Virus record (IMG/VR): IMGVR_UViG_3300023082_000010
Span: 1-64,000 of that record
Strand: one strand, 5' to 3'
Length of the DNA: 64,000 nt
DNA from: a virus
Shown: in pieces, positions 1 through 64,000 of the stretch
Layout: each line of letters opens with the position of its first letter
Position numbering within the stretch: the stretch's first letter is position 1
The notes under the pieces: generated by a model
What the model saw: the letters and a program-made list of their open reading frames with translations, nothing else
Told to the model about the DNA's origin: nothing
The model's database searches: none
Position numbers and translations under genes: made by a program

Positions 1-172
1 CAGACGGTTTTGTATAAAGATAGCCAGTCTTGATTTCCTCTTCCACGCCTTGGACAATCACTTTACAACGCTTGTCACCATCATAGTAGAGAATCTTAAC
101 CTCACGAATAGGTGCCTCTTCTCCTGAGATATCGCCTAAAGCTAGGATGGGATAGTCTGTATACGCCCGCAT
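1..172 (-). CDS. Hypothetical protein, 3' end outside window
   Basis: The frame is open from an ATG at 172 to the window edge, so at least 57 residues (starting MRAYTDYPILALGD) are encoded and the C-terminus is missing. AGGAAG lies six bases upstream of this ATG. An out-of-frame ATG at 177 sits too close to the same ribosome site to be used. Function is not recognised. It is the first gene after the promoter at 206-234. Confidence 0.7.
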   Translation of the reverse strand, partial: MRAYTDYPILALGDISGEEAPIREVKILYYDGDKRCKVIVQGVEEEIKTGYLYTKPS

Positions 173-205
173 TTCATTCTTCCTATATTTGGTTTGTATG
201 CTTGA

Positions 206-234
206 ATTCTAAGCAAAGAAAAGCCGCCTGTCAA
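206..234 (-). promoter_or_regulatory. Sigma70-type promoter nested in terminator
   Basis: TTGACA (229-234), 17-bp spacer, TAGAAT (206-211), reading leftwards into the gene at 1-172. The -35 box is the terminator loop and the spacer is its right arm and U-tract. Confidence 0.7.
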
Positions 235-242
235 GGGCGGCT
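214..242 (-). terminator. Rho-independent terminator, loop carries a -35 box
   Basis: On the minus strand a perfect 7-bp stem AGCCGCC/GGCGGCT encloses the loop CTTGACA and is followed by TTTCTTT. It ends the operon whose last gene stops at 259. The loop is also the -35 element of the next promoter. Confidence 0.8.
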
Positions 243-258
243 GTAGTAGTCTCTTCAA

Positions 259-636
259 TTATTTCTCATCGCTTGGAGCCAGAAACTTCTTGCAATCCTG
301 TGCAATGAGCGCTAGCAAATCACGCATCTCCATCAGATTGTCTGTCTTCTTACTTGCCAAATCAGCAATACCTTCCAAAAGTTCAATAGCGTCCTCAAGG
401 ATTTCTTTAGTGGACGACAGTTGTTCTGAATGGATCTTGTAAAGCTCCTCCGCCATCTCCCTGTAATCTTCAAAGGATATGTCTCTTTGTTCGGGATTTT
501 CTCCCTCTAAAACTGTTTGCTGAGCAACGAGAGGTGTTACCTTGTAATTGTTATCTTCAAGCGCCCACTCTATATTATCGCGAAGAAACAGTTCACGACC
601 TTGACACTCGATAAGGTAGCCTTTGACTTCAGACAT
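259..636 (-). CDS. Hypothetical protein, acidic, helical
   Basis: A 125-residue product beginning MSEVKGYLIECQG. It is rich in Glu, Asp and Leu, with a long predicted helical middle (about residues 55-110) that could form a coiled coil. No family was recognised. Its start lies 2 bp after the upstream gene's stop, so the two are probably co-transcribed from the promoter at 1031-1059. It is the last gene before the terminator at 214-242. Confidence 0.75.
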   Translation of the reverse strand: MSEVKGYLIECQGRELFLRDNIEWALEDNNYKVTPLVAQQTVLEGENPEQRDISFEDYREMAEELYKIHSEQLSSTKEILEDAIELLEGIADLASKKTDNLMEMRDLLALIAQDCKKFLAPSDEK

Positions 637-637
637 A

Positions 638-976
638 TTAGTTACTCCTTCTGATAGTCTTGAAGGCGTCTTTTAGAAAAGGTTTGATCCTTGACTTACC
701 ATCTCGTGTACGAATAGCCTTGTATCCGCCGCCATGTTCTTTATCAAGTTTAACAATCACACCAAGGTGATTGCCCATCTGATCGTACACATGACGCACA
801 CCACTTCCCGACAATTCGCTGAACCGACCTTTTACCACGTTAGACTGTGCCATCTCAATATTCTCCGATTGGTCGCACCTTGATTGGTGCTCATAAAAGT
901 GTTTAGGCAATTCTTTGTAAGCAATGGCTTTAGCGCCTTCATTGGTTCGGAAGAATCTCACTTCAACCTGTCTCAT
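638..976 (-). CDS. Hypothetical protein, basic
   Basis: A 112-residue product with many Lys and Arg residues, particularly at the C-terminus (DGKSRIKPFLKDAFKTIRRS), which could contact nucleic acid. The family is not recognised. It is first in its operon, about 55 nt downstream of the -10 box at 1031-1036. Confidence 0.75.
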   Translation of the reverse strand: MRQVEVRFFRTNEGAKAIAYKELPKHFYEHQSRCDQSENIEMAQSNVVKGRFSELSGSGVRHVYDQMGNHLGVIVKLDKEHGGGYKAIRTRDGKSRIKPFLKDAFKTIRRSN

Positions 977-1030
977 CCTTAGCTTTAGCAGCTTTGTGTT
1001 GGGACAGTGTTTCTGCTCTTCATGGGACTA

Positions 1031-1065
1031 AGAATACTGAATGTTGCAAGGCGTGTCAACACCTT
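1031..1065 (-). promoter_or_regulatory. Sigma70-type promoter with -35 in a hairpin loop
   Basis: TTGACA (1054-1059), 17-bp spacer, TATTCT (1031-1036) on the minus strand. The -35 is the loop of a short stem AAGGTG/CGCCTT (one G-U pair). Unlike the sites at 206 and 6246 there is no U-tract, so termination here is doubtful. Confidence 0.6.
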
Positions 1066-1127
1066 TAGCAGAGAATTTTGTAATTATTTTCTCTGCCTAT
1101 GGCTAGGAATGGTGAACTGCTTAGAAA

Positions 1128-1334
1128 TCAATCATGTATGACACAATGTGACCATATATCCTCTCCTTGGTCATCTTTTTCAAAAGAGAACTCGACAATG
1201 TGTGGCTCAGTCACCTCATATTCTAAGTCTCCAACCACCTCACCTACAGTACCATCTGTGTGTAGAATGAATGTCATAAACGGTGACTCTTTGATTTCTG
1301 TTCCATTTTCAAGTCTCATCACTCGATATCGCAT
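1128..1334 (-). CDS. Hypothetical protein
   Basis: A 68-residue product starting MRYRVMRLENGTEI, beta-rich and acidic at the C-terminus. GGAG lies seven bases before the ATG. No family recognised. It is the last gene before the promoter at 1031-1059. Confidence 0.65.
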   Translation of the reverse strand: MRYRVMRLENGTEIKESPFMTFILHTDGTVGEVVGDLEYEVTEPHIVEFSFEKDDQGEDIWSHCVIHD

Positions 1335-1355
1335 TGTGTATCTCCTTTCCTGTCA

Positions 1356-1421
1356 TTAAAGCGTGTCTAAGGCCATATCCTGCAAAGCCCTCTCACAACA
1401 TCTGTATCGGCTGTGAAACAC
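1356..1421 (-). CDS. Possible 21-residue peptide, GTG start
   Basis: A short open frame begins with GTG eight bases after the stop of the two-TM gene and ends at 1356. The peptide (MFHSRYRCCERALQDMALDT then L) has the composition of the small proteins around it. The ribosome site is weak. It could equally be a chance frame. Confidence 0.3.
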   Translation of the reverse strand: MFHSRYRCCERALQDMALDTL

Positions 1422-1427
1422 AAAGCT

Positions 1428-1658
1428 TTAGCTCTCTTTTTCTTTAGCCAGCATAATGTTTTGTGTCGTAGTGCTTGTCAAATAACCACCTACCAGAAGG
1501 TAGAGAATATTCTGATAGACCACTTGATCAATTTTACCTCCCCAAAGCAATCCTGTTGTAATAAGGATGCAACCAACACTCATCCAGAATTTACGCGATT
1601 GCCATTTAGTGGAAGTGTAGGGTGTTTCTGTGGCGACAGTGTCTGTTGAGTCTGTCAT
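1428..1658 (-). CDS. Small two-TM membrane protein, holin-like
   Basis: The 76-residue product has a polar N-terminus, then WQSRKFW before a first hydrophobic segment (about residues 26-43) and a second one (about 49-66), ending in a charged tail (AKEKES). This size and topology fit a class II holin or antiholin, or a small membrane protein that excludes competing phages. It lies far from the late lysis cassette, so an early role is more likely. AAGGA lies upstream of the ATG. Function is inferred from topology only. Confidence 0.6.
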   Translation of the reverse strand: MTDSTDTVATETPYTSTKWQSRKFWMSVGCILITTGLLWGGKIDQVVYQNILYLLVGGYLTSTTTQNIMLAKEKES

Positions 1659-1696
1659 TTTCTATTCCTTCTTCATATCCTAATAGGATTTATTAA

Positions 1697-1855
1697 TTAC
1701 ACATCTTTCCACTCTAAATAATCTTCCCAAGCCTCTGTCAATGTCTCTCCTAGCCCAAAGTAATCACAGCTATTAATGTCACGATATGGGCACACCATGT
1801 AGCCGGGAGTTGGTGTGTGGTCTTTAAGGAGCTTAGGTTCCCAGTTTTCTATACA
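1697..1855 (-). pseudogene. Startless protein-like frame (gene remnant?)
   Basis: An open minus-strand frame of 53 codons reads like a real protein: it includes LKDHTPTPGY, then MVCPYRDINSCDYFGLGETL, then TEAWEDYLEWKDV. It has no ATG, GTG or TTG near its beginning. A TAA lies just upstream (1856-1858), and the only ATG (1798) would give 33 residues without a ribosome site. Either the N-terminus was lost or an unusual start codon is used. Confidence 0.45.
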
Positions 1856-1886
1856 TTACACTTTGATTATGTGTGGCTTAGGATTG

Positions 1887-2162
1887 CTATACATAGCTCA
1901 CTTTCTCTGTCACCACTTGTTCAACTTTACGTGTCAAGCCTTCACAGCTGATATCACCATAACCCCATCCATTATCATAAGATGTTTCTACGCTCACTTC
2001 TGCATAAGTATCCCCATCAATTTTCTTTACATAGAAGTGGTCATATGTGTTTCGTTTATGAGGCTCTGATTCAAGATCATACTGTGTGTCAGGATCATAG
2101 CTGTTTTCATCACACCAATCACAAAACTGAGAATAACCATCAAAATTAAAAGGTGTGCTCAT
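1887..2162 (-). CDS. Hypothetical acidic protein
   Basis: A 91-residue product starting MSTPFNFDGYSQFCDWCDEN, rich in aromatic and acidic residues. I place the start at 2162 because GGAGAAG precedes this ATG at normal spacing, while the in-frame ATG at 2177 has no ribosome site. The ribosome site lies inside the end of the upstream gene, so translation is probably coupled. No family recognised. Confidence 0.7.
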   Translation of the reverse strand: MSTPFNFDGYSQFCDWCDENSYDPDTQYDLESEPHKRNTYDHFYVKKIDGDTYAEVSVETSYDNGWGYGDISCEGLTRKVEQVVTEKVSYV

Positions 2163-2163
2163 T

Positions 2164-2331
2164 TTAAACTTCTCCATCTACAAATTGTGATAGGAACCCA
2201 ATCAACTCAATAACATCATCACGAAACAGAACATTAGGGTAATCAGAATTAACATACAAAAGAATTTCATCTGAATCCTCGTACTTAAATTCTACTTCAT
2301 CACACGATCTTGATAGCATTAACTCTTTCAT
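2164..2331 (-). CDS. Small hypothetical protein
   Basis: A 55-residue product starting MKELMLSRSCDEVEFKYED, acidic. Its ATG overlaps the TGA of the upstream gene (GTATGA), and its end carries the ribosome site for the next gene. Such overlaps on both sides are the main evidence that it is real. Function unknown. Confidence 0.7.
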   Translation of the reverse strand: MKELMLSRSCDEVEFKYEDSDEILLYVNSDYPNVLFRDDVIELIGFLSQFVDGEV

Positions 2332-2594
2332 ACAAACTTATCCTTTGGAATGTCTTCAAACTTATTGGAGAATGATCCAATACTGTGCATGTATTCCCAA
2401 CTTACTTCCATCTGCTCTACAGATTCAATATGATGATTGTTAATTAGCTCAATCCAATCTTGCGTATGCAGGCTGTGGTTTTCTCCCCATAGTGTGTAAT
2501 TATCTTTACCATCTGACAAGAAGATTCCTGACCAGTCCCCATCGTCAGAATTTACTACAATCACTTTCTTATAAATCCGGCTGTCGTTGCTCAT
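2328..2594 (-). CDS. Hypothetical protein
   Basis: An 88-residue product starting MSNDSRIYKKVIVVNSDDGD, with a beta-strand-rich first half and an acidic end. GGAGATATTAA precedes the ATG. No family recognised. It is part of the chain of overlapping early genes. Confidence 0.7.
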   Translation of the reverse strand: MSNDSRIYKKVIVVNSDDGDWSGIFLSDGKDNYTLWGENHSLHTQDWIELINNHHIESVEQMEVSWEYMHSIGSFSNKFEDIPKDKFV

Positions 2595-2653
2595 TTAATA
2601 TCTCCAATGTCTTTACCACCATCACGAGTAAGAGGCTTATCATCCTCAAGCAT
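2591..2653 (-). CDS. Possible 20-residue leader-like peptide
   Basis: The frame starts at an ATG overlapping the end of the upstream gene and ends at a TGA overlapping the next ATG (AAATGA). The product is MLEDDKPLTRDGGKDIGDIK. It may be a real micro-gene or simply a translational coupler carrying the next ribosome site. Confidence 0.35.
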   Translation of the reverse strand: MLEDDKPLTRDGGKDIGDIK

Positions 2654-2822
2654 AACTGATGATAAGTTCAATTTGAATAACAAGCTTGCCTACATCATAA
2701 CAAGGCCCCTCTGTATTAGATCGGCTAAGTGCTTGTTGTAGGAGTTTCTTAATCTGTGCGTAATCCCAAGTCATCTCTCTATCCTCTCTCAACATCTCGT
2801 TAAATTCGTTCTGAAATGCCAT
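2646..2822 (-). CDS. Small hypothetical protein
   Basis: I take the ATG at 2822, giving 58 residues (MAFQNEFNEMLREDREMTWD and onward). An upstream in-frame ATG at 2903 would add a Trp/Cys-rich stretch that overlaps the previous gene and looks non-coding. No good ribosome site is seen, so the start is uncertain. Function unknown. Confidence 0.55.
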   Translation of the reverse strand: MAFQNEFNEMLREDREMTWDYAQIKKLLQQALSRSNTEGPCYDVGKLVIQIELIISYA

Positions 2823-2884
2823 ATTATCACGGTGTTTTAGGGGTGTAAAGCTGTTTAAAGAGATTGTTCGTCTCCCACAGCCTC

Positions 2885-3082
2885 TTAGCCAACAACACCA
2901 CACCCATCAATGAAATTAAGTAGATTAGAAAGCTTCTCAGCAGAGAGATTTTCCATATAATGACTCTCATCACCTTCAACATCTAGGCGAACGAATGTGT
3001 GAGAGAATGTGAGGCCAACAGATTCACATTCCTGAAGTGCGTTGATAAGTTTTTGTAGGCAAGCCATTTGTGTGTTGTTCAT
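2885..3082 (-). CDS. Small hypothetical protein
   Basis: A 65-residue product starting MNNTQMACLQKLINALQECE. Its start overlaps the stop of the upstream gene. It has an amphipathic first helix and an acidic middle. Family not recognised. Confidence 0.65.
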   Translation of the reverse strand: MNNTQMACLQKLINALQECESVGLTFSHTFVRLDVEGDESHYMENLSAEKLSNLLNFIDGCGVVG

Positions 3083-3303
3083 TTTAGGAGATCCTTTGTA
3101 TATTTTTCAATAGATTCTATTGCTGCTTTAATGTCAAAGTGAATCAACACAAGAGCCTCATCAATTGGTCCGTCTTCAAGAAGGTTGATGGCATCAGTTA
3201 GGCAGTCATGACATTCATCCAGAAGACTAATCTTTTCTTGTTTAAAGTGCGCTAGAAAAGACTCAACATCTTCCATTGTATATTGCTTGTGAAGATCAGT
3301 CAT
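3079..3303 (-). CDS. Small helical hypothetical protein
   Basis: A 74-residue product starting MTDLHKQYTMEDVESFLAHF, predicted almost entirely helical. The start at 3303 is chosen because GAGG lies seven bases upstream, inside the last codons of the DUF551 gene; a longer in-frame start at 3393 would run antiparallel to nothing coding and lacks a ribosome site. Function unknown. Confidence 0.65.
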   Translation of the reverse strand: MTDLHKQYTMEDVESFLAHFKQEKISLLDECHDCLTDAINLLEDGPIDEALVLIHFDIKAAIESIEKYTKDLLK

Positions 3304-3505
3304 TAGTTGGCCTCGGTTTATTAAGCTCTGTCCAGTGAGTAGGGCACTGTACTGCACAATATTCATCATTACTATCCAGAACCATAAACACATCGTCTTC
3401 TATGTAAGCAATTTCAATATTGGTATACCCAAAACTGTCAAAAGCAACAAGGTATTCTCCAACAGTGTCTGGCATCTTATCTGCACAGCGGTTCCAATTA
3501 ATCAT
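3296..3505 (-). CDS. DUF551-like small phage protein
   Basis: The 69-residue product has the signature of the DUF551 family: W...MP...G.YLVAFD near the start and a C-terminal PTHWTELNKPRP, matching the usual (V/C)THWMPLPEPP ending. DUF551 proteins are common in early or accessory regions of phages and prophages and have no established role. The gene abuts its upstream neighbour (stop 3506, start 3505) and overlaps the next one. Confidence 0.7.
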   Translation of the reverse strand: MINWNRCADKMPDTVGEYLVAFDSFGYTNIEIAYIEDDVFMVLDSNDEYCAVQCPTHWTELNKPRPTND

Positions 3506-3703
3506 TTATTCAACTCCTAAAATCAAGCTCATTGATGTCTGACGTGACTGCATCTGAGGGTCACAAAAACATACAGCTTCTGTAACAGACACTTCCTCAT
3601 CACCAAATGCACCATCTTCAGTTTGTGTACTGTTTTCAATAACACTTACTTCCAAGTGCTGTGGTTGTTTCTCAAGCCATTTAATAAATTGTGCTACGTT
3701 CAT
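3506..3703 (-). CDS. Small hypothetical protein
   Basis: A 65-residue product starting MNVAQFIKWLEKQPQHLEVS. The opening helix followed by a short strand (HLEVSVIE) resembles small phage proteins of unknown role. ATGA overlap with the upstream HTH gene shows coupling. Confidence 0.65.
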   Translation of the reverse strand: MNVAQFIKWLEKQPQHLEVSVIENSTQTEDGAFGDEEVSVTEAVCFCDPQMQSRQTSMSLILGVE

Positions 3704-3861
3704 TTCAAACTCTCCAATCTCTCACCAAGAATAATACGAGTATACACCTTATCACGATCAACACCAGTGATTTCAGCAATTTCTGACAAAGAAAATCCTT
3801 GCTCACGAAGCTTATAGCAGCGGATTGCTAAGTCTTGGCTGCGATTCTCTGAGGGCTTCAT
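3700..3861 (-). CDS. Small helix-turn-helix DNA-binding protein
   Basis: A 53-residue product (MKPSENRSQDLAIRCYKLRE and onward) whose core, LREQGFSLSEIAEITGVDRD, is a clear helix-turn-helix (about residues 18-45): first helix, the turn 'GFSLSEIAEITG', then recognition helix 'VDRDKVYTRI'. This is the layout of small MarR/Hin-like or transposase-type DNA-binding domains. GAGG precedes the ATG. It could be a local early regulator; the target is unknown. It lies in an operon chain with 4-bp overlaps. Confidence 0.7.
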   Translation of the reverse strand: MKPSENRSQDLAIRCYKLREQGFSLSEIAEITGVDRDKVYTRIILGERLESLK

Positions 3862-3862
3862 T

Positions 3863-4057
3863 TTAATCCTCCCTCACAACTTTAAATTCACTGATAAGAG
3901 TGAAATCAGGAATATGTTCACCGTTATAGATCATTCTCCATGTTCCATCAGCAAGCTCATCCAAGTGAATCATACGCTGTTTAGTGCGAACAGCTGTCAC
4001 TTTGGATAATTCTAGCACAATACCAGTGCCAGTCAATTCGATTGCTCTGCGTGTCAT
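3863..4057 (-). CDS. Small hypothetical protein
   Basis: A 64-residue, beta-rich product starting MTRRAIELTGTGIVLELSKV. GGAG lies just inside the end of the upstream micro-gene. Its spacing to the HTH gene (1 bp) places both in one transcript. Function unknown. Confidence 0.65.
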   Translation of the reverse strand: MTRRAIELTGTGIVLELSKVTAVRTKQRMIHLDELADGTWRMIYNGEHIPDFTLISEFKVVRED

Positions 4058-4058
4058 C

Positions 4059-4148
4059 TCAATACTCCAAATCTAGGCTGTTAATGTCAAATTCACTCTC
4101 ACGAATATACCCCACATCGGTGAGGTTTACAACAAAATTTTCAATCAT
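4059..4148 (-). CDS. Possible 29-residue peptide
   Basis: The ATG at 4148 overlaps the TGA of the helicase-like gene (AATGATTGA), and the frame runs to 4059. The peptide (MIENFVVNLTDVGYIRESEF and onward) is acidic, and its end carries the ribosome site for the next gene. Coupling on both sides argues it is translated, but its size makes this uncertain. Confidence 0.45.
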   Translation of the reverse strand: MIENFVVNLTDVGYIRESEFDINSLDLEY

Positions 4149-5379
4149 TTGTAAGCCAGTCCTGAAAGAGCTTACGCATACGTTTTGACAAAATGCAAAT
4201 CTTAATTGGCTTTCCGTCACGAATTTGTGAACGCCATACAAATTGTACAAGCTCAGACAATGCAAACTGATTATTGTCAACATCCACACCATAATCTTGT
4301 AGGAATGAGGAAACAGAAACATGAGTAAAACGGTTATAAGCATGCACCAATACAGAACGATCACGATAAGCGTTTGTTGCTCTTGCTGTACAGGCTAGGA
4401 AGCATCCTTGTGCAATACCATCCTCATCAATCTCGCCATCTCCTGCACTATATCCTCTAGGTGAAACCTTTCTTGCACCTGAACGTGTCTGGTTAACAAG
4501 TGTAGACGGTACACACCAAACAAGATCAGTATTCTTAGCTTTGTTAGCATCACCAATAGCACGAATAGATTTACCAATAGCTGTCAAATCTTTCTGTGTA
4601 GCTTTTGAATACCAACTAGACGATAAAGATTCACCAGCCCACTCTTTAACTTGCTTATCTCCAACAAATTCAATCAAAGGAAAAAGGTTCGATTTACTCT
4701 GTTCATTAAGCTTTACCTCTGTAAAGTCAACAACTTCAACCCCTTTAAGTTTAAGGAATGAAGACATAATACTGCCTTTAAAAAGGTAAGTAAGAACAAT
4801 AACTCTTTCTGCTGAATGTATCAAACCAATAGGCAACTGAGTAACAAACATACTATCACTGCGTTTAGCCTGATAAATCATTCCAAGCTTACACATATTC
4901 GCAAGTTTAGTGTATTTAGCACCATCTTTAATCTCATCATTAAGCCAAACTAAACATCCATCTTCTTCAACCCTAATCTGTTTCAAATCTTTAAGGTAAT
5001 CAAAGTCAGACTTAGTGTAACCAGCATTCAGAGGTTCAATAAAACTTACTTCTTCATCAAGTATAAGTGTATATTTGTTTTGTTTAATCCAAAAAAGATG
5101 TGGTTGTTTAAGACTTGAATAAAGAGAGTGTGTAATACTAATATTAACACCAGACTGTAACAAGTCTAGTAAGTGCTCGCCCTTAGTGTCGAACTCTTCT
5201 GTACTAGGTGCAATGAATTTAGATTGAACACAAAAAGCTACAACCCTACCTTCACTCTCACTTAACAAAGGAGTAACATAAATGAATGGAGTAGTAGGGT
5301 TCGCTTCACACCACTTAAGAATAGAAGTAGTTTTACCACTACCCATTAGCTTATCTAAAACCTCAATCTTAAAGGTCAT
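4141..5379 (-). CDS. SF2-like helicase/ATPase, paralog A
   Basis: The 412-residue product has a Walker A motif (MGSGKTT, about residues 12-18), a Walker B-type LILDEE (about 106-111), and a C-terminal QFVWRSQIR that fits motif VI with an arginine finger. This is the outline of a superfamily 2 helicase or translocase. It is a full-length paralog of the 412-residue gene at 27518-28756, with conserved landmarks such as TKGEHLL, ITHSLYSSL/FTHSLFTDL, VLTYLF and LQDYG. The early-strand position suggests an early role (origin opening, host takeover or recombination). Substrate and polarity cannot be told from the sequence. It starts about 45 nt below the promoter-terminator element at 5425-5458. Confidence 0.75.
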   Translation of the reverse strand: MTFKIEVLDKLMGSGKTTSILKWCEANPTTPFIYVTPLLSESEGRVVAFCVQSKFIAPSTEEFDTKGEHLLDLLQSGVNISITHSLYSSLKQPHLFWIKQNKYTLILDEEVSFIEPLNAGYTKSDFDYLKDLKQIRVEEDGCLVWLNDEIKDGAKYTKLANMCKLGMIYQAKRSDSMFVTQLPIGLIHSAERVIVLTYLFKGSIMSSFLKLKGVEVVDFTEVKLNEQSKSNLFPLIEFVGDKQVKEWAGESLSSSWYSKATQKDLTAIGKSIRAIGDANKAKNTDLVWCVPSTLVNQTRSGARKVSPRGYSAGDGEIDEDGIAQGCFLACTARATNAYRDRSVLVHAYNRFTHVSVSSFLQDYGVDVDNNQFALSELVQFVWRSQIRDGKPIKICILSKRMRKLFQDWLTND

Positions 5380-5424
5380 ATTTTTTAAAAACCTCTCTTT
5401 CTTAGATACTTCTTTTCTTTAAGG

Positions 5425-5458
5425 ACTGAAACACACAAACCCTTATAAATCAAGGGTT
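5425..5458 (-). promoter_or_regulatory. Terminator-promoter composite (weaker)
   Basis: On the minus strand AACCCTT/AAGGGTT encloses GATTTAT and is followed by TGTGTGTTTC. TTGATT (5448-5453) overlaps stem and loop, and TTCAGT (5425-5430) lies 17 bp downstream. The promoter score is poor, but the plan matches the elements at 206-242 and 6246-6281, and it sits exactly between the gene ending at 5476 and the helicase start at 5379. Confidence 0.5.
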
Positions 5459-5475
5459 GTAGAGGTGTTTTACAA

Positions 5476-5664
5476 TCATTTCTCGACAGTGTTAGTCGAG
5501 TCTAAATTAAACATATCTAAGTAGCTATGGAAAGTGTTTATGTAATCTTCGTATGTTTCATGGTCAATCCATTCCCAATTACCTTTAGGATATTCATAAC
5601 CAACAGAAAGACATTTTTTATCACCTTTATATTCTTGAAATTGCTGTTTTGTGTAAGCAGCCAT
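5476..5664 (-). CDS. Small hypothetical protein
   Basis: A 62-residue product starting MAAYTKQQFQEYKGDKKCLS. The opening 'MAAYTKQQFQEYK' resembles 'MMAYTQQQYAELES' inside the product of 6288-6608, hinting at a shared short module. The function is unknown. The start overlaps the stop of the upstream gene by one base. Confidence 0.65.
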   Translation of the reverse strand: MAAYTKQQFQEYKGDKKCLSVGYEYPKGNWEWIDHETYEDYINTFHSYLDMFNLDSTNTVEK

Positions 5665-5849
5665 TATATGTTCTCCGAAGATGGAACTACTTTACAAGTG
5701 TATATAGTGTATTCATAATCAGAATTCTTTAATTCAAATGAGCGTTTGTCTAAGTTTGCATCTTTCGATGATTCGTAAAAAGCAACAGTTTCTTCTGTTG
5801 TCTCAAAACTGTATCGTACCCACTTGTTTAGTTGATATATTACTTTCAT
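5664..5849 (-). CDS. Small hypothetical protein
   Basis: A 61-residue product starting MKVIYQLNKWVRYSFETTEE, with alternating strands. It overlaps its upstream neighbour by 4 bp. No family recognised. Confidence 0.65.
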   Translation of the reverse strand: MKVIYQLNKWVRYSFETTEETVAFYESSKDANLDKRSFELKNSDYEYTIYTCKVVPSSENI

Positions 5850-6058
5850 TTTACAACCTCAGAATTAACAAAACCGTTAACTATCTGCCTGTGTTGGACA
5901 ACGTACATCAAGGGCTCAACATTCCCAACTCTTGCAAACAATCCATAATTCTCTTTCAAAAAGTCATCAGAAGGAATTCTTTCAGAATAAATATAAGAGT
6001 GCGTTCCGATAGGAACAAGAACTTCAATCTGGTAGCAGACAACTTCCTCGTCAACCAT
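5846..6058 (-). CDS. Small hypothetical protein
   Basis: A 70-residue product starting MVDEEVVCYQIEVLVPIGTH. AAGGAGG precedes the ATG, within the last codons of the upstream gene. Function unknown. Confidence 0.7.
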   Translation of the reverse strand: MVDEEVVCYQIEVLVPIGTHSYIYSERIPSDDFLKENYGLFARVGNVEPLMYVVQHRQIVNGFVNSEVVK

Positions 6059-6212
6059 TTAATACCTCCTTGATTTTACCATAAGACAAACCGACTTCCA
6101 GGATAAGACCAAGCATATCGGTGTTACCAGCTTCACGATACTCTCTCATCAGTTCAATAGTGATTCGGTCTGTCTCATAGCTCTTACCGTTAGCTTCAAA
6201 TGTGTAGGTCAT
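6051..6212 (-). CDS. Small hypothetical protein
   Basis: A 53-residue product starting MTYTFEANGKSYETDRITIE and ending in GLSYGKIKEVLNG. It overlaps the next start by 8 bp and carries its AAGGAGG ribosome site. It is the first gene after the promoter at 6246-6274. Confidence 0.7.
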   Translation of the reverse strand: MTYTFEANGKSYETDRITIELMREYREAGNTDMLGLILEVGLSYGKIKEVLNG

Positions 6213-6245
6213 GATCTTGATTCCGTGTTTGTCTTTGATGTGTTG

Positions 6246-6281
6246 ATTCTAGGGCAAAACAAAACCCCAGTCAAGGGTTTT
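6246..6281 (-). promoter_or_regulatory. Terminator-promoter composite
   Basis: On the minus strand a perfect AAAACCC/GGGTTTT stem (6261-6267 and 6275-6281) with a 7-nt loop containing TTGACT is followed by GTTTTG. The same TTGACT (6269-6274) is the -35 box of a promoter with a 17-bp spacer and TAGAAT (6246-6251). It ends the operon whose last gene stops at 6288 and starts the next one. Confidence 0.7.
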
Positions 6282-6287
6282 GTAAAA

Positions 6288-6608
6288 TTATTCATCATCT
6301 GTCAGCCCTCTAACGCCCTTGATCGGACCATACTTCTCAAAGCCACCTGCACCTAAAACACAGTCTAAATAGTCACTACCTGTTCCTGTGTAAGCTGGCT
6401 CGTCAAGGCCCTTAGAGTTTACGCCTGCCTCTAGCATAACAATCTGATATTTAAGATCACAGATAGTCTGTTCATGTTTATAGCAAAGTTGTCGCCAACT
6501 GTTACAACGACTTTCAAGTTCTGCATATTGCTGTTGTGTGTAAGCCATCATCCCTTCACCCGTTTCTTCACGAAGTTTGCGAACATCTTCAGCAGTGATT
6601 TGTTTCAT
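6288..6608 (-). CDS. Hypothetical protein, coiled-coil
   Basis: A 106-residue product starting MKQITAEDVRKLREETGEGM, with helical residues 1-60 and a Gly-rich acidic C-terminus. The start at 6608 is preferred over 6620 because GGAG lies six bases upstream. The first 15 residues (ITAEDVRKLREETG) resemble the opening of elongation factor Ts UBA-like helices, but the match is short and I infer nothing from it. Confidence 0.65.
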   Translation of the reverse strand: MKQITAEDVRKLREETGEGMMAYTQQQYAELESRCNSWRQLCYKHEQTICDLKYQIVMLEAGVNSKGLDEPAYTGTGSDYLDCVLGAGGFEKYGPIKGVRGLTDDE

Positions 6609-6907
6609 TCTGTTCTCCATTCAACTTCCATGCCTTCCCCACAAAGAAATGCTAGCACATAATCGGCAAATTCTTTATCCTGAATAAGTTCATTCCAGTT
6701 GTTTCTGTAGCGCTTCGTGCAGTTATCCAGAAGGTTGTAGGCCCTGCTTTGGCTGCCCATGCACATCCTAAAGAAAAGCTCACCACTGTGATTTCGCTGT
6801 TGTTTGTGGAAATCATTGCCTAAAGTGTCGTGTTCTGCAAGGTTATCTGCAATCTTCTTAGCCAGAGCTTCATATTGGTCATCATCTAATGTCTCTAAAT
6901 AAGTCAT
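6605..6907 (-). CDS. Hypothetical protein
   Basis: A 100-residue helical product starting MTYLETLDDDQYEALAKKIA. A strong AAGGAGG site lies eight bases before the ATG. It is the first gene leftward of the divergent promoter region, so probably among the earliest expressed. Function unknown. Confidence 0.75.
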   Translation of the reverse strand: MTYLETLDDDQYEALAKKIADNLAEHDTLGNDFHKQQRNHSGELFFRMCMGSQSRAYNLLDNCTKRYRNNWNELIQDKEFADYVLAFLCGEGMEVEWRTE

Positions 6908-6941
6908 ATCTACAACCTCCTTCCAATAAAATGTGTAGCCA

Positions 6942-6971
6942 AGTATGCCCCACCCAAATCACCCCTGTCAA
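6942..6971 (-). promoter_or_regulatory. Leftward promoter of the divergent region
   Basis: TTGACA (6966-6971), 18-bp spacer, CATACT (6942-6947) on the minus strand. CATACT also occurs as -10 at 25665-25670. The predicted transcript starts about 30 nt before the gene ending its 5' side at 6907. Confidence 0.6.
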
Positions 6972-7026
6972 CACCTCATCCCCAAGCCCCTCAAAAATAA
7001 TTCTCTAAATTTTCCTCCACATCCCC

Positions 7027-7055
7027 TTGCATTGTGTAAAGGTGTGTGCGAATAT
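7027..7055 (+). promoter_or_regulatory. Candidate rightward promoter (weak)
   Basis: TTGCAT (7027-7032), 17-bp spacer, GAATAT (7050-7055). The -10 match is poor. It is the best plus-strand candidate in the 6908-7122 gene-free region that must start the long rightward block. Confidence 0.35.
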
Positions 7056-7122
7056 GGCTCTCGTAAGCAAATAGACAAGAAGGCTGGACGAATGGACAGC
7101 CTATCACATGAGGGGAAGAGAG

Positions 7123-7263
7123 ATGAGTAACGTTCAGAAGCTCGGTTGGGATGCAGCTATGCAAGGTAAGACTTATGAAGACTGCCCCTACCCCGAAGAC
7201 ACTGTTGGTTGGGTCGCTTGGACAAAAGGCTTCTTTAACGGTTTGTCTTGGCTTGAAGCTTGA
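7123..7263 (+). CDS. Ribosome modulation factor (RMF)-like protein
   Basis: The 46-residue product contains LGWDAAMQGKTYEDCPYPED followed by a Trp-rich AWTKGFFNG. The pattern G-(W/Y)-x-A-x3-G-x5-CPY...W..G matches bacterial RMF, the small protein that binds the 30S subunit near the anti-Shine-Dalgarno and promotes 100S dimers. A phage copy at the head of the rightward block could pause or redirect host translation. AGGGGAAG precedes the ATG. The match rests on a short motif, so the role is inferred. Confidence 0.65.
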   Translation: MSNVQKLGWDAAMQGKTYEDCPYPEDTVGWVAWTKGFFNGLSWLEA

Positions 7264-7320
7264 CACCCACCTACACGTCTGCTATCTTCCTGACTGTACA
7301 GGCGTGACGTAAGACGTGTA
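7260..7320 (+). promoter_or_regulatory. Rightward promoter within an inverted repeat
   Basis: TTGACA (7260-7265), 17-bp spacer, TATCTT (7283-7288). A perfect 9-bp inverted repeat TACACGTCT (7272-7280) / AGACGTGTA (7312-7320) brackets the -10 and the start site. This could be an operator or an mRNA hairpin. A second small hairpin GGCGA/TCGCC lies at 7346-7359. Confidence 0.6.
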
Positions 7321-7383
7321 AAACATTATTAATTGTGCAATTTAGGGCGAGATGTCGCCTTTGCGAATGGAGAGGTAAAATAA

Positions 7384-7563
7384 ATGACTAGTTATATTAA
7401 TTATGGTCAAATGTCCAGCCTTGAGCGCCATGTGTTTCAATCCACTGGTGAGTGTGATAAACAGTTTCATATGGGCGAGAGTGAATTTAATCAGATGATT
7501 GATGAAATGGTGCATAAGCAAGTTATGCAACAGCAGGAAGAATTGATTGAGGAGGAAGTGTGA
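7384..7563 (+). CDS. Small hypothetical protein
   Basis: A 59-residue, Gln/Glu/Met-rich product starting MTSYINYGQMSSLERHVFQS, with a C-terminal helix ending EELIEEEV. It overlaps the next gene (TGATG). Function unknown. Confidence 0.65.
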   Translation: MTSYINYGQMSSLERHVFQSTGECDKQFHMGESEFNQMIDEMVHKQVMQQQEELIEEEV

Positions 7564-7790
7564 TGGAAACTTTTTATATTGTCTGTGGATGGGACAACTA
7601 TTATCCCGATGCTGGTATTGGTAACATTAAGCTAGTGACCTTCGATGAGAATGAAGCCAAAGCTTATGTAGAAGAACAAATGAAACTTGAAAAATATGAT
7701 CGTTGTAATCAGTTTAAAATCTACACAAGTGACCAGTTGCCGTGGGGTGGATCAGATTATGTTAGCCCAGATTATTCTGGATCAGTATAG
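7563..7790 (+). CDS. Small hypothetical protein
   Basis: A 75-residue product starting METFYIVCGWDNYYPDAGIG. The ATG at 7563 overlaps the previous stop, and GAGGAGGAAG lies upstream. The pattern (strand, helix with DENEAKAYVEEQMK, strand) resembles small proteins annotated as DUFs in phages. Function unknown. Confidence 0.65.
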   Translation: METFYIVCGWDNYYPDAGIGNIKLVTFDENEAKAYVEEQMKLEKYDRCNQFKIYTSDQLPWGGSDYVSPDYSGSV

Positions 7791-8019
7791 GCTCGATATA
7801 GAATACAGCTATGAGAGCGGTGATCAGTATCACTGCCTAGATTGGATTGATCTATCAGTGCTCTCTGGCACAATTTGTCTAGAAGGGTCGCATAGCTGCT
7901 CTCATGGCTGTGAAGAATATGTTGACATGACAGATGATGAGCTGTATTTTGTTGGGGAGATGTTTGGGAATGACATTGAAAAGAAATTATTGGAGGATTT
8001 GAGAGATGAGTTACCTTAA
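7759..8019 (+). CDS. Hypothetical acidic protein
   Basis: An 86-residue product starting MLAQIILDQYRLDIEYSYES. The start at 7759 follows GGGGTGG at good spacing; a farther in-frame start at 7687 would overlap most of the previous gene. It has a Cys/His cluster (GSHSCSHGCEEY) that could bind a metal. Function unknown. Confidence 0.6.
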   Translation: MLAQIILDQYRLDIEYSYESGDQYHCLDWIDLSVLSGTICLEGSHSCSHGCEEYVDMTDDELYFVGEMFGNDIEKKLLEDLRDELP

Positions 8020-8293
8020 AATGAGTGAAGAAGAAATCCACGATCTTGTTGAACGTGGTGGATTGGACGATGATATGTTCTTCAGCCTACATGAAGAAGC
8101 ACAAGAGCAGATCAATAAGACTGAATCAGCTTATAATGCTGTCATTGGGTATATGCTTGGTAAAGGTTATTGTGAAGAGCCCTTAAGTTTTTTACGCTGC
8201 TGGAACGAAGGTAACTTTGACGCATTGCGTGAAGAGTGGCCTGATGCACCAGAAGAGATTTACTTTGCTGATCCATTGTATAAAGGTAATTAA
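8006..8293 (+). CDS. Hypothetical protein
   Basis: A 95-residue acidic product starting MSYLKMSEEEIHDLVERGGL, mainly helical. GGAGG precedes the ATG inside the previous gene. No family recognised. Confidence 0.7.
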   Translation: MSYLKMSEEEIHDLVERGGLDDDMFFSLHEEAQEQINKTESAYNAVIGYMLGKGYCEEPLSFLRCWNEGNFDALREEWPDAPEEIYFADPLYKGN

Positions 8294-8294
8294 T

Positions 8295-8528
8295 ATGCGT
8301 GATGAAATGAGTCAATATTCTGGTGTGGCTAATTCCTACAAAGATTTCCCATTGTCTGCCTTGCGTCAGATGCAGAGTATTCTTGAGTGGGAAATAGAAC
8401 AAAGACTATTGAGTTTTGGTGAGATTAAGGTGGAGAAAGATCTGGGCAAGCTAGGAGACGTTGAAGGCAAACAAACAGTTTTTAGTTGGCAAAACAACGT
8501 AGTTATTGGCAATTTTGGGAGGAAATGA
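8295..8528 (+). CDS. Small hypothetical protein
   Basis: A 77-residue product starting MRDEMSQYSGVANSYKDFPL. The ATG at 8295 directly follows the previous stop; a longer frame from 8217 is contained in the previous gene and is discounted. Function unknown. Confidence 0.65.
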   Translation: MRDEMSQYSGVANSYKDFPLSALRQMQSILEWEIEQRLLSFGEIKVEKDLGKLGDVEGKQTVFSWQNNVVIGNFGRK

Positions 8529-8531
8529 GTG

Positions 8532-8834
8532 ATGATCAACGCTAAAGATGAGTTCTTGGAAGAAGTAGACGGCAAGGAAGTTAAATGTGCCCTTGTCGAG
8601 CATTTCAACGGTAATTTTAGTTTGGTTGTCGGTTATTCGGAAGAGGACTTGAGTCGTTTCTTGTCTGAGCTTGACTTTAATTATGACGATGGATTTGGTG
8701 GACAAGAGTTGTATGGCACCATCTGGTATGAACATGGCACATGGTCTGAACGTGGTGAGTATGATGGTTCTGAGTGGTGGAATCATTGTCGAGTTCCAGA
8801 TATTCCAGAAAGTTTGAACGAAGGTGTACAATGA
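8532..8834 (+). CDS. Hypothetical protein, acidic/aromatic
   Basis: A 100-residue product starting MINAKDEFLEEVDGKEVKCA. GGAGG lies eight bases before the ATG; a GTG three bases upstream is a second possibility. The C-terminal half is rich in Trp, Tyr, Glu and Gly (WYEHGTWSERGEYDGSEWW). Function unknown. Confidence 0.65.
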   Translation: MINAKDEFLEEVDGKEVKCALVEHFNGNFSLVVGYSEEDLSRFLSELDFNYDDGFGGQELYGTIWYEHGTWSERGEYDGSEWWNHCRVPDIPESLNEGVQ

Positions 8835-8995
8835 ACAGCACAAGACTAAAATCTCTTACAGCACTATTTAAGGCTATTAAAGAGGAGCAGCCTAGTCAAT
8901 TCGCTGTCACCTCTGAAGTGGATGAGGCTGGAAAAGTGCAATATGTTTATAGTAGGCCGTTTGTTGGTGAGCAAGTTAAAGGAGTAGAGAAATAA
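8831..8995 (+). CDS. Small hypothetical protein
   Basis: A 54-residue product starting MNSTRLKSLTALFKAIKEEQ. ATGA overlap with the previous gene sets the start. It overlaps the next gene by one base. Function unknown. Confidence 0.65.
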   Translation: MNSTRLKSLTALFKAIKEEQPSQFAVTSEVDEAGKVQYVYSRPFVGEQVKGVEK

Positions 8996-9258
8996 TGTTT
9001 ACAGCAAAAGATGTTGCTAAGCTAGTTAAAGAAAATGATGAGTGCCCTAATCTGGATTATTTCATTGAAAATTCTCTGGTGAAACAGTTTATGGCAAGTC
9101 CCAAAGCAACAGTATCAGCAGCTATTCTTCGGGTAAATAATTGGACATCAAAAGGTTTTATGTTTGCAATGGTACAGCGAGGTTTTAATGTAGCTTTTGT
9201 AACAGATCAACGCGACGGAGATTTTTACACAATCACATATCCACCACAGGAGCGTTAA
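8995..9258 (+). CDS. Hypothetical protein
   Basis: An 87-residue product starting MFTAKDVAKLVKENDECPNL, with two helices then a strand-rich C-terminus. AAAGGAG lies upstream. Family not recognised. Confidence 0.7.
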   Translation: MFTAKDVAKLVKENDECPNLDYFIENSLVKQFMASPKATVSAAILRVNNWTSKGFMFAMVQRGFNVAFVTDQRDGDFYTITYPPQER

Positions 9259-9260
9259 TT

Positions 9261-9464
9261 ATGTTTGTAGATATTAAGAAAGGCTATAGGCAGTACAGCG
9301 AGAAAGAGATTCTTGCGTACGCTCAGTCAGGCGTGCTAGTCTGCGGTGATTATGAACTCGATGACTTCATCACATACCTTATGACAGGCATTGATGAGAT
9401 TATTGATGAGCGAATTCAGCAGGCTCGTGAAGAGTGGCAGAATAGTTGGGATGATGAGCAGTAA
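9261..9464 (+). CDS. Small hypothetical protein
   Basis: A 67-residue acidic product starting MFVDIKKGYRQYSEKEILAY. AGGAG lies upstream. It is the last small gene before the primase-helicase. Function unknown. Confidence 0.65.
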   Translation: MFVDIKKGYRQYSEKEILAYAQSGVLVCGDYELDDFITYLMTGIDEIIDERIQQAREEWQNSWDDEQ

Positions 9465-9482
9465 TTTTTAGGGGAGAGGATT

Positions 9483-11342
9483 GTGAGTAACATCCGTAAA
9501 GTTATTGAAAACTATCTAGATGTTACTGGTGATAAATGTTGCTGCCCTTTCCATAAGGAACGCACACCATCGCTAAACATTTTTGATGATACAAATTCAT
9601 TCTATTGCTTTGGTTGTGGTCAATCAGGTGATGAGATTGAATTTGTTAAAGAACATAAAGGGTTAAGCTTTCTTGATGCAGTTAAAGAAGTCTGTTCAAT
9701 TCTTAAAATGACGAAAGAGGAGCTTATGGAAAGTAAAGATAAAGAAAAGGTTGCTGAGAAAGCAGCAATTGAGAACGCCGAAGCTATGGATATTGAAGAA
9801 GTTAAAGCGCTCATCCAATCCACAGGTTATGTTAGCCACGGTTATCGTGGTATTCGTGATGAGATTAATAAGTTCTTTGGTCACTTGAGTAAACTTGATT
9901 CTCACGGCAATGTACTTGCTCGGTACTACCCTGAGACTAATAACAACGGTAAGTTGACACGTTATAAATGCAGAAACACACCAAAAGATTTTAGTCACGG
10001 AAGTTTGGGAAATGGTGGAAGTAAAAGTCAACTAAGCGGGCAAGTTAAATTCAAGTCCCCGGCTAAGTACGTGCTCTACGTTGGCGGCGAAGAGGATAAA
10101 GCAGCAGCTTTTCAGATGCTTAAGGACAATCGCAAAGATCAAGATTTTGATCCTATCCCCGTAGTAAGCTCTACAGTGGGTGAGTTGACAGCTGCTAAAC
10201 AAGCCGCTCAACAGTATGAGTGGTTTGATATGTATGATATTATCATCATTGGGATGGATAATGATGAAGCTGGACGTGCTGCTGCAAAGAAAGTTGCAGA
10301 TGTATTACCTAAAGAGAAAGTACGGATTGCTACGTGGTCGGGCAAAGATCCAAATCAGATGCTTATCGATGGTAAAGAAAAGCAGTTTGTTCGTGACTTC
10401 TACAATGCTAAAGAGTTCATCAGCAGTGGTATTTCATCTTCTGGCGATGCTGAAGCCGGGTTGGCTGAATTCTTGACAGCACCTAAGATTGGCTTGCCAC
10501 CACAACTGAGTAAACTTGAAGCAGCAATGCGAGGAGGCATTAAATCCACTGGTTCAGTTGTCAATATTATCGGTGACACGAGTATTGGTAAGAGCTTTCT
10601 GTCTGATACGTTGATCTATCATTGGTTGTTCAATAGTCCTCGTGTTCCAACTATTGTCAGTCTTGAGCGTACAAAGGAAGAATTGACAATTGATTTGCTG
10701 TCAATGCATCTTAAGAAAAACCTGATGTGGTTCACAGATGGTCATGATGCTGTTGACTATTTGAATCAACCAGAAGTGCAAGTGTTAAAGAATAATCTTT
10801 TGTACAATGATGCTGGAGAGCCACGCTTTTTCATCATTGATGAGCGAGAGGGTGAGATTGAACTTCTTAAACGTCAGATGGAAAAGAGTGGTAAGGTGAA
10901 TGATTCACGGTTGATGGTGATTGATCCACTAACAGACTTCTTGCGATCTTTGGGTACAGAGGTTCAAGAAAACTTCATGATGTGGCAGAAGCTACAAAAG
11001 AAAAATGGGTTTGTATTCATTAACATTCTTCATACTCGCAAGCCTCCAACTGACAAAGATGGTAATGTGCGTAAAGTAACCGAATATGATGCGTTAGGGT
11101 CGGGGACATTTATTCAGTCAGCAGACGTGAACATTGTGATCAATCGTGATAAAATGGCTAGTGATCCGATTGAGAAAAATACTACGTATGTTGACATGCC
11201 AAAGTGTCGTGGGGGTATCACCGGTGAGATTTGTGCGCTATACTATGACGCTGAAACTCGTCAGCAGTATGATCGTGATGAGTATTTTGATCGTCAGGTA
11301 GATGAACCACCGCAACATCATGCGGATGAGATTGATTTTTAA
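9483..11342 (+). CDS. DNA primase-helicase (T7 gp4/Twinkle type)
   Basis: A 619-residue bifunctional replication protein: it should make RNA primers and unwind DNA at the fork. The N-terminus has a CHCC zinc-binding site (CPFH at about 21-24 and CFGC at 42-45). A TOPRIM-like core follows (YVGGEEDKAAA, then IIIIGMDNDEAGRAAA). The C-terminal RecA-like domain has Walker A GDTSIGKS (about 363-370), a Walker B-like LMVIDPLTDF, and a later HTRKPP loop. The length fits the family. Translation starts at GTG after AGGGGAGAGG. It lies immediately upstream of the DNA polymerase, with SSB and exonuclease following, so this is the replisome operon. Confidence 0.93.
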   Translation: MSNIRKVIENYLDVTGDKCCCPFHKERTPSLNIFDDTNSFYCFGCGQSGDEIEFVKEHKGLSFLDAVKEVCSILKMTKEELMESKDKEKVAEKAAIENAEAMDIEEVKALIQSTGYVSHGYRGIRDEINKFFGHLSKLDSHGNVLARYYPETNNNGKLTRYKCRNTPKDFSHGSLGNGGSKSQLSGQVKFKSPAKYVLYVGGEEDKAAAFQMLKDNRKDQDFDPIPVVSSTVGELTAAKQAAQQYEWFDMYDIIIIGMDNDEAGRAAAKKVADVLPKEKVRIATWSGKDPNQMLIDGKEKQFVRDFYNAKEFISSGISSSGDAEAGLAEFLTAPKIGLPPQLSKLEAAMRGGIKSTGSVVNIIGDTSIGKSFLSDTLIYHWLFNSPRVPTIVSLERTKEELTIDLLSMHLKKNLMWFTDGHDAVDYLNQPEVQVLKNNLLYNDAGEPRFFIIDEREGEIELLKRQMEKSGKVNDSRLMVIDPLTDFLRSLGTEVQENFMMWQKLQKKNGFVFINILHTRKPPTDKDGNVRKVTEYDALGSGTFIQSADVNIVINRDKMASDPIEKNTTYVDMPKCRGGITGEICALYYDAETRQQYDRDEYFDRQVDEPPQHHADEIDF

Positions 11343-11352
11343 GGAGAAGGTT

Positions 11353-13530
11353 TTGGATAAGAAGTGGTATGAATCAGATTTCATTTACGATCTCGAAAGT
11401 TACCCGAATGTATTCTCTATGAGCATCGTTCATGCTTCGGGTAAACATATGCGAGTCTTTGAGATTAGCGACCGTAAGAATGAGATTGAAGGGATTGCTA
11501 AATGCTTGCGGTATCTGGTTCAGAATAAATGTCGTATGGTAGGTTTCAATAATCTCTCATACGACTACACTCTTATCCATGAAATCGTAAAGTCTTTGAA
11601 AGAAGCTAAGGAGACAGGTAAAGCTCCAAAGATCACTGCCCAAAAGCTTTACAATTTAACAACACAAATCATTACAAAGATGCAAAATTCTGATGATAAG
11701 TGGTATGGGATTAAAGAGTCTGATCATTTTATTCAGCAAGTGGATTTGTATAAGATTCACCATATGGATAATATTGCAAAGGCTACATCGTTGAAAATGC
11801 TTGAAGTGAATATGCGGTCTACTAACGTAGAGGATTTACCATTCCCTGTTGGTAAAAAACTTTCAAGCTCAGAGATTGATACACTGCTTTATTACAACCA
11901 ACACGATGTAAAAGAAACGCTTAAGTTTTACTACTACTCTTATGAGGCTATTGAACTTCGGAAAGAATTGTCAGAGAAGTTTGGTTTTGACTGCACAAAT
12001 TCAAGTGATTCTAAGATTGGTGAAACTCTCTTTATTAATCGACTTGAGCAGGCACAGAAAGGTTTGTGTTATACCACAGGGAAGTTTGGACGTAAGATTA
12101 ATCAGACAAAACGAGATACTATTCCTCTGAAGGAATGTCTCTTTAAGTATCTGAAGTTTGAACGTCCAGAGTTCAAGGCTGTGCATCAGTGGTTGATGGG
12201 TCAGACTGTCAGTGAAACAAAAGGTGTGTTCAATGATTACGAGGAGCACCAAATTGGTGAGCTTGCTAAATACGCTCAGATGAAAACTAAGAAGGTGCTG
12301 TTCAAGAATAAGTTAAATCTGGATAAGAACGGTAAAGCTAAACCAGACTTTGATTTTACAGATATCAATCACCTTGAAGAGCTTCAGAATCAAAAAGAGT
12401 TGTTCCTTAAAGAACATCCTATGGGATTGTTTGAGGAGAAAGAAACAAAGACTTCGCGTTCACACAAGATTAAAGTAAGCGGTACATACCGTGTAGTTGA
12501 GGCAATCAACACAGTTATTGATGATAAAGTGTATGTCTATGGTACTGGTGGTATCCATATGTCTATTGAAAGTCAGACTGTTAGGTCTGATGATGAATGG
12601 ATGATTCTGGACGCCGATGTCACCTCGATGTACCCGAGCATTAGTATTGCTAACAATGTTTATCCTGAGCACTTAGGTCAAACATTTTGTAAGGTGTACA
12701 AGGATCTGTTTAATGAACGTGGTCGATACCCTAAAGGCAGTGGTCCAAACGGTGCTATTAAGCTTGCATTGAACTCTGTCTATGGTAAGTCCAATAGCGA
12801 GTTTAGTCCGCTTTATGACCCTAAATATACCCTGACAATCACGCTTAATGGTCAACTCTGTTTGTCTATGCTTGCAGAACAATTGATTGGTTTGGGTTGT
12901 CAGATGATTCAATGTAATACGGATGGTGTGACAGCTTTGGTTCCACGTAGTAAGGAGGCTGAGTATTATGCAATCACAAAAGCTTGGGAAGAAACCGTTG
13001 GACTTAAGCTTGAGTATGCTGTATATTCAATGATGGCACTGGGAAATGTTAATAATTACGTAGCGGTTTATGAAGATGGTAAGGTGAAAAGTAAAGGACA
13101 GTATGAGGTTGCTCACTTTGAGAAGCTTGGATGGTCTAAGAATCACTCTGCAATGATTGTGGCTAAAGCTGCACTTGAGTATATTGTTTATGGAGTGGAT
13201 ATTGAAAAAACTATTCGCGATTGCAAAGACGAGTATGATTTCTGTCTTCGTGCGAAAATTCCACGTAGCTCACAGCTTTATTTGTGTTATGAAGATGGTC
13301 GTGAAGTACAACAGCAAAACATCTGCCGATATTATCCATCGGAACAAGGTGGTAAGTTGGTCAAGTTGATGCCTGCCCTGATTAAAGGTGGTGACTGGCG
13401 TAGGCTTGGACTGGACACTGAATGGAAAGTCGAGACGTGCAACAATATTGCTGAATTTGATTGGAATAAACTCAACTATGATTATTACATCAAAGAGGCT
13501 CAAAAACTAATCGATGGTGTGGGGATGTGA
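11353..13530 (+). CDS. Family B-type DNA polymerase with 3'-5' exonuclease
   Basis: The replicative polymerase, 725 residues. Exonuclease motifs are visible: ExoI YDLES, ExoII GFNNLSYDYTL and ExoIII YNQHDVKET. Polymerase motifs are A DADVTSMYPSI (about residues 420-430), B KLALNSVYGKS (about 470), and C QCNTDGVTA (about 520), where NTDG replaces the usual DTDS. The start is chosen as the TTG at 11353, which follows the strong AGGAGAAGG; an in-frame ATG at 11302 lies inside the primase gene and lacks a ribosome site. The motif A to B distance is short, as in other small phage family B enzymes. Confidence 0.88.
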   Translation: MDKKWYESDFIYDLESYPNVFSMSIVHASGKHMRVFEISDRKNEIEGIAKCLRYLVQNKCRMVGFNNLSYDYTLIHEIVKSLKEAKETGKAPKITAQKLYNLTTQIITKMQNSDDKWYGIKESDHFIQQVDLYKIHHMDNIAKATSLKMLEVNMRSTNVEDLPFPVGKKLSSSEIDTLLYYNQHDVKETLKFYYYSYEAIELRKELSEKFGFDCTNSSDSKIGETLFINRLEQAQKGLCYTTGKFGRKINQTKRDTIPLKECLFKYLKFERPEFKAVHQWLMGQTVSETKGVFNDYEEHQIGELAKYAQMKTKKVLFKNKLNLDKNGKAKPDFDFTDINHLEELQNQKELFLKEHPMGLFEEKETKTSRSHKIKVSGTYRVVEAINTVIDDKVYVYGTGGIHMSIESQTVRSDDEWMILDADVTSMYPSISIANNVYPEHLGQTFCKVYKDLFNERGRYPKGSGPNGAIKLALNSVYGKSNSEFSPLYDPKYTLTITLNGQLCLSMLAEQLIGLGCQMIQCNTDGVTALVPRSKEAEYYAITKAWEETVGLKLEYAVYSMMALGNVNNYVAVYEDGKVKSKGQYEVAHFEKLGWSKNHSAMIVAKAALEYIVYGVDIEKTIRDCKDEYDFCLRAKIPRSSQLYLCYEDGREVQQQNICRYYPSEQGGKLVKLMPALIKGGDWRRLGLDTEWKVETCNNIAEFDWNKLNYDYYIKEAQKLIDGVGM

Positions 13531-13593
13531 AATAAAAGCTTGATTTATAAAATTAGGTTTGTTATTATTCTAAAGAGGAGCGTGTTAATAAAA

Positions 13594-14118
13594 ATGAAAA
13601 TTTTAGATGTAGAGTTTTTAAAAGATAGATTTGATTATGATCCTGAAACTGGTAAACTATTTTGGAAAGAAATTAATCAAATAAATACAAATCTTAGAAG
13701 AAGTCAGTTCGCTGGAAAAGAAGCTGGTTATGAGTATCAAGGTTATATTTATGTCCGAATCGGGAAAAGTAACTATTTATCACATAGGATTTGTTATGCC
13801 ATTTACAACGAGGAATTTCCAAAAGGTATTATAGATCATATTGATGGTAATAAGAAAAATAATAAAATTGAAAACTTAAGGGTTTGCACTCCGGCAGAGA
13901 ATGCTAAAAACGCAAAAAGATATTTGACTAATAAATCAGGAATAACAGGAGTTAGGTGGGATAAAAAAGATAACGCGTGGAGAGTTCAAATAGGTAGCAA
14001 TGATGGAAAAGTGCAAAAATCTTTTCATGATTTCTTTGAGGCTTGTTGCTTTAGGAAGTCAATGGAATTAAAATTAGAATATTCATTAAATCATGGTACA
14101 GACAGAGAAGGTAAATAA
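13594..14118 (+). CDS. HNH homing endonuclease with AP2-like domain
   Basis: A free-standing mobile endonuclease of about 174 residues. An HNH core is visible in YLSHRICYAIYN...GIIDHIDGNKKNN...LRVCTPAENAKN, followed by an AP2-like DNA-binding region (SGITGVRWDKKDNAWRVQI). This architecture is known from homing endonucleases that copy themselves into sites in related phages. The gene is more A+T-rich than the polymerase gene before it, a sign of transfer. The ATG at 13594 is chosen; GAGGAG lies 14 bases upstream, and a GTG at 13582 is an alternative start. Confidence 0.85.
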   Translation: MKILDVEFLKDRFDYDPETGKLFWKEINQINTNLRRSQFAGKEAGYEYQGYIYVRIGKSNYLSHRICYAIYNEEFPKGIIDHIDGNKKNNKIENLRVCTPAENAKNAKRYLTNKSGITGVRWDKKDNAWRVQIGSNDGKVQKSFHDFFEACCFRKSMELKLEYSLNHGTDREGK

Positions 14119-14120
14119 AT

Positions 14121-14300
14121 ATGAAAAGTAATTTTAAATATAGTTATAAAATTGTAGCTAAGTTAGAATGTATTACGGAAGGATTAGCTACTAGAAGTGT
14201 TGCGCGTAATGAGTTGCGTGAGGTCAAGGCAATGGGTTATGCTGATGCAAAGATTGTTCGGGAAGAATACCTGTTGGTTAATACACGACAAGTGCGATAG
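14121..14300 (+). CDS. Small hypothetical basic protein
   Basis: A 59-residue product starting MKSNFKYSYKIVAKLECITE, directly following the HNH gene. The first codons are A+T-rich like the HNH gene, while the remainder matches the surrounding genes, so the HNH insertion may have replaced its original 5' end. Function unknown. Confidence 0.6.
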   Translation: MKSNFKYSYKIVAKLECITEGLATRSVARNELREVKAMGYADAKIVREEYLLVNTRQVR

Positions 14301-14383
14301 AATTTGTCTTAGGACAGATAAAGCAACAAATATCTCACAATAATGTGAACTAAACTTAATACACACCAAATAGAGAAAATTAA

Positions 14384-15106
14384 ATGACTAACAAAACAGA
14401 AGTGATCGTTCGTAACCTGCCTAAATCTGGCACATTGGAAACGGCCAACGTTTACATCAAAAATGCTGTAGTGTTCTACGCAGCTGTGCATGAACCAAAG
14501 CTGAAGTATCAATCTGTAGACAAAGAGTTTAGTGCAACAGTCTTTGTGGATGAAGATGCTAAGGACAATTTGCTTGATGTAGTGATGGTTAACAAAAACT
14601 TTGCACAGGTTGGGATTACCAAGACGAGCAAGCCACCTCGGAAGATTAAATACGCCTTGTCCTCGCAAGTAGAGGAAGGTAAAGCTAACTATGATCTGGT
14701 AGATGGTCTGTGGGGTTTCAACATTGCTAAACCACAATTTAGCAAGAAGGGGGCACCAATGAGTGTTAATGTCATTGATACTGAAGGCAACGCATTTACT
14801 GAGAATGTCGGTAATGGTAGCGTTGTTAACTTGAAACTGTTCGGATACAAGAATCAGGACGGTCAACTAACAGTTACCCTTGATACCATGCAAGTAGTTG
14901 AGCACATTGCATATGAAGGCAAAGGTTCTTCTGATGAAGTAGTTGATGATGTGTTGGGTAGCTACAAGGTTAAGAAGGCTGAGGCTAAAGTGGCAGCTGA
15001 TCCTGTTGAGGAGAAAGAGGAGGCTGTGTCAGTCAAACCAAAAGCTAAGGCTGCTCCACAACCAGCACCAGACTTTGACAGCTTCGATGAAAATATTCCT
15101 TTTTGA
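14384..15106 (+). CDS. Single-stranded DNA-binding protein (T7 gp2.5-like)
   Basis: The 240-residue product has an OB-fold-like beta-rich body (about 1-185), a low-complexity Lys/Glu/Ala/Pro linker, and the acidic aromatic tail DSFDENIPF. Such a tail is the protein-docking peptide of phage SSBs, and the final IPF is like bacterial SSB tips. It should coat single-stranded DNA at the fork and recruit polymerase and helicase. The gap upstream (14301-14383) contains TCACA-ATAA-TGTGA, a small inverted repeat, and no convincing promoter. Confidence 0.8.
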   Translation: MTNKTEVIVRNLPKSGTLETANVYIKNAVVFYAAVHEPKLKYQSVDKEFSATVFVDEDAKDNLLDVVMVNKNFAQVGITKTSKPPRKIKYALSSQVEEGKANYDLVDGLWGFNIAKPQFSKKGAPMSVNVIDTEGNAFTENVGNGSVVNLKLFGYKNQDGQLTVTLDTMQVVEHIAYEGKGSSDEVVDDVLGSYKVKKAEAKVAADPVEEKEEAVSVKPKAKAAPQPAPDFDSFDENIPF

Positions 15107-15114
15107 GGTAGGAT

Positions 15115-15627
15115 ATGGAATGTAAGAATTGTGGTCTTGAAAAAGACCCTTCTCTTTTCTACAACGGAATCAAGTCTGAGTGTAAGGAATGTGTTAAGGC
15201 TAGAACCAAACGTAATAGGAAAGAGAAAGAAGAGTATTATAAAGAGTACGATCGTAACAGACCAAATGCTACAGAAAGGTCAAAGAAACAAAGTTTTAAA
15301 GTTTGGGAACGAGTAAAGAAAGATGAGGAATTTAAAGAAAGAATCTTTAAAACTAAATCTGATTGGGCAAAAAGGAATCAAGAAAAACGTAAAGCTCAAT
15401 ATGCCATTAGTAATGGACTTCGTGATGGTTATGTGGTTAGGGCAGATTCTTGTGAACACTGTGGAACTTCTGAAAAGAAAATCCAAGGTCATCATTGGTC
15501 TTACTTGCCTGAACATTGGCTAGACGTTATTTGGCTTTGTACAAGCTGCCACGGTAAAGAACACAAACGTTTAAACGAACTGGGACGTGATCCCGACAAT
15601 CAAATTAAAGAGGAAAATGTAGCATGA
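15115..15627 (+). CDS. HNH endonuclease with N-terminal zinc ribbon
   Basis: A 170-residue product with CKNCG...CKECVKA at the N-terminus (two CxxC knuckles), a very Lys/Arg-rich helical middle, and a C-terminal CEHCG...GHHWSYLPEHW...LCTSCHGKEH. This is an HNH core with two further CxxC pairs, as in mobile HNH nucleases. It lies directly behind the SSB gene and overlaps the next start. Likely a free-standing homing endonuclease. Confidence 0.8.
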   Translation: MECKNCGLEKDPSLFYNGIKSECKECVKARTKRNRKEKEEYYKEYDRNRPNATERSKKQSFKVWERVKKDEEFKERIFKTKSDWAKRNQEKRKAQYAISNGLRDGYVVRADSCEHCGTSEKKIQGHHWSYLPEHWLDVIWLCTSCHGKEHKRLNELGRDPDNQIKEENVA

Positions 15628-15872
15628 AAGAACGTCAATCGCTGTATAATCGTGCTTACCAACTGGCCCAAGAAGCTATCACTAATAAAGAAGACGTGAA
15701 AGAACTGATCGGTGAGTTCAGTTACGATAAAGAATACAACACTGCCGGGTTTGACAAAGCTGAAGTGAAAGATATTGTCAAGGCTGCTACTGCGAAAGCT
15801 AAGCAAGATAACTTGGCAGAGAAAGTTGAAGAACTTAATAAGCTGCAACAGATTCAGGAAGCATATAGCTGA
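15624..15872 (+). CDS. Small helical hypothetical protein
   Basis: An 82-residue product starting MKERQSLYNRAYQLAQEAIT, almost fully helical with heptad-like Lys/Glu/Leu spacing. It ends just before a terminator. Position between SSB and exonuclease genes suggests a replication accessory, but no family is recognised. Confidence 0.65.
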   Translation: MKERQSLYNRAYQLAQEAITNKEDVKELIGEFSYDKEYNTAGFDKAEVKDIVKAATAKAKQDNLAEKVEELNKLQQIQEAYS

Positions 15873-15880
15873 TTTTGATT

Positions 15881-15902
15881 GCCCCGAAAGGGGCTTTCTT
15901 TT
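15881..15902 (+). terminator. Rho-independent terminator
   Basis: Perfect stem GCCCC/GGGGC with a GAAA loop, followed by TTTCTTTT. It separates the SSB operon from the exonuclease operon. Confidence 0.85.
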
Positions 15903-15917
15903 AGGAGTTAGATATGT

Positions 15918-16874
15918 ATGGCAAAGAAACCAATCTGCGTGATTGACGGAGACCTTTTAGCATTTAAAGCGTCTGCTGCAAATGAAACTCGGGGCATCAT
16001 TGCATTGCACAAACCAAGTAATAGAAGTCGTGCATTCAAACACCGTACAGAGTTTAAAGAATTTATTGGCGAGAAGTTCCCACTTGATGATTTTGATATC
16101 TCAGATACACAAGTGACAGAAGATATCTCTCACGCTTTGTTCACAGTTAAACGAATGATTGAAAGTATTTGTGAGACATGTAAGACTGATAAGTATGAGA
16201 TTTATATCAGTGGAAAGGACAACTTCAGAGATGAGCTACCCTTGCCTCAGAAGTACAAAGGAAACCGTTTAAACCTTGTAAAACCCCTACAACTTAAAGA
16301 AGTTATGGAGTATCTGAAGGGTGTTCACAAGGCTGAAGTGGTGATTGGTGAGGCCGACGATAGAATTTCTATCCGTCAGTATGAGGGGATTAAATCAAAG
16401 ACTAAAGTGATTGGTTGTTCGACAGATAAAGATAGTATGGGCACTGACGGTTGGGTTTACAACTGGGATAAGATGTCAGAACCAATGCTTGTGAAAGGAC
16501 TAGGTGATCTGTACATTGATGAGAAGAATAAAGTCAGAGGCCATGGAAGTAAGTGGAAATATCTTCAGTGGCTTGTGGGTGATTCTATTGATGGTCTAAA
16601 TCCTTGCTATCTTGCTGGTGTTAAGTTTGGTGAAAAGGCTGGTTACAAGATTCTCAAAGATCTAACAACAGAGCAAGAGTGCTGGCAAGCAGTTCACGAC
16701 ACTTACAAGTCTTGGTATCCGGTTGAGGTGGAGTATGTAGATCAATGTGGTCGACCTCAAGTTGCGGACTACTTGAAGCTTGCACAAGTGTATTGGGATG
16801 GTATTCACATGTTGAGGTTTGAGGGTGACTTTGTAGATGTGCGTGAAGTTATGTTGAAGATGGGGATTGTATGA
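15918..16874 (+). CDS. 5'-3' exonuclease / flap nuclease
   Basis: A 318-residue member of the FEN-like 5' nuclease fold. Metal-binding carboxylates are visible in VIDGDLLAFK near the start, IGEADDRIS, and STDKDSMGT, and the helix-two-turn-helix region is GDSIDGLNPCYLAGVKFGEK. It should remove RNA primers and trim 5' ends, or degrade host DNA for nucleotide recycling as T7 gp6 does. The ATG at 15918 follows AGGAG; an out-of-frame ATG lies four bases earlier. It overlaps the HNH gene by 4 bp. Confidence 0.85.
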   Translation: MAKKPICVIDGDLLAFKASAANETRGIIALHKPSNRSRAFKHRTEFKEFIGEKFPLDDFDISDTQVTEDISHALFTVKRMIESICETCKTDKYEIYISGKDNFRDELPLPQKYKGNRLNLVKPLQLKEVMEYLKGVHKAEVVIGEADDRISIRQYEGIKSKTKVIGCSTDKDSMGTDGWVYNWDKMSEPMLVKGLGDLYIDEKNKVRGHGSKWKYLQWLVGDSIDGLNPCYLAGVKFGEKAGYKILKDLTTEQECWQAVHDTYKSWYPVEVEYVDQCGRPQVADYLKLAQVYWDGIHMLRFEGDFVDVREVMLKMGIV

Positions 16875-17392
16875 AAGAGCCTTGGAAACAAAGCCCTGAT
16901 GTGTGGCCCACGAAGTCTAGCTTTTTCACTTGGCTGAGGGGCGCACTTAGGAAATCCATTTGGCAATTCTACCCTCCAAAGATGCAGTTTAAGAATGAAG
17001 GATGTTCTAAGCCACCAGAAGATTACAAAGGACGTGCTAAGTCTGGAGCCTATTGTGAACTTACTGGTGAGTGGACTGGGAAGTCTTTGTTGGAAGTAGA
17101 TCACCGCATTGGTAATGTAAAGTTCACCGAGTGGGAAGATGTCCTACCTTTCATTCTGCATCTGTGTTGTGATAAAGATGAAATGGCCTTGGTTAATAAA
17201 GAGGCACATAAAATCAAGAGTTATGCTGAGAGAATGGGGATTACTTTTGAAGAGGCAGTTATTCAAAAAGAAATTATTGCAATCTGCAAGTCGAAGAAGG
17301 ATAGCATTTGGCTTAGAGAACATGGTATTATCCCAGCCTCTACAGCCGCTAAAAGACGAAAACAGATAGAGGAGTATATGAAGAATGAGTGA
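16871..17392 (+). CDS. HNH-family endonuclease
   Basis: The 173-residue product contains CELTGEWTGKSLLEVDHRIG, the beta-beta-alpha metal site of HNH nucleases with the DH pair, and ends with a Lys/Arg-rich helix. Unlike the other HNH genes it is embedded by 4-8 bp overlaps on both sides in the replication operon, so it may be a resident repair or resolution enzyme rather than a mobile element. Both remain possible. Confidence 0.7.
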   Translation: MKEPWKQSPDVWPTKSSFFTWLRGALRKSIWQFYPPKMQFKNEGCSKPPEDYKGRAKSGAYCELTGEWTGKSLLEVDHRIGNVKFTEWEDVLPFILHLCCDKDEMALVNKEAHKIKSYAERMGITFEEAVIQKEIIAICKSKKDSIWLREHGIIPASTAAKRRKQIEEYMKNE

Positions 17393-17687
17393 CATGGAAG
17401 CTGTAAAAGTAACTTTGCAACGTATGGCACCACTACACGAATCATGTCACCTCAAAGCAGTTCAGGAAATTGAAGATGACTATGACCGCCATTTGTATTG
17501 CGAAAAGAATAAACTCAAATACTTGAACGGTGTCATCTACTCAGCGACTATTGAAGAGCTTGATCCTTATGGTTTTATAACTAAAACAGAGAATGAAAAT
17601 GGCTCAACAGAAATTGTTGCACTCTGGTATAACGGTGGAGCTTCGCTTAATGAAATTCTGGAAGAGGGTTTGAGGAATGACGTCTGA
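17385..17687 (+). CDS. Hypothetical protein
   Basis: A 100-residue product starting MSDMEAVKVTLQRMAPLHES, helical first half and strand-rich acidic second half. Overlaps both neighbours. Function unknown. Confidence 0.7.
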   Translation: MSDMEAVKVTLQRMAPLHESCHLKAVQEIEDDYDRHLYCEKNKLKYLNGVIYSATIEELDPYGFITKTENENGSTEIVALWYNGGASLNEILEEGLRNDV

Positions 17688-17886
17688 CAGAGATATTGAT
17701 GAACTCTTTCGCAAATTCACTGAGCTTGATGCTGAGCTGAAAGAATTGAAGAAGGAAGTGTCTGAGATTAAATGGTATCAGCAGCATGGTACAAAAGGTA
17801 CTGTTGCATATTCTGCTGCTTATTTGCAACCATCAACAAAACCTAGTTGGCCTATACCGCAATGGGAAGAGGATCTGGAGAAATGA
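17677..17886 (+). CDS. Small coiled-coil protein
   Basis: A 69-residue product with one long heptad-patterned helix (IDELFRKFTELDAELKELKK, about 4-32) and a Pro/Trp-rich tail. Probably oligomeric. Function unknown. Confidence 0.65.
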   Translation: MTSDRDIDELFRKFTELDAELKELKKEVSEIKWYQQHGTKGTVAYSAAYLQPSTKPSWPIPQWEEDLEK

Positions 17887-18029
17887 AAACTACACTGTTG
17901 AATGTTTATCAATACCTAGCAACACACCACATCTGCACATTTGAAAGTATTGTGCAATATTATGTGTTTGCATATGTTTATTTGAACAACATTGGCTTGT
18001 TGAGTGTTGTGGTAGGGCAATTTAATTAA
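17883..18029 (+). CDS. Small hydrophobic protein
   Basis: A 48-residue product starting MKTTLLNVYQYLATHHICTF, with a hydrophobic stretch (about 24-45) that may be one membrane segment. ATGA overlap with the previous gene. Function unknown. Confidence 0.55.
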   Translation: MKTTLLNVYQYLATHHICTFESIVQYYVFAYVYLNNIGLLSVVVGQFN

Positions 18030-18045
18030 TTTAAGGGGAAGTATT

Positions 18046-18819
18046 TTGAGCACACGTATTCTAGTAATTCCAGATGCGCAAGTTAAAGATGGTGTGAACA
18101 TTGACCACTTGAAGTGGTGTGGTGAATACCTAGTAGAGAAACGTCCAGACACTATCGTATGCCTTGGAGATTTCTGGGATTTTGAGAGTCTTTCTTTCTA
18201 TGATAAAGGTACGTTATCTTTTGAAGGCCGTCGGCTTATCAAGGACATTGAGGTTGGTAAAGAAGCAATGGAAGTTATGCTTAAACCACTTAAAGACTTG
18301 CAAGCCAAACAACGAGCAGCTAAGAAGAAAGTTTATGAACCAAGGATGGTATTCACACTTGGCAATCACTGTGAACGACTGATGCGTGTGCCTAAGTCTT
18401 CACCAGAGTTCTCAGGTTTTATTGGTTATGAGCTTTTAGGTCTTGAAGCTCATGGTTGGGAAGTTTATGACTTTCTACTGCCTGTTGAAATTGAAGGTAT
18501 TTACTTTGTACACTTCTTGGCTAATCCGATGACAGGTAAGCCATATGGTGGTACAGCTACAAGTATGCTGAAGAACGTAGGTAAGAGCTTTGTTCAGGGG
18601 CATAAGCAAACACTTGACATCGCTGTACGGCCAACAATTGATGGTAAGATGCAATTAGGTATTGTTGCTGGTGCTTTCTATCAGCATGAAGAAGCTTACA
18701 AGGGATACACAGGTAATAATCATTGGCGTGGCATGGTCATGCTCAACAATGCGAAAGATGGCTATGCTGACCCTTGCTTTATTTCTATTGACTATCTTAA
18801 AAAGAAATACGGTAACTGA
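18046..18819 (+). CDS. Metallophosphoesterase
   Basis: A 257-residue calcineurin-like phosphoesterase. Motifs in order: D-x-Q (VIPDAQ), GDFWD, GNHCE, a later GH (VQGHKQT) and a final GAFY. These bind two metals and hydrolyse phosphodiesters or phosphomonoesters. In phages such enzymes act on nucleic acid ends or nucleotides. Translation starts at TTG after AAGGGGAAG. It sits at the end of the exonuclease operon. Confidence 0.8.
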   Translation: MSTRILVIPDAQVKDGVNIDHLKWCGEYLVEKRPDTIVCLGDFWDFESLSFYDKGTLSFEGRRLIKDIEVGKEAMEVMLKPLKDLQAKQRAAKKKVYEPRMVFTLGNHCERLMRVPKSSPEFSGFIGYELLGLEAHGWEVYDFLLPVEIEGIYFVHFLANPMTGKPYGGTATSMLKNVGKSFVQGHKQTLDIAVRPTIDGKMQLGIVAGAFYQHEEAYKGYTGNNHWRGMVMLNNAKDGYADPCFISIDYLKKKYGN

Positions 18820-18822
18820 TAC

Positions 18823-18852
18823 TTGACAGCGCCCCTAAAAAAGGGGCATAGT
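18823..18852 (+). promoter_or_regulatory. Promoter with hairpin spacer
   Basis: TTGACA (18823-18828), 18-bp spacer, CATAGT (18847-18852). The spacer is a perfect hairpin, GCCCCT-AAAA-AGGGGC with one A extra. No U-tract follows, so the hairpin is not a standard terminator. It starts the DUF1937-endonuclease / ThyX / NrdAB operon. Confidence 0.55.
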
Positions 18853-18877
18853 CCGCTTACTTTAATTGGAGGTGTAA

Positions 18878-19942
18878 ATGGTCTATTATTTGGCAAGTCC
18901 GTATAGCGTAGATGCTGATTACGAGCTGATGAGACTTCGTTATAAATGTGTCATGAAAAAGACAGCAGAACTTACACGGGAAGGTTTTGCAGTTTTTAGC
19001 CCCATTGTAAATTCACATATATTGTCAACTCGTTACGCCATGCCTACCACTTTTGATTTTTGGGCGAAGATTGATTACGAATTTATCGCTGTCTGTTCTG
19101 AGGTTTGGGTGTATAAGATGGACGGATGGGAAGATTCAGTAGGCGTGCAAAAGGAAATAGAGTATGCACAAAGCTTAGGAAAGACAGTAAAATATATTGA
19201 GTGCGAAGATAGTCCTCCAGCGAGAGCATATAAAGCCCGTATGAAAGACATTTCAAAAAGTAAGCCTTTGTATGGTGTTGGTATCAACGATGTTTGGTAC
19301 AGCCCCACCCAAGTTAAGAGAGTTTCAGAAGGAAGGGGGCAAGGGTGCTTTAAAGCAATTTGGCACTGTATAGTCTATCAACGCTGGGCAAATACCTTGA
19401 AACGGTGCTATGATGAGAAAAATCTTTTACTGGCGCCGAGCTATGAGGGTTGCACCATGGTTGAAGAGTGGCATTCATTTAGTAATTTTAAAGCTTGGCA
19501 TGATATTAATTTTGTCCCAGAATGGCACTTGGATAAAGATATCCTGAAGGATAATAACAAGATATACGGCCCTGACAGTTGCGTATTCGTTCCCGTCTAT
19601 TTGAATCAAATACTGGCGGTAAATACATCAGGTAAATGCTTGCCCGGAGTTAACAAAAGAGTTGAAAAGTGGAGAACAAAGCCTTACCATGTATCCCATG
19701 AGTTTGGCTCCATTGTAAAACGTAAAGATTTCGCTACAGAAGAAGAAGCCCACGGTTGGTGGTGTGAACAACGCGCAGAATCAATTCGTTGGAAGCTGCG
19801 TAAATATAACCTCGATGAGCGTGGAATGCATAAAGAAACTGTTACAGAAAGGCTTGAAGCTTTAGCAAAAAGATTGGTAGAATTGAAATCTTGGGACAAA
19901 GCATATAATTACAGCGAAAACATTGCAGACAAAGTGGCTTAG
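18878..19942 (+). CDS. DUF1937 domain fused to homing-endonuclease-like module
   Basis: The 354-residue product has two parts. Residues about 1-112 (YYLASPYSVDADYE, then GFAVFSPIVNSH, W.KIDYEFIA.C.E) match DUF1937, a nucleoside deoxyribosyltransferase-like fold found in phages, fitting its place in a nucleotide operon. Residues about 125-330 match the endonuclease family at 21817, 31493 and 56297 (YGVGIND, RW.NTLKRCY, PSYEGCTMVEEW, HLDKDILKDNNKIY). Neither part is known to need the other. GGAGG precedes the ATG. This may be a mobile endonuclease captured at the 3' end of a metabolic gene. Confidence 0.75.
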   Translation: MVYYLASPYSVDADYELMRLRYKCVMKKTAELTREGFAVFSPIVNSHILSTRYAMPTTFDFWAKIDYEFIAVCSEVWVYKMDGWEDSVGVQKEIEYAQSLGKTVKYIECEDSPPARAYKARMKDISKSKPLYGVGINDVWYSPTQVKRVSEGRGQGCFKAIWHCIVYQRWANTLKRCYDEKNLLLAPSYEGCTMVEEWHSFSNFKAWHDINFVPEWHLDKDILKDNNKIYGPDSCVFVPVYLNQILAVNTSGKCLPGVNKRVEKWRTKPYHVSHEFGSIVKRKDFATEEEAHGWWCEQRAESIRWKLRKYNLDERGMHKETVTERLEALAKRLVELKSWDKAYNYSENIADKVA

Positions 19943-19952
19943 GAGAGAAGGC

Positions 19953-20609
19953 ATGATTTTTAAAGTTGGAGACAAAGTTAAGCTCATTGTTAATGACTAC
20001 AACCTTGACGGCGAAGGTAGCGGCCCTGTTCTGGGCGCTGTTCTAGAGGTTAAAGAAAACTGTGACACACGGGGTTTGTGGATTGATAAGACATCTGTGC
20101 AGCTGAAAAATATTAATGAATATTATTCAGAAGATTTTGAGCCTATTGAGCAAGAGAAACTAAAAACTAAATTCTCTCTAGATGACCGTGTAATCAGCAT
20201 CAAAAACACACCAGAAGTACCTGAAGGATACATCGGCTACGTTGTAGAAGATCCTTTGGTGGATGTAGTGGGACGGTGGGATTATGCAGTTCGTAAAGAG
20301 AATAATGCTCTGCAAACTGAATACTTTAATGAAGATGAATTAGAGTTGTTGAGTGCGGGACAAACAGCCGTCCCTAGCCCGCAAGATAAACCAAGCTCTG
20401 CACTACACAAACAAGTGAGTGGCGATCACTATAAAGATTGTAAGATTCAGCCTATTGAGTATATTCACGCCAATGGTTTGAGCTACCTTGAAGGAAATGT
20501 TATCAAGTACACCACACGGCATAGCAAGAAGAATGGCAGGAAAGATATTGAAAAGGCCATTCATTATCTTGAACTGATTTTGGAAATGGAATATAAGGAT
20601 AAAGAATGA
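19953..20609 (+). CDS. DUF3310 protein with N-terminal SH3-like part
   Basis: A 218-residue product. Residues about 1-130 contain two beta-rich, KOW/SH3-like stretches (FKVGDKVKLIVNDYN; FSLDDRVISIKN). Residues about 160-215 are a clear DUF3310: SGDHYKDCKIQPIEYIHANG, then LEGNVIKYTTRH and KDIEKAIHYLELIL. DUF3310 proteins are common in phages and often called nucleotide kinase-like without proof. AGGAGAGAAG precedes the ATG at 19953. It overlaps thyX by 4 bp. Confidence 0.8.
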   Translation: MIFKVGDKVKLIVNDYNLDGEGSGPVLGAVLEVKENCDTRGLWIDKTSVQLKNINEYYSEDFEPIEQEKLKTKFSLDDRVISIKNTPEVPEGYIGYVVEDPLVDVVGRWDYAVRKENNALQTEYFNEDELELLSAGQTAVPSPQDKPSSALHKQVSGDHYKDCKIQPIEYIHANGLSYLEGNVIKYTTRHSKKNGRKDIEKAIHYLELILEMEYKDKE

Positions 20610-21349
20610 GTCAGATTAAGGTGGAATATATTAATCACTGTGGTCATGACCTTTCAGTGGTAGATGCGGCACGGTGTAGTTTTGATAAATTAAGTGATTG
20701 GGAATATCCATCACAGTTTCCTGAAGAAAATTATAAAGATCCAGATAGTCGATTTTATCGAAACGAACTTGGAGGCTTTCAACGACTGAAGTCTTCAGAT
20801 GAAAAGCTTATTAAATACCTTGCAACTCACAAACATTTCTCGCCATTCAATCACAGCTTTATTAGTGTTCGTGTAAAGGCTCCTGTGTTTGTTGCTCGTC
20901 AACTTGTTAAACATAAATTTATGCCTTGGAATGAAGTGAGCAGACGCTATGTGAAAGGTGAAGTTGAATTTTATACACCGGAATATTGGCGAGAGGGTTC
21001 AGATAATGTAAAACAAGGCAGTGTAGATGAAGATGCGTATCCTCCAAGCATGAGTACTCATAACGCAAGTTGGTACGGTGATATAAATGACTATCACGAT
21101 TCTGCACTCAACTACTATAATCATTTGATTGAAAATAATGTTTGTGCCGAACAAGCTAGGCAAGTGTTACCACAATCGATGATGACGACGTGGATTTGGA
21201 GTGGCACACTGGGCGCTTTCTGTGATATGCTTAAGCTGCGACTTGATAGCCACACTCAATATGAAACGAGAATTGTTGCACAAGAAGTTGCTAAGATTGT
21301 AAAAGAATTGTTTCCTGTATCCTATGAGGCATTGGTTGGAGTAGAATAA
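20606..21349 (+). CDS. thyX: Flavin-dependent thymidylate synthase ThyX
   Basis: A 247-residue enzyme that methylates dUMP to dTMP using methylene-tetrahydrofolate, FAD and NADPH. The ThyX signature RHR-x4-NE-x-SxRY is visible as KHKFMPWNEVSRRY (residues 102-115), with Lys replacing both Arg of the first RHR, an observation worth noting. RQVLP and the C-terminal LRLDSHTQYE region also fit. Its place beside nrdBA shows a module that makes dNTPs for phage DNA synthesis. Confidence 0.92.
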   Translation: MSQIKVEYINHCGHDLSVVDAARCSFDKLSDWEYPSQFPEENYKDPDSRFYRNELGGFQRLKSSDEKLIKYLATHKHFSPFNHSFISVRVKAPVFVARQLVKHKFMPWNEVSRRYVKGEVEFYTPEYWREGSDNVKQGSVDEDAYPPSMSTHNASWYGDINDYHDSALNYYNHLIENNVCAEQARQVLPQSMMTTWIWSGTLGAFCDMLKLRLDSHTQYETRIVAQEVAKIVKELFPVSYEALVGVE

Positions 21350-21350
21350 G

Positions 21351-21551
21351 ATGAGTTTTGTTAATGCAGAAGAATCACCAATTGAATATTATATTATTGA
21401 AGTAGCAGAACTTATGGCTGTACGAGAGGGTTTGAAACGACGAGAGGCACACTTGCGTATCCTTGAAACTCTTGGTGACTGGATTGTTTATTACGAAGCT
21501 GGTTTGAGTGCTAAGAAATCATATTCTAAGTTTTGGGGAGAAAGTGTATGA
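21351..21551 (+). CDS. Small hypothetical protein
   Basis: A 66-residue helical product starting MSFVNAEESPIEYYIIEVAE, one base after the thyX stop. Function unknown. Confidence 0.65.
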   Translation: MSFVNAEESPIEYYIIEVAELMAVREGLKRREAHLRILETLGDWIVYYEAGLSAKKSYSKFWGESV

Positions 21552-21721
21552 TTAACAAAGAACGTGTAGAAGAGCTTGTAGAATTTATTAAGTTTGAAAA
21601 AGAGTTGTTTATGGATTTGCATGCGGACATGGATGAGGAAGATTATGATAATTGCCTTGTTAATTTTGATGACACCGTTCAAGTGTTGTGCTCAGTCTTG
21701 AATGAAATGGGTGGTGTATGA
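21548..21721 (+). CDS. Small acidic hypothetical protein
   Basis: A 57-residue product starting MINKERVEELVEFIKFEKEL. GGGGAG precedes the ATG and the start overlaps the previous stop. Function unknown. Confidence 0.65.
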   Translation: MINKERVEELVEFIKFEKELFMDLHADMDEEDYDNCLVNFDDTVQVLCSVLNEMGGV

Positions 21722-21813
21722 GTGATCACAGTCTGTCGTTCTTCGATCTTGAGAAGGTTGAAGGTTGGAGTAGTGCTTGGCAGGCACAAGATAAGAAAGA
21801 TGTGGGAGGCTAG
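21718..21813 (+). CDS. Micro-protein, 31 residues
   Basis: The ATG overlaps the previous TGA. The product (MSDHSLSFFDLEKVEGWSSA then WQAQDKKDVGG) ends in codons that carry the GGGAGG ribosome site of the next gene. Overlaps on one side and the ribosome site on the other support translation. Function unknown. Confidence 0.5.
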   Translation: MSDHSLSFFDLEKVEGWSSAWQAQDKKDVGG

Positions 21814-21816
21814 GCT

Positions 21817-22554
21817 ATGAAAGTTGGCGACATCTACACCAATAAGTTCGGAGAAACATTTAAAGTGGTGGAGAAAACCACCAGTAAAAATGTCGTCGTA
21901 GAGTTTTGTGATGCGTATAAAGGCAGGACAACTACTCAAAAAGTACATATTCTCAGGGGCGCTGTTAGGAACCCTTTTGCTAGAAACTTATACGGTGTAG
22001 GTTATCTTGGACAAACAACAAAAGACAAATCACCAACAAGTAACCCTGAATATATTCGAGCTTACAGTGCTTGGTGTGGTATTATGGAAAGGTGTTACAA
22101 TAAAAATTTCCAAGAAATTCATCCCTCTTACGTAGGTTGTTATGTAAAAGAAACTTGGCATTGTTTCATGGTATTTGCCGAATGGTATATTGAGAATTCA
22201 ATTCTGAATTGGGATTTAGATAAAGATATTTTAGTAGTGGGTAACCGTGAGTATGGTCCTGAGACTTGTTTGTTTCTACCGCGTCACATTAATAATCTTT
22301 TTCACAAAAATGAGGGTCATAAGGAATCTGAATTGCCTGTAGGTGTTACACTCGCAAAGTCAGGTAAATACAGGGCAAGACTTTCAGAAAAAGGTTTTAG
22401 AAAACATTTAGGATACTATTTTACTCCTGAAGAAGCTCACCAAGTATACCGAGAAGCTAAGGTTGAATATGTACGGAAGGTTGCTTTTGATCATAAAGAA
22501 AATCTTCACCCTAAAGCATTTGAATTGTTAAGTAATTGGAGTTATATTGAATGA
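21817..22554 (+). CDS. Homing-endonuclease-like protein (family copy C)
   Basis: The 245-residue product has an N-terminal SH3/KOW-like part (about 1-55), the shared family core (LYGVGYLGQ, IMERCYNKNF, PSYVGCYVKETW, WDLDKDILVVGNREY, about 63-165) and a C-terminal AP2-like DNA-binding part (ELPVGVTLAKSGKYRARLSE...LGYYFTPEEAHQ). It is related to the products at 31493 and 56297 and to the C-terminus of 18878. It lies between small genes and nrdB, in the same direction. The catalytic residues are not certain from sequence alone. Confidence 0.7.
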   Translation: MKVGDIYTNKFGETFKVVEKTTSKNVVVEFCDAYKGRTTTQKVHILRGAVRNPFARNLYGVGYLGQTTKDKSPTSNPEYIRAYSAWCGIMERCYNKNFQEIHPSYVGCYVKETWHCFMVFAEWYIENSILNWDLDKDILVVGNREYGPETCLFLPRHINNLFHKNEGHKESELPVGVTLAKSGKYRARLSEKGFRKHLGYYFTPEEAHQVYREAKVEYVRKVAFDHKENLHPKAFELLSNWSYIE

Positions 22555-22916
22555 CAGACGCAACGCTTAGCTATTATGATCTAATGAATCAACCCGAGTT
22601 TAAACAGGCTGTAATGAAAGATGACAAGAAATTGATTGATAAACTTCTTTACTCTGTGGGTGTAAATCTTGAAGTTGGTTATGAGACAATAACTTGTAAC
22701 CATCGTCCGCTAGGTACTAACAAAGAGTGGATGGGCCCGATGATTATCTACGAGGAACGTCAGGATAAGGAATGGTTGTCTAGTGGAGCTGCCTCACTGA
22801 ATGCTCATATTAGTTCTTGTAAAGACCCCTTTTTGAAGGGTAGCCTGAGGGCAGCTAGTGCCCAAAGTTGTCCGGATATGGCTTGGGATGCCGACCTACA
22901 GAAAGAATGTAAATAA
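22551..22916 (+). CDS. Hypothetical protein
   Basis: A 121-residue product starting MTDATLSYYDLMNQPEFKQA. It overlaps the endonuclease gene by 4 bp and precedes nrdB by about 30 nt. It has four Cys residues in the last two thirds. No family recognised. Confidence 0.65.
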   Translation: MTDATLSYYDLMNQPEFKQAVMKDDKKLIDKLLYSVGVNLEVGYETITCNHRPLGTNKEWMGPMIIYEERQDKEWLSSGAASLNAHISSCKDPFLKGSLRAASAQSCPDMAWDADLQKECK

Positions 22917-22945
22917 ATTTTTAATTTAATCACTAAGGAGTAACA

Positions 22946-23941
22946 ATGGCACGTATTGAAGAATCAAAGGAGTCTTACACAGTAGACTATCCTCAAGCAA
23001 TTGAAGCTGCTAAGAAACAAACAAGCATTATTTGGTTTGCTGAAGAGCTAGGCGTGGAGAAAGATGAGAATGACCTCCGCACTAAATGCACAGAGGGTGA
23101 GCGACATGGTATCACTACAGTTTTGAAGCTATTCACACAATATGAACTGATGCTTGGTGGCGAAGAATTCTGGGGTGGGAAGGTTCAAAAGATGTTTCCT
23201 CGCCCAGATATTCAACGTATGGCAACCACATTTGCTTTTGTTGAAATTGGGATACATGCGCCCTTTTATGATCTTATTAACAAAACGCTAAGTATTGCAA
23301 CCGATGAGTTTTACCTGAGCTGGAAAGAAGACGAAGTATTGAAGGCTCGTGTTGAGTTTATTGATAAGTTTGCAGCCAGCGATGACAAACTTCGGGCAAC
23401 AGCAGCTTTTGCTTTTATGGAAGGCGCTGTACTATTCTCAAACTTTGCTTTTCTAAAGAGTTTTAATGTTGGTGGTTACAATATGATCCCCCATATTACT
23501 TCGGGCATCGATGCTTCGAGTAAGGATGAGGACTTCCACTCTATGGCATCAGCTTGGCTGTTCAATCAACTGCTGTCTGAGAAGTTAGAGGGTAAAGAGA
23601 TTACAAAAAAGGCTGTTAAAGAGCTTTATGAAGATATCAAACTTATTGCTCAGGAAGTTTATGAGCACGAGGCTCGTATTTGTGACATGATCTTTGAGAA
23701 AGGTGGTATCCGCACTATTGAAAAAGAAGATATGCTCCACTTTGTACGTAACCGAATTGATGTGGTGTTAACTTATTTGAATGCTAAAACTCTGTTTAAA
23801 GATAAGCAAGGGAAAGTGAGTGAATGGTTTTATAATCAACTCTCTACTTTTAAGTATGCAGACTTTTTTAATAACACTCAAATTCAATACGTACGGAATT
23901 GGAACAAAAGTAAGTTGAAATTTGTTAAGGAGTTGGTATGA
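22946..23941 (+). CDS. nrdB: Ribonucleotide reductase small subunit
   Basis: A 331-residue class I R2 protein that makes the radical used by NrdA. Ligand regions seen: EIGIHAPFY (E100, H104, candidate radical Y108), FMEGAVLFSNFAF (second-helix Glu) and KDEDFHSMA (Glu and His). The first motif is E-x3-H rather than the E-x2-H of Escherichia coli R2. AAGGAG precedes the ATG. It overlaps nrdA by 4 bp; the order B then A is the reverse of that in many bacteria. Confidence 0.88.
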   Translation: MARIEESKESYTVDYPQAIEAAKKQTSIIWFAEELGVEKDENDLRTKCTEGERHGITTVLKLFTQYELMLGGEEFWGGKVQKMFPRPDIQRMATTFAFVEIGIHAPFYDLINKTLSIATDEFYLSWKEDEVLKARVEFIDKFAASDDKLRATAAFAFMEGAVLFSNFAFLKSFNVGGYNMIPHITSGIDASSKDEDFHSMASAWLFNQLLSEKLEGKEITKKAVKELYEDIKLIAQEVYEHEARICDMIFEKGGIRTIEKEDMLHFVRNRIDVVLTYLNAKTLFKDKQGKVSEWFYNQLSTFKYADFFNNTQIQYVRNWNKSKLKFVKELV

Positions 23942-25632
23942 CACAGAGTTTTGAAGAACTGAGTACAGAACGAAAGGATTTGCAAAGTAAGGGATTGGTT
24001 CCTGACTGGTTCACTACACAGTCTTGGCAGATGTTCAAATCCAAATATGCTGTTGCGGGTGAAGTAGGTGTTATTGGCCGTCATAAAACAATTGCTAAAA
24101 CACTTTCGCAATATATGGTTGGCAAAGAAGTTGAGTGGGAAGAGAAGTTTTTTAATCTTTTGTGGAAGGGTTGGCTCTCACCCGCCACACCAGTGCTGAG
24201 CAATTGTGGCACTGATCGTGGTCTTACTGTGTCTTGCTCAGGTCAATACGTGGCTGATAGTGTAGACAGTTTTTATAAGAATCGTCACGAGTCAGCAATG
24301 CTTGGTAAGTATGGTTTTGGTTGTTCTGGTTACTTTGGGGATATTCGCCCACGAGGCAGTAACATCAGTGTTGGTGGTCAAGCGTCTGGCGTTGTTCCGG
24401 TTATTATGGGATTCTCTCAAGATGCAGCCGAGATTAGCCAAGGTAGTCAACGACGAGGTAGCACAGCATCCTATCTACCTATTGAACATGGGGATTTTGA
24501 TGAGTTGGTTGATACTCTGGAAGCTACGCCAGATGGTTTGAATATCGGATGGGTAGTGTCAGATGGGTTTATTGCAAAGCTTAAATCAGGTGATGAAGAT
24601 GCAAATCGTCGCTTTACACGAGCCTTGTATGTGAAGCTTGTGACAGGCCGTGGGTATTTCTTCTTTGTGGACAAAGCAAACCGTCATCGTCCACAAGCCT
24701 ATAAAGATTTGGGTTTGGATATTAAAGCTTCAAATCTTTGCTCGGAAATTATGCTGCATTCATCTGAGAACCTATCCTTCTCTTGTGTGTTGAGTAGCAT
24801 GAACCTCGCTAAATATGATGAATGGAAAAACACGGATGCAATCTTTGAATCCACTGTGTTTCTGGATTGTGTAGTGAGTGATTTCCTTGTAAAGAGTGAA
24901 GGTATTCCGGGTCTAACTAAAGTCCGTAAATTCACTGAGAAAGGTCGTGCCGTAGGTTTGGGTGGCCTTGGGTTTAGTACGCTGCTCCAACAACGTCGGA
25001 TTCCATATGAAAGTATTGAAGCACAGTTTCTTAATGCTGAAATCTTTAAAAGTTTACATGATCAAAGCTTAGAAGCTTCTAAGTGGTTGGCCAAAGAATA
25101 TGGAGAGCCTGAATGGTTGAAAGGTTACGGTGAACGGATGACACATCGAACTGCTCTAGCACCCAACAAGTCCACAGCCCTTCTGATGGGTGGTGTGTCT
25201 GAGTCCGTCTCTCCAGATCCGGGTACGGTATTTGAACAAGGTAGTGCTGCTGGTGGGATGTTTCGTATCATTCCAGAGATTCACAAAATCATGGTAGAAC
25301 GTGGTGTTTATAGCAAAGAAACGCTTGATGATATCATTTCCAAGGTAGGTAGTGTCCAGCACGTTACTTGGCTTGATGAGAACGAAAAACTAGTGTTTAG
25401 GACTGCTTTTGAGGTGGATCAGAACGTCATCTTGCGGTATGCTTCACAACGGCAAAAATACCTGTGCCAAGGACAATCTTGCAACTTCTACGTTTCTGAG
25501 GAAGGTGATGAAGACCGTATTGCTGAGCTGCATACCAAAGCATTTTTGGATGAAAACATCTTGAGTCTATATTACATCTACAGTCGAACAGGAATCATCG
25601 TAAATAATGTGTGTATTAGCTGTGAAGCTTAA
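23938..25632 (+). CDS. nrdA: Ribonucleotide reductase large subunit
   Basis: The 564-residue catalytic subunit that reduces ribonucleotides to deoxyribonucleotides. Visible catalytic parts are SCSGQYV (first active-site Cys, about 100), NLCSEI (the Asn/Cys/Glu triad, about 266-270), SFSCVLSSMN (second redox Cys, about 283) and the C-terminal redox pair in NNVCISCEA. It is much shorter than host NrdA (about 760) because the N-terminal ATP-cone is absent, so it should escape dATP shut-off. It closes the dNTP operon before a terminator. Confidence 0.92.
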   Translation: MTQSFEELSTERKDLQSKGLVPDWFTTQSWQMFKSKYAVAGEVGVIGRHKTIAKTLSQYMVGKEVEWEEKFFNLLWKGWLSPATPVLSNCGTDRGLTVSCSGQYVADSVDSFYKNRHESAMLGKYGFGCSGYFGDIRPRGSNISVGGQASGVVPVIMGFSQDAAEISQGSQRRGSTASYLPIEHGDFDELVDTLEATPDGLNIGWVVSDGFIAKLKSGDEDANRRFTRALYVKLVTGRGYFFFVDKANRHRPQAYKDLGLDIKASNLCSEIMLHSSENLSFSCVLSSMNLAKYDEWKNTDAIFESTVFLDCVVSDFLVKSEGIPGLTKVRKFTEKGRAVGLGGLGFSTLLQQRRIPYESIEAQFLNAEIFKSLHDQSLEASKWLAKEYGEPEWLKGYGERMTHRTALAPNKSTALLMGGVSESVSPDPGTVFEQGSAAGGMFRIIPEIHKIMVERGVYSKETLDDIISKVGSVQHVTWLDENEKLVFRTAFEVDQNVILRYASQRQKYLCQGQSCNFYVSEEGDEDRIAELHTKAFLDENILSLYYIYSRTGIIVNNVCISCEA

Positions 25633-25641
25633 AATAAACGC

Positions 25642-25670
25642 TTGACCCCACCCTAAATCCTTGCCATACT
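25642..25670 (+). promoter_or_regulatory. Promoter just before and into a terminator
   Basis: TTGACC (25642-25647), 17-bp spacer, CATACT (25665-25670). The expected start site (about 25677) falls at the end of the left arm of the terminator that begins at 25671. Confidence 0.55.
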
Positions 25671-25707
25671 GCCACCTTAGCTGAAAATGCTTTGGTGGCT
25701 TTCTTTT
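25671..25707 (+). terminator. Rho-independent terminator after nrdA
   Basis: GCCACC...GGTGGC stem with an inner AGC/GCT pair block, followed by TTTCTTTT. It ends transcripts coming from nrdA. Transcripts starting at about 25677 would lack the left arm. Confidence 0.8.
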
Positions 25708-25719
25708 GGACTAAGATAT

Positions 25720-26016
25720 ATGAACTACAACGAACAATGCAGACGTGACTTCCAAACCAACAAATCATCTTGTGTTGCATGGTATTTGATGGCATCCTAT
25801 GCCTATTACAAACAAAATGAATCCTTGCTGTCTGATGAAGTCTTTGATAAGATGTGTAAATGGATGATAGAGAATTGGGATAGTATTGAACACAAACATA
25901 AAGGTTTTATAAATAAAGAATCTCTATCAGCCGGGACTGGCTTTGATATTGAATTCAATTTCTTTCCTCAGGGTTTACTGAGAGTTATTAATAAATTAAT
26001 TGGTGAACTTAAATGA
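25720..26016 (+). CDS. Hypothetical protein, possible LigA-Ia-like domain
   Basis: A 98-residue product starting MNYNEQCRRDFQTNKSSCVA. The segment YAYYKQNESLLSDEVFDKMC resembles the 'YYvlD.P.IsD.eYD.L' NMN-binding Ia domain of NAD-dependent DNA ligases, but no adenylation domain is present in this gene. It could be a small domain relic or a stand-alone nucleotide-binding protein. The similarity is short. Confidence 0.55.
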   Translation: MNYNEQCRRDFQTNKSSCVAWYLMASYAYYKQNESLLSDEVFDKMCKWMIENWDSIEHKHKGFINKESLSAGTGFDIEFNFFPQGLLRVINKLIGELK

Positions 26017-26210
26017 AAAACACTAACAGTTGGGTTGATGTCATTGCAACCCTCACTATCCTTGCAGCGTTGATTGCTGGAGGGTACTTGTGGCTTGTTT
26101 CAGAGAGTGATAAGATTATTCAAAGTAAGCATAGCCATTCTCAAGAGAAGTCTAGCTTGGAGAAGTTGGCGCCTAAGACATTTGAGGCTATCCAAAAGAG
26201 GACTGAATGA
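26013..26210 (+). CDS. Small single-pass membrane protein
   Basis: A 65-residue product with one hydrophobic segment (about 9-27, VIATLTILAALIAGGYLWLV) and a charged cytoplasm- or periplasm-facing tail. 4-bp overlap with the previous gene. Function unknown. Confidence 0.65.
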   Translation: MKNTNSWVDVIATLTILAALIAGGYLWLVSESDKIIQSKHSHSQEKSSLEKLAPKTFEAIQKRTE

Positions 26211-26389
26211 TGAATATGATTGACAACGGTGTAGAAAAGTTTATCTCATTTGAAATTATTAATGATGGTGAACGCCTTGGCTATGAAATTACATTCGTAG
26301 ATTATTATAATAAGGTTTGTAAGAAGCTTGTCACCACCATGGATGAGGTTAGATGCTATCAAGAATGTAAAGCGAGTTGGGTGGAGTAG
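26207..26389 (+). CDS. Small hypothetical protein
   Basis: A 60-residue product starting MMNMIDNGVEKFISFEIIND. Alternating strand pattern and two Cys near the C-terminus. Overlaps the previous gene by 4 bp. Function unknown. Confidence 0.6.
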   Translation: MMNMIDNGVEKFISFEIINDGERLGYEITFVDYYNKVCKKLVTTMDEVRCYQECKASWVE

Positions 26390-26391
26390 AT

Positions 26392-26757
26392 ATGAGCGAA
26401 GACTGTAAGCAATGTGGTACAATGATGTGGGATTTGGACGAAGACGGCCACTGCCCAGACTGTTCATACTATCAAAAAGAGGAAACAATGTTGAATAAGT
26501 ATGAAATGTATGAGCCTTATTATAGAAGTCGTTATGCAAGTACCAACATAGTAGCTTGTATTGAATCGGCTTACCCCGAACTTCTGCAAGATGAGGTTAT
26601 TGCAGGCTGGGTTGCAGAGATACATAACCTTGAGTATCTTCTTGATTGTCGAATGACAGATATTGCAGAGTTGAATCCGGGAAACATTAAAGCCATCAGA
26701 CTTCCCGGCAAAATTCATCAAGTAACTATTAAAGCCGAGGTTGATAATGAAAGTTAG
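26392..26757 (+). CDS. Zinc-ribbon protein
   Basis: A 121-residue product starting MSEDCKQCGTMMWDLDEDGH. CKQC and CPDC (about 5-8 and 22-25) form a zinc ribbon; a helical domain follows. Such small ribbons are found in proteins that bind nucleic acid or polymerase. No defined family. Confidence 0.65.
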   Translation: MSEDCKQCGTMMWDLDEDGHCPDCSYYQKEETMLNKYEMYEPYYRSRYASTNIVACIESAYPELLQDEVIAGWVAEIHNLEYLLDCRMTDIAELNPGNIKAIRLPGKIHQVTIKAEVDNES

Positions 26758-26908
26758 TGATTTGCTTGAGGAGTTGATTAGGTTGACAGAAGAAGATGAA
26801 TCTGTGCTAGACCTTCGCGTCACTCTTGCTGGTTTAGAGTATAACTGTACAGCTGTTTATGTAAGAACTAACTGGGAAGAAACTGAAACTGTCTTGGATA
26901 TCACTTAG
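26747..26908 (+). CDS. Small acidic hypothetical protein
   Basis: A 53-residue product starting MKVSDLLEELIRLTEEDESV. The opening 'vsdLLeeL....eds.v' followed by two strands is a pattern seen in many small phage proteins (compare the product of 3506-3703). Overlaps its upstream neighbour. Confidence 0.6.
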   Translation: MKVSDLLEELIRLTEEDESVLDLRVTLAGLEYNCTAVYVRTNWEETETVLDIT

Positions 26909-27148
26909 ATGAATACAACAGTTGAAGATGTCTTGTTTAGCATGGATTGCGTTGGTCTAGATAAAATCTTTGTTACACGAGAGATGTTTAGACGTGCAGA
27001 ACTAGAAGGTTTTCCAACAGATCGTATGGCTGTAAATTGCTTTCTTGATCAAAGTATGTCAGACTCACAAATCAAACAGAAAGAATCTGTTAAAGGTCCA
27101 CGTAATCGTTGGGGGGCGTTAAGTGAAGTGGATTATGAGCAGCTTTGA
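26909..27148 (+). CDS. Small hypothetical protein
   Basis: A 79-residue product starting MNTTVEDVLFSMDCVGLDKI, immediately after the previous stop. Function unknown. Confidence 0.6.
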   Translation: MNTTVEDVLFSMDCVGLDKIFVTREMFRRAELEGFPTDRMAVNCFLDQSMSDSQIKQKESVKGPRNRWGALSEVDYEQL

Positions 27149-27245
27149 GACTGACAAGCATCTTTCTGGTGGTAAGCGCTCTGTCTGGGTGACATACAAG
27201 CACACTAAGATTTCAGTTTATAGAATACAACGTGAGGTTTGGTGA
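27135..27245 (+). CDS. Micro-protein, 36 residues, basic
   Basis: The frame starts inside the end of the previous gene and ends with TGATG shared with the next start. The product (MSSFETDKHLSGGKRSVWVT and onward) is basic with a strand-like C-terminus. Coupling on both sides supports it. Confidence 0.5.
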   Translation: MSSFETDKHLSGGKRSVWVTYKHTKISVYRIQREVW

Positions 27246-27517
27246 TGAAAAGATTTGAGTATGATGGTGTTAAATATGTTGCTGACATCAGAGAAGAAGA
27301 TGGTTATGCATACCCTTGCATTTACAAAGAAAGTAAGTGGCTTTGGTTTGTAAGTAAGAAGCTGGTCTACACACAATCCGGTATCTCGTGGCCTTGGCAA
27401 TATGCTATCACATCCCGACCTGATCAGATTGAAAGCGCTTACAATACAGTCATTTCTTTCTTCAAGAGCTACAAGAAAGAGTGGGAAGGTAAAGATAACC
27501 CTTTTAGCGAGGCTTGA
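27245..27517 (+). CDS. Hypothetical protein
   Basis: A 90-residue, aromatic-rich product starting MKRFEYDGVKYVADIREEDG. It directly precedes helicase paralog B. Function unknown. Confidence 0.65.
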   Translation: MKRFEYDGVKYVADIREEDGYAYPCIYKESKWLWFVSKKLVYTQSGISWPWQYAITSRPDQIESAYNTVISFFKSYKKEWEGKDNPFSEA

Positions 27518-28756
27518 ATGAAAACTAAGATTGAACTTCTAGACTCAATCATGGGTAGCGGAAAGACACAAGGTGTAATTCAGTGGATGCTTAATAACCC
27601 ACAGAATAAATACTTGTACGTCTCACCAATGCTTACAGAAGTAGAACAAAGGATTCCTGAAGCTTGTCGCTCTCTAGAGTTTGTATACCCTTGCACAGAA
27701 GAATATAAAACCAAAGGAGAACACCTTCTAAAGTTGTTAGAAGAAGGCTGTAATGTTTCTTTTACACACTCCCTGTTCACTGATTTGACAAAGAAACATC
27801 TTGCACTAATCAAGAAACATGAATATATTCTTATTGTGGATGAGGAAGTTGCTCTGATAGAGCCATACAAAGGTATTTATGATCGTGATGATATTCTGTC
27901 TCTTGAGAAAGCTGGACACATTAAAGTGTTAGAAAATGACCTTGGTCGTGTAGAGTGGCTTTGGTATAATGATGATGAGATGAACAAGACTGTATACAGC
28001 AAGCTTAAACGTATGTGTGATTTAGGTATGCTGTATTGTGCTAAACGTGATCGTAAGATTATGGTTGTGCATCTTCCTATTGAGCTTGTGCAGTCTTCAA
28101 GACGTGTTGTACTTCTTACATACTTGTTTGAAGGTTCTGTTATGGAAGCCTTTATGAAACTTAAAGGTATTGATATAGTTCCATTTAAGGATGTAAAACC
28201 TATTAAAGAAACAAAAGATGTGCTTGCTAAGGCTAAAAGCCTGATTACATTTATTGATACACCATCTAGTAAGGCTGTAGCTAAACTTTCTATGTCTGCT
28301 ACTTGGTATGCAAAGAATGCCTCAGCAACAGATTTAGAAAAGATTAAGAATGCTCTTTTCTCTGTTTATAGGAAATATGGAGATAAAGATTTATTTTTGT
28401 TTACAGCACCTAAAACACAAGCTTGTTTGGAATACATAAAGAAAGAAGATATCACAAGGCACATCTTGCATAAGAATCTACCTAAAGATTTAGACTGGAT
28501 TTATTGTGGAACTAAAGCAACTAACATCTGGGCACATAAAACTATAGCTGTACATGCTTACAATAGGTATGTAAATACAGCTATTAAAGCATATTTACAA
28601 GATTATGGTACACCACCAAATGATGATAAATTTGCGTTGTCTGAGATGGTACAGTGGATATATAGAACACAAATCAGGAATGATAAACCAATATCTTTGT
28701 GTATTATGAGTGCTAGAATGAAGAAGCTTTTATGTAATTGGTTAGATAGTAAATAG
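27518..28756 (+). CDS. SF2-like helicase/ATPase, paralog B
   Basis: A 412-residue paralog of the gene at 4141-5379. Walker A is IMGSGKT (about 12-17), Walker B is ILIVDEE (about 106-112) and the motif VI region is QWIYRTQIR. It lacks the Gly/Ser-rich insert (SPRGYSAGDGEIDEDG) of paralog A. It is the last gene of the rightward block, abutting its neighbour without a gap. The role is probably nucleic acid unwinding or remodelling during replication, recombination or transcription; the exact job is not shown by the sequence. Confidence 0.75.
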   Translation: MKTKIELLDSIMGSGKTQGVIQWMLNNPQNKYLYVSPMLTEVEQRIPEACRSLEFVYPCTEEYKTKGEHLLKLLEEGCNVSFTHSLFTDLTKKHLALIKKHEYILIVDEEVALIEPYKGIYDRDDILSLEKAGHIKVLENDLGRVEWLWYNDDEMNKTVYSKLKRMCDLGMLYCAKRDRKIMVVHLPIELVQSSRRVVLLTYLFEGSVMEAFMKLKGIDIVPFKDVKPIKETKDVLAKAKSLITFIDTPSSKAVAKLSMSATWYAKNASATDLEKIKNALFSVYRKYGDKDLFLFTAPKTQACLEYIKKEDITRHILHKNLPKDLDWIYCGTKATNIWAHKTIAVHAYNRYVNTAIKAYLQDYGTPPNDDKFALSEMVQWIYRTQIRNDKPISLCIMSARMKKLLCNWLDSK

Positions 28757-28856
28757 TTAGTGTTTTAGATTTTCAAACAGTGGACCTCTGTAAGCTACGT
28801 ATTCCGTGGCCTGTAGGTTTATATCCTATAATGCTAGAAAGCTTAATTTTAGACAC

Positions 28857-28885
28857 AGAAAAGCCCCGACCGTAAGGAAGGGGCT
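28857..28885 (-). terminator. Terminator of the late minus-strand genes
   Basis: AGCCCC/GGGGCT stem (28862-28867, 28880-28885). On the minus strand it is followed by TTTTC. It lies between the convergent ends at 28756 and 28912 and may work in both directions. The rest of 28757-28911 holds no gene. Confidence 0.7.
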
Positions 28886-28911
28886 AAAGGTCTTGTATCT
28901 GTATATTATTC

Positions 28912-29466
28912 TTATTGTCTTGCTGTAGTGATAGCACCAAAACTATTGTTATTAATATTAGTGTTTATTACTTTTGTTCCATTCTTTTTATCTTGTTGCA
29001 ACCCTTCAACTCTTTGTTCTAAAACACTAACTCTTGCACTTAATCTGTTGTCAACAATGTCTAACTTCTCATCAAGTTTGTTGGCCTTACTTTCAAAGTA
29101 GGATAAATTCTTGTCGATAACAGAATCATTATGAGGAAGAGCACTTGCTACTATTTGTGCTGGTGTATTAGCATTAACAATAGGTGCAGGATCTTTCTGA
29201 TATAGCTCATATAATTTGTCAAGTCTTTGAGCATACAACTGAGCACGGGCCTCTCTCAGTTGCTGATACCTATTAAGATTGTCTTCTACTATTTTAATCT
29301 TACCTTCGTAGTTCTTTTTCTCAACATCAAATCTATCTTGCACTTGTCTTTGAAAGTCTTCTAGAGCCGTGTTAGCAGATTGTTTAGTTGTGATTGTAAT
29401 TATTAAAACTAAAGCTAGGACTATAATTATTGCATGTGAGAGTCCCTTCAACACTTTCAAAAACAT
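28912..29466 (-). CDS. Membrane-anchored coiled-coil protein, spanin-like
   Basis: A 184-residue product with an N-terminal membrane segment (about 11-26), a long periplasmic heptad-rich region (about 35-90 and 118-160) and an Asn-rich tail (NTNINNNS). The topology equals that of an inner-membrane spanin, and it ends the lysis cassette. It may be an accessory spanin or a membrane structural protein. No named family. Confidence 0.6.
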   Translation of the reverse strand: MFLKVLKGLSHAIIIVLALVLIITITTKQSANTALEDFQRQVQDRFDVEKKNYEGKIKIVEDNLNRYQQLREARAQLYAQRLDKLYELYQKDPAPIVNANTPAQIVASALPHNDSVIDKNLSYFESKANKLDEKLDIVDNRLSARVSVLEQRVEGLQQDKKNGTKVINTNINNNSFGAITTARQ

Positions 29467-29502
29467 ATCAATCTCCTACTGCTTATTTTATTTTTAAGGA
29501 GA

Positions 29503-29784
29503 CTATTTCTTTTCGTTCTGAGCCTGCACCAATTTCAGGAGCAAATCGAGTCTTGAACTAAGATCGCTAAACCTAACCTCAATCGACCTTGAAATTCTTT
29601 CCTCTAATTGGGTTGCAGACTGCTGAGTCATCGCAGTAGCCTGCATCGTATATAAACGTTCTTCTAGGCGATTAATACCATTATAGAAGTATCCTGCCAA
29701 AAGAAACAGAAGTGCAATCAAAGCACTTTTAATACTCTCGTAAGATTTTTCTCTTTGTGCTGCATTAGGATCTGATGTAGGCAT
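29503..29784 (-). CDS. Small membrane coiled-coil protein
   Basis: A 93-residue product with one membrane segment (about 20-36, ALIALLFLLAGYFY) followed by heptads (about 38-90). Its start overlaps the stop of the lipoprotein gene by one base. Same anchor-plus-coil plan as its neighbours. Function inferred from context only. Confidence 0.55.
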   Translation of the reverse strand: MPTSDPNAAQREKSYESIKSALIALLFLLAGYFYNGINRLEERLYTMQATAMTQQSATQLEERISRSIEVRFSDLSSRLDLLLKLVQAQNEKK

Positions 29785-30050
29785 TATTTATCCCCAAACC
29801 TTTCTGAGTTGATACGCTTCCATGTTTGGAGCATTTTTAGTTTCTTCTGACAAGCAGCTAAATTTGTAGTCTGTTGAATCCAAGCTGATGTTAGTGTAAG
29901 CTTGTCTTTGGAGTCTTTACCAGAAATTTCAGGAGGGGGACTAATGACACAATCTGATATTGCCTCATCAGAAGGTAAAATAACTATTGGTTTTTGATAA
30001 CCACAAGAAGAGATAGACATACAAACAAGGCAGAGGAGTATATATCTCAT
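29784..30050 (-). CDS. Lipoprotein, candidate second o-spanin
   Basis: An 88-residue product with a signal peptide ending in the lipobox SISSC (Cys16), then a Pro-containing stretch (VISPPPEIS). It overlaps the upstream membrane gene by 4 bp, just as an o-spanin follows its i-spanin. It would be anchored in the outer membrane. This would be a second Rz1-like protein next to the one at 30547-30831. Confidence 0.6.
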   Translation of the reverse strand: MRYILLCLVCMSISSCGYQKPIVILPSDEAISDCVISPPPEISGKDSKDKLTLTSAWIQQTTNLAACQKKLKMLQTWKRINSERFGDK

Positions 30051-30544
30051 TTCTTCACCTTCGGACAGATTTTATCTTCAGGAAAACTTGTGCAAAAACT
30101 TGTCTTCATCATAGCCTTAAGTTCAGCATCAACTGGAACTAATTTTTCAATAGTTTGTGTCTGAGTTTTAGTTATTACTTTTGTCTCAACAACAGGAGTG
30201 TTGATTAGAGTGTTTTGTACTTTCTCAATCTTATCATTCAAGCGATTACTAATCTTTTCAACTGTAACAGACACGGGAGGTTGTGCAACAGGCAGGTTAG
30301 ATGAGGGTACTTTATTCAACTCTGCTTGAGATTGAAGAATGGAGATTGCACGATCTTTCTCAATACCCGTCATCATAAGCTGTGTGTTAGCTTGCCTCAG
30401 GTCCTTATTCTTTTCTGTTTCCGTGTAAAGCATAACTCCCAGTACGGATACAACCACAATGGTTAGAACACCAAAATAGATGTGTAAGTCATTCTCTATA
30501 AACCATGCTTCTGATTTAGCCAAGAAAGGTTTTATACGGTGCAT
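30047..30544 (-). CDS. Candidate second i-spanin (Rz-like)
   Basis: A 165-residue product with one membrane segment (about 22-42), a helical coil (about 43-75), a Pro-rich hinge (SSNLPVAQPPVS) and a second helical region, ending in Cys-containing CTSFPEDKIC. It resembles Rz-type inner-membrane spanins in order and size and is paired with the lipoprotein gene at 29784. Confidence 0.55.
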   Translation of the reverse strand: MHRIKPFLAKSEAWFIENDLHIYFGVLTIVVVSVLGVMLYTETEKNKDLRQANTQLMMTGIEKDRAISILQSQAELNKVPSSNLPVAQPPVSVTVEKISNRLNDKIEKVQNTLINTPVVETKVITKTQTQTIEKLVPVDAELKAMMKTSFCTSFPEDKICPKVKK

Positions 30545-30546
30545 GG

Positions 30547-30831
30547 TTATTCCTTCTTTGGTTTGTAAATTCTTTGCTGATCAGCGTCCCATTCAGCTAA
30601 TTTCTTTAGCCTAATACTAAACTCACCAATACACCCTGTATTACTCACATACCCTTGTGCCAAACTAGACAGTGTGTCACCAGCCTCCACAGGCTTACAC
30701 GGATCACTTAAGAGGTTGATTGGGATCGATACATAGACCGGGGATTGATTGACAATAGCTTTCTGAGAGCACGCTACGCAACTCATCACTAAGATAAATA
30801 TCATCAGAGCTTGCATTATTTGTTTTAACAT
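30547..30831 (-). CDS. o-spanin (Rz1-like lipoprotein)
   Basis: A 94-residue product with signal peptide and lipobox near VACS (Cys21), then VSIPINLLSDPCKPVEAGDT. The C-terminal half (EFSIRLKKLAEWDADQQRIY) is typical of Rz1-type partners. Its first 130 nt lie in another frame inside the Rz gene, the classic overlapping Rz/Rz1 arrangement. Confidence 0.75.
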   Translation of the reverse strand: MLKQIMQALMIFILVMSCVACSQKAIVNQSPVYVSIPINLLSDPCKPVEAGDTLSSLAQGYVSNTGCIGEFSIRLKKLAEWDADQQRIYKPKKE

Positions 30832-31147
30832 CTGATGCCTCTTTGTCTTTAGTCAGTCGTGCGAGAGTGTTAATCTTCTTATTCAGTACACTTACTTTGC
30901 CTTGCAATACTTCACGCTCTTTTGAGTCTTCTAAACTCTTAAGAGTGGTTGAAGCTAAGGTAGCACTCAGGTTCTCTTTATCCTTGTTTGCGCTGATTAA
31001 TTGTGCAGATAAAGCGTCATTCTGAGCGGATAAAGCGCCTGTCTCAGCAATAGAATTCTTTAGAAGATATCCTGAAGCAAAAAGAGCAATAACAAGTGCT
31101 ACAATGAGGTAGTAGGTCCAAGAGATGCCTGATAGGAAAGACATCAT
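30704..31147 (-). CDS. i-spanin (Rz-like)
   Basis: A 147-residue product with an N-terminal membrane anchor (about 12-28) and a long periplasmic coiled coil (about 35-105). Together with the overlapping lipoprotein it bridges inner and outer membranes and fuses them in the last step of lysis. ATGA overlap with the holin gene shows the lysis operon order. Confidence 0.75.
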   Translation of the reverse strand: MMSFLSGISWTYYLIVALVIALFASGYLLKNSIAETGALSAQNDALSAQLISANKDKENLSATLASTTLKSLEDSKEREVLQGKVSVLNKKINTLARLTKDKEASDVKTNNASSDDIYLSDELRSVLSESYCQSIPGLCIDPNQPLK

Positions 31148-31461
31148 TCTTTAGGCTCTTCTGTTACTGTATACTGCCAAAGCGACTTTTGTTTTATGAA
31201 ACGTGCAAAAAGTCCCAATGCGTTAAAAGAAAACATCAAGATTGCGTAGGTTTGTGTGGTCATCGTAGGTTCAAGCAACCCAAGAAACGGCAACAATTGG
31301 TCGATGAACGTAAGTATTACAGATGAGAGGTGGAGCCAAAATGACCAAGTAAGAAAGATTTGCCTCCAGTTACTGACGACGGAAACCTTTGAAACTTTTT
31401 CCTTTACAATCTCTGCGCTTTGGGGTATAGTCAATTCTGAGGTAGGAGTTTCTTCTGCCAT
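31144..31461 (-). CDS. Holin
   Basis: A 105-residue product with a charged N-terminus (about 1-30), the block NWRQIFLTWSFWLHLSSVIL, two hydrophobic segments (about 42-58 and 68-85) and a charged tail. Size, topology and place between endolysin and spanins fit a class II holin that permeabilises the inner membrane. The endolysin gene is separated from it by the oppositely directed endonuclease gene. Confidence 0.75.
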   Translation of the reverse strand: MAEETPTSELTIPQSAEIVKEKVSKVSVVSNWRQIFLTWSFWLHLSSVILTFIDQLLPFLGLLEPTMTTQTYAILMFSFNALGLFARFIKQKSLWQYTVTEEPKE

Positions 31462-31492
31462 AATTTAATATTCTTGATAAAGGTGATATATA

Positions 31493-32029
31493 ATGAAGTT
31501 AGTTTATGGTGTGGGTATAAATGATGCTGATTACACCCTCAGTAAATATGAAAAATTTGTCAGCGCGGAGGGCTTATTGAAGGTTCGTCAGGTATGGGTT
31601 TGTCCTTTTTATTCGAGATGGCAATCCATGATTACTCGCTGTTACAGTAAGAATTTTCTTATAGAGAATCCATCCTACAAAGATTGTACCGTCTGTGAGG
31701 AATGGTTAACTTTTAGTAAATTTAAATCTTGGATGGAGACGCAGAATTGGAGTGGTAAGACCCTTGATAAAGATATATTGTGTAAAGGCAATAAAATTTA
31801 CTCTCCCGAATTTTGTGTTTTTGTTCATGCCAAAGTAAATCTTTTTATCATTGAACGTGAGAGTAAACGTGGTGAATGGCCTATTGGTGTTCACTTTGAA
31901 GAGAGCTACCAAAAGTATAAATCCACAATAACTTCTAACAATAAGACTGTAAACTTAGGTAGGTATGATACAGCTGAGCAAGCCCATCAAGCTTGGTTGG
32001 ACTTTAAGCTTGATGGGCTTATATACTAG
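31493..32029 (+). CDS. Homing-endonuclease-like protein (family copy B), frameshifted end
   Basis: A 178-residue product on the strand opposite to all neighbouring late genes. It has the family core (LVYGVGINDADYT, SRWQSMITRCYSKNF, NPSYKDCTVCEEW, LDKDILCKGNKIYSPEFC) and the AP2-like end (WPIGVHFEESYQKYKSTITS ... TAEQAHQAW). It stops at 32029, but the -1 frame continues with a protein-like tail (about LASEQEDDRVAKALVERYKN) to 32100, so a one-base deletion has probably shortened it. AAGGTG precedes the ATG. The insertion splits the holin from the endolysin. Confidence 0.7.
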   Translation: MKLVYGVGINDADYTLSKYEKFVSAEGLLKVRQVWVCPFYSRWQSMITRCYSKNFLIENPSYKDCTVCEEWLTFSKFKSWMETQNWSGKTLDKDILCKGNKIYSPEFCVFVHAKVNLFIIERESKRGEWPIGVHFEESYQKYKSTITSNNKTVNLGRYDTAEQAHQAWLDFKLDGLIY

Positions 32030-32108
32030 CTTCAGAGCAAGAAGACGATAGGGTAGCTAAAGCTCTCGTAGAAAGGTACAAAAATTATTCTCGCACATAA
32101 GGCTTTGT

Positions 32109-32140
32109 AAAGCTGTTACAACAACATAACAGCTTTATTT
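32109..32140 (+). terminator. Terminator of the inserted endonuclease gene
   Basis: Perfect 10-bp stem AAAGCTGTTA/TAACAGCTTT, loop CAACAACA, then ATTTT. Being A-flanked on the left it may act in both directions. Confidence 0.75.
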
Positions 32141-32153
32141 TAAATCACCAAAA

Positions 32154-32582
32154 TTAAGAGAGAAACAATTCCTTCTCAGCCAACCTGCGTTTAGTCAATC
32201 CTGCCAGAACTTTACCACCAGCTTTATCCCACCTTGGAAACTCAGATGCTGCACCAGTATAATCCAGAGAGTTTAGCTTACGAAGCAAAGTAGAGGATTT
32301 GAGATTACCCAGTCCTAAGTTAAAAGAGAAACTAATCAAAGCAGCATGTTGGTTTTCATTCAAAGGAACTTTAACCAACTCAGCAACACCTTTTTCAAAC
32401 TTTGCAAGGTCAGATTTTAAAAGAGTTTCCGCTTGGGATTCAGTAATAACTTGTCCCATATAGACATCAGAGCCAGTGTGTCCATATCCAATAGTCACTA
32501 CACCAACAGAGTCCTTGTAAGCTTTTAGCTCAAGTCCCTCAAACTCTTTAATCAGATCAATCCCTTTTTGAGATGTCTTCAT
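32154..32582 (-). CDS. Endolysin, GH24 T4-type lysozyme
   Basis: A 142-residue muramidase that cuts peptidoglycan. The catalytic triad of T4 lysozyme is recognisable: E15 in FEGLELKAY, D24 in YKDSVG, and T30 in VTIGYGHT. No signal or anchor peptide is seen, so it depends on the holin for release. It is read after the polyglycine adhesin gene and its terminator. Confidence 0.92.
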   Translation of the reverse strand: MKTSQKGIDLIKEFEGLELKAYKDSVGVVTIGYGHTGSDVYMGQVITESQAETLLKSDLAKFEKGVAELVKVPLNENQHAALISFSFNLGLGNLKSSTLLRKLNSLDYTGAASEFPRWDKAGGKVLAGLTKRRLAEKELFLS

Positions 32583-32595
32583 GTTTTATTTCCTC

Positions 32596-32621
32596 AAAAG
32601 ACATCTGCCCTTACGGGCAGA
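32596..32621 (-). terminator. Terminator before the lysis genes
   Basis: TCTGCCC/GGGCAGA stem with GTAA loop, then TGTCTTTT on the minus strand. It lies between the adhesin gene (stop 32633) and the endolysin start (32582). Confidence 0.75.
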
Positions 32622-32632
32622 ACATCCCCGTA

Positions 32633-33643
32633 TCAATACCACTCAATAATAATCAGACCACCTGATCCATTACCACCTGTGCCACCACGGTTGCTGCCAT
32701 TCACACGATAGCAACCACCACCACCTCCACCGCCTGCACCAAACTGTCCGGCGTTAACACCCGGATCACCATTGGATTTAGTACCACGGCCGCCCGCACC
32801 ACCACCACCAAACGGGCTACTGGCACCATTACCACCAGCACCACCGGAGCCTGCATTATCATCACCAATGGAGCCAGAAGCGTCTGAGCCACCACCACCA
32901 TTGGGGTAGCCTGTACCACCTAGAACACCACCACCAGAACCATTGTTTACATTAGGACCTCCAAGCCCACCATTACCACCATCCAGGGTGAGGAAAGTAC
33001 CAACTTTGGTGTCTCCGCCAGCTTGCCCGTTTGGGCCTGTGGTAAATGTACCTTGGAAACCTGATCCACCTGCACCGATAACAACTGCTAGAGTGCTGCC
33101 GGGAACTACAGTGAAAGGCACTTTGATAATAGACTGTCCAGCACCACCACCGCCTGCGTTAGCACCAATGCGCCCTAATGATCCAGAGGCAGCAGAACCA
33201 CCTCCAGCCCCACCACCACCACCACCTGCAACACCGCTGATGTAGATAGTGGTTTTACCAGCAGGAACTACAAAGTAGCCGCTGCTAATAAACCGCATCA
33301 TACCAGCAGAGGATACACCAAATGCTGTAGTCCAAGCACCGGTGGTATCTGTTACAGGGTTTACATTAGAGTTGGTTCTTACCGCACGATAGAGAGTACC
33401 GTTGCTGCCTTTGGTGTAGCTAAGGCTTGCCTGATACTCTGTCGCGTTATCCCACACAGGGATGCCATGTTGGTTTACGTGAGCGTTAAATCTGTCTTGT
33501 TTATTATCAAGCCAGTTGAAATACTCACGAGGTGGGATAATAGCTTCCCAACCATTTGCAACATAAGCTGCATCTGGAGCTGCAATGTCTCCAGTAGCAG
33601 CCCAGATATTGTTAATGTCATTAGGTTTGTTTATGTTAGGCAC
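32633..33643 (-). CDS. Polyglycine-rich tail fibre tip / adhesin
   Basis: A 336-residue product. The first 110 residues resemble the N-terminus of small tail proteins (ANGWEAIIPPREYFNWLDN). The C-terminal two thirds is built of Gly-rich stretches (VAGGGGGGAGGGSA, NAGGGGAGQS, GGAGGNGASSPFGGGGAGG) alternating with variable segments, ending LIIIEWY. This plan matches the gp38-like receptor-binding tips of S16/T2-type phages, where polyglycine helices form a platform for host-range loops. It is placed directly after the tailspike. Confidence 0.75.
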   Translation of the reverse strand: MPNINKPNDINNIWAATGDIAAPDAAYVANGWEAIIPPREYFNWLDNKQDRFNAHVNQHGIPVWDNATEYQASLSYTKGSNGTLYRAVRTNSNVNPVTDTTGAWTTAFGVSSAGMMRFISSGYFVVPAGKTTIYISGVAGGGGGGAGGGSAASGSLGRIGANAGGGGAGQSIIKVPFTVVPGSTLAVVIGAGGSGFQGTFTTGPNGQAGGDTKVGTFLTLDGGNGGLGGPNVNNGSGGGVLGGTGYPNGGGGSDASGSIGDDNAGSGGAGGNGASSPFGGGGAGGRGTKSNGDPGVNAGQFGAGGGGGGGCYRVNGSNRGGTGGNGSGGLIIIEWY

Positions 33644-33644
33644 G

Positions 33645-35915
33645 TTACATCCTCTTTATTACATTTCCGGCAGCAGTATCAACCCACAAACTTCCGGCTG
33701 GTAAGCCGCTAGAGGATGTTGGTAGACTAGAAAGATTTAACTGTTCAAAACTAATACGCCCAAAAACTACAGGCTCTCTTGCGTGGTATAGTCTTATACG
33801 GCCCACTGCTAGTGTACCTGTTGCCCCAGACAAATTTATAAGCTGAAATGTTGGAGCTAACGTATTACTACGGAACTTGAAAGGAAATCGAAACCTTGTC
33901 CAACCGATCCCCGGCACTGCTATTCGTTGAAAAGAGTTTGCACCAGAGCTGTGGGCTATTCTGGCAGTTATCAGAGTTAGAGGAGTAGTACCGTTGGCCT
34001 TAAGATCAAACTCAATCCAACTTACAGCCCCTGCAACAATTGATCCTGTTGGCAGTACACAGTTAACTGCCGAAAAGTTAGGGAATGTTAGAGCATATGC
34101 ATCACTTTCTCCGGTGGCATCTGTTGTAGTTCCCTGAGAAGTTGACCCACCCGCCAAAGGCATTCCAGAAATCCTGCTATTAAATAACTCTACATACCCT
34201 GTCTTGTCATTAGCACCAGATGTGTGCGGATAGAAAAGAGTACCCCTCCCTGCATTTTCATAAGACGTGTCAACAAAAGTTGCAGTATAGTTTCCATTAC
34301 TTGGTGATAAAGGAGGTGTAGCAAGGCCAGCACTAAGATTAATATTATCCGAGAGAAGGTTTAAGGATGCTGTACCTTCGTTGACAGTAGGCGTTGTTCT
34401 AAATTCAAGCAAAAATTTAGGTGTATTGTACTGTAGTTGGTTATCAGATACTACCAATCCTCGAATATAAGGGGTAGTTGTATACACAATTGAAGGGCTT
34501 GATAGATCGCTACCACAGAAAACATTCTCTGAAATTGTAGCTCCATATACATACTCAGCCGTATCCGCCGACAGATCGGGCATTGCTAGGCCATTTGATG
34601 CCCCTGATAATTCAGGGGCATAAACGACTCTATAGTCAGTTGCTTGAAGATTCTCAAGGCCAAATTTATTACCGCCCGATATCGTACAACCATGCCCCTC
34701 ATTCGTTGCGCCCGGTACTAACCAAATTGAAATTCGGGGTGTTCCATTTCCAGTTTCAAACTGAATGAAGTCATTAGACTCAACAGCAACACATTGTCCT
34801 GCGGTGCGCAGCTTTAGGTGGATTCTATTTGTAAGGAAGGCATTGCCTTTTATCAGCGATACATCTGCCCAGCGGTTTAGCGCGATACCGATAGTGGATA
34901 CCGAATTTGCGGCACGGAAACTATTGAACTGGATTTTCCAGTACGGGCAATCACTCGCGTTTACATCGATTGCGCAGGCCGTATAACCGATGAATACGTT
35001 CTTATGGATCAGCTTTTGATAGCTTACGTCCACGCCTGCAAACGTGGACCGGAAGGCACCTAGACCGTTAGCGAATTGCAGGCCTTGAATTTCTAAAACT
35101 ACCTTGGCGGTGGCGGTATCGATCAGGCGAGAGGTTGCCCCGAGAATTATTACCGTAGCCTCCGCGCCTTCACCCTCGATAAATAGACGCGTTCCTGTAA
35201 ATGGATGCCCTGTACCCGTGTAACGATATGTGCCTTTCTTGAACCATAGACATTTGGAGTTAGTGCTACAGTAAGTAAGCGCGGGATCGATTGCGAAAGT
35301 ATCATCACTAGCCGCATCGTTACCGTTAGCACCCCACCACTGAGGGAAAACCTTACCATCAAAGCGGCGTTTTATCCTACGCCCTAATCCATCAACAAAC
35401 GTAACACCCCCGTCATCGGGAGTAGTAGTATCGCTTGTGTCGATATAGAATTCACCACCAATACCCGGTGTTACAATTTCAAAAGCTGTTGCTGAACCTG
35501 TATATGCACGCATCTGCGCATAACTAGCAAATTTCTTGGATAAATTTAGTTGTGATGTTAATGGGCCGCTGTCCCAACCAATTAAATTGGCTCCAAGATC
35601 TGTACTATCTTGTCTCGCAAGATCTGCTCTAAGAGCGGCAGCACTGCCCCCACTTGATATTTCACCTTCGATTATATCTACACGACCATCAATATCAGTG
35701 GCTTGTGTTTGAAGGGTGCCAATATCACTCTCAGCAGTTGTGAGCCTTTGATTAAGATTGAATGTACGATTAGCTAATTGCTGTGCTTGAGCATTTGCAT
35801 GGCCTGCACTTGGAACACCACCGTCAATAACTGGAGCGCCACCAAGAACAGGAGTGGACTTCTCTAGTTGAAAAATCCCTTCTTCATAAATAGGACTCTC
35901 AGTTAAGTTGGTCAT
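33645..35915 (-). CDS. Tailspike / tail fibre with beta-helix domain
   Basis: A 756-residue structural protein. Residues about 1-110 are a particle-binding and helical part (QQLANRTFNLNQRLTTAESD). Around 130-200 it has the YAQMRAYTG...FYIDTSD...GLGRRIKRRFDG pattern common before pectate-lyase-like domains. A long right-handed beta-helix rich in Asn/Gly/Val follows, then a carbohydrate-binding-like beta domain. It probably binds or degrades surface polysaccharide. It lies directly behind the baseplate genes. Confidence 0.8.
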   Translation of the reverse strand: MTNLTESPIYEEGIFQLEKSTPVLGGAPVIDGGVPSAGHANAQAQQLANRTFNLNQRLTTAESDIGTLQTQATDIDGRVDIIEGEISSGGSAAALRADLARQDSTDLGANLIGWDSGPLTSQLNLSKKFASYAQMRAYTGSATAFEIVTPGIGGEFYIDTSDTTTPDDGGVTFVDGLGRRIKRRFDGKVFPQWWGANGNDAASDDTFAIDPALTYCSTNSKCLWFKKGTYRYTGTGHPFTGTRLFIEGEGAEATVIILGATSRLIDTATAKVVLEIQGLQFANGLGAFRSTFAGVDVSYQKLIHKNVFIGYTACAIDVNASDCPYWKIQFNSFRAANSVSTIGIALNRWADVSLIKGNAFLTNRIHLKLRTAGQCVAVESNDFIQFETGNGTPRISIWLVPGATNEGHGCTISGGNKFGLENLQATDYRVVYAPELSGASNGLAMPDLSADTAEYVYGATISENVFCGSDLSSPSIVYTTTPYIRGLVVSDNQLQYNTPKFLLEFRTTPTVNEGTASLNLLSDNINLSAGLATPPLSPSNGNYTATFVDTSYENAGRGTLFYPHTSGANDKTGYVELFNSRISGMPLAGGSTSQGTTTDATGESDAYALTFPNFSAVNCVLPTGSIVAGAVSWIEFDLKANGTTPLTLITARIAHSSGANSFQRIAVPGIGWTRFRFPFKFRSNTLAPTFQLINLSGATGTLAVGRIRLYHAREPVVFGRISFEQLNLSSLPTSSSGLPAGSLWVDTAAGNVIKRM

Positions 35916-35924
35916 AAACTTCCT

Positions 35925-36731
35925 TTAATATAAAATAATTTCAATATCTGATTCATCAAATTTATCAGAATATGTTGGAACTGAATTGTATGTAGCTGGG
36001 ATGTCATACGGGAATGAGCCGTTATATGTCACAGACCAGCTAATTGGTGTGTCTGTACGAACATATTCACCGTATCTTACGTTAACACCAATTGTCTTAG
36101 GAATAAGGCCTGATGCGTACCCTGAAGAGGAATCTGTATAATTCAATAGACCCCTTTCAAAATCAGATAAAGGTCTTCCAAATAACACCGTGACATTACC
36201 AGACTGCTCAGCACTCTCATCTTCAATGGCAATAACTGAGCTGTCACCAAAGATAAGGTTCATACTCCTGATAAATTCTTCAGAAGTAGAAGATGTAGTA
36301 TTCTTTAAAATCTTAGCTCTGATAAACAACCGATAGGTTTCATCATCAAGCTCGACATTCCCACCTAATGGCTCACCAAGAGAGTAGAAAATGCTGCCAA
36401 TTGTTGGGTCACTCAGAGTACCCATAGACCCTGCTTTCAAAGCACCTTGAAAACCGAAGAATGTGTACAAGTCTGAGTTGAGCAACACCCTGTCTTGACC
36501 AACGATGCGCCCAAGGATATTAAGCTGCTCACCTGTTGCTGTGTCTAGTGAGCGAAGTTGCATAAGGTCTTTAAAGACAGACTGGATTTCGACTTGGGCC
36601 GATATCATCAGTCTTAGAAATCGGTCCAGCACCTTCGCGCCAGTATCAGTGTTTGGATCATAGCGAAACTGCTCAGTTATTCTTGAGCGTGCAACACCTA
36701 GGTAGTCTTCTTCAATAAATTCATTCAACAT
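35925..36731 (-). CDS. Baseplate protein, DUF2612-like
   Basis: A 268-residue product. RSRITEQFRYDPNTDTGAKV, LRSLDTATGEQLNILGRIVG and the 'DDETYRLFIRAKILKNTTSS' block match DUF2612 baseplate proteins, which occupy the place of Mu gp48 at the wedge rim and connect the fibres. It follows the gp47-like gene. Confidence 0.8.
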   Translation of the reverse strand: MLNEFIEEDYLGVARSRITEQFRYDPNTDTGAKVLDRFLRLMISAQVEIQSVFKDLMQLRSLDTATGEQLNILGRIVGQDRVLLNSDLYTFFGFQGALKAGSMGTLSDPTIGSIFYSLGEPLGGNVELDDETYRLFIRAKILKNTTSSTSEEFIRSMNLIFGDSSVIAIEDESAEQSGNVTVLFGRPLSDFERGLLNYTDSSSGYASGLIPKTIGVNVRYGEYVRTDTPISWSVTYNGSFPYDIPATYNSVPTYSDKFDESDIEIILY

Positions 36732-36745
36732 TTAGAAGACCTCAT

Positions 36746-38185
36746 TTATGATATAACTATGTTGGACGCAGACAGCGTGGCGATCTGCTGAAAGCTGATA
36801 GGAATATTGATGACGCCTGTTGGACTAGCAGCTGTACCAATCCGGAGACTGTTGACAAAATGACCGGGAATACTATTAATTGGCGTATAAAGACGGCTGT
36901 AGATAACATCATCCCCAATACCTAAATTATTATTGAAGTATTCTATCAAAGCCGTTTTGATGGCATCATCGCCATTACCGGGATAAGAGCTATCTTTGGT
37001 CAAGCTGATTGTGATATAAATAGGCACAGGATCTGGGCGCTTAAATGCAATATTATGAGCAAACCCTTGTGTGTCATAAATCACAACAACTGTGTCACCA
37101 AAACTTCTGATCCCCATTGGTTTGTTTTCCCAAATAGCTTGTCCAATCTCTGAGGACAAACCACCAAGAACAATAGGAAGAAAGCTGTGAGATGGGATCC
37201 CCATGCTATCTGTTACATCACTATCATTTTCATACACAACTACTTGATCAACACCACTAATATCAATCAATGCTGAATAAATACTGTCCACTGTTGAGCT
37301 TGCACGTTCAAACTTGGTGTTCCTAAAACGGATACGAAGCTCTTCATCTGTCTCAATGTTACGTCCCTCAGATGCAGCAAGGGGGTTTGTAACGTTATCC
37401 CAGCCAAGTTGAGGGGTTAGGATGTTGGTTAATGTACCCACTTCAGATGCAACAGGACCAGCTTCATCAGCCACCACTTCACCTATCTTCTGAATCTTGG
37501 TAATGCCAAGGTTTGCAGAGGTGGTGAGATTAACTACAGAGAAGGGGTCAACTCGTGTAAGAGTGAGGCTTGTACCATTAATACTTGCAGAAAAAGAGGG
37601 GTGTGAGACGCCTACAACAGCTGCAAGACCTGCTACAATGGATGCAGCTGTAGCACCAACTGTTGAGGTATAATTGATGGTGTTTGTTGTGGTTATGCTT
37701 TGATATGTGATGGTGTAGAGCGCGCTATCAGCAATCACTAGAGGAGTGAAGCTGCCACCACTTGCACCTGTAGCTGATAGTGTGACAGGAGCTACAAGAG
37801 TCCACTGTGTACGGTCTACAGAGCTACCGATAGAAAGGTTGTTTGCAATAACAGTGTCCGTGTCACCTGTGAGCAACACTTGAGCTGTGGAGAATGTCTG
37901 CTCTTGGCGTGTAATACCGCCCAAAGCTACAAGGTTATCAAGAGCAATGCCCATAGATGTGTTTGGGTCAAAGGCTGCATAGTCTTGTTGAGCTGCTTCC
38001 CATAGGTCTGCAAGGGACGGAGAGATTGTATTAATCAATCGACCTAGAACAGCACTGTCACTGACATCTACCTGATCGCCTACCGCTACTTGATCTTGAA
38101 ACAACTCAATAGCTTTAGCGCGTAAATCTGAGACAACCTCAGTTAGCCTCTTAATTGCAAAACCTTGGTCAGAGATACCCGCCAT
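36746..38185 (-). CDS. Baseplate wedge protein J-like (Mu gp47/T4 gp6 family)
   Basis: A 479-residue product. The N-terminal DSAVLGRLINTISPSLADLW and TSMGIALDNLVALGGITRQ, and the later NIETDEELRIRFRN with SALIDISGVDQVVVYENDSD, are hallmarks of baseplate J-like proteins that form the wedge ring. An immunoglobulin-like insert lies between about 90 and 210. Confidence 0.88.
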   Translation of the reverse strand: MAGISDQGFAIKRLTEVVSDLRAKAIELFQDQVAVGDQVDVSDSAVLGRLINTISPSLADLWEAAQQDYAAFDPNTSMGIALDNLVALGGITRQEQTFSTAQVLLTGDTDTVIANNLSIGSSVDRTQWTLVAPVTLSATGASGGSFTPLVIADSALYTITYQSITTTNTINYTSTVGATAASIVAGLAAVVGVSHPSFSASINGTSLTLTRVDPFSVVNLTTSANLGITKIQKIGEVVADEAGPVASEVGTLTNILTPQLGWDNVTNPLAASEGRNIETDEELRIRFRNTKFERASSTVDSIYSALIDISGVDQVVVYENDSDVTDSMGIPSHSFLPIVLGGLSSEIGQAIWENKPMGIRSFGDTVVVIYDTQGFAHNIAFKRPDPVPIYITISLTKDSSYPGNGDDAIKTALIEYFNNNLGIGDDVIYSRLYTPINSIPGHFVNSLRIGTAASPTGVINIPISFQQIATLSASNIVIS

Positions 38186-38200
38186 TTTATTTCCTTTTAA

Positions 38201-38575
38201 TTAATTTGTTGGGTTAACTGTAATTGTATCCGTCACAGAGCCGTCTACAACTCTGACACTAAAGGTCAGTGAATAAATTCTGTTTACAAGAGTTGAGTCA
38301 AAAGTAACAATCTCTTTGACTCCGGGCTCACTTAAAATAGCTTGTTGGAACAATAGGTCTACGCCAGCTTTTGAAGCTTGCTTGCGGCCTAATATCCTGC
38401 CCCAGTAATCTATACCGTATGCTAGGTTCCAGAAGTACTCTCCCATAAAAGTCAAAAGCAATATTTTAAGCCTTTGAGCCACTGTTTCTGTATAAGGTTG
38501 TGTCGTTTCACTTTTACGTAAAGGACCATTCACCCAAACACAATCATGAGTCACTTCATCTAATTTTAAATCCAC
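38201..38575 (-). CDS. Baseplate wedge protein gp25/gp46-like
   Basis: A 124-residue product starting MDLKLDEVTHDCVWVNGPLR. The 'TVAQRLKILLLTFMGEYFWN' and 'GIDYWGRILGRK' blocks fit the GPW/gp25-like wedge family that starts sheath assembly. Confidence 0.8.
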   Translation of the reverse strand: MDLKLDEVTHDCVWVNGPLRKSETTQPYTETVAQRLKILLLTFMGEYFWNLAYGIDYWGRILGRKQASKAGVDLLFQQAILSEPGVKEIVTFDSTLVNRIYSLTFSVRVVDGSVTDTITVNPTN

Positions 38576-38585
38576 CTCTATATCC

Positions 38586-39356
38586 TCAGATCATAGGGCC
38601 TGTATTTGACGGCCCGGATTGCACGCCCGGATGGAAGTGTGTATTGACGTTAACACCATTCAAGGTGTAAATGCCTGTCTGAGTGTACCCACCCAAATGT
38701 GTAATATTGCCAATGAATGTAATATCCGGTACATCCACAGTAATTTGAGGACTGTTAATATTTACACTCTCAGATGCATTAATAGTTGCATTTGAACAAT
38801 TAATAGTGACAGGTTGGTTGCTCGTATTAATCTCAATACTGCCATCAGCTTTTAGCCTTACCTCGCACTCTACAGCACCTAAGTTTCCAAAAAGAACTGT
38901 GTCTTCTGTGCTGTGGGTCAGCACATGCTTGGCTGGGTTGTTTACGGCCATTCCCGGAGGTTGAATTCCCGGATAAAATACAGCATCACCAGCAGCCATC
39001 TTGGAAGTGTTGTTAGGTGTTGAGGGCCTACCATTACCAGATTTCCAAGCATCCATATCTCTCATTGAGAATACAGCTAACCCTGTATCACCCACTTTAA
39101 TGGGGAAGGTCATTCCTGCTGTACTGGACACTTGGAAGCCGATGGGGACACCAAGAATAGGGGGTCTTTCTTTTATACTACCGTCTTGCAGCTTCTGGTT
39201 AATCGTTGGTTGGATATCCACCATCTGCCCAGCACCGCTATCCCTTACAGCCAGAACAATGCAAGGAATGGATGTATTAATACTTTCCATTTTATAATCA
39301 AAAGCTGAGTTCACCGTATCTTGGATAGCAGCTACCAAACCTGTATCAACTGGCAT
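38586..39356 (-). CDS. Membrane-puncturing baseplate spike (gp138-like)
   Basis: A 256-residue product with an OB-like N-terminal domain (IPCIVLAVRDSGAGQMVDIQ...ILGVPIGF), a beta-helical shaft with repeated strands (about 165-225: INTSNQPVTINCSNATINAS) and a C-terminal apex with HFHPGVQSGPSNTGPM. The HxH motif binds the apical iron in spikes of P2 gpV and phi92 gp138 type. It pierces the outer membrane during contraction. Confidence 0.88.
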   Translation of the reverse strand: MPVDTGLVAAIQDTVNSAFDYKMESINTSIPCIVLAVRDSGAGQMVDIQPTINQKLQDGSIKERPPILGVPIGFQVSSTAGMTFPIKVGDTGLAVFSMRDMDAWKSGNGRPSTPNNTSKMAAGDAVFYPGIQPPGMAVNNPAKHVLTHSTEDTVLFGNLGAVECEVRLKADGSIEINTSNQPVTINCSNATINASESVNINSPQITVDVPDITFIGNITHLGGYTQTGIYTLNGVNVNTHFHPGVQSGPSNTGPMI

Positions 39357-40245
39357 TTTTATCTACCTTCTCAAGATATGAAGCTCTTATTTCTGTTGCC
39401 CACTCGCGACTTCTCCAACCACCTGTGTGACGAAGACTGTCTACACGAAACCAACCTGTGATGTATGTGTCTTCAAGACGAATAATATCTCCAGCATTGA
39501 TATCTGGATTTAGCATTATTTTCATCTGAATACCGGGTTTCTTGGCCTTATCTTTCTTGGATCTTTTACGATCACCAGCAACACGGTAGGCATTTTCAAT
39601 TAAACCTGTGTATTTAGAAATTACATAAGCTTGATTGAAGTTCTCATTGTTAGCTCTGTCATTATTTTTAACGTACAGAACATCATCATCCACTTGCCAA
39701 TCAAGTGCATACTTGGAAGCTAGTTCATCAAGCATCTCTTTAGGACTACCCATTAAAGGATACCCATAAAGAATTTGATTATTTAGGTTAGTTCCATTGT
39801 AAACACCACGACTAACTCCCGGAAGAGCCTTACGAAGAGTTTCAGCTACATCTCTTACACTTTTACCGGGAGGGACTATCTCACTCAATACAGAGTGGTT
39901 AAGGTCTGTGTATCCACTACCGATCTGAAGCTGTGTCACCAAATCCGTTCCTTGCTTCCTTGTAGAGACGTGGTTAACTTGACCACCAAAGATGCGTTTG
40001 ATGTTACCAGCATCTAAGTACCCTACACTAAAACTTGCAGCTGGGTAGTCTGTATCAAGGAGTTTTATCTGATCAGCGTTGAGATTATAAATTTCAATTG
40101 CCGCAGAGTTGGTACGCTTTTTGTTATCTGTAGACTTTGAAATATCAAAAGTAATCTGAAGCTGATTAGAAACTTGAAAGGCTTCGCCAGTCTTACCATC
40201 ACCTACGATAAGTTCGTAGACTCTATTGATTTGCTGGCCTTCCAT
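39346..40245 (-). CDS. Baseplate hub protein (Mu gp44 / T4 gp27-like)
   Basis: A 299-residue product. The order of beta-rich domain (LQITFDISKSTDNKKRTNSA, IEIYNLN), a SVRDVAETLRKALPGVSRG block and the PKEMLDELASKYALDWQVDD block is typical of the hub ring that carries the spike. It overlaps the spike gene by 11 bp. Confidence 0.83.
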   Translation of the reverse strand: MEGQQINRVYELIVGDGKTGEAFQVSNQLQITFDISKSTDNKKRTNSAAIEIYNLNADQIKLLDTDYPAASFSVGYLDAGNIKRIFGGQVNHVSTRKQGTDLVTQLQIGSGYTDLNHSVLSEIVPPGKSVRDVAETLRKALPGVSRGVYNGTNLNNQILYGYPLMGSPKEMLDELASKYALDWQVDDDVLYVKNNDRANNENFNQAYVISKYTGLIENAYRVAGDRKRSKKDKAKKPGIQMKIMLNPDINAGDIIRLEDTYITGWFRVDSLRHTGGWRSREWATEIRASYLEKVDKNAS

Positions 40246-40251
40246 AAGCTA

Positions 40252-40587
40252 TCAGTCCTCGGTAGAATAGAGATAATAAAAATTATAATACTGGTCAATA
40301 TTTTCAGGGTATACTTTGTAAGGTTCAGAGATAATGTCTGCCTTCTCTTCTAACCAGAAAAAACCAGTAAGAGGGTACAGGGCATAATCTTTGGTTATCG
40401 GATATGTTGGAACCAAACCTACACCAAGCACAATAGGCACATTCTCCGCTGTATAGATAGAAAGAAAATATAACTTAACTCTTTCATTATATTTAAAATC
40501 AAGAATATATGACTGACCTTGAAGATTTACAGCATAGCTATAGTCAGCCTCACTATACAAAGGCAAGGAAATAAAATGATCAGCCAT
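40252..40587 (-). CDS. Baseplate plug-like protein (DUF6983)
   Basis: A 111-residue product. 'FKYNERVKLYFLSIYTAENV' and 'GVGLVPTYPI' match the small plug family (Pam3 gp18 type) placed between Dit-like and hub genes in many myophages. It is thought to close the tube channel. Confidence rests on motif and position. Confidence 0.7.
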   Translation of the reverse strand: MADHFISLPLYSEADYSYAVNLQGQSYILDFKYNERVKLYFLSIYTAENVPIVLGVGLVPTYPITKDYALYPLTGFFWLEEKADIISEPYKVYPENIDQYYNFYYLYSTED

Positions 40588-41368
40588 TGTTTGCCTGTGC
40601 CTCTATTGAAGGATCTACATCTGGTGGATTTTTAGGTGCAGTCCCTGCGTCTGGTGTACTGTCAACCTTACCTTTTGTAGAAGGTGCTGCTGCTTTCTTT
40701 TTCAAAGAGTTAGTAATATCTTTCGGGATAGTGGTTTTCTTCAAGAAAGCAAAAGTAACTTGCTCAAGCGTCATATCAAAATACAGAGCATATCCTGTAT
40801 TGGCATCTTCTTTAAAATTAAGATTTGTTACAACAAGATTGTTAATTACTTTACGAAGTAATGTTCCATCATACTCGTATATTTGAACAAGTTGGATATT
40901 AGGGTCAAACTGTCCAGTTTTGTCATTAAAGATTACACCGGAAGTAAGCTTCTCAAGAGATTCTCTTACTTGTTCAAGCATATCTTCCCTTGCACCATCC
41001 ATAACAACATCAGGGCTACTGTCAGAGAGAAACTGTCCAATGCTATCAGGCAAAAACTTCTTCAAAACACTCTGATCAGTGCTGTTAACACTAACTGGCG
41101 TAGGAGGTAACGAGCTATTGTATGGTGAATTACCTTCATCATCTAAAAGTAAGTAGCTATTGGTGGATATGTCAGCGCCAGATATCACAGCAGACAAGGT
41201 TAGTATCTGATTATCCTTAAGATAATGATCAGTGACGGATGATCCTGTAGAAATAGGGTGCTTAGTTACTTGACCTTTATTATTCCTAGTATATGCAGTG
41301 GTACAGTCAAATGTTATAAAACCTGCATTTTGAGTATTATCAACACCCCAAGAAATTGCTAATGACAT
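40580..41368 (-). CDS. Tail/baseplate protein, Dit-like N-terminus
   Basis: A 262-residue product, between tape measure and plug genes. The N-terminus (FITFDCTTAYTRNNKGQVTK) and the block LTLSAVISGAD resemble the N-terminal domain of Dit-type distal tail proteins. The C-terminal 35 residues are Lys/Pro-rich and likely disordered. The exact role is inferred from position. Confidence 0.65.
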   Translation of the reverse strand: MSLAISWGVDNTQNAGFITFDCTTAYTRNNKGQVTKHPISTGSSVTDHYLKDNQILTLSAVISGADISTNSYLLLDDEGNSPYNSSLPPTPVSVNSTDQSVLKKFLPDSIGQFLSDSSPDVVMDGAREDMLEQVRESLEKLTSGVIFNDKTGQFDPNIQLVQIYEYDGTLLRKVINNLVVTNLNFKEDANTGYALYFDMTLEQVTFAFLKKTTIPKDITNSLKKKAAAPSTKGKVDSTPDAGTAPKNPPDVDPSIEAQANNG

Positions 41369-41380
41369 GTTGATTTATCC

Positions 41381-43657
41381 TTATTCACGGCTTGGGAAGT
41401 TAACTTGAGCTTGTTCAAATGCACCAGTAAGTTGAGCTGTAAATGCTTCTGCCATAGCTTGTGCTTGAACTTCAATATCCATACCACCAAGGGTGGCTGC
41501 ATCAACATTGATTGAGATATCAAACTGATTGGTTTGTGTATTGTTGTTGGTGATTTGTTGATTAGCCTGAGACATGGCAGCAGATTTATTCATATCTGCC
41601 AACTCTTCTGGTGTAGTTGAGTTATACTGAGAGAGGTCTTGGAATGGCTGTCCTGAAGGAGTAACGTCTGGATTTCCGTAAAGCATAAGAGAAGCTTCTA
41701 TCGGATTTCTGTTATCAAATCCAAACCCTTGGTTCTTATAATTGTCGGAGATAATATCCCTTGTAGACAATGTACTCTTAAGCCTTTCACCAAGAGACTC
41801 CGCATCCATTGCTTCTTGTACAGCATTCCCTAAAGCAACACCATCAGGATCAGCTTGGATAGCCTTAAAGTTCTGGTAGGCTTGAGCATTACCCTCACGA
41901 TCTTGGTCAAACTTTGCAGGATTCTGATAGAAAGGGGATGTAGGGTCATCATAAATAGCCCGCCCACGAAGTTTAGCCACTCCAAGACCAACACCGATAT
42001 CTGTGATAGCATCACCAACAACAGCAGCAGGACTTGTATAGGTCATACCGAATGCTGTAGCTTTTTCAGTTTCTGAGCGTTTACCTTTTTCAGGTACAGT
42101 AGGAAGATCGCCATTTTTCCAGCGCTCAAGTGCTGCAATTCCATTTAAAATAGCTGCAATTTCTTGAGAAGTAGCTTTAAGTGTCGGCAAGAAATCAAAT
42201 TTAAGACCAGAAATATCAGTGAAGATTTGTTTAATTGCTTTCCAATCTTCTTGGAGTTGCTTAGTCTTACCTTCACCAAGCCAATTTGCCACAAGACTAT
42301 CTTTACCTTCCAAGGCACGTATGAAGGATTGTGGAAACAGTAGAAGATCATCAGCCCATTTTGTAGCGTTATTGAAGCCTTCTGCCAAGGTTTTAACTAA
42401 CCCACCAGACTCACTTAGTCCAGCGTTAAGGGTGCGGAAAATACGAGCAAAACCCTCTTCTACACCTGAGTTTGAAGCTACTACAGCAAGATCGTTTACA
42501 CTGTTCTGATATCGGGCTTGTTCGGCTTGGGATGCTGTAGAGGCTTTACCTAAAGCACCGCCCTCATTAGCCCGTTGCGAAGCTGTTGCACCGGCATATG
42601 TAAGAATCTCACTAGAAACACTTCCTTTCTTCATATCCGCAAGAAGTTTTTGGATAGCAGCTTGCCCAGTTAATCCACCTCCCTGACCTTTAGCTGCTAG
42701 TTGAGCTTGATAAGCTTGGGCAAAGAGAGCTGTACCACCCGGCAAAGCCTCACTTATTTGGCCGACCAACTCTTCAGATTGCAATTTTCCTTTACCGGCA
42801 ACTTGTGACAATGCCCTGAACAATCTATTTTGAGTAGTCTTATCAAGTTTGTTTACACGGGCAAGCTCTGCAAAACCAGAGAATACTTTCTGACTTTCTT
42901 TAATACTAACACCAGAACCTGTCAATCCGGAAATAAGCTTGTTGTAATCACCGGAAGCGTCTAGGTAGTTAAACCCAATACGTTGACCTTCACCTCTCAA
43001 ATACTGAAAAGAGTTACTACCTTCTTGAGCAGTACCACCAGCTTGTTGTACCACAGCTTGAGATTGTAGCTGAGCACTAACCACTTGCTGGTTACGTTGG
43101 TTGAGCTGTGACAGACCATAGCCGCCGAGGGCCAACCCCAAGGCTGGAGCATAAAGGCGAGACAATCCACCAGCAATACCACCTGCTGCAACAGCAGACC
43201 TTCGTGGAATACCCCTTTCTGCTTCAGCCAATCCTTGTCCTGCAACACGAGGACGCAGCACCGAAGCAGCGGAAGCAACCTTAGTAGCCGCAACCATCGC
43301 TGCAATCATTGACGCGTTAAGATGAGACTGATCAACATTGAACTTTGCAATATGAAATGTTGTTCTTGTAGATGCAATATCTAAAGCTGTACCTAGTGCA
43401 ATATTCAAGGCTGTCTGATTTACATCAAACTTGCCTATATTGAATACCGACTTAAGGCTTGCAATTTCTAAAGCTTTGGCAAGTTCAGCTTCAAGCTTTG
43501 TCTGGTTGACATTGAATCGACCAAGTCGAAAACCACTAGCCCTACCACCTAAACCGTTTAGTCGAGCTTCTAAACCATCAAGAGTTGCATCAACTTTCTT
43601 TACAGAAGCTTTATCAATCTTGATGGAAAACTCTGAAAAGTATTCTGAAATCTTGAT
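41381..43657 (-). CDS. Tape measure protein, no canonical start codon
   Basis: About 758 residues if translation starts at the ATC at 43657, or 756 from ATT at 43651. The frame is open from a TAA at 43664-43666, and the N-terminal region (SEYFSEFSIKIDKASVKKVD) is typical for tape measures, yet there is no ATG, GTG or TTG until TTG at 43408. GGGAG (43667-43671) lies at suitable spacing before ATC. Three 29-residue repeats follow (RFNVNQTKLE, KFDVNQTALN, KFNVDQSHLN). The rest has Gly/Ala-rich helices and a hydrophobic block (about 143-162). It sets tail length and helps DNA delivery. Confidence 0.82.
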   Translation of the reverse strand: MKISEYFSEFSIKIDKASVKKVDATLDGLEARLNGLGGRASGFRLGRFNVNQTKLEAELAKALEIASLKSVFNIGKFDVNQTALNIALGTALDIASTRTTFHIAKFNVDQSHLNASMIAAMVAATKVASAASVLRPRVAGQGLAEAERGIPRRSAVAAGGIAGGLSRLYAPALGLALGGYGLSQLNQRNQQVVSAQLQSQAVVQQAGGTAQEGSNSFQYLRGEGQRIGFNYLDASGDYNKLISGLTGSGVSIKESQKVFSGFAELARVNKLDKTTQNRLFRALSQVAGKGKLQSEELVGQISEALPGGTALFAQAYQAQLAAKGQGGGLTGQAAIQKLLADMKKGSVSSEILTYAGATASQRANEGGALGKASTASQAEQARYQNSVNDLAVVASNSGVEEGFARIFRTLNAGLSESGGLVKTLAEGFNNATKWADDLLLFPQSFIRALEGKDSLVANWLGEGKTKQLQEDWKAIKQIFTDISGLKFDFLPTLKATSQEIAAILNGIAALERWKNGDLPTVPEKGKRSETEKATAFGMTYTSPAAVVGDAITDIGVGLGVAKLRGRAIYDDPTSPFYQNPAKFDQDREGNAQAYQNFKAIQADPDGVALGNAVQEAMDAESLGERLKSTLSTRDIISDNYKNQGFGFDNRNPIEASLMLYGNPDVTPSGQPFQDLSQYNSTTPEELADMNKSAAMSQANQQITNNNTQTNQFDISINVDAATLGGMDIEVQAQAMAEAFTAQLTGAFEQAQVNFPSRE

Positions 43658-43672
43658 AGTATATTACTCCCG

Positions 43673-44223
43673 CTATTTCTTAGTATTCTTAGCTCGAATA
43701 TCAGCTTGTTCTTTTTGTGCATCATACATATCAAGCATTTCAATTGTATTGAACAAAGTTCTTACACTATATCTATCAGATAAAAACTTGGCTGCAAAAT
43801 CAAATCCACCTTTTGGGTGTGTTGCTATGCGATAGATATAGAATGAACCTGAAAACTTATCTTGTATTTCTTTATCTACACTTGATACAGCCGCTAAAGA
43901 TTTTTCTTTTACTCTTCTGTAGCGGGTGCCTGAAAAAAATCAGGGAAGTTCCAAGTAATAACTTTCTGGTACAAGTCAGACAGATGCTTATACTTACGAG
44001 AGAACACAGCATCAAAGCGCTTCTCTGTAATCATCTGATTGTCTTTAGAAACATAGTTACAGATAACTTGTTTACGCATTGCAAGGTTATCTTTACCACT
44101 GTCCAACTCTTCTTGAAATTGCTCAAGAAATTGTAAACCTTTGGTAGTTGGCATAGCACTTACGAGGTACTGAACGCCATCAACTTCAATTTCAGTCTGT
44201 TCTAGGATTTCTAGAGTAGCCAT
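43673..44223 (-). CDS. Tail assembly chaperone, -1 frameshift product (gpGT-like)
   Basis: The codons GAT TTT TTT CAG near the end of the short form contain the heptamer T-TTT-TTT (seven T, 43933-43939 on the plus strand as A). A -1 slip reads TCA GGC ACC and continues for 79 codons (including YRIATHPKGGFDFAAKFLSD and TIEMLDMYDAQKEQADIRAK) to a TAG at 43673. The fused protein is about 183 residues. The extension has no start codon of its own at the right place and is protein-like, as expected from programmed frameshifting. Confidence 0.78.
43909..44223 (-). CDS. Tail assembly chaperone, short form (gpG-like)
   Basis: A 104-residue product starting MATLEILEQTEIEVDGVQYL. Position immediately upstream of the tape measure, acidic helical composition and a slippery sequence near its 3' end identify it as the first tail assembly chaperone, which coats the tape measure during tube polymerisation and is absent from the virion. 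Confidence 0.78.
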   Translation of the reverse strand: MATLEILEQTEIEVDGVQYLVSAMPTTKGLQFLEQFQEELDSGKDNLAMRKQVICNYVSKDNQMITEKRFDAVFSRKYKHLSDLYQKVITWNFPDFFQAPATEE

Positions 44224-44236
44224 GTTAATCCTTTAG

Positions 44237-44734
44237 TTAAAATAGGTCGTTTATAAAGCTTGAAGCTTCATCCAACAAACCATCAAGTAGGTTAGTAGAA
44301 GCTCTTGCATTACCAGCCAAGGTATAGCTTCCTGTCTTTTGCAGGAACAATTCCCATGTGCGAAACTCAAACTGTCCCGAGAATGTTGTAACTGGATAGC
44401 TAGTGAGATATGCTTCATCTGATGAGAACACACTCTTACCAGACTTATCTTTGAGAATCACCGAGATTCTACCTGTACTATATTCCAAATCCTGTTCGTG
44501 AATAGAGGACAACACCTCATTACTTTGAGATGTTTGCAGAACTGGGAATGTAATAGTGGCAGAAGTATCTGTATTTTTAACTCGTGTGTTTTTACCACGA
44601 ATTCCACGAATAGATGTGAATCCTTTCACTGAGCGAGCAATACTAATCCTCTCCCATCCCGTGATTGTATATCCTGCTATCACAAGTTGGATATCCTTTG
44701 GACTATAGCTGTTTACTGTAAATCCATTAGCCAT
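44237..44734 (-). CDS. Tail tube-like protein 3 (DUF3277-like)
   Basis: A 165-residue product starting MANGFTVNSYSPKDIQLVIA. The pattern YSPKD.QLVI.G....G....I.R, then TDTSATITFPVLQTSQSNEV, and a final FRTWELFL is shared with the next two genes and with DUF3277-type tube proteins. It may be the tube initiator or terminator, or a tube variant. Overlaps its upstream neighbour by 8 bp. Confidence 0.65.
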   Translation of the reverse strand: MANGFTVNSYSPKDIQLVIAGYTITGWERISIARSVKGFTSIRGIRGKNTRVKNTDTSATITFPVLQTSQSNEVLSSIHEQDLEYSTGRISVILKDKSGKSVFSSDEAYLTSYPVTTFSGQFEFRTWELFLQKTGSYTLAGNARASTNLLDGLLDEASSFINDLF

Positions 44735-45236
44735 TTAAGACATCCTCAACAATAGGAAGGGCTGAAGATGCAAGGTTAACCAAATCATTTAAGATGGAAG
44801 ATGCATCACCATTACCACCAATATTGATAACTGCCTGAGATGATCTAATCACCCATGTACGAGCTTCAAAACTATCACTCTTGACAATAGGTGGAACAGA
44901 TTCAATCCAACTTGTGGTTGAGAAGAATAAGTCAGAGCCACTACCATCTTTGATGAAGGTTGGAAACTTACCTCTCTGAGTGACCTCGTCCAACAACCAA
45001 AGCTTGGTTAGCACATCGTTGGAGTCGCTACCACTATAAAGAGTTAAGGCAATTGTGTAAGTTTGGTCACTATTGTAAAGTCTTGCTACAGTTCCATCTG
45101 GAGTCTTGACGGTTGTAAAAGGATTAATATCTTTAGTTATAGATATGAAAGTTCCTTTAGCAAAACCGTCAAGAGGGATACCAAATACTAGAAATGTACA
45201 GTCTTCAGGAATGTAAGTTGCAAGATTGTTAGCCAT
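44727..45236 (-). CDS. Tail tube-like protein 2 (DUF3277-like)
   Basis: A 169-residue product starting MANNLATYIPEDCTFLVFGI. AAGGA lies seven bases before the ATG at 45236; the ATG at 45242 is too close to it. It shares IPEDCTFLVFG, YTIALTLYSGSDSNDVL and FEARTWVIRSS with the neighbouring tube-like products. Confidence 0.65.
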   Translation of the reverse strand: MANNLATYIPEDCTFLVFGIPLDGFAKGTFISITKDINPFTTVKTPDGTVARLYNSDQTYTIALTLYSGSDSNDVLTKLWLLDEVTQRGKFPTFIKDGSGSDLFFSTTSWIESVPPIVKSDSFEARTWVIRSSQAVINIGGNGDASSILNDLVNLASSALPIVEDVLNG

Positions 45237-45251
45237 AATCATTCCTTGTTA

Positions 45252-45272
45252 AAGGGCAGAAATTCTGCCCTT
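45252..45272. other. Perfect hairpin between tube-like genes
   Basis: A 9-bp perfect inverted repeat AAGGGCAGA/TCTGCCCTT with loop AAT, in the 45237-45284 gap. Only a weak U-rich flank follows on the minus strand, so it may be an attenuator or an mRNA end protector that keeps tube 1 mRNA in excess. Confidence 0.6.
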
Positions 45273-45284
45273 ATTGTACATTTC

Positions 45285-45815
45285 TTAAGTCAACTGCCAA
45301 CGAGTATCAACCTCAGCACCCAATGCATTCATAGCTTGAACTTCGGAAGCAGAGAATAGAGTGTTAGAGCCAATATTAGCACTCAAGCTAACAGCTTGGA
45401 TTACCCAGTCACGAGTCTCAGTAGTTGTACTGAAAGTGGTATCTGGGTTAGTAGCAATAAATGCTTGGTTAGAAGACCAAACACCAGTGCCTGACAAGTC
45501 GCGGATGGTGATTGCAAAAACGAATTTGTTGCCAGTATCATCTTCTTCATCAGCACGTTGTAGAGCTTGCAACACAGCATTCGATGCACTATGTTGAAAC
45601 AAAGTTAGTGTAATGGTAGAAGCTTTATTACGACGCTTGGTACGACCTGTACTCAAATCTGCCGCAACATACAGCTCTGAAGCTGGCGTAATACGGGAGA
45701 TGGATAAAAATGTACCATCGGCCATTCCTGTAAGGGTATGTACGAAATCACCCTTACTAATAACAATGACCATACTTTCTGGGCTGTAACTGCCCAGCAG
45801 AGAATCCGAAGCCAT
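45285..45815 (-). CDS. Tail tube-like protein 1 (DUF3277-like)
   Basis: A 176-residue product starting MASDSLLGSYSPESMVIVIS. It directly follows the sheath gene, the usual place for the main tube protein. KASTITLTLFQHSASNAVLQ and ETRDWVIQAVSL match the other two copies. A hairpin separates it from the next gene, so it is my first candidate for the major tube subunit. Confidence 0.7.
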   Translation of the reverse strand: MASDSLLGSYSPESMVIVISKGDFVHTLTGMADGTFLSISRITPASELYVAADLSTGRTKRRNKASTITLTLFQHSASNAVLQALQRADEEDDTGNKFVFAITIRDLSGTGVWSSNQAFIATNPDTTFSTTTETRDWVIQAVSLSANIGSNTLFSASEVQAMNALGAEVDTRWQLT

Positions 45816-45832
45816 ATTAATAACCTCCTAGG

Positions 45833-47116
45833 TTATACAGAAAGGAAGCCATTTACGATGACTTTGCGAATGGACCCGGCCAGACGTGCCCGGAATACGA
45901 AAACACCAGCTGTACGAGCAGCACGAAGTGTTACTGGGATGTCCAATACATCAGGTGTAGTTACAGTCCAACCACGAGCAATCAAGCCATTAGCTTCTGC
46001 TTGAGAGAGTACGGAACGAATTTCATTTTCAATGATAACCAAACCTTGGTTTGTCATTGGGATTTTCAAAGTGTTGATCAGGCGGAAGTAGATTTGCTCT
46101 TGCAGACGAGCATAAAGCCAGTCCACTCCAATCGTTTCGTCAATCGGTGTACCATCAAACATGTTACCATCTTGCATCACGTTGACACCACCAACAGCGG
46201 TGTACATGTTCATGTTCTTGGCACGAAGATTTGCACGAGCAGTGTCGCTAATGTTGCTGACAGTTACGCCAGATACACGTTTGAAATCCCAGTCGTTGCT
46301 GCCCGGAGTATAGGCAAGTTGAGCCCCCATCCAAGCTGCTTCAGGGTACTCAGTGTCGGCAGTAGGCAGATAGACGCCATAGGTGCGAGACGCGCTAGCA
46401 GCACTCAAAACAGCGGCAATATCGGTTGTTCCTGTGGTGATTACAGCAGGGTCTTGACTAGATGTACCGAAGATTTTACGGCGACTTGCAACAGCATTAC
46501 TAAGAGCTACCACCTCAGCTTGAACATGGGTATCAGCAACTACTGCATACCAAGTGTTGTTAACTTGAGCAACGGCGTCCAAAGCATCAGCCATAGCTTC
46601 AGTTGACGCAACGTTGGTCTGAGTAAGGTTTGAGCTGCCAGTTACGCTCCAGTTGGAACCGGGAGTGGTTGGTGCCACAGTGAGGCTAGTTGTACCAGAA
46701 AGAGTAATGCCTGCTGGTGTACCAATTGCAGCTTTCAAGCCAGTAACGATGCTAGTGGCAGTAGCACCAGTCCCAGAAGTGAAGGTGTACGGAACACCAT
46801 TGACTGTGACAGTGTAGACAGTTGCATCTGCTACAGTTGGCACCAGTGTAGCACTATCAATCTGGCGACGACCAATTACGATACTTGGTGGGACAGCGCC
46901 AACAGCGCTTTGACCAAATTCTTTCTGAGCGATGATGTAAGCTTTGTCGGTAGCATTAAAGTCTTCTGCAACAGCATCCATGTCACCATAGACACGGGCA
47001 CGTTCAGGGAAATTAGTGAAGGATGCCAGAATCAGGGGGATATTGAAACTAGCTGTGCTAACAGCGGTACTCTCCCGGCTAATCGTAATTTGTACTACGT
47101 TATCAATCTCACTCAT
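45833..47116 (-). CDS. Tail sheath protein (DUF3383 family)
   Basis: A 427-residue contractile sheath subunit. The N-terminus (VVQITISRESTAVSTASFNI, ARVYGDMDAVAEDF) and C-terminus (FRARLAGSIRKVIVNGFLSV) fit DUF3383 sheaths. An insert domain with YTVTVNGVPYTFTSGTGATA lies at about 90-160. Its presence shows a myovirus. A GIY-YIG gene overlaps its start by 4 bp. Confidence 0.88.
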   Translation of the reverse strand: MSEIDNVVQITISRESTAVSTASFNIPLILASFTNFPERARVYGDMDAVAEDFNATDKAYIIAQKEFGQSAVGAVPPSIVIGRRQIDSATLVPTVADATVYTVTVNGVPYTFTSGTGATATSIVTGLKAAIGTPAGITLSGTTSLTVAPTTPGSNWSVTGSSNLTQTNVASTEAMADALDAVAQVNNTWYAVVADTHVQAEVVALSNAVASRRKIFGTSSQDPAVITTGTTDIAAVLSAASASRTYGVYLPTADTEYPEAAWMGAQLAYTPGSNDWDFKRVSGVTVSNISDTARANLRAKNMNMYTAVGGVNVMQDGNMFDGTPIDETIGVDWLYARLQEQIYFRLINTLKIPMTNQGLVIIENEIRSVLSQAEANGLIARGWTVTTPDVLDIPVTLRAARTAGVFVFRARLAGSIRKVIVNGFLSV

Positions 47117-47898
47117 TGGTAAGGCCTCTTGCTGATTTCATAAGAATATTCATAGGTAAATCCTTCTTTGTTTTCATTTAAATTGTTAGAGATTTTACTT
47201 CTAGAAATACCTGTCTGTTTTGAGGCGCTTAGTATGGAGTCATAAACAATATTATCTATTTTAAACTTCCACTTACCAACTCTAGAATTCTTATTTTTAA
47301 TGCTTATATCTTCTTCTACCAAACCTAGTGATATATGGAGATATAAAAGCTCGGGATCTTCATTTAAAGCTTCTGCTGCTTCTCGTAAAGTATTAAACCA
47401 AATACCTCTTACATACTGAGGAGCATCATATACAGACCCTTTTCTTGGATTAGATACTTCACCTAATATCCCTTGCCTTTTTCTGTTATGGAAGGTTACA
47501 GCAGCCATGCCAAGAGAAGCTAAGGCCACTCTTCTATTAGGAAACCAGAAACCTGATACAAATACTGGTTCATCATCAGACCTAGATGCAACTTTATGGC
47601 CTGTTCCACCAGCACCACCCGGCTTGATGTTGTAACCATTTTCCACTGTATTAAAAGCTGAAATGGCTTTTACTTCTAGATCATAAATATATTCTTTTGA
47701 GCCAACACATAACACATCAAAACTGAAATTCTCCGGGCCGTATTTATTTACAGCCTTTTTAATGATTGAATTTTTATTTTGATTAGGGTTGTAGAAGTGT
47801 TGTTTCTTTCGTGCGCTTAAGTTCTTAGTAACACCAATGTATAGCTTTCCATTTACCAAATTCGTAATCTTATAAAGATAGTGAACAATTTCTTTCAT
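47113..47898 (-). CDS. GIY-YIG homing endonuclease
   Basis: A 261-residue free-standing nuclease. The GIY-YIG domain is clear: YLYKITNLVNGKLYIGVTKN, catalytic Arg in LSARKKQH, and Glu in YDLEVKAI (about residues 7-80). NUMOD-like DNA-binding repeats follow (LASLGMAAVTFHNRKR; LREAAEALNEDPELLYLHIS; ILSASKQTGISRSKISNNLN). The gene is A+T-rich compared with the sheath gene and sits just before it, so its target may be in the sheath or neck genes of related phages. Confidence 0.9.
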   Translation of the reverse strand: MKEIVHYLYKITNLVNGKLYIGVTKNLSARKKQHFYNPNQNKNSIIKKAVNKYGPENFSFDVLCVGSKEYIYDLEVKAISAFNTVENGYNIKPGGAGGTGHKVASRSDDEPVFVSGFWFPNRRVALASLGMAAVTFHNRKRQGILGEVSNPRKGSVYDAPQYVRGIWFNTLREAAEALNEDPELLYLHISLGLVEEDISIKNKNSRVGKWKFKIDNIVYDSILSASKQTGISRSKISNNLNENKEGFTYEYSYEISKRPYQ

Positions 47899-47913
47899 TT
47901 ACTACCTCTATGT

Positions 47914-48456
47914 TTATATTACGGGGATTGGGCCTTCCGGCACTCTGAAAATTGTATCTGCTGTTACATCTTCAACTACTACGGCTTCTATCAAATCAAC
48001 TACATCTTGCGTCAGTGCAATATAAGAGAAGGTGACATCCATGTTATGATATTCAACCCACTTAGTATCTCTTTTCTGTGGAGCACGTCTCACATTACTT
48101 TTTCGCATAATACCAAGTTTGTTTCTTTTTAAATCTTCAAATACAAGATAGTTATTATTAATTCTTTGATTGAGGCTGTGTGACATGTCGCCACTTTGAC
48201 TACCAATAAAACTTAGTTGTACCAATACCTCATAAGCTACTTGAGTTGCTTGTCTGTTTTGGATGTCAAGCTTACTGGATGTTACGTGATGACCTTGTTG
48301 TGTAATACTTAAGATGTTTACAACAACATAGGATTCAGCAGGTTCAGATCCATTTGAGTTTGAGTGGATTACTGGTACTGTTGGATATTCTGATAAAGCT
48401 GTGATTACCACTTTGCGAATGTTTGTTCTAAGCTGAGTGAATAAATTACTTGCCAT
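47914..48456 (-). CDS. Tail terminator / neck protein
   Basis: A 180-residue product starting MASNLFTQLRTNIRKVVITA. Position between the connector genes and the sheath, together with the alternating strand-helix pattern (YEVLVQLSFIGSQSGDMSHS), fits a tail completion or terminator ring protein. One base overlap with the upstream gene. Confidence 0.65.
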   Translation of the reverse strand: MASNLFTQLRTNIRKVVITALSEYPTVPVIHSNSNGSEPAESYVVVNILSITQQGHHVTSSKLDIQNRQATQVAYEVLVQLSFIGSQSGDMSHSLNQRINNNYLVFEDLKRNKLGIMRKSNVRRAPQKRDTKWVEYHNMDVTFSYIALTQDVVDLIEAVVVEDVTADTIFRVPEGPIPVI

Positions 48457-48944
48457 TAAACACTCCCAACCCTTGAGCTAACATTTGCAATCAACTCACT
48501 GGTTTCAACCAAAGGATCATCAAACCCTTTGAGTTCAATTGTAAGGGGTGCGTTTCGTGGAGTATCCCAATCCAGCATCACTTTACGAAGAGTTCGTTCA
48601 AAGTTTTGACCAGCCTTGTTCAGTACAGTCATAACCTCTTTCCCGGAAGCTACAGCTTTAATCATATCCTTGAAATCATCTTTATTAGCACCGGCTTTCA
48701 ATGCACCCATAAGACCAGAAGTCATGAACGGTCTGGGTGGTGTAACAGAACCCGGAACTAGGGAGTTTTGACCGTTGATATGGCCTTCATTTGCCCATTG
48801 AGCTACCTGAGCGTAGGGAAGGTTATCATTGTCTGAACCATAGTTTTGACCAGCGAACCAACCAACATTTACAGGAGGGATGTTCTTTAGAAGGTCAGCT
48901 TTAAGTTTATCCCACACAGCTGTGTTTTTCTTTATAGTGGCCAT
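48456..48944 (-). CDS. Neck protein, gp10/gpG-like
   Basis: A 162-residue product. 'NVGWFAGQNYGSDNDNLPYA', 'VAQWANEGHING' and 'PPRPFMTSGL' match HK97 gp10-like / Mu gpG-type neck or tail-completion proteins ('V.G.....Y..G..vA.va..nEfG...iPaRpFl'). Confidence 0.75.
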   Translation of the reverse strand: MATIKKNTAVWDKLKADLLKNIPPVNVGWFAGQNYGSDNDNLPYAQVAQWANEGHINGQNSLVPGSVTPPRPFMTSGLMGALKAGANKDDFKDMIKAVASGKEVMTVLNKAGQNFERTLRKVMLDWDTPRNAPLTIELKGFDDPLVETSELIANVSSRVGSV

Positions 48945-48953
48945 GGGGAATCC

Positions 48954-49322
48954 TTAGTTTGGGGTGAGTTCTATGCGGACTAGCTTTGCCTCAAAATGGT
49001 CTTGCACACCCATTTTAAAATTCTGAACCGCACGAACCTCGTACAAATCACCATCCCACGTTACACGGTCGGCGTCATTTCCATTAGCGCCTTCTTTCTT
49101 TTGTCTGACCAAACTTGCGGTAAACAACCACATCCAACTTTTAGTTCTGTCACTCTCAGGGAGCATCATTACTTGATAGTCTGAGAAAGGGTGTACGTTG
49201 GCTTGAATAACTACCTGTTGTTCAGCACCTTCCACCCAATCTCCATCAACGAAAGCGCCTTGGGAGTGACGTAGAATTGTGACTGGTGTTTTTCTTACTA
49301 GGGAGAATTGTGCAATACTCAT
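48954..49322 (-). CDS. Head-closure / connector protein
   Basis: A 122-residue beta-rich product starting MSIAQFSLVRKTPVTILRHS. Size, composition (VIQANVHPFSDYQVMMLPES, YEVRAVQNFKMGVQDHFEAK) and position fit a head-closure ring (SPP1 gp16-like). ATGA overlap with the adaptor gene. Confidence 0.65.
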   Translation of the reverse strand: MSIAQFSLVRKTPVTILRHSQGAFVDGDWVEGAEQQVVIQANVHPFSDYQVMMLPESDRTKSWMWLFTASLVRQKKEGANGNDADRVTWDGDLYEVRAVQNFKMGVQDHFEAKLVRIELTPN

Positions 49323-49789
49323 AACCACTGACCGTTGGTATAATCATTGTAAAAATCATATGAAGTATTATTCCAAAATAAGTGGTTATATGGACAACCA
49401 GAAATCCTTGGTAAGCAAAGTCTCACAACATCCGGGTTAAGATTATTACGGAGCATATCCTGCCTAGAAATACCACCAGCATAAGGCATAGCTACAAAAA
49501 GGGAAGACTCACCACCACTAATCAAGTCACCCAAAGCGGCTGTATAAAGTGCTGCAAAATCATTCCAAACTTCATACTTACCCGCAGTTTCACGAGTAGG
49601 AGCTTTTGCAATTTGAAACCTTATTACTTTGGCAGCGGCGATTCCCGCTGACATCTCATCGTTAGGGTATTTATCTGCAAAATACTGATATGTGGCATCG
49701 TCAAGTATTTCAAAATCCTCAAAAACATCGCCTGTTATTAGTCTTAGGCGATCTATTACTGAGGTTGCGGGGTGTCCTGTATAAGCCAA
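49319..49789 (-). CDS. Head-tail adaptor protein
   Basis: A 156-residue, helical product starting MAYTGHPATSVIDRLRLITG. The opening 'VIDRLRLITGD....' and helical bundle fit head-tail adaptor (gp15/gp6-like) proteins located downstream of the capsid gene. Confidence 0.7.
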   Translation of the reverse strand: MAYTGHPATSVIDRLRLITGDVFEDFEILDDATYQYFADKYPNDEMSAGIAAAKVIRFQIAKAPTRETAGKYEVWNDFAALYTAALGDLISGGESSLFVAMPYAGGISRQDMLRNNLNPDVVRLCLPRISGCPYNHLFWNNTSYDFYNDYTNGQWL

Positions 49790-49828
49790 TGCTATCTCCT
49801 TATTCTACATAAGGCAGCAATGCCTTCA

Positions 49829-50026
49829 TTATTCTTGAAGAGCTTTAACAAGCTTGTTATAAGCTTCAGCTACATCTTTAATTGTAAGCTTGGATTCAAG
49901 ATCCAATTCTTCAATCTTACTAAAATCTCTAGCTTCACCACCCAAAGTATTTACATGGGCAACAAGCTTATCCATCATTTGACGATTACCAGAGCGCAAA
50001 TCATCTTGTGTAAATTCAAAACTCAT
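49829..50026 (-). CDS. Small head protein or hypothetical
   Basis: A 65-residue helical product starting MSFEFTQDDLRSGNRQMMDK. The ATG at 50026 follows AAAGGA at better spacing than the one at 50032. It lies between capsid and adaptor genes. Function unknown. Confidence 0.65.
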   Translation of the reverse strand: MSFEFTQDDLRSGNRQMMDKLVAHVNTLGGEARDFSKIEELDLESKLTIKDVAEAYNKLVKALQE

Positions 50027-50048
50027 ATTCATATCCTTTATTAAATGT

Positions 50049-50072
50049 AAGAGGGGCTTTTACACCCCTCTT
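50049..50072 (-). terminator. Hairpin after the capsid gene
   Basis: AAGAGGGG/CCCCTCTT 8-bp stem with an 8-nt loop; the minus strand continues ACATTTAATA. A weak U-tract suggests partial termination, keeping capsid mRNA above that of connector genes. Confidence 0.6.
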
Positions 50073-50083
50073 TAATCCAAGTC

Positions 50084-51187
50084 TTATGGAGTATAAGGTT
50101 GAACTGGAACAGTACCACCCGGCAGGTAGGCAACAACAATTTCCTGTGGACGACTTACGAAGTTCAAGAGGTTAGTCTCAGTTTCAACTTCAATGATTTC
50201 GTCTTTAGGGTCACGGAATTCCCAAGCGTAGGAAGCTTGAGCAACCGAGTTGACGGTGCTGAACTTGTTAGGAGTGGCATAGTAGGTGGTGAACAGATCA
50301 TCTACGCCCAACGGCAGGAAGTAGGCTTGACCTTCTGGAATGAAGGTGGTGCCAGCTTGAGGACGTACTTCGTAGAAAGTAACACCTTGGTATTCAAAGC
50401 TGCGATACAGAACACCTTCTGCGCCACCAACCAAACCACCAACTTGACGATTCAACAGGAGGTTGGACGTACCACCAGCCAGTTGAGCTTTCAGGATATC
50501 AGTGATGTAAGCGTTGTTGATCAGCGCTTGGAAGTAGGTAGGCGAGCACAGAGCGATGAAACGGTTTACAATTTCACCCGATTGCAGGTTATCTTGCAGA
50601 CCAGCAACTACGTTGTTAATAGTTGCATCTGGGGTGGTGGAGGTAGCCAGATCAGTAGAAATCTGAGTACGCTGTACTTGGAACTCTTGGTAGAAGTTCT
50701 GGGTAACAGTGCCACGAGGGGCGTAAACACTACCAGTGGTGATCAGGTTGAAACGTGAGACTTCACGAACCCATGCGTGTGCTTTACGGGCTTTAGCCAG
50801 CTTGCGAGCACGAACGGCATCGATGGTTTCCAGATCATTACCTTGATACACTTGTGCCCAAGCAGCGATACCTTCCACGTCCTGTGGAGTGATAGCGTAA
50901 GATGCTGGGAAGTGAGGAACGTCAATGCGCATGTAGCGCTTGCCATCTGGAGACAGAGTTTGGGATTTCTCACCCCAGTTGTAGTCTTGCAGAGCACCAG
51001 CCAAAACTTCGTTGTAAACTGGAACCAGAGCGTGTTTCTGGGTCAAGAATACATCTTCAAACAGACCAAGTTGGTCCATCAAGAAATAGCGGTTAGGGAC
51101 AATGTTGATTGCAGGGGTGATTTCAATACGGCGATTTGCGTTAGCCGGATCGAAAGCGAGTGCTTTACTCAGGAATTGCTCAGACAT
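50084..51187 (-). CDS. Major capsid protein
   Basis: A 367-residue HK97-fold capsid protein of the lambda gpE/DUF-type group. The pattern PNRYFLMDQLGLFEDVFLTQ, a long helix with AVRARKLAKARKAHAWVREV, and the C-terminal FSTVNSVAQASYAWEFRDPK with an 'NLLNFVSRPQEIVVAYLPGG' end fit. It lies downstream of protease, scaffold and decoration genes. Codon choice is more G+C-rich than in early genes, as often seen for highly expressed genes. Confidence 0.9.
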   Translation of the reverse strand: MSEQFLSKALAFDPANANRRIEITPAINIVPNRYFLMDQLGLFEDVFLTQKHALVPVYNEVLAGALQDYNWGEKSQTLSPDGKRYMRIDVPHFPASYAITPQDVEGIAAWAQVYQGNDLETIDAVRARKLAKARKAHAWVREVSRFNLITTGSVYAPRGTVTQNFYQEFQVQRTQISTDLATSTTPDATINNVVAGLQDNLQSGEIVNRFIALCSPTYFQALINNAYITDILKAQLAGGTSNLLLNRQVGGLVGGAEGVLYRSFEYQGVTFYEVRPQAGTTFIPEGQAYFLPLGVDDLFTTYYATPNKFSTVNSVAQASYAWEFRDPKDEIIEVETETNLLNFVSRPQEIVVAYLPGGTVPVQPYTP

Positions 51188-51213
51188 TTAATATATTTCC
51201 TTTAGATTAATTT

Positions 51214-51615
51214 TTAGACAGCGACCAACACGTCAATACCTTGGGCATTGAGTTGGGCGGTGACAGCAACCATCTGAGCAGTATTAATACCGTTTACAGA
51301 TTTCAGCAGGTAGTCACTAACTTGAGCCGGACCACGATACATAACCAATGCAGGAGCGTTGGCAGTCAGGGTGAAAGTGTCACGAACGTCGTAGTGATCA
51401 CCCAACACCATTGCCAGAATAGAACCGGCAGGAATAGCAGCACCAGCAACATACTTAGCAAAGGTAGCGCTCAAAGCAGTACCGACAACCAAAGTACCCA
51501 GCGGGTAGGTGCCAGCAGGCAAGGTGACTTCATCACGGCAGTAGCCATCAGCAGGCGAGAATTCACGTACAACGAGGTCGCCGAGGGTGCGAATATTAAA
51601 GTTTACCAGAGGCAT
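51214..51615 (-). CDS. Head decoration protein
   Basis: A 133-residue product. 'LVVREFSPADGYCRDEVTLP' and 'GTYPLGTLVVGTAL' are typical of lambda gpD-like decoration proteins that stabilise the filled capsid. One-base overlap with the scaffold gene. Confidence 0.8.
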   Translation of the reverse strand: MPLVNFNIRTLGDLVVREFSPADGYCRDEVTLPAGTYPLGTLVVGTALSATFAKYVAGAAIPAGSILAMVLGDHYDVRDTFTLTANAPALVMYRGPAQVSDYLLKSVNGINTAQMVAVTAQLNAQGIDVLVAV

Positions 51616-52589
51616 TATTTAGCTTCCTTTTGAAATTTTTCTTGATAGGATTTGGTAAGAGCAGCAACACCGTCAAGTTCAACAGTATCGGCAGCTTCAC
51701 CCGAAACGCCTTGTTCTTTGAACAGGTCACTTTCTTCAACAGCTTTTTTGTCCTTAGCCATTGCTTTAGCAACTACTTCAAAGGCTTCAGCGGACAACGC
51801 CTCGGTGGATTTGTAGAGAATTTCTACTTCGTCTTCGGCTACACCTGCTTCTTTCAGGACTGCTTTACGGCCCTTCTCAACAGATTCTTTTTCTTTAGCT
51901 TGCAAGCCTTTGACAACTTCAAGAGCTGCATCCAGTTCGACTTGTTTAGCTACGATTTCTTCTTGTTTTTCTTGAACAGCTTTAGCTACAGCTTCTTCAA
52001 CAGCTTTGCTAATCTGTTCTTCGTGAACTGCTTTAGTTACGAACTCAGACATTTCATTACCTTTATTGATGGACTTTTCCACAGAGGGAGAGGTTGTACC
52101 TTGCAGTACGTTCACGCCCTCTTGCGAGGACAATGCTTGCTCAAACTTCTTTTGTGTCTCAAGAAGCAAAAGCAATTCTTCTGGTTTAAGGGAAGCAATA
52201 GCTTTGTTAATCTCAGCCTCGCTTTTATCCATAACCAAGGATTTCATAAGAGTTACAGCAGATACTTTTTCATTAATCCACTGCTCATACCAATCTACAG
52301 TTTCTTCTTGCTCTTCGGGCTCAGTATCCAGTCCCATAATCTTTGCAAGAACAATTGCGTCATCCCACCAAAGGCCAAAGAATGTGGTTAGGAAGTCAAC
52401 AATGTTCATTTCAACTTGAACCATTGTTGCTTTATCTACTTGCTCGTCGGTAATCTTGTCAGTAGCTTTTGTGAGCAAAGTAGTGACGCCATTTGCTGGA
52501 CCACCCTGATGCTTTCCAACAAGGGCTACGTGCGAGCCTTCACCTTCAAAGTTAAAGTTAGATAGCCGCTTACGTGCTTGATCTGTCAT
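51615..52589 (-). CDS. Scaffold / capsid assembly protein with possible internal start
   Basis: A 324-residue, Lys/Glu/Ala-rich product. The N-terminal part contains NIVDFLTTFFGLWWDDAIVL; the second half is a long charged coiled coil (KAVEEAVAKAVQEKQEEIVA). This composition and position fit a scaffolding protein removed by the protease. AAAGG precedes an in-frame ATG at 52052 (MSEFVTKAVHEEQISK), which would give a separate 145-residue scaffold as in lambda Nu3. Confidence 0.78.
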   Translation of the reverse strand: MTDQARKRLSNFNFEGEGSHVALVGKHQGGPANGVTTLLTKATDKITDEQVDKATMVQVEMNIVDFLTTFFGLWWDDAIVLAKIMGLDTEPEEQEETVDWYEQWINEKVSAVTLMKSLVMDKSEAEINKAIASLKPEELLLLLETQKKFEQALSSQEGVNVLQGTTSPSVEKSINKGNEMSEFVTKAVHEEQISKAVEEAVAKAVQEKQEEIVAKQVELDAALEVVKGLQAKEKESVEKGRKAVLKEAGVAEDEVEILYKSTEALSAEAFEVVAKAMAKDKKAVEESDLFKEQGVSGEAADTVELDGVAALTKSYQEKFQKEAK

Positions 52590-53042
52590 TTACAATTCTT
52601 CCACAGTAGCGCGGCAACCAATGCTGACTCCGCAAATATCACCAGATTTAACTTGCTTCCACAGTTTATCGGAATCACTGTTTCCTTCTGGAAAGTAAAA
52701 CCACTGTAGCCAAGTACCTTTTTTAATCATTCGTCCATCATCAAGCATAAAGTCTGAGGGAGAGATAAATGATTGTTCAATCTTTGCAGTTTCAATTTGA
52801 ACTTGATGAAACAAGTTTGCTTTATTACAATGAGTGTTAAAGTTAATGCAAGCTTTCTCTACTTCATCAGCAGAATAGATATCACCATGCAAGTCAACAG
52901 TGTCAGGCTCAAGAACCACAAACAAAGCTCTTCGCTGTTCAAGGTCAATAGTTTTGGTCACCTCTACAACAGGTTCTTGTTCCTTTGAACCACCAAAGAA
53001 TTTCTCAAGCAGTTCGTAAAGCTTTTCTGATTTATTAGGCAT
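52590..53042 (-). CDS. Prohead protease (XkdF-like)
   Basis: A 150-residue product starting MPNKSEKLYELLEKFFGGSK. VDLHGDIYSADEVEKACINF, KANLFHQVQIETAKIEQSFI and KSGDICGVSIGC match XkdF-type phage serine proteases. It cleaves scaffold and capsid proteins during maturation. I choose the ATG at 53042; an upstream in-frame start at 53198 lies wholly within the portal gene. Confidence 0.82.
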   Translation of the reverse strand: MPNKSEKLYELLEKFFGGSKEQEPVVEVTKTIDLEQRRALFVVLEPDTVDLHGDIYSADEVEKACINFNTHCNKANLFHQVQIETAKIEQSFISPSDFMLDDGRMIKKGTWLQWFYFPEGNSDSDKLWKQVKSGDICGVSIGCRATVEEL

Positions 53043-54537
53043 TTTCTGTATTCCCTGTTGAACTATCACCACTGCCGCCTGTGTTATCACCCGTACCACC
53101 GGGAAGCCCTGAACTAAATGAATCGCCACTTGAGCTTGTCTTTTCAGGCAAGTATTCTTCCATAGGTTCTTTATCCATGTCGTGTGGCTTAGCACCAATA
53201 GACTGCCGAGTGATGTTCAATACTTCACGGTCAAGTTCAATAGAGCCGGTAGCAGCATAACGTTGAACAGCCTTGGACAAGATATCAAGATCACTTTGTT
53301 GAACTTCTTCATATTCCCAGTAAGGCAATTCGCCTTCTAGGTTCCAGCCATTCATCTTGAATAGAAGATCACGAAGCTCTTTAAGAGTCTCTTGCATACC
53401 CATGAGCTTGTCTTCAACAGCCATTATTACCAAGGAATTCTTGGTATCGGACAGGCTGTAGGAGCCAACCGAACTCTGACCCATCTGAAGGATATCGGCC
53501 CAAAGAGCTTGTAAAATAGCAGAGTTATACCGACCAATGATGTCGTTTGTATTGAATCGATTAGACCCACCAGAGCTTACAAGGTCGAACTCAAATAACA
53601 AGTTACCATTATCATCCCGATCAGATGGGGTTGTAAGAGATGCCTGTTCATTAGCTTGAATATTACGCCCAATATTCATGTAAGCTTCATAAGCAGCTTT
53701 CTTATCATCACTAGCATTCTCTGCCATGTAATCAGACGGAATCCTAAAATGGGGAATACCATTCAAATCACGAGACAGGCTTATAGCTTCATGCTCTTCA
53801 ATCTTGGTGCGATACTTCCAAGCGTAGTAGCACTTTAGCAAAGGGCTTGTACCCATTGGGTTGCCACGGCTGCTGTCACAAGTAAAGTTCAGAAGCTTAC
53901 TCTTACGAATAAACACTTCATCCATACTTGTAGCTTTACCACCGTTAAAACCACCATAGAAATCTAGAATACCTTTGGGATTCTGCCAGAAGCCCAGAAA
54001 TGTACGACCGTCTTCTGAAAACTCAGCACGACTAATGGTGTCTTGTGAACGAATGGGCAATTTTCTAATTGCTACCAAACCATCATCATACTTAGAACCA
54101 GCAGACTTCAAACGTTTACGCAGTACGATTTCATGAGGGGCAAATCCGTAAGTATAAAAACTTACAGCTTCCTTAATAAATGAATACCACGAATGCTCCA
54201 TGTCATCTTGTACTTGAGCCAAGAACTTAGCGTGTTTCTTAGTCTCTTCACTAGCATCCACAGGGACATGAACATTCCATTTAACCCTACTCATCATCAT
54301 CTGAAAGAGGTTAAGACCAGATGCAATAGTTGCATCATTGCTCATTGTCTTGTAAGTTTTAGCTGCTTGAGGATATTGAAGTTCTCTGCGCGATTCCTCA
54401 AGGATTTGACCATTAATTTGCTTCAGACCAATTGCACCAGTTTCACTGTAAGGGATACGTGGCACACTTTCAGATCCAGTGGAGAGGTCTAGGCTATCAG
54501 CAGCAGCTTTTTTAACGCGTGCCATAGGCATCACCAT
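53035..54537 (-). CDS. Portal protein (DUF935-like)
   Basis: A 500-residue product forming the 12-fold DNA gate. 'MSNDATIASGLNLFQMMMSR', 'FAPHEIVLRKRLKSAGSKYD' and 'GNPMGTSPLLKCYYAWKYRT' fit portal proteins of the DUF935/Mu gp29 type. The C-terminal 45 residues are Ser/Gly-rich. AGGAGG lies 16 bases before the first ATG (54537); an internal ATG at 54525 is also possible. It overlaps the protease by 8 bp. Confidence 0.85.
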   Translation of the reverse strand: MVMPMARVKKAAADSLDLSTGSESVPRIPYSETGAIGLKQINGQILEESRRELQYPQAAKTYKTMSNDATIASGLNLFQMMMSRVKWNVHVPVDASEETKKHAKFLAQVQDDMEHSWYSFIKEAVSFYTYGFAPHEIVLRKRLKSAGSKYDDGLVAIRKLPIRSQDTISRAEFSEDGRTFLGFWQNPKGILDFYGGFNGGKATSMDEVFIRKSKLLNFTCDSSRGNPMGTSPLLKCYYAWKYRTKIEEHEAISLSRDLNGIPHFRIPSDYMAENASDDKKAAYEAYMNIGRNIQANEQASLTTPSDRDDNGNLLFEFDLVSSGGSNRFNTNDIIGRYNSAILQALWADILQMGQSSVGSYSLSDTKNSLVIMAVEDKLMGMQETLKELRDLLFKMNGWNLEGELPYWEYEEVQQSDLDILSKAVQRYAATGSIELDREVLNITRQSIGAKPHDMDKEPMEEYLPEKTSSSGDSFSSGLPGGTGDNTGGSGDSSTGNTENA

Positions 54538-54576
54538 TAGGCATCCGTGTGTGCCTCCTTATAGTAGTTTGGCTAA

Positions 54577-56300
54577 TCAAAGCCTGAATTCGTTTGTCTT
54601 GGTGTAGATGGGAACTGCGAAGGATGGTACGCTTTTGTTTTGTGCCAAAGTGAGGTAGGCCAAAGAAGCACAGTCTGCCATATCATCGTGGCCCATTTCT
54701 CCACTACGTCTCTGTCCATCAAAAGCTTCAAGTTCCTTGTGAAAGAAATCATTATCCGCTACAATTTTATTCCAAAGATCATTGCAGCAACCTTTCACAA
54801 TAGAAACAACACCTAGTTCGGCAGATGCAGCAAAAGGTCTGAAGGAGTCCAGCTTACCTAGTGATGCTCTTTTTGTTTTAACCACATATCCATGTTCAAT
54901 AATAGAACGAGCTATTAGCATAGTAGATGCCTTAGCTGCTGGGTTAGGGTCTTCTCCGAGAATAATTTCTACTTCGGGACCATCCCTTTGAGCACTGTCT
55001 AGGATTTGTTTTTCCCAATCACCAAATGTTATTCGTGTTCTATAGACATCAAGGATCACATAATTACCATTTCTCAGCTTACCAAGCTTCAATGAGGCGA
55101 AGTAATCGGGCGATCTGTTTCCGTCGTGTGGCAAAGTGCCAGCGAAGTCAAAAACCCGAACTACCTTTGAAAACTCTGAATGGTGGGGTGCTTGAGTCAA
55201 CACTGGAACAGTATTCCTATCGTAATAGGTGCTGTTCTCCGGCTTTGCAAACCAATTCCCATAGAGCAATCGCTCGCGGTCAAGTTTTGGAAGAGATTCC
55301 AAATTTGAGCGATATAGTGGGTTACTTTTCTTCAGTGGGGGGTTATCATCAATAGTGCCAAATAACCCTTGAAAGCTAATTGGCTTTACTTGATCGTCAT
55401 GTTCGGCTTCTAATTTAGGATTTCCGTACTTGTCAATAAGCTCTTGCGCACTTTCACCCCAAACAATATCACCAGCCACTCGGAGCAGATAACGAACTGT
55501 GCCATTCTTTTCTGGGTCTGGGCGGCCAGCTAGTGCATGGCCCTCTGGATATAAATACCATTGTGCGTACTTTAGAAGCCAGCTTGAATTGTCAGGATTG
55601 CATGACATGACAATTCCGTGGACATTCTTCGCCTCAGACCTAAGCCGCGACCAAAGCCACCAAATATCTTCTTCCTCCGCGTGAGTTGCCTCATCATAAA
55701 AGATATTTGAAATTTGAATACCTTGATATTTCTTAGCTGCGTTAGCATTCTCATAGTGCGAGAAGCTAATCTCTGCACCACTAGAAAATACTAATTTTTG
55801 ATCTTTCAATCGAATTTTAAGACTAGGATCATACTGACTATATAGTTTAACTGCTTCCTGAAACAGACCACCAGAAGCCATAATCGCACTGGAGTTCTTA
55901 CGAATACAATAAGCCTTATAGTTTGGATCTTCTACGAAACGAAGATGCCGCATTAACCCAACATAACTTTTGGAACTACCCAATAAATTCTAAGGTTCGT
56001 TAAACCTTCTCACATTTCTATGAGGATCGGACTATATCACCTGTTATTTCTAACAGCCCCCCGTTTCGATTGCACTTGCAACCTACTCTGCTACACTCAT
56101 CACAGATAGTCTCTGAACGTTACTTATTTCTAAGTCTTCGCTGCTGATTACCTTTAACTTAATAGTAAGGGTTCCAGCAATTAGAGGGGTTTAAAGCGGC
56201 CCGTAGTTCAAGCCGCCCCTCCAACTAGGAGGATTTGAGCATCTGAGAGCAGGTATTGCGATTGGAACCTGCTCTGAGCTGAGATAACAGTTTCTGTCAT
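54577..56300 (-). CDS. terL: Terminase large subunit, gene split by group I intron
   Basis: The DNA-packaging motor, 497 residues after splicing. Exon 1 (56211-56300, 30 codons) encodes MTETVISAQSRFQSQYLLSD then AQILLVGGAA. Exon 2 (54577-55980) begins GSSKSYVGLMRH. Joined, they restore the Walker A P-loop VGGAAGSSKSY (about 26-36). Walker B is IFYDEAT. Nuclease carboxylates are in VRVFDFAG, IILGEDPN and MGHDDMADC. Without splicing, translation from the ATG would stop at the TGA just after exon 1. The exon 1 ATG overlaps the stop of the upstream endonuclease gene (GTATGA), with no strong ribosome site, so translation is probably coupled. A TAA just upstream in frame excludes a longer N-terminus. 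Confidence 0.9.
55981..56210 (-). other. Group I intron, 230 nt, no ORF
   Basis: Conserved elements in order on the minus strand: P AATTGCTGGAA (56172-56182), Q AATCAGCAGC (56140-56149), R GTTCAGAGACTA (56107-56118), S GATATAGTCC (56029-56038). Exon 1 ends in U and the intron ends in G, as required. The internal guide GGCCGC (56196-56201) pairs with exon-1 GCGGCU with a U-G pair at the splice site (P1). GAACTAC (56203-56209) pairs with exon-2 GTAGTTC (55973-55979) as a 7-bp P10. Small and without an internal gene, it probably self-splices; homing would need a nuclease in trans. Confidence 0.92.
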
Positions 56301-57034
56301 ACTTGCACCAGTTTAATCCTTTTAGTTCTTGGAGTTTTTGAGGCTGCTGATTTGTTTTCAAACTCAGTAGCGAAAATACAAGCTTCTCTAGAATAAACTT
56401 TATTACCTTCAAATTTAAGATCTTTGTCTAAATTATAAGGGCTTGTACCGAGCTGTTTAGCTTCCAACCAAGAATCAAAATTATCTAAACTGGAGATGTC
56501 TGAAAGAAAGTTAGCAAAACAATGCCACCTCGTATCTACGAAACATTTGCCAAAATACCCATGAGCATCTTTAGGATTATAACAACGCTTCATCATATTT
56601 GACCAAAGCTGCTTAGCTTGTTTCCAATAAGGCAGAAGCTCATACTCTCCTAAATAACCAATCCCAAGAAAGGTTTTGCTATAAGGATCGGATATTTTAC
56701 CCATCCGTACATTATCAATGTGTACTTCTGCTGTGTAGCCTGTATCATAGAATTGAACTACGCACTTCTTGGACTTCTTACTAATAATTTTTCCACTGTA
56801 TCCAGCATTATTAGTAAACTCTTCGTCCCAAGGTTGCCAGTCGTGAGCTGTACATTTTGGTACGCTAAAGTCTCTAACCTTACCAGCAAGTACATTGCCA
56901 GCGTCAGCTGTTGTTTCATAACCTGTAGTAACAAATCTTAAATGTAGTTTTCGGCCATCTCGACCAATAACTTCCATAATTCCGTAGCCATTCGACTCGT
57001 AAAACTGATCATAAATTTTTCTTACATTAGCCAT
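56297..57034 (-). CDS. Homing-endonuclease-like protein (family copy D) beside the intron
   Basis: A 245-residue product. It has two SH3/KOW-like repeats (GIMEVIGRDGRKLHLRF...TGYETTADAGNVLAGKV; GKIISKKSKKCVVQFYDTGY...HIDNVRMGKI) and the family core (FLGIGYLGE, LWSNMMKRCY, CFVDTRWHCFANF, NLDKDLKFEGNKVYSREAC). The AP2-like end found in copies B and C is missing; it stops at LVQV where terL exon 1 begins. It lies outside the intron. GGGAG precedes the ATG. Likely target: the intronless terL gene. Confidence 0.7.
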   Translation of the reverse strand: MANVRKIYDQFYESNGYGIMEVIGRDGRKLHLRFVTTGYETTADAGNVLAGKVRDFSVPKCTAHDWQPWDEEFTNNAGYSGKIISKKSKKCVVQFYDTGYTAEVHIDNVRMGKISDPYSKTFLGIGYLGEYELLPYWKQAKQLWSNMMKRCYNPKDAHGYFGKCFVDTRWHCFANFLSDISSLDNFDSWLEAKQLGTSPYNLDKDLKFEGNKVYSREACIFATEFENKSAASKTPRTKRIKLVQV

Positions 57035-57073
57035 GTGAATTCTCCCATGCTAGTTAGTTAGATTTTAAACTTC

Positions 57074-57418
57074 TTATTTCTTCTCAAAACTTTCTTCATA
57101 CTGTCGAATAAGCTGTGCTCTGTCGCGACCACTAATGCCACGTTCTTTACAGACAGCTTTCAACTTATCCCATTCAAATTCTTCAAGCTGCTCTTTACTA
57201 TACTGCAACTCAACAGGATACACCCGAACACCATTCACCATGTCATCTTCAAGAAACTCTTCAGTTTCAACGTTCAGCATGACTTTATTCGGAAAGGTAT
57301 TTTTGGTTGGATAACTGCTGTCAATCGTAGCACCGAGGTTAGCGAACCGTACCACATTCTCAAGAAATTTAATCCCTGAGCTATCTGTTGCTTTAAGCTC
57401 TACTTTATAAGTATTCAC
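57074..57418 (-). CDS. Hypothetical protein with HeH/LEM-like C-terminus
   Basis: A 114-residue product starting with GTG (MNTYKVELKATDSSGIKFLE). The N-terminal 75 residues are beta-rich; the end (EEFEWDKLKAVCKERGISGR) is a SAP/HeH-like helix-extension-helix that may bind DNA. It is the first gene after the promoter at 57452-57480 and precedes the terminase genes. Role unknown; a packaging accessory is possible. Confidence 0.65.
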   Translation of the reverse strand: MNTYKVELKATDSSGIKFLENVVRFANLGATIDSSYPTKNTFPNKVMLNVETEEFLEDDMVNGVRVYPVELQYSKEQLEEFEWDKLKAVCKERGISGRDRAQLIRQYEESFEKK

Positions 57419-57451
57419 TGTTCGTTTCGCCTTTCTAATGTCTATATGAGT

Positions 57452-57480
57452 ATATTACTGAGAAAGGTCAATTCTGTCAA
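57452..57480 (-). promoter_or_regulatory. Promoter of the terL-head-tail operon
   Basis: TTGACA (57475-57480), 17-bp spacer, TAATAT (57452-57457) on the minus strand. A second TTGAC follows ten bases into the spacer. Its place directly after a terminator and before the packaging genes makes it a strong candidate. Confidence 0.7.
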
Positions 57481-57506
57481 TAGATATTTTCAATTAAGTT
57501 AAAGTA

Positions 57507-57539
57507 TTTTAATAAGAACCTCTATATTGCAAGAGGCTC
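57507..57539 (-). terminator. Terminator of the tail-fibre operon
   Basis: GAGCCTCT/AGAGGTTC 8-bp stem (one G-U) with loop TGCAATAT, then TTATT on the minus strand. It follows the fibre gene that ends at 57561. Confidence 0.65.
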
Positions 57540-57560
57540 CTATAAATCACCTTATTTTAA

Positions 57561-59693
57561 TTACAACAGCACTTCCTGTGCTGATTGAAACGCATACGTT
57601 GGTGTTCCGGTTACGTTTGCCGTTCTCAACCTTACAAACTTACCTGCGGGAATAATACCTGCAAGGTTTGCTGTGCCAAGATTTGTAATACTCAGAACAC
57701 CGCCTGTAGAATTACCAGAAGATGCTACTACCGTAACCCCTGTAGTAAAGCCAACCTCGTTAGCATATTCAAGATAAACCCTACCACTTGTGCCACCAAT
57801 CAAAATAGCTTGAACAGTGATATCCACGGAATACACCACTTGACTATCTCGTGTACTGCTCACTTGAAATGCTGTGTTTAATGTTCTTGTAGGGTTTGTA
57901 AATACACGAGCTTGAGGAAGGCTTGTTAATGGTGCCTTAGCATCCAATGCAGACTGCAACGCTGTCACGTCTGCAATAACATGTGTATGAGCAGACGGTG
58001 GGAAGCTTGTAGGCTTGCCAGTTAGACTTGCATACGTTCCATCAAACAATACTGGCTTATTTGTAAGGTCAGTGTAACTTCCACTAAATAATGTTGGCTT
58101 CCCTGTCAGATCCGAATATACACCACTGAACAATACAGGCTTATTGATCAAGTCTGTATAAGACCCTGAAAACAGTGACGGCTTATTCAGTATCTGTGCA
58201 GCACCTGATGTCGCATTCCAATCACTCTGAACCTGTGCAGCAGGGATAATCGGAAAAGTTACTACAGATCCATCGCCCCGAAGATATTCAGTTGTAAATC
58301 CTGTTGGTGAATTAAACTTACCGGCTAATAGGTTATTCAAGGATTGTGTAGTGGTGTAGTTACCTAGTGTCGAAGTAACACTTGCTGTTGTAGCATATCC
58401 ACTCAAAGCCGCTGTAGATACTTTGCTATCAAGAGTGTTTTGAAGATTGGTAACATCACTAATGGCATGTGTGTGACTTGTGGGAGCTGCACCAACATCT
58501 ATGTTCGTTAGAACAACAGTTCCAGTCTTACCATTAACAGACACAACAGGGAAAGTTACGTTTGTAAGATATCCACTATCATTAGTGAGTTGTGATGTCT
58601 TGGTGACAGCTGAAGGAATAATTGGTTGGTTGGTCAAATCAGTGTAGCTACCTGAAAACAGAACAGGTTTTCCACTTAGATCAGAATAAGCGCCAGAGAA
58701 CAGATTAGGTTTATTTGTCAGATCATTATAGCTGCCTGAAGTAGCAACTGTTGCCAGCCCACCTAGTCCACTATTTGCAGCTTGAATACCGCTTGTTAGT
58801 GCTGATAATTGATCAGTTAAACCGTTTACTTCGGATATGCTGTGAGTGTGTTGACTTGGAACAAAGGACGCTGGAACACCCGTTAAATCTGCATACTTTC
58901 CAGAGAATGGTGTAGCCATTGTACTAATTTGTGTTTGAAGATTTGCCACATCATTGGCATCAGCAACACCAACAAAATAACCTTCTTGCAGCCAAGCTGA
59001 TATCGCGGGAACTCCATTGGTTCCTGACAAAGCAATATTATCCCCCTGAATATCATAGGCCAATACTGTGCCAGCTTGGAAGATTAATGCAGTATCTTGA
59101 AAATCAATTAAATTATCACCAACCTCAAAGGTTGTACCACCCTCTCCAGTCAACCATGCAGACTTACTAGGGAAATACTTTACAACAATGCCACTCACCT
59201 TATCCATGATACGCAGACGAACATTATTCATCTGTTGTGTTGCATTAAAGCTTAGTGTATTAGTACGAGCCGTAAGACGTGTCGTGTATTCAAAATGTAA
59301 AGGGTTTGTTGTGATGACTGTATTGCCTGCCGAAGCTTGAAATTTCTTCTGAGCTTCGATCAGTTTAAAATAATATGGCTTAGATGATGCGGATGTTCTT
59401 GGAACTGCATAATCTACAAGTTGGTATTTGATACCATCAACCATGTTTTCAAATGCAAGGAAACCCGCTGATTCTGATAGTCGTAAAACATCACCAAAAT
59501 CAATACTGCCTGATTCTACAGAAAACCCCACAGGAGCCAAAAGGCTTCCTGATGTCAGCATTCTCAGGCCAGAGCTTTGTAGTGTCCCATCTGGAGCTTT
59601 ATAGGGTACTTCAAAAGTTTCTAAGTTATCCAGATTTACACCACTGTCACCAGTGATAACCGTAACAGCATTCTTGCTAGGTATGATAGCCAT
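57561..59693 (-). CDS. Tail fibre protein with repeated shaft
   Basis: A 710-residue product starting MAIIPSKNAVTVITGDSGVN. Residues about 280-600 hold many copies of a short repeat of the type LFSGSYTDLTNKP / YSDLTGKP, with HTH-containing spacers (SHTHAISDVT, AHTHVIADVT), as in triple-stranded fibre shafts. The C-terminal 110 residues are a beta-rich head. It probably binds the host surface. The repeats make it a place for recombination between fibres. Confidence 0.8.
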   Translation of the reverse strand: MAIIPSKNAVTVITGDSGVNLDNLETFEVPYKAPDGTLQSSGLRMLTSGSLLAPVGFSVESGSIDFGDVLRLSESAGFLAFENMVDGIKYQLVDYAVPRTSASSKPYYFKLIEAQKKFQASAGNTVITTNPLHFEYTTRLTARTNTLSFNATQQMNNVRLRIMDKVSGIVVKYFPSKSAWLTGEGGTTFEVGDNLIDFQDTALIFQAGTVLAYDIQGDNIALSGTNGVPAISAWLQEGYFVGVADANDVANLQTQISTMATPFSGKYADLTGVPASFVPSQHTHSISEVNGLTDQLSALTSGIQAANSGLGGLATVATSGSYNDLTNKPNLFSGAYSDLSGKPVLFSGSYTDLTNQPIIPSAVTKTSQLTNDSGYLTNVTFPVVSVNGKTGTVVLTNIDVGAAPTSHTHAISDVTNLQNTLDSKVSTAALSGYATTASVTSTLGNYTTTQSLNNLLAGKFNSPTGFTTEYLRGDGSVVTFPIIPAAQVQSDWNATSGAAQILNKPSLFSGSYTDLINKPVLFSGVYSDLTGKPTLFSGSYTDLTNKPVLFDGTYASLTGKPTSFPPSAHTHVIADVTALQSALDAKAPLTSLPQARVFTNPTRTLNTAFQVSSTRDSQVVYSVDITVQAILIGGTSGRVYLEYANEVGFTTGVTVVASSGNSTGGVLSITNLGTANLAGIIPAGKFVRLRTANVTGTPTYAFQSAQEVLL

Positions 59694-59980
59694 TAGTCAA
59701 AAACCTGAATAAACATTTTACCATTTCCTTTAGCCCAAACTCTGGAGCCAACAGGAACCTTATTAATAGTTGTCCATTCACCACCTGCTGCCGTACCTAT
59801 ACCATTCAACTGCCATCCATCAATCGATGCAGCCGTGGGCGTACTTGCTCTAATCTGAATATAAATTGCATTACTACTTTTATTTTTTACTACAAGATCA
59901 CTCTGTGGAGCAATACCTGATGCAGCATAGACATCTAACCAAACACCACTTATAAGTGTGAGATCTGGGATTGTATCCAT
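59693..59980 (-). CDS. Small fibre-associated protein
   Basis: A 95-residue beta-rich product starting MDTIPDLTLISGVWLDVYAA. The ATG at 59980 follows AAGGTG. An in-frame GTG at 60040 would add a segment starting MAIIPRKK that copies the first residues of the following fibre gene. It fits a small tail accessory or fibre-bound protein. One-base overlap with the fibre gene. Confidence 0.65.
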   Translation of the reverse strand: MDTIPDLTLISGVWLDVYAASGIAPQSDLVVKNKSSNAIYIQIRASTPTAASIDGWQLNGIGTAAGGEWTTINKVPVGSRVWAKGNGKMFIQVFD

Positions 59981-60130
59981 TTGTAAACACCTTTTTGTTA
60001 TTTTATTTTTAGGTGTCTTTTTTCGAGGTATTATAGCCACAGACAGACAAACAGTGGCTTCTATATTTAACAGCCTCGCCTGTTCTAAATCTGTTTAGAA
60101 TGTATGGGCTTCCCTGCCCCTTAATGCTCT
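59981..60130. other. Gene-free gap with hairpins
   Basis: 150 nt between fibre genes. It holds three inverted repeats: TTCTAAA/TTTAGAA (about 60081-60100), AGCCAC/GTGGCT (about 60036-60060) and ACACC/GGTGT with T-rich flanks (about 59986-60020). The last one ends in CTTTTTT on the plus strand, where no gene is known, so its meaning is unclear. Confidence 0.5.
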
Positions 60131-62701
60131 TCAGCTATTCAACGCAGCCGAGGTGATAGGCATATCCTCGGCAGCCAATTCAATATGGCCTTGTGTCTGA
60201 GGGTGTAGCCCATCATTGGTGTAAACACGAGGTGTGCTGGACGATACTTTCCATTTGTGTACATCTGTGCCACGAACAGCATTGCCGGGAAGGATATAAT
60301 CAAACCCCGCATTATCAATCAGTGTGTTGTACTGATCAGCTTGTTGTCCCGTATTCCAGCCATATACAGTTGTCTGATCAGCTTCTGTCTGATAATTACC
60401 TGTACCATCTTGTGTGCAAAGCAGAAGATGTCTTACACCAATTGGAGACAGACTCTGTGCTTTAAAATCAGATACACGAAGCTTGAGCTGTTCAAACACT
60501 TGTTGTGCTGTAACACCATTATCAGAGCCACGAGGAAGATCATTTGTGCCCAATGTACCAGCTTCAGCAAATGTTGACATACGTGCGTATTGCAATACAC
60601 GCTCATCGTTCATGCCAGCAACTGTCTTACCGCCCGGTACACAGAAGTTAAATCCTGCTGCTGGAACTGGAAGACTTGCAAGTTTACGCTGTGTAAAGCC
60701 AATACCAGAGACTGAGCCAGCACCACTATCACCAATACCTGCCGGGATAGAATCACCAATGAAGAATGCTACAGAAGGTGTTGAGCCTGTCACATACTTA
60801 CCAAGAATATAAGGTGTGTAGCCTGCTGCAATAGAATCTGGGGCTGGACCTGATGTGACAGTGAATGCACCAGAGACATCTACACTTGAAAGTGTTGTGA
60901 CAGATGGATCGTACACATATACTTTATCACGAGGGAATGCTGTAAGAAGACCACGAACACCAAATGGACACTGACCACCGTTAGGAAAGGCAAGCCTTAC
61001 TTTAACATGAACCTGTGTGCCTGCTGGCAAACTATCTACACCAAATGCTGTAGGGATGGAAATAGGATTCATCATTACACCACCATGTCCGTCAGGTAGT
61101 GTAAAGGATCTTGTATTACCCGAAAAGAAGCATGGAACTGTAACACCTAATGCCTCAAAGGATACGTCCAATACAGGACGATCAGCACCTACGTTAGTCC
61201 CCATACCTGTGCTTTCACTTGTTACAATAAAGTTTGGAAGGCATAAGGTGATTTCATTAACTGGGGCACCGCCTGCAATAATACTTGTAAAGTCTGTTGC
61301 TACAACACGATTAGAGGATACACCAAAGAGACTTGTGTAGACAGCATTCCAATATGTGACGCCCATTGTACGATTAGCTTGTGGGACATCTGCAAGGTCT
61401 TCTGCCCACGCTGTAACCCCATCAATCTCAGCATCTGTAAGATCACGGTTAACAATTAATAGCCCTGCCACTGTGCTGTTGACACTATAGGATGTACCAA
61501 TTGTCTGGTTGGAAAGAATCTGTGCCCCAACCCCTGCAATACTTTTAACAACTGTGACATTGCTCCCAAGAGCCGTCCCAAAGTTTACAGGAAGAGCATC
61601 ATCAACACCATCTGCATAGACATGGGCTGGAACGCTTCGATAACTTAAGCGATTGCCGCCTGTTTGCCTAGCATGGTTTCCTGCCACAGCTTGAATCGTG
61701 ACATTAGCCCAAGATGATCCACCGTTGCCATTACCAGCACTACCAATTGTCAGACGGGCTGTCTTGGTAGTTGGAACAGTGAAATAAACATTGCCTGTGT
61801 ATGTACCACCATAAAGTGATGGACGAATAACATCTTGCTCATCAAATCGGATAGCTAAATCTGTATCTCCGTAACCACCAAAGGTGCCCGATGCTTTGTA
61901 GAGCTGACCTGCAACACCTGCAAACGAGCCATTAAGCTGCGATTGGCTAAAGTTGTTATCAGCATTGCCTGTAGCATTTTCCAATACAGCGTTAGCACCA
62001 AGAGTGAGGCCTTTGGACTTATCTAGCCACAAACCTACACCATCTCCCATTGCTGTGACAGGGCGTGCCCCATCAAAGTATTGGAAGAGAGTGGATGTAT
62101 CAGATGCATCAAGCCACAACCCACGTTCACCATCTGCAAACAACCCTTCCATTGTAAATGGGCCGGGATCAGTTGCTACAACAGCATTTGTGCTATAAAG
62201 CTTCCAGTGCTGTGCATCGGAGCTATAAGCTGGAACACCGCCCATGTCGCTGATAAAGACTGTCGTGTTTGGATGATCTGCTGCAAGGTAGGTGCTTTTA
62301 AGCTCAACAAGGGTTTTACTTAAAGGTGAGCTTGGGGCGATAGAATTGATAGCTTGTTGTACAGCTGTGCTGATAGGCTTGTTTAGATCTGATGTGTTGT
62401 CAACTTGAGATAAACCAATATCAGATTTATCAAGGACAACTACTCCCGTCTCACCATTTACACTCTGAACACCTGATGTACCACTACCAACATCTCCCTT
62501 CTGAGCCAAAACACCCCAATAACTAGTGTTGGTTGGAACGTGATTGATACCAGCAGAGATAGCAAGATAGCTAGACCCGTTATAACTTACAGCATCATCG
62601 ATAGCGTAAGTTTGTGTAGGGTTGTAGACACCTTTCCAGATAATCCCCTTGTCACCTTTATCACCTTTGAAATATTGCCCTACAAATTCCACATCAATCA
62701 T
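60131..62701 (-). CDS. Tail fibre with C-terminal SGNH esterase
   Basis: An 856-residue product. The N-terminus has a short collagen-like GDKGDKG and a carbohydrate-binding-type module (NPTQTYAIDDAVSYNGSSYL), then VQSVNGETGVVVLDKSDIGL as in many fibres. A LamG-like jelly-roll region lies at about 200-430. The last 220 residues are an SGNH hydrolase: FFIGDSIPAG (nucleophile Ser), GTNDLPRG (block III) and NDGLHPQTQGH (Asp-His block V). It probably removes acyl groups from host surface glycans. Confidence 0.82.
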   Translation of the reverse strand: MIDVEFVGQYFKGDKGDKGIIWKGVYNPTQTYAIDDAVSYNGSSYLAISAGINHVPTNTSYWGVLAQKGDVGSGTSGVQSVNGETGVVVLDKSDIGLSQVDNTSDLNKPISTAVQQAINSIAPSSPLSKTLVELKSTYLAADHPNTTVFISDMGGVPAYSSDAQHWKLYSTNAVVATDPGPFTMEGLFADGERGLWLDASDTSTLFQYFDGARPVTAMGDGVGLWLDKSKGLTLGANAVLENATGNADNNFSQSQLNGSFAGVAGQLYKASGTFGGYGDTDLAIRFDEQDVIRPSLYGGTYTGNVYFTVPTTKTARLTIGSAGNGNGGSSWANVTIQAVAGNHARQTGGNRLSYRSVPAHVYADGVDDALPVNFGTALGSNVTVVKSIAGVGAQILSNQTIGTSYSVNSTVAGLLIVNRDLTDAEIDGVTAWAEDLADVPQANRTMGVTYWNAVYTSLFGVSSNRVVATDFTSIIAGGAPVNEITLCLPNFIVTSESTGMGTNVGADRPVLDVSFEALGVTVPCFFSGNTRSFTLPDGHGGVMMNPISIPTAFGVDSLPAGTQVHVKVRLAFPNGGQCPFGVRGLLTAFPRDKVYVYDPSVTTLSSVDVSGAFTVTSGPAPDSIAAGYTPYILGKYVTGSTPSVAFFIGDSIPAGIGDSGAGSVSGIGFTQRKLASLPVPAAGFNFCVPGGKTVAGMNDERVLQYARMSTFAEAGTLGTNDLPRGSDNGVTAQQVFEQLKLRVSDFKAQSLSPIGVRHLLLCTQDGTGNYQTEADQTTVYGWNTGQQADQYNTLIDNAGFDYILPGNAVRGTDVHKWKVSSSTPRVYTNDGLHPQTQGHIELAAEDMPITSAALNS

Positions 62702-63040
62702 TTATGCCACCACAGAATTAGTAAGGAAAGTAATATCTTGGATGATATTGACAGAGATTGTAGAGGTGCTAATGACAACACCAAGAGGGCTTGTCAGTTG
62801 AATGTCAATTGAGGCATCCCCTACAGGCCATGCCGTTGTATCAAGGTGAGAGATACGAACAGTGCGTGTAGTAGCGGGATCAAGCCATTCAGGGGAAAGG
62901 TCAGCAATAAACGTCAAGTAGCGGGATGTACGGATTTGGGAGGATAGAGTCCATGATGCAAAGTATCCGTCACCAAATGTGGCGGGGAGGTTGATTAGCT
63001 CCGAGAGTGAATCCCCTCTTTTTATTGAGATTGAAGCCAA
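62702..63040 (-). CDS. Fibre-attachment protein, BppU-like
   Basis: A 112-residue product starting with TTG (MASISIKRGDSLSELINLPA) after AAGGGG. The 'I.i.rGDS......l' opening, 'YFASWTLSSQIRT' and 'DLSPEWLD' match BppU N-terminal-like baseplate/fibre domains. It abuts the esterase fibre gene and may anchor it. Confidence 0.7.
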   Translation of the reverse strand: MASISIKRGDSLSELINLPATFGDGYFASWTLSSQIRTSRYLTFIADLSPEWLDPATTRTVRISHLDTTAWPVGDASIDIQLTSPLGVVISTSTISVNIIQDITFLTNSVVA

Positions 63041-63238
63041 TTGAAATTCCCCTTATTATAATAGTTGTGCCAGCGTCCACAATCTTAACCTGACCTGACA
63101 ACTCTCCCTCTGCAAGATTCAAAGGGTTTCTCCGCAATCAACCGTCTTTCCGGTTTGTCATTTATTTTAGCTAACCGCCAGATTAGCTTATGAAGGTCTA
63201 GGCAAGATCTTCAATACCAAGCATCACTACTTGATTCT

Positions 63239-63276
63239 TTATAGGTCATTATAGACCAATTATAGAGTGATTATAG
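63239..63276. repeat. Four phased TTATAG repeats
   Basis: TTATAG begins at 63239, 63249, 63260 and 63271, that is every 10-11 bp, on one face of the helix. It lies in the 63041-63304 gap just after the terS gene. On the minus strand each copy reads CTATAA, three of them CTATAAT. A binding array (for TerS or a regulator), an intrinsic bend, or redundant -10 boxes are possible. The rest of this gap has small hairpins and no gene. Confidence 0.75.
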
Positions 63277-63304
63277 ACTAAGAACTCAGATATGAATAAT
63301 AAGA

Positions 63305-63709
63305 TTACTCGTCTTCGTCAGGGTCTACATACACCAACGAAAGTCGGGGTTTGAGTTCAGATTTGATTTCTTCAGGAGTCTGTTCTTCAGGATCACGCTT
63401 ACCTTCAAGACGTGCCTTGAAGTTAGAGATTTCATCGGCATTTGCGGCTTTTTCTACCGATACAAGTGATTGAATCACCCACTTGGCGCTCGCTACGCTG
63501 TCAGCGTTTACAGTCTCACTTTTCAGGCTCTTATCAATCAACTCCAATGCAATGTCTTCTCGCTGGCGTAGCTTATCCGCAAGATCACGCAATTTAGATT
63601 GTTTAATACGAACTTTCGAATTACCTTTGGTATTTCTATTACTTTTTTCACCATCAAAACGGGTTGCCTTTTGGGCAGCCGTTTGTTTATCTTTTGTTGG
63701 ACCAGCCAT
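63305..63709 (-). CDS. Candidate terminase small subunit
   Basis: A 134-residue product starting MAGPTKDKQTAAQKATRFDG. A basic N-terminus, two central helices (KLRDLADKLRQREDIALELI, VASAKWVIQSLVSVEKAANA) and an acidic tail (YVDPDEDE) fit small terminase subunits that form a DNA-recognising ring. AAAGG precedes the ATG at 63709. It is separated from terL by the fibre genes, which is unusual. Identification is by architecture, not by a signature motif. Confidence 0.55.
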   Translation of the reverse strand: MAGPTKDKQTAAQKATRFDGEKSNRNTKGNSKVRIKQSKLRDLADKLRQREDIALELIDKSLKSETVNADSVASAKWVIQSLVSVEKAANADEISNFKARLEGKRDPEEQTPEEIKSELKPRLSLVYVDPDEDE

Positions 63710-63802
63710 TATTAAATACCTTTGTGTTATACACTTGTTTAAAGCCATTCGGTTACAGAATAGATACTGTGGTGACTAAGTGATGGAATGGACTTAAAGA
63801 AA

Positions 63803-63975
63803 TGTCTTCCAGAGCGGGAGAGGGCACTTTGGAAGACACAATACCAATAATAGGAGGAGAGAAACCACTATTGGCGAGGAGCACATACCATATGTTATCG
63901 GAGGATTATAATTGTGGTATGTGTAGGGAATTAGCCGGGGAGGTAGGATAATACATTTTCAGTCCTAGCCTCCCC
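63803..63975 (+). ncRNA. Hairpin array with GGA-rich loops (candidate ncRNA or packaging site)
   Basis: No gene is found in 63710-64000. Four inverted repeats follow each other: TGTCTTCCA/TGGAAGACA (63803-63811, 63830-63838), CCAATA/TATTGG (63844-63849, 63869-63874), CACATACCA/TGGTATGTG (63882-63890, 63915-63923) and GGGGAGG-TAGGA/TCCTA-G-CCTCCCC (63937-63948, 63963-63975). On the plus strand the first three loops show GGGAG, AGGAGGAG and CGGAGGA. This is the form of CsrA/RsmA-binding decoy RNAs. It may instead be a cos/pac site next to terS, or the terS leader on the other strand. No clear promoter was seen. Confidence 0.4.
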
Positions 63976-64000
63976 GTAGCTTATCTGAAGTTCACTTTAA

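Follow-up and report, generated by a model that had tools for sequence, protein, structure and literature searches.

Can one short stretch of DNA end one operon as a terminator and open the next as a promoter? The question is raised by two minus-strand elements, at 242-206 (element A) and 6283-6246 (element B), in the window, i.e. the whole 64,000-nt stretch analyzed here, which comprises bases 1-64000 of a 92,420-bp IMG/VR phage record (G000). The record encodes a Mu-type portal, a capsid E family protein, a terminase and a DnaG/DnaB-type primase-helicase; the portal, capsid protein and primase-helicase place it outside the T4-like phages. Its DNA polymerase shows 45-48% identity to those of cultured relatives among the Pseudomonas, Acinetobacter and Rheinheimera phages, and most of its IMG/VR contig relatives are at 82-97%. 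No DNA-level match to window positions 1-8000 was found among cultured phages. Many small ORFs occupy the minus strand at the left end of the record; we infer that they are early genes and that this strand is expressed early. The phage presumably uses the host polymerase.

Some features of the wider gene content were observed in passing. Three paralogous proteins of ∼412 aa with a GSGKT motif are encoded by this one phage (window 4141-5379, minus strand; window 27518-28756, plus strand; L016 1400-2692), with identities of 40% and 27%, and the first of them (4141-5379) is without a Pfam match. Homing endonuclease look-alikes (HNH, AP2-type or GIY-YIG) were recognized by eye at window positions 13540-14118, 15115-15627, 18878-19942, 21817-22554, 31493-32029, 47113-47898 and 56297-57034.

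Element A reads AGCCGCC(CTTGACA)GGCGGCT TTTCTTTGCT TAGAAT on the minus strand from 242 to 206, and has the following parts and neighbors:

259..636, minus strand: upstream gene, 125 aa, with its stop codon ∼17 nt before the hairpin
222..242, minus strand: intrinsic-terminator hairpin by RNA fold (left arm 242-236, loop CTTGACA 235-229, right arm 228-222)
229..234, minus strand: -35 box TTGACA within the terminator loop, from the sequence
212..221, minus strand: U-tract TTTCTTTGCT, making up most of the promoter spacer as well, from the sequence
206..211, minus strand: -10 box TAGAAT at a 17-bp spacer, from the sequence
2..172, minus strand: downstream gene, 57 aa seen, cut by the record end

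The RNA hairpin folds at -12.7 kcal/mol (z -3.6, RNA fold), and the promoter scores 11/12 with a spacer of 17. Judging from the spacing, the predicted start is the A at 199, within a CAT initiator, and the ATG follows 39 nt past the start of the -10 box. In its exact form the element is rare, the pattern GCC(CTTGACA)GGC being found in 3 IMG/VR stretches, none of them with a -10 box.

Element B, on the minus strand from 6283 to 6246, can be written as ACAAAACCCT/TGACT/GGGGTTTTGT TTTGCCC TAGAAT or, with a wider loop, as ACAAAACCC(TTGACTG)GGGTTTTGT TTTGCCC TAGAAT:

6288..6620, minus strand: upstream gene, 110 aa, with its stop codon ∼5 nt before the hairpin
6259..6283, minus strand: intrinsic-terminator hairpin by RNA fold, 10-pair stem, -35 box located in the loop and at its edge
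6269..6274, minus strand: -35 box TTGACT, from the sequence
6246..6251, minus strand: -10 box TAGAAT at a 17-bp spacer, from the sequence
6051..6212, minus strand: downstream gene, 53 aa

Here the hairpin folds at -13.1 kcal/mol (z -3.9, RNA fold), with a U-tract that is weak when the full 10-bp stem forms. The promoter scores 10/12 at spacer 17, the start predicted from spacing is the A at 6239 within CAT, and the ATG is once more 39 nt past the start of the -10 box.

The preliminary description had seen the same plan at four sites. It stands for elements A and B and fell for the other two, which are listed below:

5438..5458, minus strand: terminator-like hairpin with TTGATT in the loop, not composite
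1031..1059, minus strand: promoter-like TTGACA-17-TATTCT with its -35 box in a weak hairpin, not composite

The hexamer at 17-bp spacing in 5425-5458 is TTCAGT, which leaves this site without a -10 box. The site at 1031-1065 was rejected both as a terminator and as a composite because its hairpin is not followed by a T-run (U-tract); moreover, the hairpin holding the -35 box has a z of -1.95 and is weaker than those of elements A and B. Fusion had also been taken for the rule among the early genes of this phage, and that generalization was not borne out: of the 20 terminators predicted in the 92-kb record only 2 are fused, as are only 2 of its 30 promoter-like sites that score 10/12 or better. 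On the sequence, the two composite sites have real terminator and promoter anatomy, and fusion is a minority design.

We consider it very probable that elements A and B are composite cassettes of an intrinsic terminator and a sigma70 promoter, located at operon boundaries on a strand of early type. A polymerase coming from the upstream gene would transcribe the hairpin and release its RNA in the U-tract. The host sigma70 holoenzyme would bind the same DNA, finding its -35 box in the loop and its -10 box immediately after the U-tract, and the next transcript would start some 15 bp (12-16 bp) beyond the release point. Since it would begin after the hairpin, the new transcript would be exempt from the terminator, and the outcome would be an insulated boundary at which stop and start codon lie less than ∼120 nt apart. 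The layout of the two elements suggests that termination and initiation take place in vivo and that compactness with insulation has probably been selected.

Promoter-like hexamers could also overlap with terminators by chance in an AT-rich genome. As a class, promoter-like sites in the region are indeed near the shuffled level (48 vs 51), and the failure of two of the four reported sites points the same way, whereas the shuffle, spacer, offset and initiator tests all contradict this reading. A composite scan of the whole record found 2 sites against a mean of 0.05 and a maximum of 1 in 20 dinucleotide shuffles, a difference whose significance the shuffle test alone overstates, because terminators are scarcer in the shuffles (9.4, vs 20 in the genome itself). 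The same test gave 5 composites vs 0 in the relatives G001-G007, 6 vs 0 in Staphylococcus phage K and 11 vs 0 in a 167-kb IMG/VR phage, counts that are not independent, as the fused sites of the relatives are partly homologous cassettes and the copies in the 167-kb phage are near-identical.

The spacer profile and the offset test weigh more as controls, because of the lower number of terminators in the shuffles. For the spacer profile, IMG/VR was scanned with the pattern CCCC(TTGACN)GGGGNTTT (in short, CCCC(TTGACN)GGGG+T), chosen without requiring a -10 box. Among 72 distinct sites of this hairpin, a -10 box matching 5/6 or better is at spacer 17 in 22 and at spacer 16 in 5, with ∼0.5 per other spacer. 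When a -10 box was demanded at spacer 17, the pattern gave 24 matches in 22 IMG/VR stretches, and the control pattern with the -10 box at spacer 13 gave none. A second stem family, GCCG(CTTGA)CGGC, has a -10 box at spacer 17 in 9 of 33 distinct sites. The offset test covered 667 predicted terminators from 21 phage sequences, some of them partial. Promoter-like sites scoring at least 10/12 peak where the -35 box is at the hairpin centre, with 25 sites in the central 9-nt bin, 15 in the preceding bin and 1 to 6 in each bin further upstream. Finally, of 44 fused sites with spacer 17, 16 have CAT precisely where the start is expected, compared with 0 of 59 unfused sites. Relatives and repeated copies are among the sites in these sets, and their counts are likewise not independent. 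Chance overlap, which the spacer profile already contradicts, was rejected as highly improbable.

Recurrence with changed stems is seen among the relatives of the phage. Eight fused sites were found in G001, G002, G006 and G007, all with spacer 17 and with differing stem sequences; two of the eight have a weaker -35 box, TTGCGG or TTGCGC. Across G000 and these relatives, the upstream stop codon is located ∼5-35 nt before the hairpin and the start codon 68-82 nt after the first base of the hairpin. The elements AAAAGGCC(CTTGC)GGCCTTTT of G001 and ACAGGCCG(CTTGA)CGGCCTGT of G006 precede orthologous genes and differ in their stems, and such retention of pairing with changed sequence points to an RNA hairpin rather than an operator. 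Operators often take the form of a dyad over the -35 box, and this match is what would favor interpreting the inverted repeat as a repressor site instead of a terminator. A single operator, however, would keep its sequence and not its pairing, and here the stems differ between the two sites and among the relatives with pairing kept, a T-run follows, and a stop codon lies just upstream. On these grounds we rejected an operator as very improbable.

The fused sites of the relatives align with one another over only ∼33-69 nt, and their flanks are unrelated. In a gene region that is 87% identical between G000 and G006, the fused element is present in G006 and an ordinary unfused promoter in G000, with the similarity ending right before the start codon (L026 16971-16899, L016 4738); this comparison is the one clear case in which an element may mark the boundary of an exchanged gene. 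Together with the 11 near-identical copies in the 167-kb phage, these observations favor a recombination cassette resembling promoter-early stem-loops (PeSLs), in which the element would be mainly a short shared sequence for swapping early genes. The two copies in G000, however, differ in stem and share little sequence and would be poor substrates, and a role in exchange does not conflict with promoter and terminator functions. We regard this reading as possible but less likely than not.

A different, self-exempting design was observed before related genes in two relatives (L021 ∼6364-6300, minus strand, and L023 upstream of 3593, minus strand). There, a long hairpin includes the -10 box in its left arm, and its right arm and T-run fall in the 5' leader (AAGCCCCTAGAA...TTCTAGGGGCTTTT). 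With only the rest of the hairpin in the leader, the complete hairpin could form only in read-through RNA.

According to the preliminary description, upstream traffic might cover the embedded promoter and give a built-in choice between the two operons. A polymerase elongating through the hairpin or terminating there would necessarily cover the DNA from the -35 to the -10 box, but termination would remove it exactly at the hairpin. Most other or early terminators of the relatives have TTCG or other loops, and some of them have a promoter 30-60 nt beyond; such unfused boundaries of the same kind suggest that fusion is unnecessary for a boundary. The two operons would also have to be alternatives, and an occlusion switch seems quite unlikely.

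Under polymerase recycling, the enzyme would stay on the DNA after release, regain sigma and restart at the embedded promoter a few bp away, and transcription of the upstream operon would in this way feed the downstream one. Single-molecule experiments in vitro show that E. coli RNA polymerase, having terminated at an intrinsic site, can remain on the DNA and reinitiate at whichever promoter is nearest (PMC6978380, PMC6978322, PMC11347151); in the elements, the release point would precede the predicted start site by ∼12-16 bp. The recycling work also includes the argument that there is little benefit in it for lytic phages that bring an RNA polymerase of their own, and we view such a relay as doubtful. 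It is likewise unlikely that fusion is a hand-off device as such, in which the release point would be set atop the next promoter and the host polymerase recycled from one early operon into the next. If it were, three geometries, one with a loop-embedded -35 box, one with this box in the left arm and one with the hairpin inside the spacer, would have arisen in unrelated phages for operon coupling and not for space alone. Occlusion, recycling and recombinational exchange are extensions compatible with the composite terminator-promoter reading; in sequence, a switch, simple insulation and recycling would look alike.

That the same bases serve as RNA hairpin and DNA -35 box, with the U-tract as spacer, was the core of the preliminary description, and it is well supported at the two sites, in the relatives and in unrelated phages. 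Loop-embedded composites are also present in Staphylococcus phage K, Pseudomonas phage VCM, Serratia phage BF and PAK_P3. Phage K has at least six of them, two of which are one element in the terminal repeats (for example, AACCACCTAT(TGAC)ATAGGTGGTT TTTTATGC TATAGT). The 167-kb phage, from the isolate-type record IMGVR_UViG_2706795891 (167,619 bp; L042, L043, L047, L170-L178), carries its 11 copies, of the AAAGCCCCTTGACAGGGGCTTTTTTCATTGGTAGAAT type, before different genes, and the stretch tested had no DNA match to cultured phages. The composite pattern also occurs in some bacterial contigs (L118-L139), mostly Clostridia, and about half of these occurrences extend to full U-tract terminators. 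In RaK2, KVP40 and BF, TTGAC is in the 5' arm and not in the loop (AAAGGGTTGAC(TACG)GTCAGCCCTTT); RaK2 has 14 composites vs 0.25 in shuffles. Among 95 distinct sites of this 5'-arm geometry, the -10 box is at spacer 17 in 37 and at spacer 18 in another 37. In RB49 the whole hairpin lies in the spacer, TTGACA GGGGATCggtGATCCCC TATAAT, without a U-tract. The same scan found no composites in phiPMW, T4 and Barba1A, and at most one, close to the shuffle level, in rV5 and FelixO1.

With these results, the range of composite promoter-terminator cassettes widens beyond T4-like phages to several unrelated ones and perhaps to the genomes of bacteria. Standard annotation treats such a geometry as two separate features. 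At ∼40 bp, the elements would be natural minimal operon insulators, and they offer an in vivo setting for asking whether polymerase recycling after termination matters. Phage K, for which RNA-seq is published, makes the proposal testable without new phage isolation.

As intrinsic terminators, elements A and B have a G+C-rich stem, a short loop and a U-tract (weak in element B) after a stop codon; as sigma70 promoters, they have both hexamers, the spacing, an initiator and a nearby start codon. The left-arm composites of KVP40, RaK2 and Serratia phage BF are likewise fused terminator-promoters, and any T-run after their stem falls in the spacer, but TTGAC belongs to the 5' arm there and to the loop in A and B. 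A further possible parallel is the E. coli frd terminator/ampC attenuator, in which the terminator of one operon overlaps expression signals of the following operon; the promoter there precedes the hairpin, which attenuates the transcript made from it, whereas the transcript from A or B would escape the hairpin. The early promoters of Staphylococcus phage K share the loop-embedded -35 box, although the phage is an unrelated Gram-positive one. The published RNA-seq papers on phage K and its relative 515A1 give promoters and terminators, in passages that make no mention of their overlap. Phrase searches of the literature did not turn up a passage directly describing a -35 box within the loop of a terminator, a geometry that the PeSL papers may already show.

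The nearest known systems are the PeSLs of T4-like phages, reportedly described as composite promoter-terminator cassettes by Arbiol et al. 2010 (doi 10.1093/gbe/evq006) and by Comeau et al. 2014 (doi 10.1093/gbe/evu129), the latter under the title 'Composite conserved promoter-terminator motifs'. Like PeSLs, elements A and B combine a strong sigma70-type early promoter with a terminator hairpin between small early genes in a cassette-like manner. They have sigma70-like -35 and -10 boxes at the ∼17-bp spacing (11/12 and 10/12, spacer 17), and stem-loop and promoter form one unit, as the hairpin loop contains the -35 box. PeSLs are known from T4-like phages, and G000 is not one. In RB49 the PeSL hairpin is within the spacer, whereas A and B have a loop-embedded -35 box and use the U-tract as spacer. 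Several near-identical copies, a further mark of PeSLs, are found in the 167-kb phage but not in G000, with its two copies of unlike stems. Compared with PeSLs, elements A and B may be considered PeSL-like and only partly new, set apart by phage lineage, hairpin position and copy similarity.

Follow-up and report, generated by a model that had tools for sequence, protein, structure and literature searches.

An in-frame fusion of a DUF1937 domain with a putative homing-type nuclease module in a phage genome

The fusion gene and its surroundings

The window analyzed here comprises positions 1 to 64,000 of IMG/VR record IMGVR_UViG_3300023082_000010, a virus record of 92,420 bases. Within it, one uninterrupted ORF, which starts with ATG behind a strong ribosome-binding site (GGAGGTG), joins two protein modules that are otherwise encoded by separate genes (Table 1). 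The Pfam DUF1937 match covers residues 3-105 (E 3e-17) and profile positions 3-112 of 116, and is thus complete, with a score of 63.7 bits against a curated cut-off of 23; in PHROGs, the HNH endonuclease family phrog_953 was matched at residues 117-336 (E 7e-51). The in-frame join of DUF1937 and nuclease that the earlier note had described therefore consists of two complete domains in one 354-aa frame. Its reading of the C-terminal part as a member of a nuclease family that also occurs free-standing in the same window agrees with the match to ORF 21817-22554 (35% over 142 aa, E 5e-22), a likeness that, as an alignment result, is far beyond chance. GC content is 0.41 in both halves. The note's statement that this is not an intein likewise stands: the Pfam search identified no Hint domain, the DUF1937 domain finishes ahead of the nuclease, and there is no conserved C-extein. 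A group I intron carrying the nuclease was also rejected, with no Rfam intron match over 15-24 kb, as was a defence gene, with no PADLOC match.

Table 1 Features of the fusion locus and related nuclease genes. Positions are those of the window unless stated otherwise.
Feature	Position	Strand	Basis or remark
Metallophosphoesterase	18046..18819	+	93% identical protein in relative L137
Promoter-like element TTGACA-GCGCCCCTAAAAAAGGGGC-ATAGT, just upstream of fusion gene	18823..18852	+	sigma-70-like, 10/12
Ribosome-binding site GGAGGTG of fusion gene	18868..18874	+	
Fusion ORF, DUF1937 + IPA-HNH-type modules	18878..19942	+	354 aa plus stop; single open frame
DUF1937 module, residues 1-121, nucleoside 2-deoxyribosyltransferase / nucleotide N-glycosidase fold	18878..19240	+	Pfam, end-to-end match, model
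Signature SxGxxxE, residues 87-93, E93 expected nucleophile	19136..19156	+	alignment of 32 sequences
IPA-HNH-type module, residues 122-354, Met first	19241..19939	+	phrog_953, E 7e-51
LDKD core, residues 218-221, K220 at place of HNH general-base His	19529..19540	+	62 relatives; hhalign
AP2-like C-terminal DNA-binding region, ~residues 257-295	19646..19762	+	family profile vs plant AP2 structures
SH3-like + DUF3310 protein, own ribosome-binding site	19953..20609	+	
ThyX thymidylate synthase	20606..21349	+	E 1e-39
Free-standing IPA-HNH paralogue	21817..22554	+	
Free-standing IPA-HNH paralogue	31493..32029	+	
Free-standing IPA-HNH paralogue	56297..57034	-	
Two more IPA-HNH copies	~73.7 and ~87.4 kb of virus record		

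The promoter-like element ahead of the gene is the best sigma-70-like match of the region and occurs once in the window; 28 nt of it are 96% identical in relative L135 (2282-2309), where an operon of DUF3310 and DUF1937 follows. In both the window and L135 this 28-30 nt element contains an internal palindrome, GCCCCTAAAAAAGGGGC, located between its -35 and -10 boxes, and the gene that comes first in the operon behind it differs between the two. The DUF3310 protein downstream of the fusion is 84% identical to its counterpart in L019 in the C-terminal part and does not match it in the N-terminal part, apparently through module exchange within the gene. Upstream of the phosphoesterase, 16871-17392 encodes an HNH endonuclease of a different family (phrog_1985, E 3e-49). 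The virus record holds five further IPA-HNH copies; recent local duplication of the tail from one of these paralogues was not supported, as no sequence in the tree exceeds 37% identity to it.

The two modules of the fusion protein

Structures of the DUF1937 half and the nuclease half were predicted separately. The model of residues 1-121 (pLDDT 90.7) gave PDB entry 1T1J as the best fold match (E 5e-7, TM 0.78), followed by nucleoside 2-deoxyribosyltransferase (NDT, E 2e-4), TIR proteins and the CMP N-glycosidase MilB. S87, G89 and E93 are invariant among the 32 aligned sequences, and the fusion keeps all invariant residues, including E93, the expected catalytic nucleophile. The DUF3310 and ThyX genes downstream and the phosphoesterase gene upstream make a role in nucleotide metabolism plausible. 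We found no mention of DUF1937 in the literature searched. Among other phages with the domain, the Caulobacter phages CcrSC and CcrBL9 (L132, L134) carry it directly after genes for PnuC and a nicotinamide-nucleotide adenylyltransferase, a gene order that suggests a link to NAD metabolism, and the DUF1937 protein of Pseudoalteromonas phage J2-1 (L128:2504-3214) is extended to 236 aa by ~110 unrelated residues at its C-terminus.

Judged by its sequence, the tail belongs to IPA-HNH, an atypical HNH+AP2 class that is abundant in Barbavirus-like phages (PMC10448857). We infer that phrog_953 corresponds to this class because the two have a common architecture, an AP2 match was obtained, and ICP1 and Barbavirus are among the matches. 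Relatives of this type were identified in 1,340 phage records. D219, K220 and D221 are invariant in 62 of 62 relatives, and hhalign placed LDKD on the IDH of canonical HNH; the comparison of the tail family with canonical HNH+AP2 reached 96% probability, mostly over AP2, with Lys at the His position. In canonical HNH enzymes this His is the general base. In all family members that we sampled, D-K-D is invariant at the place of the D-H of HNH nucleases. The term homing endonuclease, used in the earlier note, is accordingly a family assignment: membership holds up (phrog_953, E 7e-51), whereas the canonical first His of HNH is absent from the family. The fusion retains the core residues D219, K220, D221, N227, Y230, C235 and N243, and the AlphaFold model of the tail (pLDDT 83.5) has a strand-loop-strand-helix around LDKD...N, a predicted arrangement consistent with an HNH core; in a search of PDB folds, the nuclease half had no significant match.

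The C-terminal part of the tail has changed. The family profile matches plant AP2 structures (E 5e-6), and the AP2 hallmark Leu-Gly is replaced in the fusion by Arg-Lys at residues 282-283, the second of these positions being Gly in 62/62 relatives. Pfam AP2 matches 23 of 63 family members, the fusion copy not among them. The tail has the second longest of 101 branches in a quick tree, a length to which thin sampling of its subclade may contribute. The loss of Leu-Gly suggests drift or re-use of the AP2-like part.

Residue 122, the first of the tail, is a Met placed like the starts of free-standing relatives (M..KLVYGVGIND). Of 11 starts tested, it alone had no ribosome-binding site with 4 or more matched bases in front of it; the other ten included those of two free-standing paralogues. 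Separate translation of the nuclease from Met122 was rejected on this ground, and the nuclease is probably produced solely as the enzyme's tail.

Stand-alone relatives and the origin of the join

DUF1937 homologues were collected from IMG/VR, GTDB genomes and GenBank phages, and the resulting 132 ORFs (two or three contigs being counted twice) were searched with profiles of both nuclease types. The tail was absent from all 131 ORFs other than that of the window, so the fusion is not ancient or universal in DUF1937 proteins, in keeping with the earlier note, and the tail-less relatives that it had proposed to look for exist: nine homologues with 48-57% identity and shared neighbours are all stand-alone proteins of 107-121 aa. 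The 121-aa protein of L139 and L140 aligns end to end with residues 1-121 of the window protein, with ECxDSP near both C-termini. At L142, the DUF1937 stop codon and the start of the next gene, a DUF3310-type one, overlap, and ThyX follows with no nuclease between; on gene order, this is an empty site, the window's arrangement minus the nuclease. The thyX gene of that related phage is itself interrupted by a group I intron (L142:1648-2503; Rfam RF00028, E 3e-25), which carries an HNH-like ORF (1731-2441). None of the nine close loci has a fused or directly following IPA-HNH copy at the DUF1937 3' end. A profile search placed an HNH-type gene within 2.5 kb of DUF1937 in five of them, which marks the locus as an apparent hotspot. 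A relaxed search of viral contigs found no second contig with the junction peptide, and none of 100 other distinct nuclease ORFs that we fetched is fused to a metabolic gene. The fusion seems unique to this phage lineage and, as read from these comparisons, is the derived state among DUF1937 proteins.

We consider it likely that the insertion of a free-standing IPA-HNH gene took place at the 3' end of a phage DUF1937 gene or a few codons upstream of that end, and that loss of the DUF1937 stop codon then made one reading frame of two complete ones. IPA-HNH genes commonly appear to abut or overlap the end of the preceding gene: in Barba19A the overlap with the upstream phosphatase is 11 nt, that with DNA polymerase of a Rhizobium phage is 50 nt, and that with an exonuclease is 4 nt. 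Free-standing homing genes of T4 are placed in the same way relative to their upstream genes (PMC2988022). The product would be a 354-aa chain with an NDT-like N-glycosidase or deoxyribosyltransferase, predicted to be still working, at its N-terminus, a tether of ~15 residues, and a complete module with putative nuclease and DNA-binding functions. As no ribosome-binding site precedes the former nuclease start, the nuclease would now arise only as part of the enzyme's translation product, under the promoter of the enzyme. With its core residues kept and its AP2-like part drifted, the tail is probably an old homing gene heading for decay or re-use. We infer all three elements of this account, namely capture by read-through, retained enzyme activity and a decaying nuclease.

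That two separate genes were joined by an assembly or sequencing artefact is very improbable. The junction is known from a single metagenomic contig and from no other; against an artefact, gene order, ribosome-binding sites and GC content are seamless across the fusion, start and stop signals are normal, the flanking genes on either side recur in related phages, an exact frame is required, and no other copy is close enough to recruit a mis-join, the tail's best identity to any of them being 37%. A rather unlikely origin is in-frame insertion inside DUF1937, whereby a nuclease lacking its stop entered a few codons before the old end and the terminal ADKVA is the displaced DUF1937 C-terminus. 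In a MAFFT alignment ADKVA forms five residues past the C-termini of the closest free-standing nuclease relatives, the native DUF1937 proteins of L141-L143 end in KKEVA, and GTGGCTTA is common to L141 and the window at the stop. As evidence, however, some six matching bases ahead of the stop count for little, several relatives having been compared; L139 and L140 indicate that residue 121 is already the native DUF1937 end, and the insertion requires loss of the nuclease stop too.

The earlier note had set capture against a true two-part enzyme. Recent capture is favoured, given the stand-alone relatives of the same neighbourhood. It is improbable that the fusion is a selected enzyme whose nuclease part places the N-glycosidase on DNA, or still homes and gains from guaranteed co-translation. 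All 354 codons are open, the invariant residues of both catalytic cores are all kept, and a domain-shuffled homing-type nuclease with a new role is known in Odn of ICP1 (PMC8263062); yet only one case is known among the 132 DUF1937 ORFs, the AP2 hallmark is lost in the tail, and the general-base His is missing throughout the nuclease family. We regard as more doubtful still a working two-part protein in which the AP2-like/HNH part is a tether to DNA, or in which co-translation lets a homing gene persist without intron or intein.

Comparison with known systems

The fusion shows a step that is usually inferred, the turning of a free-standing homing-type gene into part of a host protein, and its stand-alone relatives and empty site make it possible to test directly if such tails degenerate or acquire a function. 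It also draws attention to a large family of putative nucleases with an unusual predicted active site. The arrangement is new, a rare variant of known parts and not a new kind of system. Its N-terminal part has the fold and the invariant residues, Glu93 included, of DUF1937/NDT-like proteins (1T1J, NDT, MilB), and the window protein goes on where the close DUF1937 relatives end, at 107-121 aa.

IPA-HNH homing endonuclease genes have been described in ICP1 (gp59, gp115-116 and gp209) and are abundant in Barbavirus (PMC10448857). Their N-terminal HNH-like core and C-terminal AP2-like part have putative counterparts in the tail, and as in the window they occur in many copies per genome beside nucleotide-metabolism genes; in Barba19A, a free-standing copy lies between metallophosphoesterase and MazG/ThyX genes. 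The other IPA-HNH modules that we found are free-standing or combined only with further homing-type modules, whereas that of the fusion is the tail of a metabolic enzyme, has no ribosome-binding site of its own and no longer carries the AP2 Leu-Gly. Another homing gene at a nucleotide-metabolism gene is mobE, in or beside nrdA of T4-like phages, where its start overlaps the host stop (PMC2988022); there the host gene is split or just abutted, whereas in the window both frames form one protein. Odn of ICP1 is, like the fusion, a homing-type nuclease recombined with another domain. In Odn the newly acquired domain binds DNA, and satellites are the target (PMC8263062), whereas the partner in the fusion is a metabolic enzyme.
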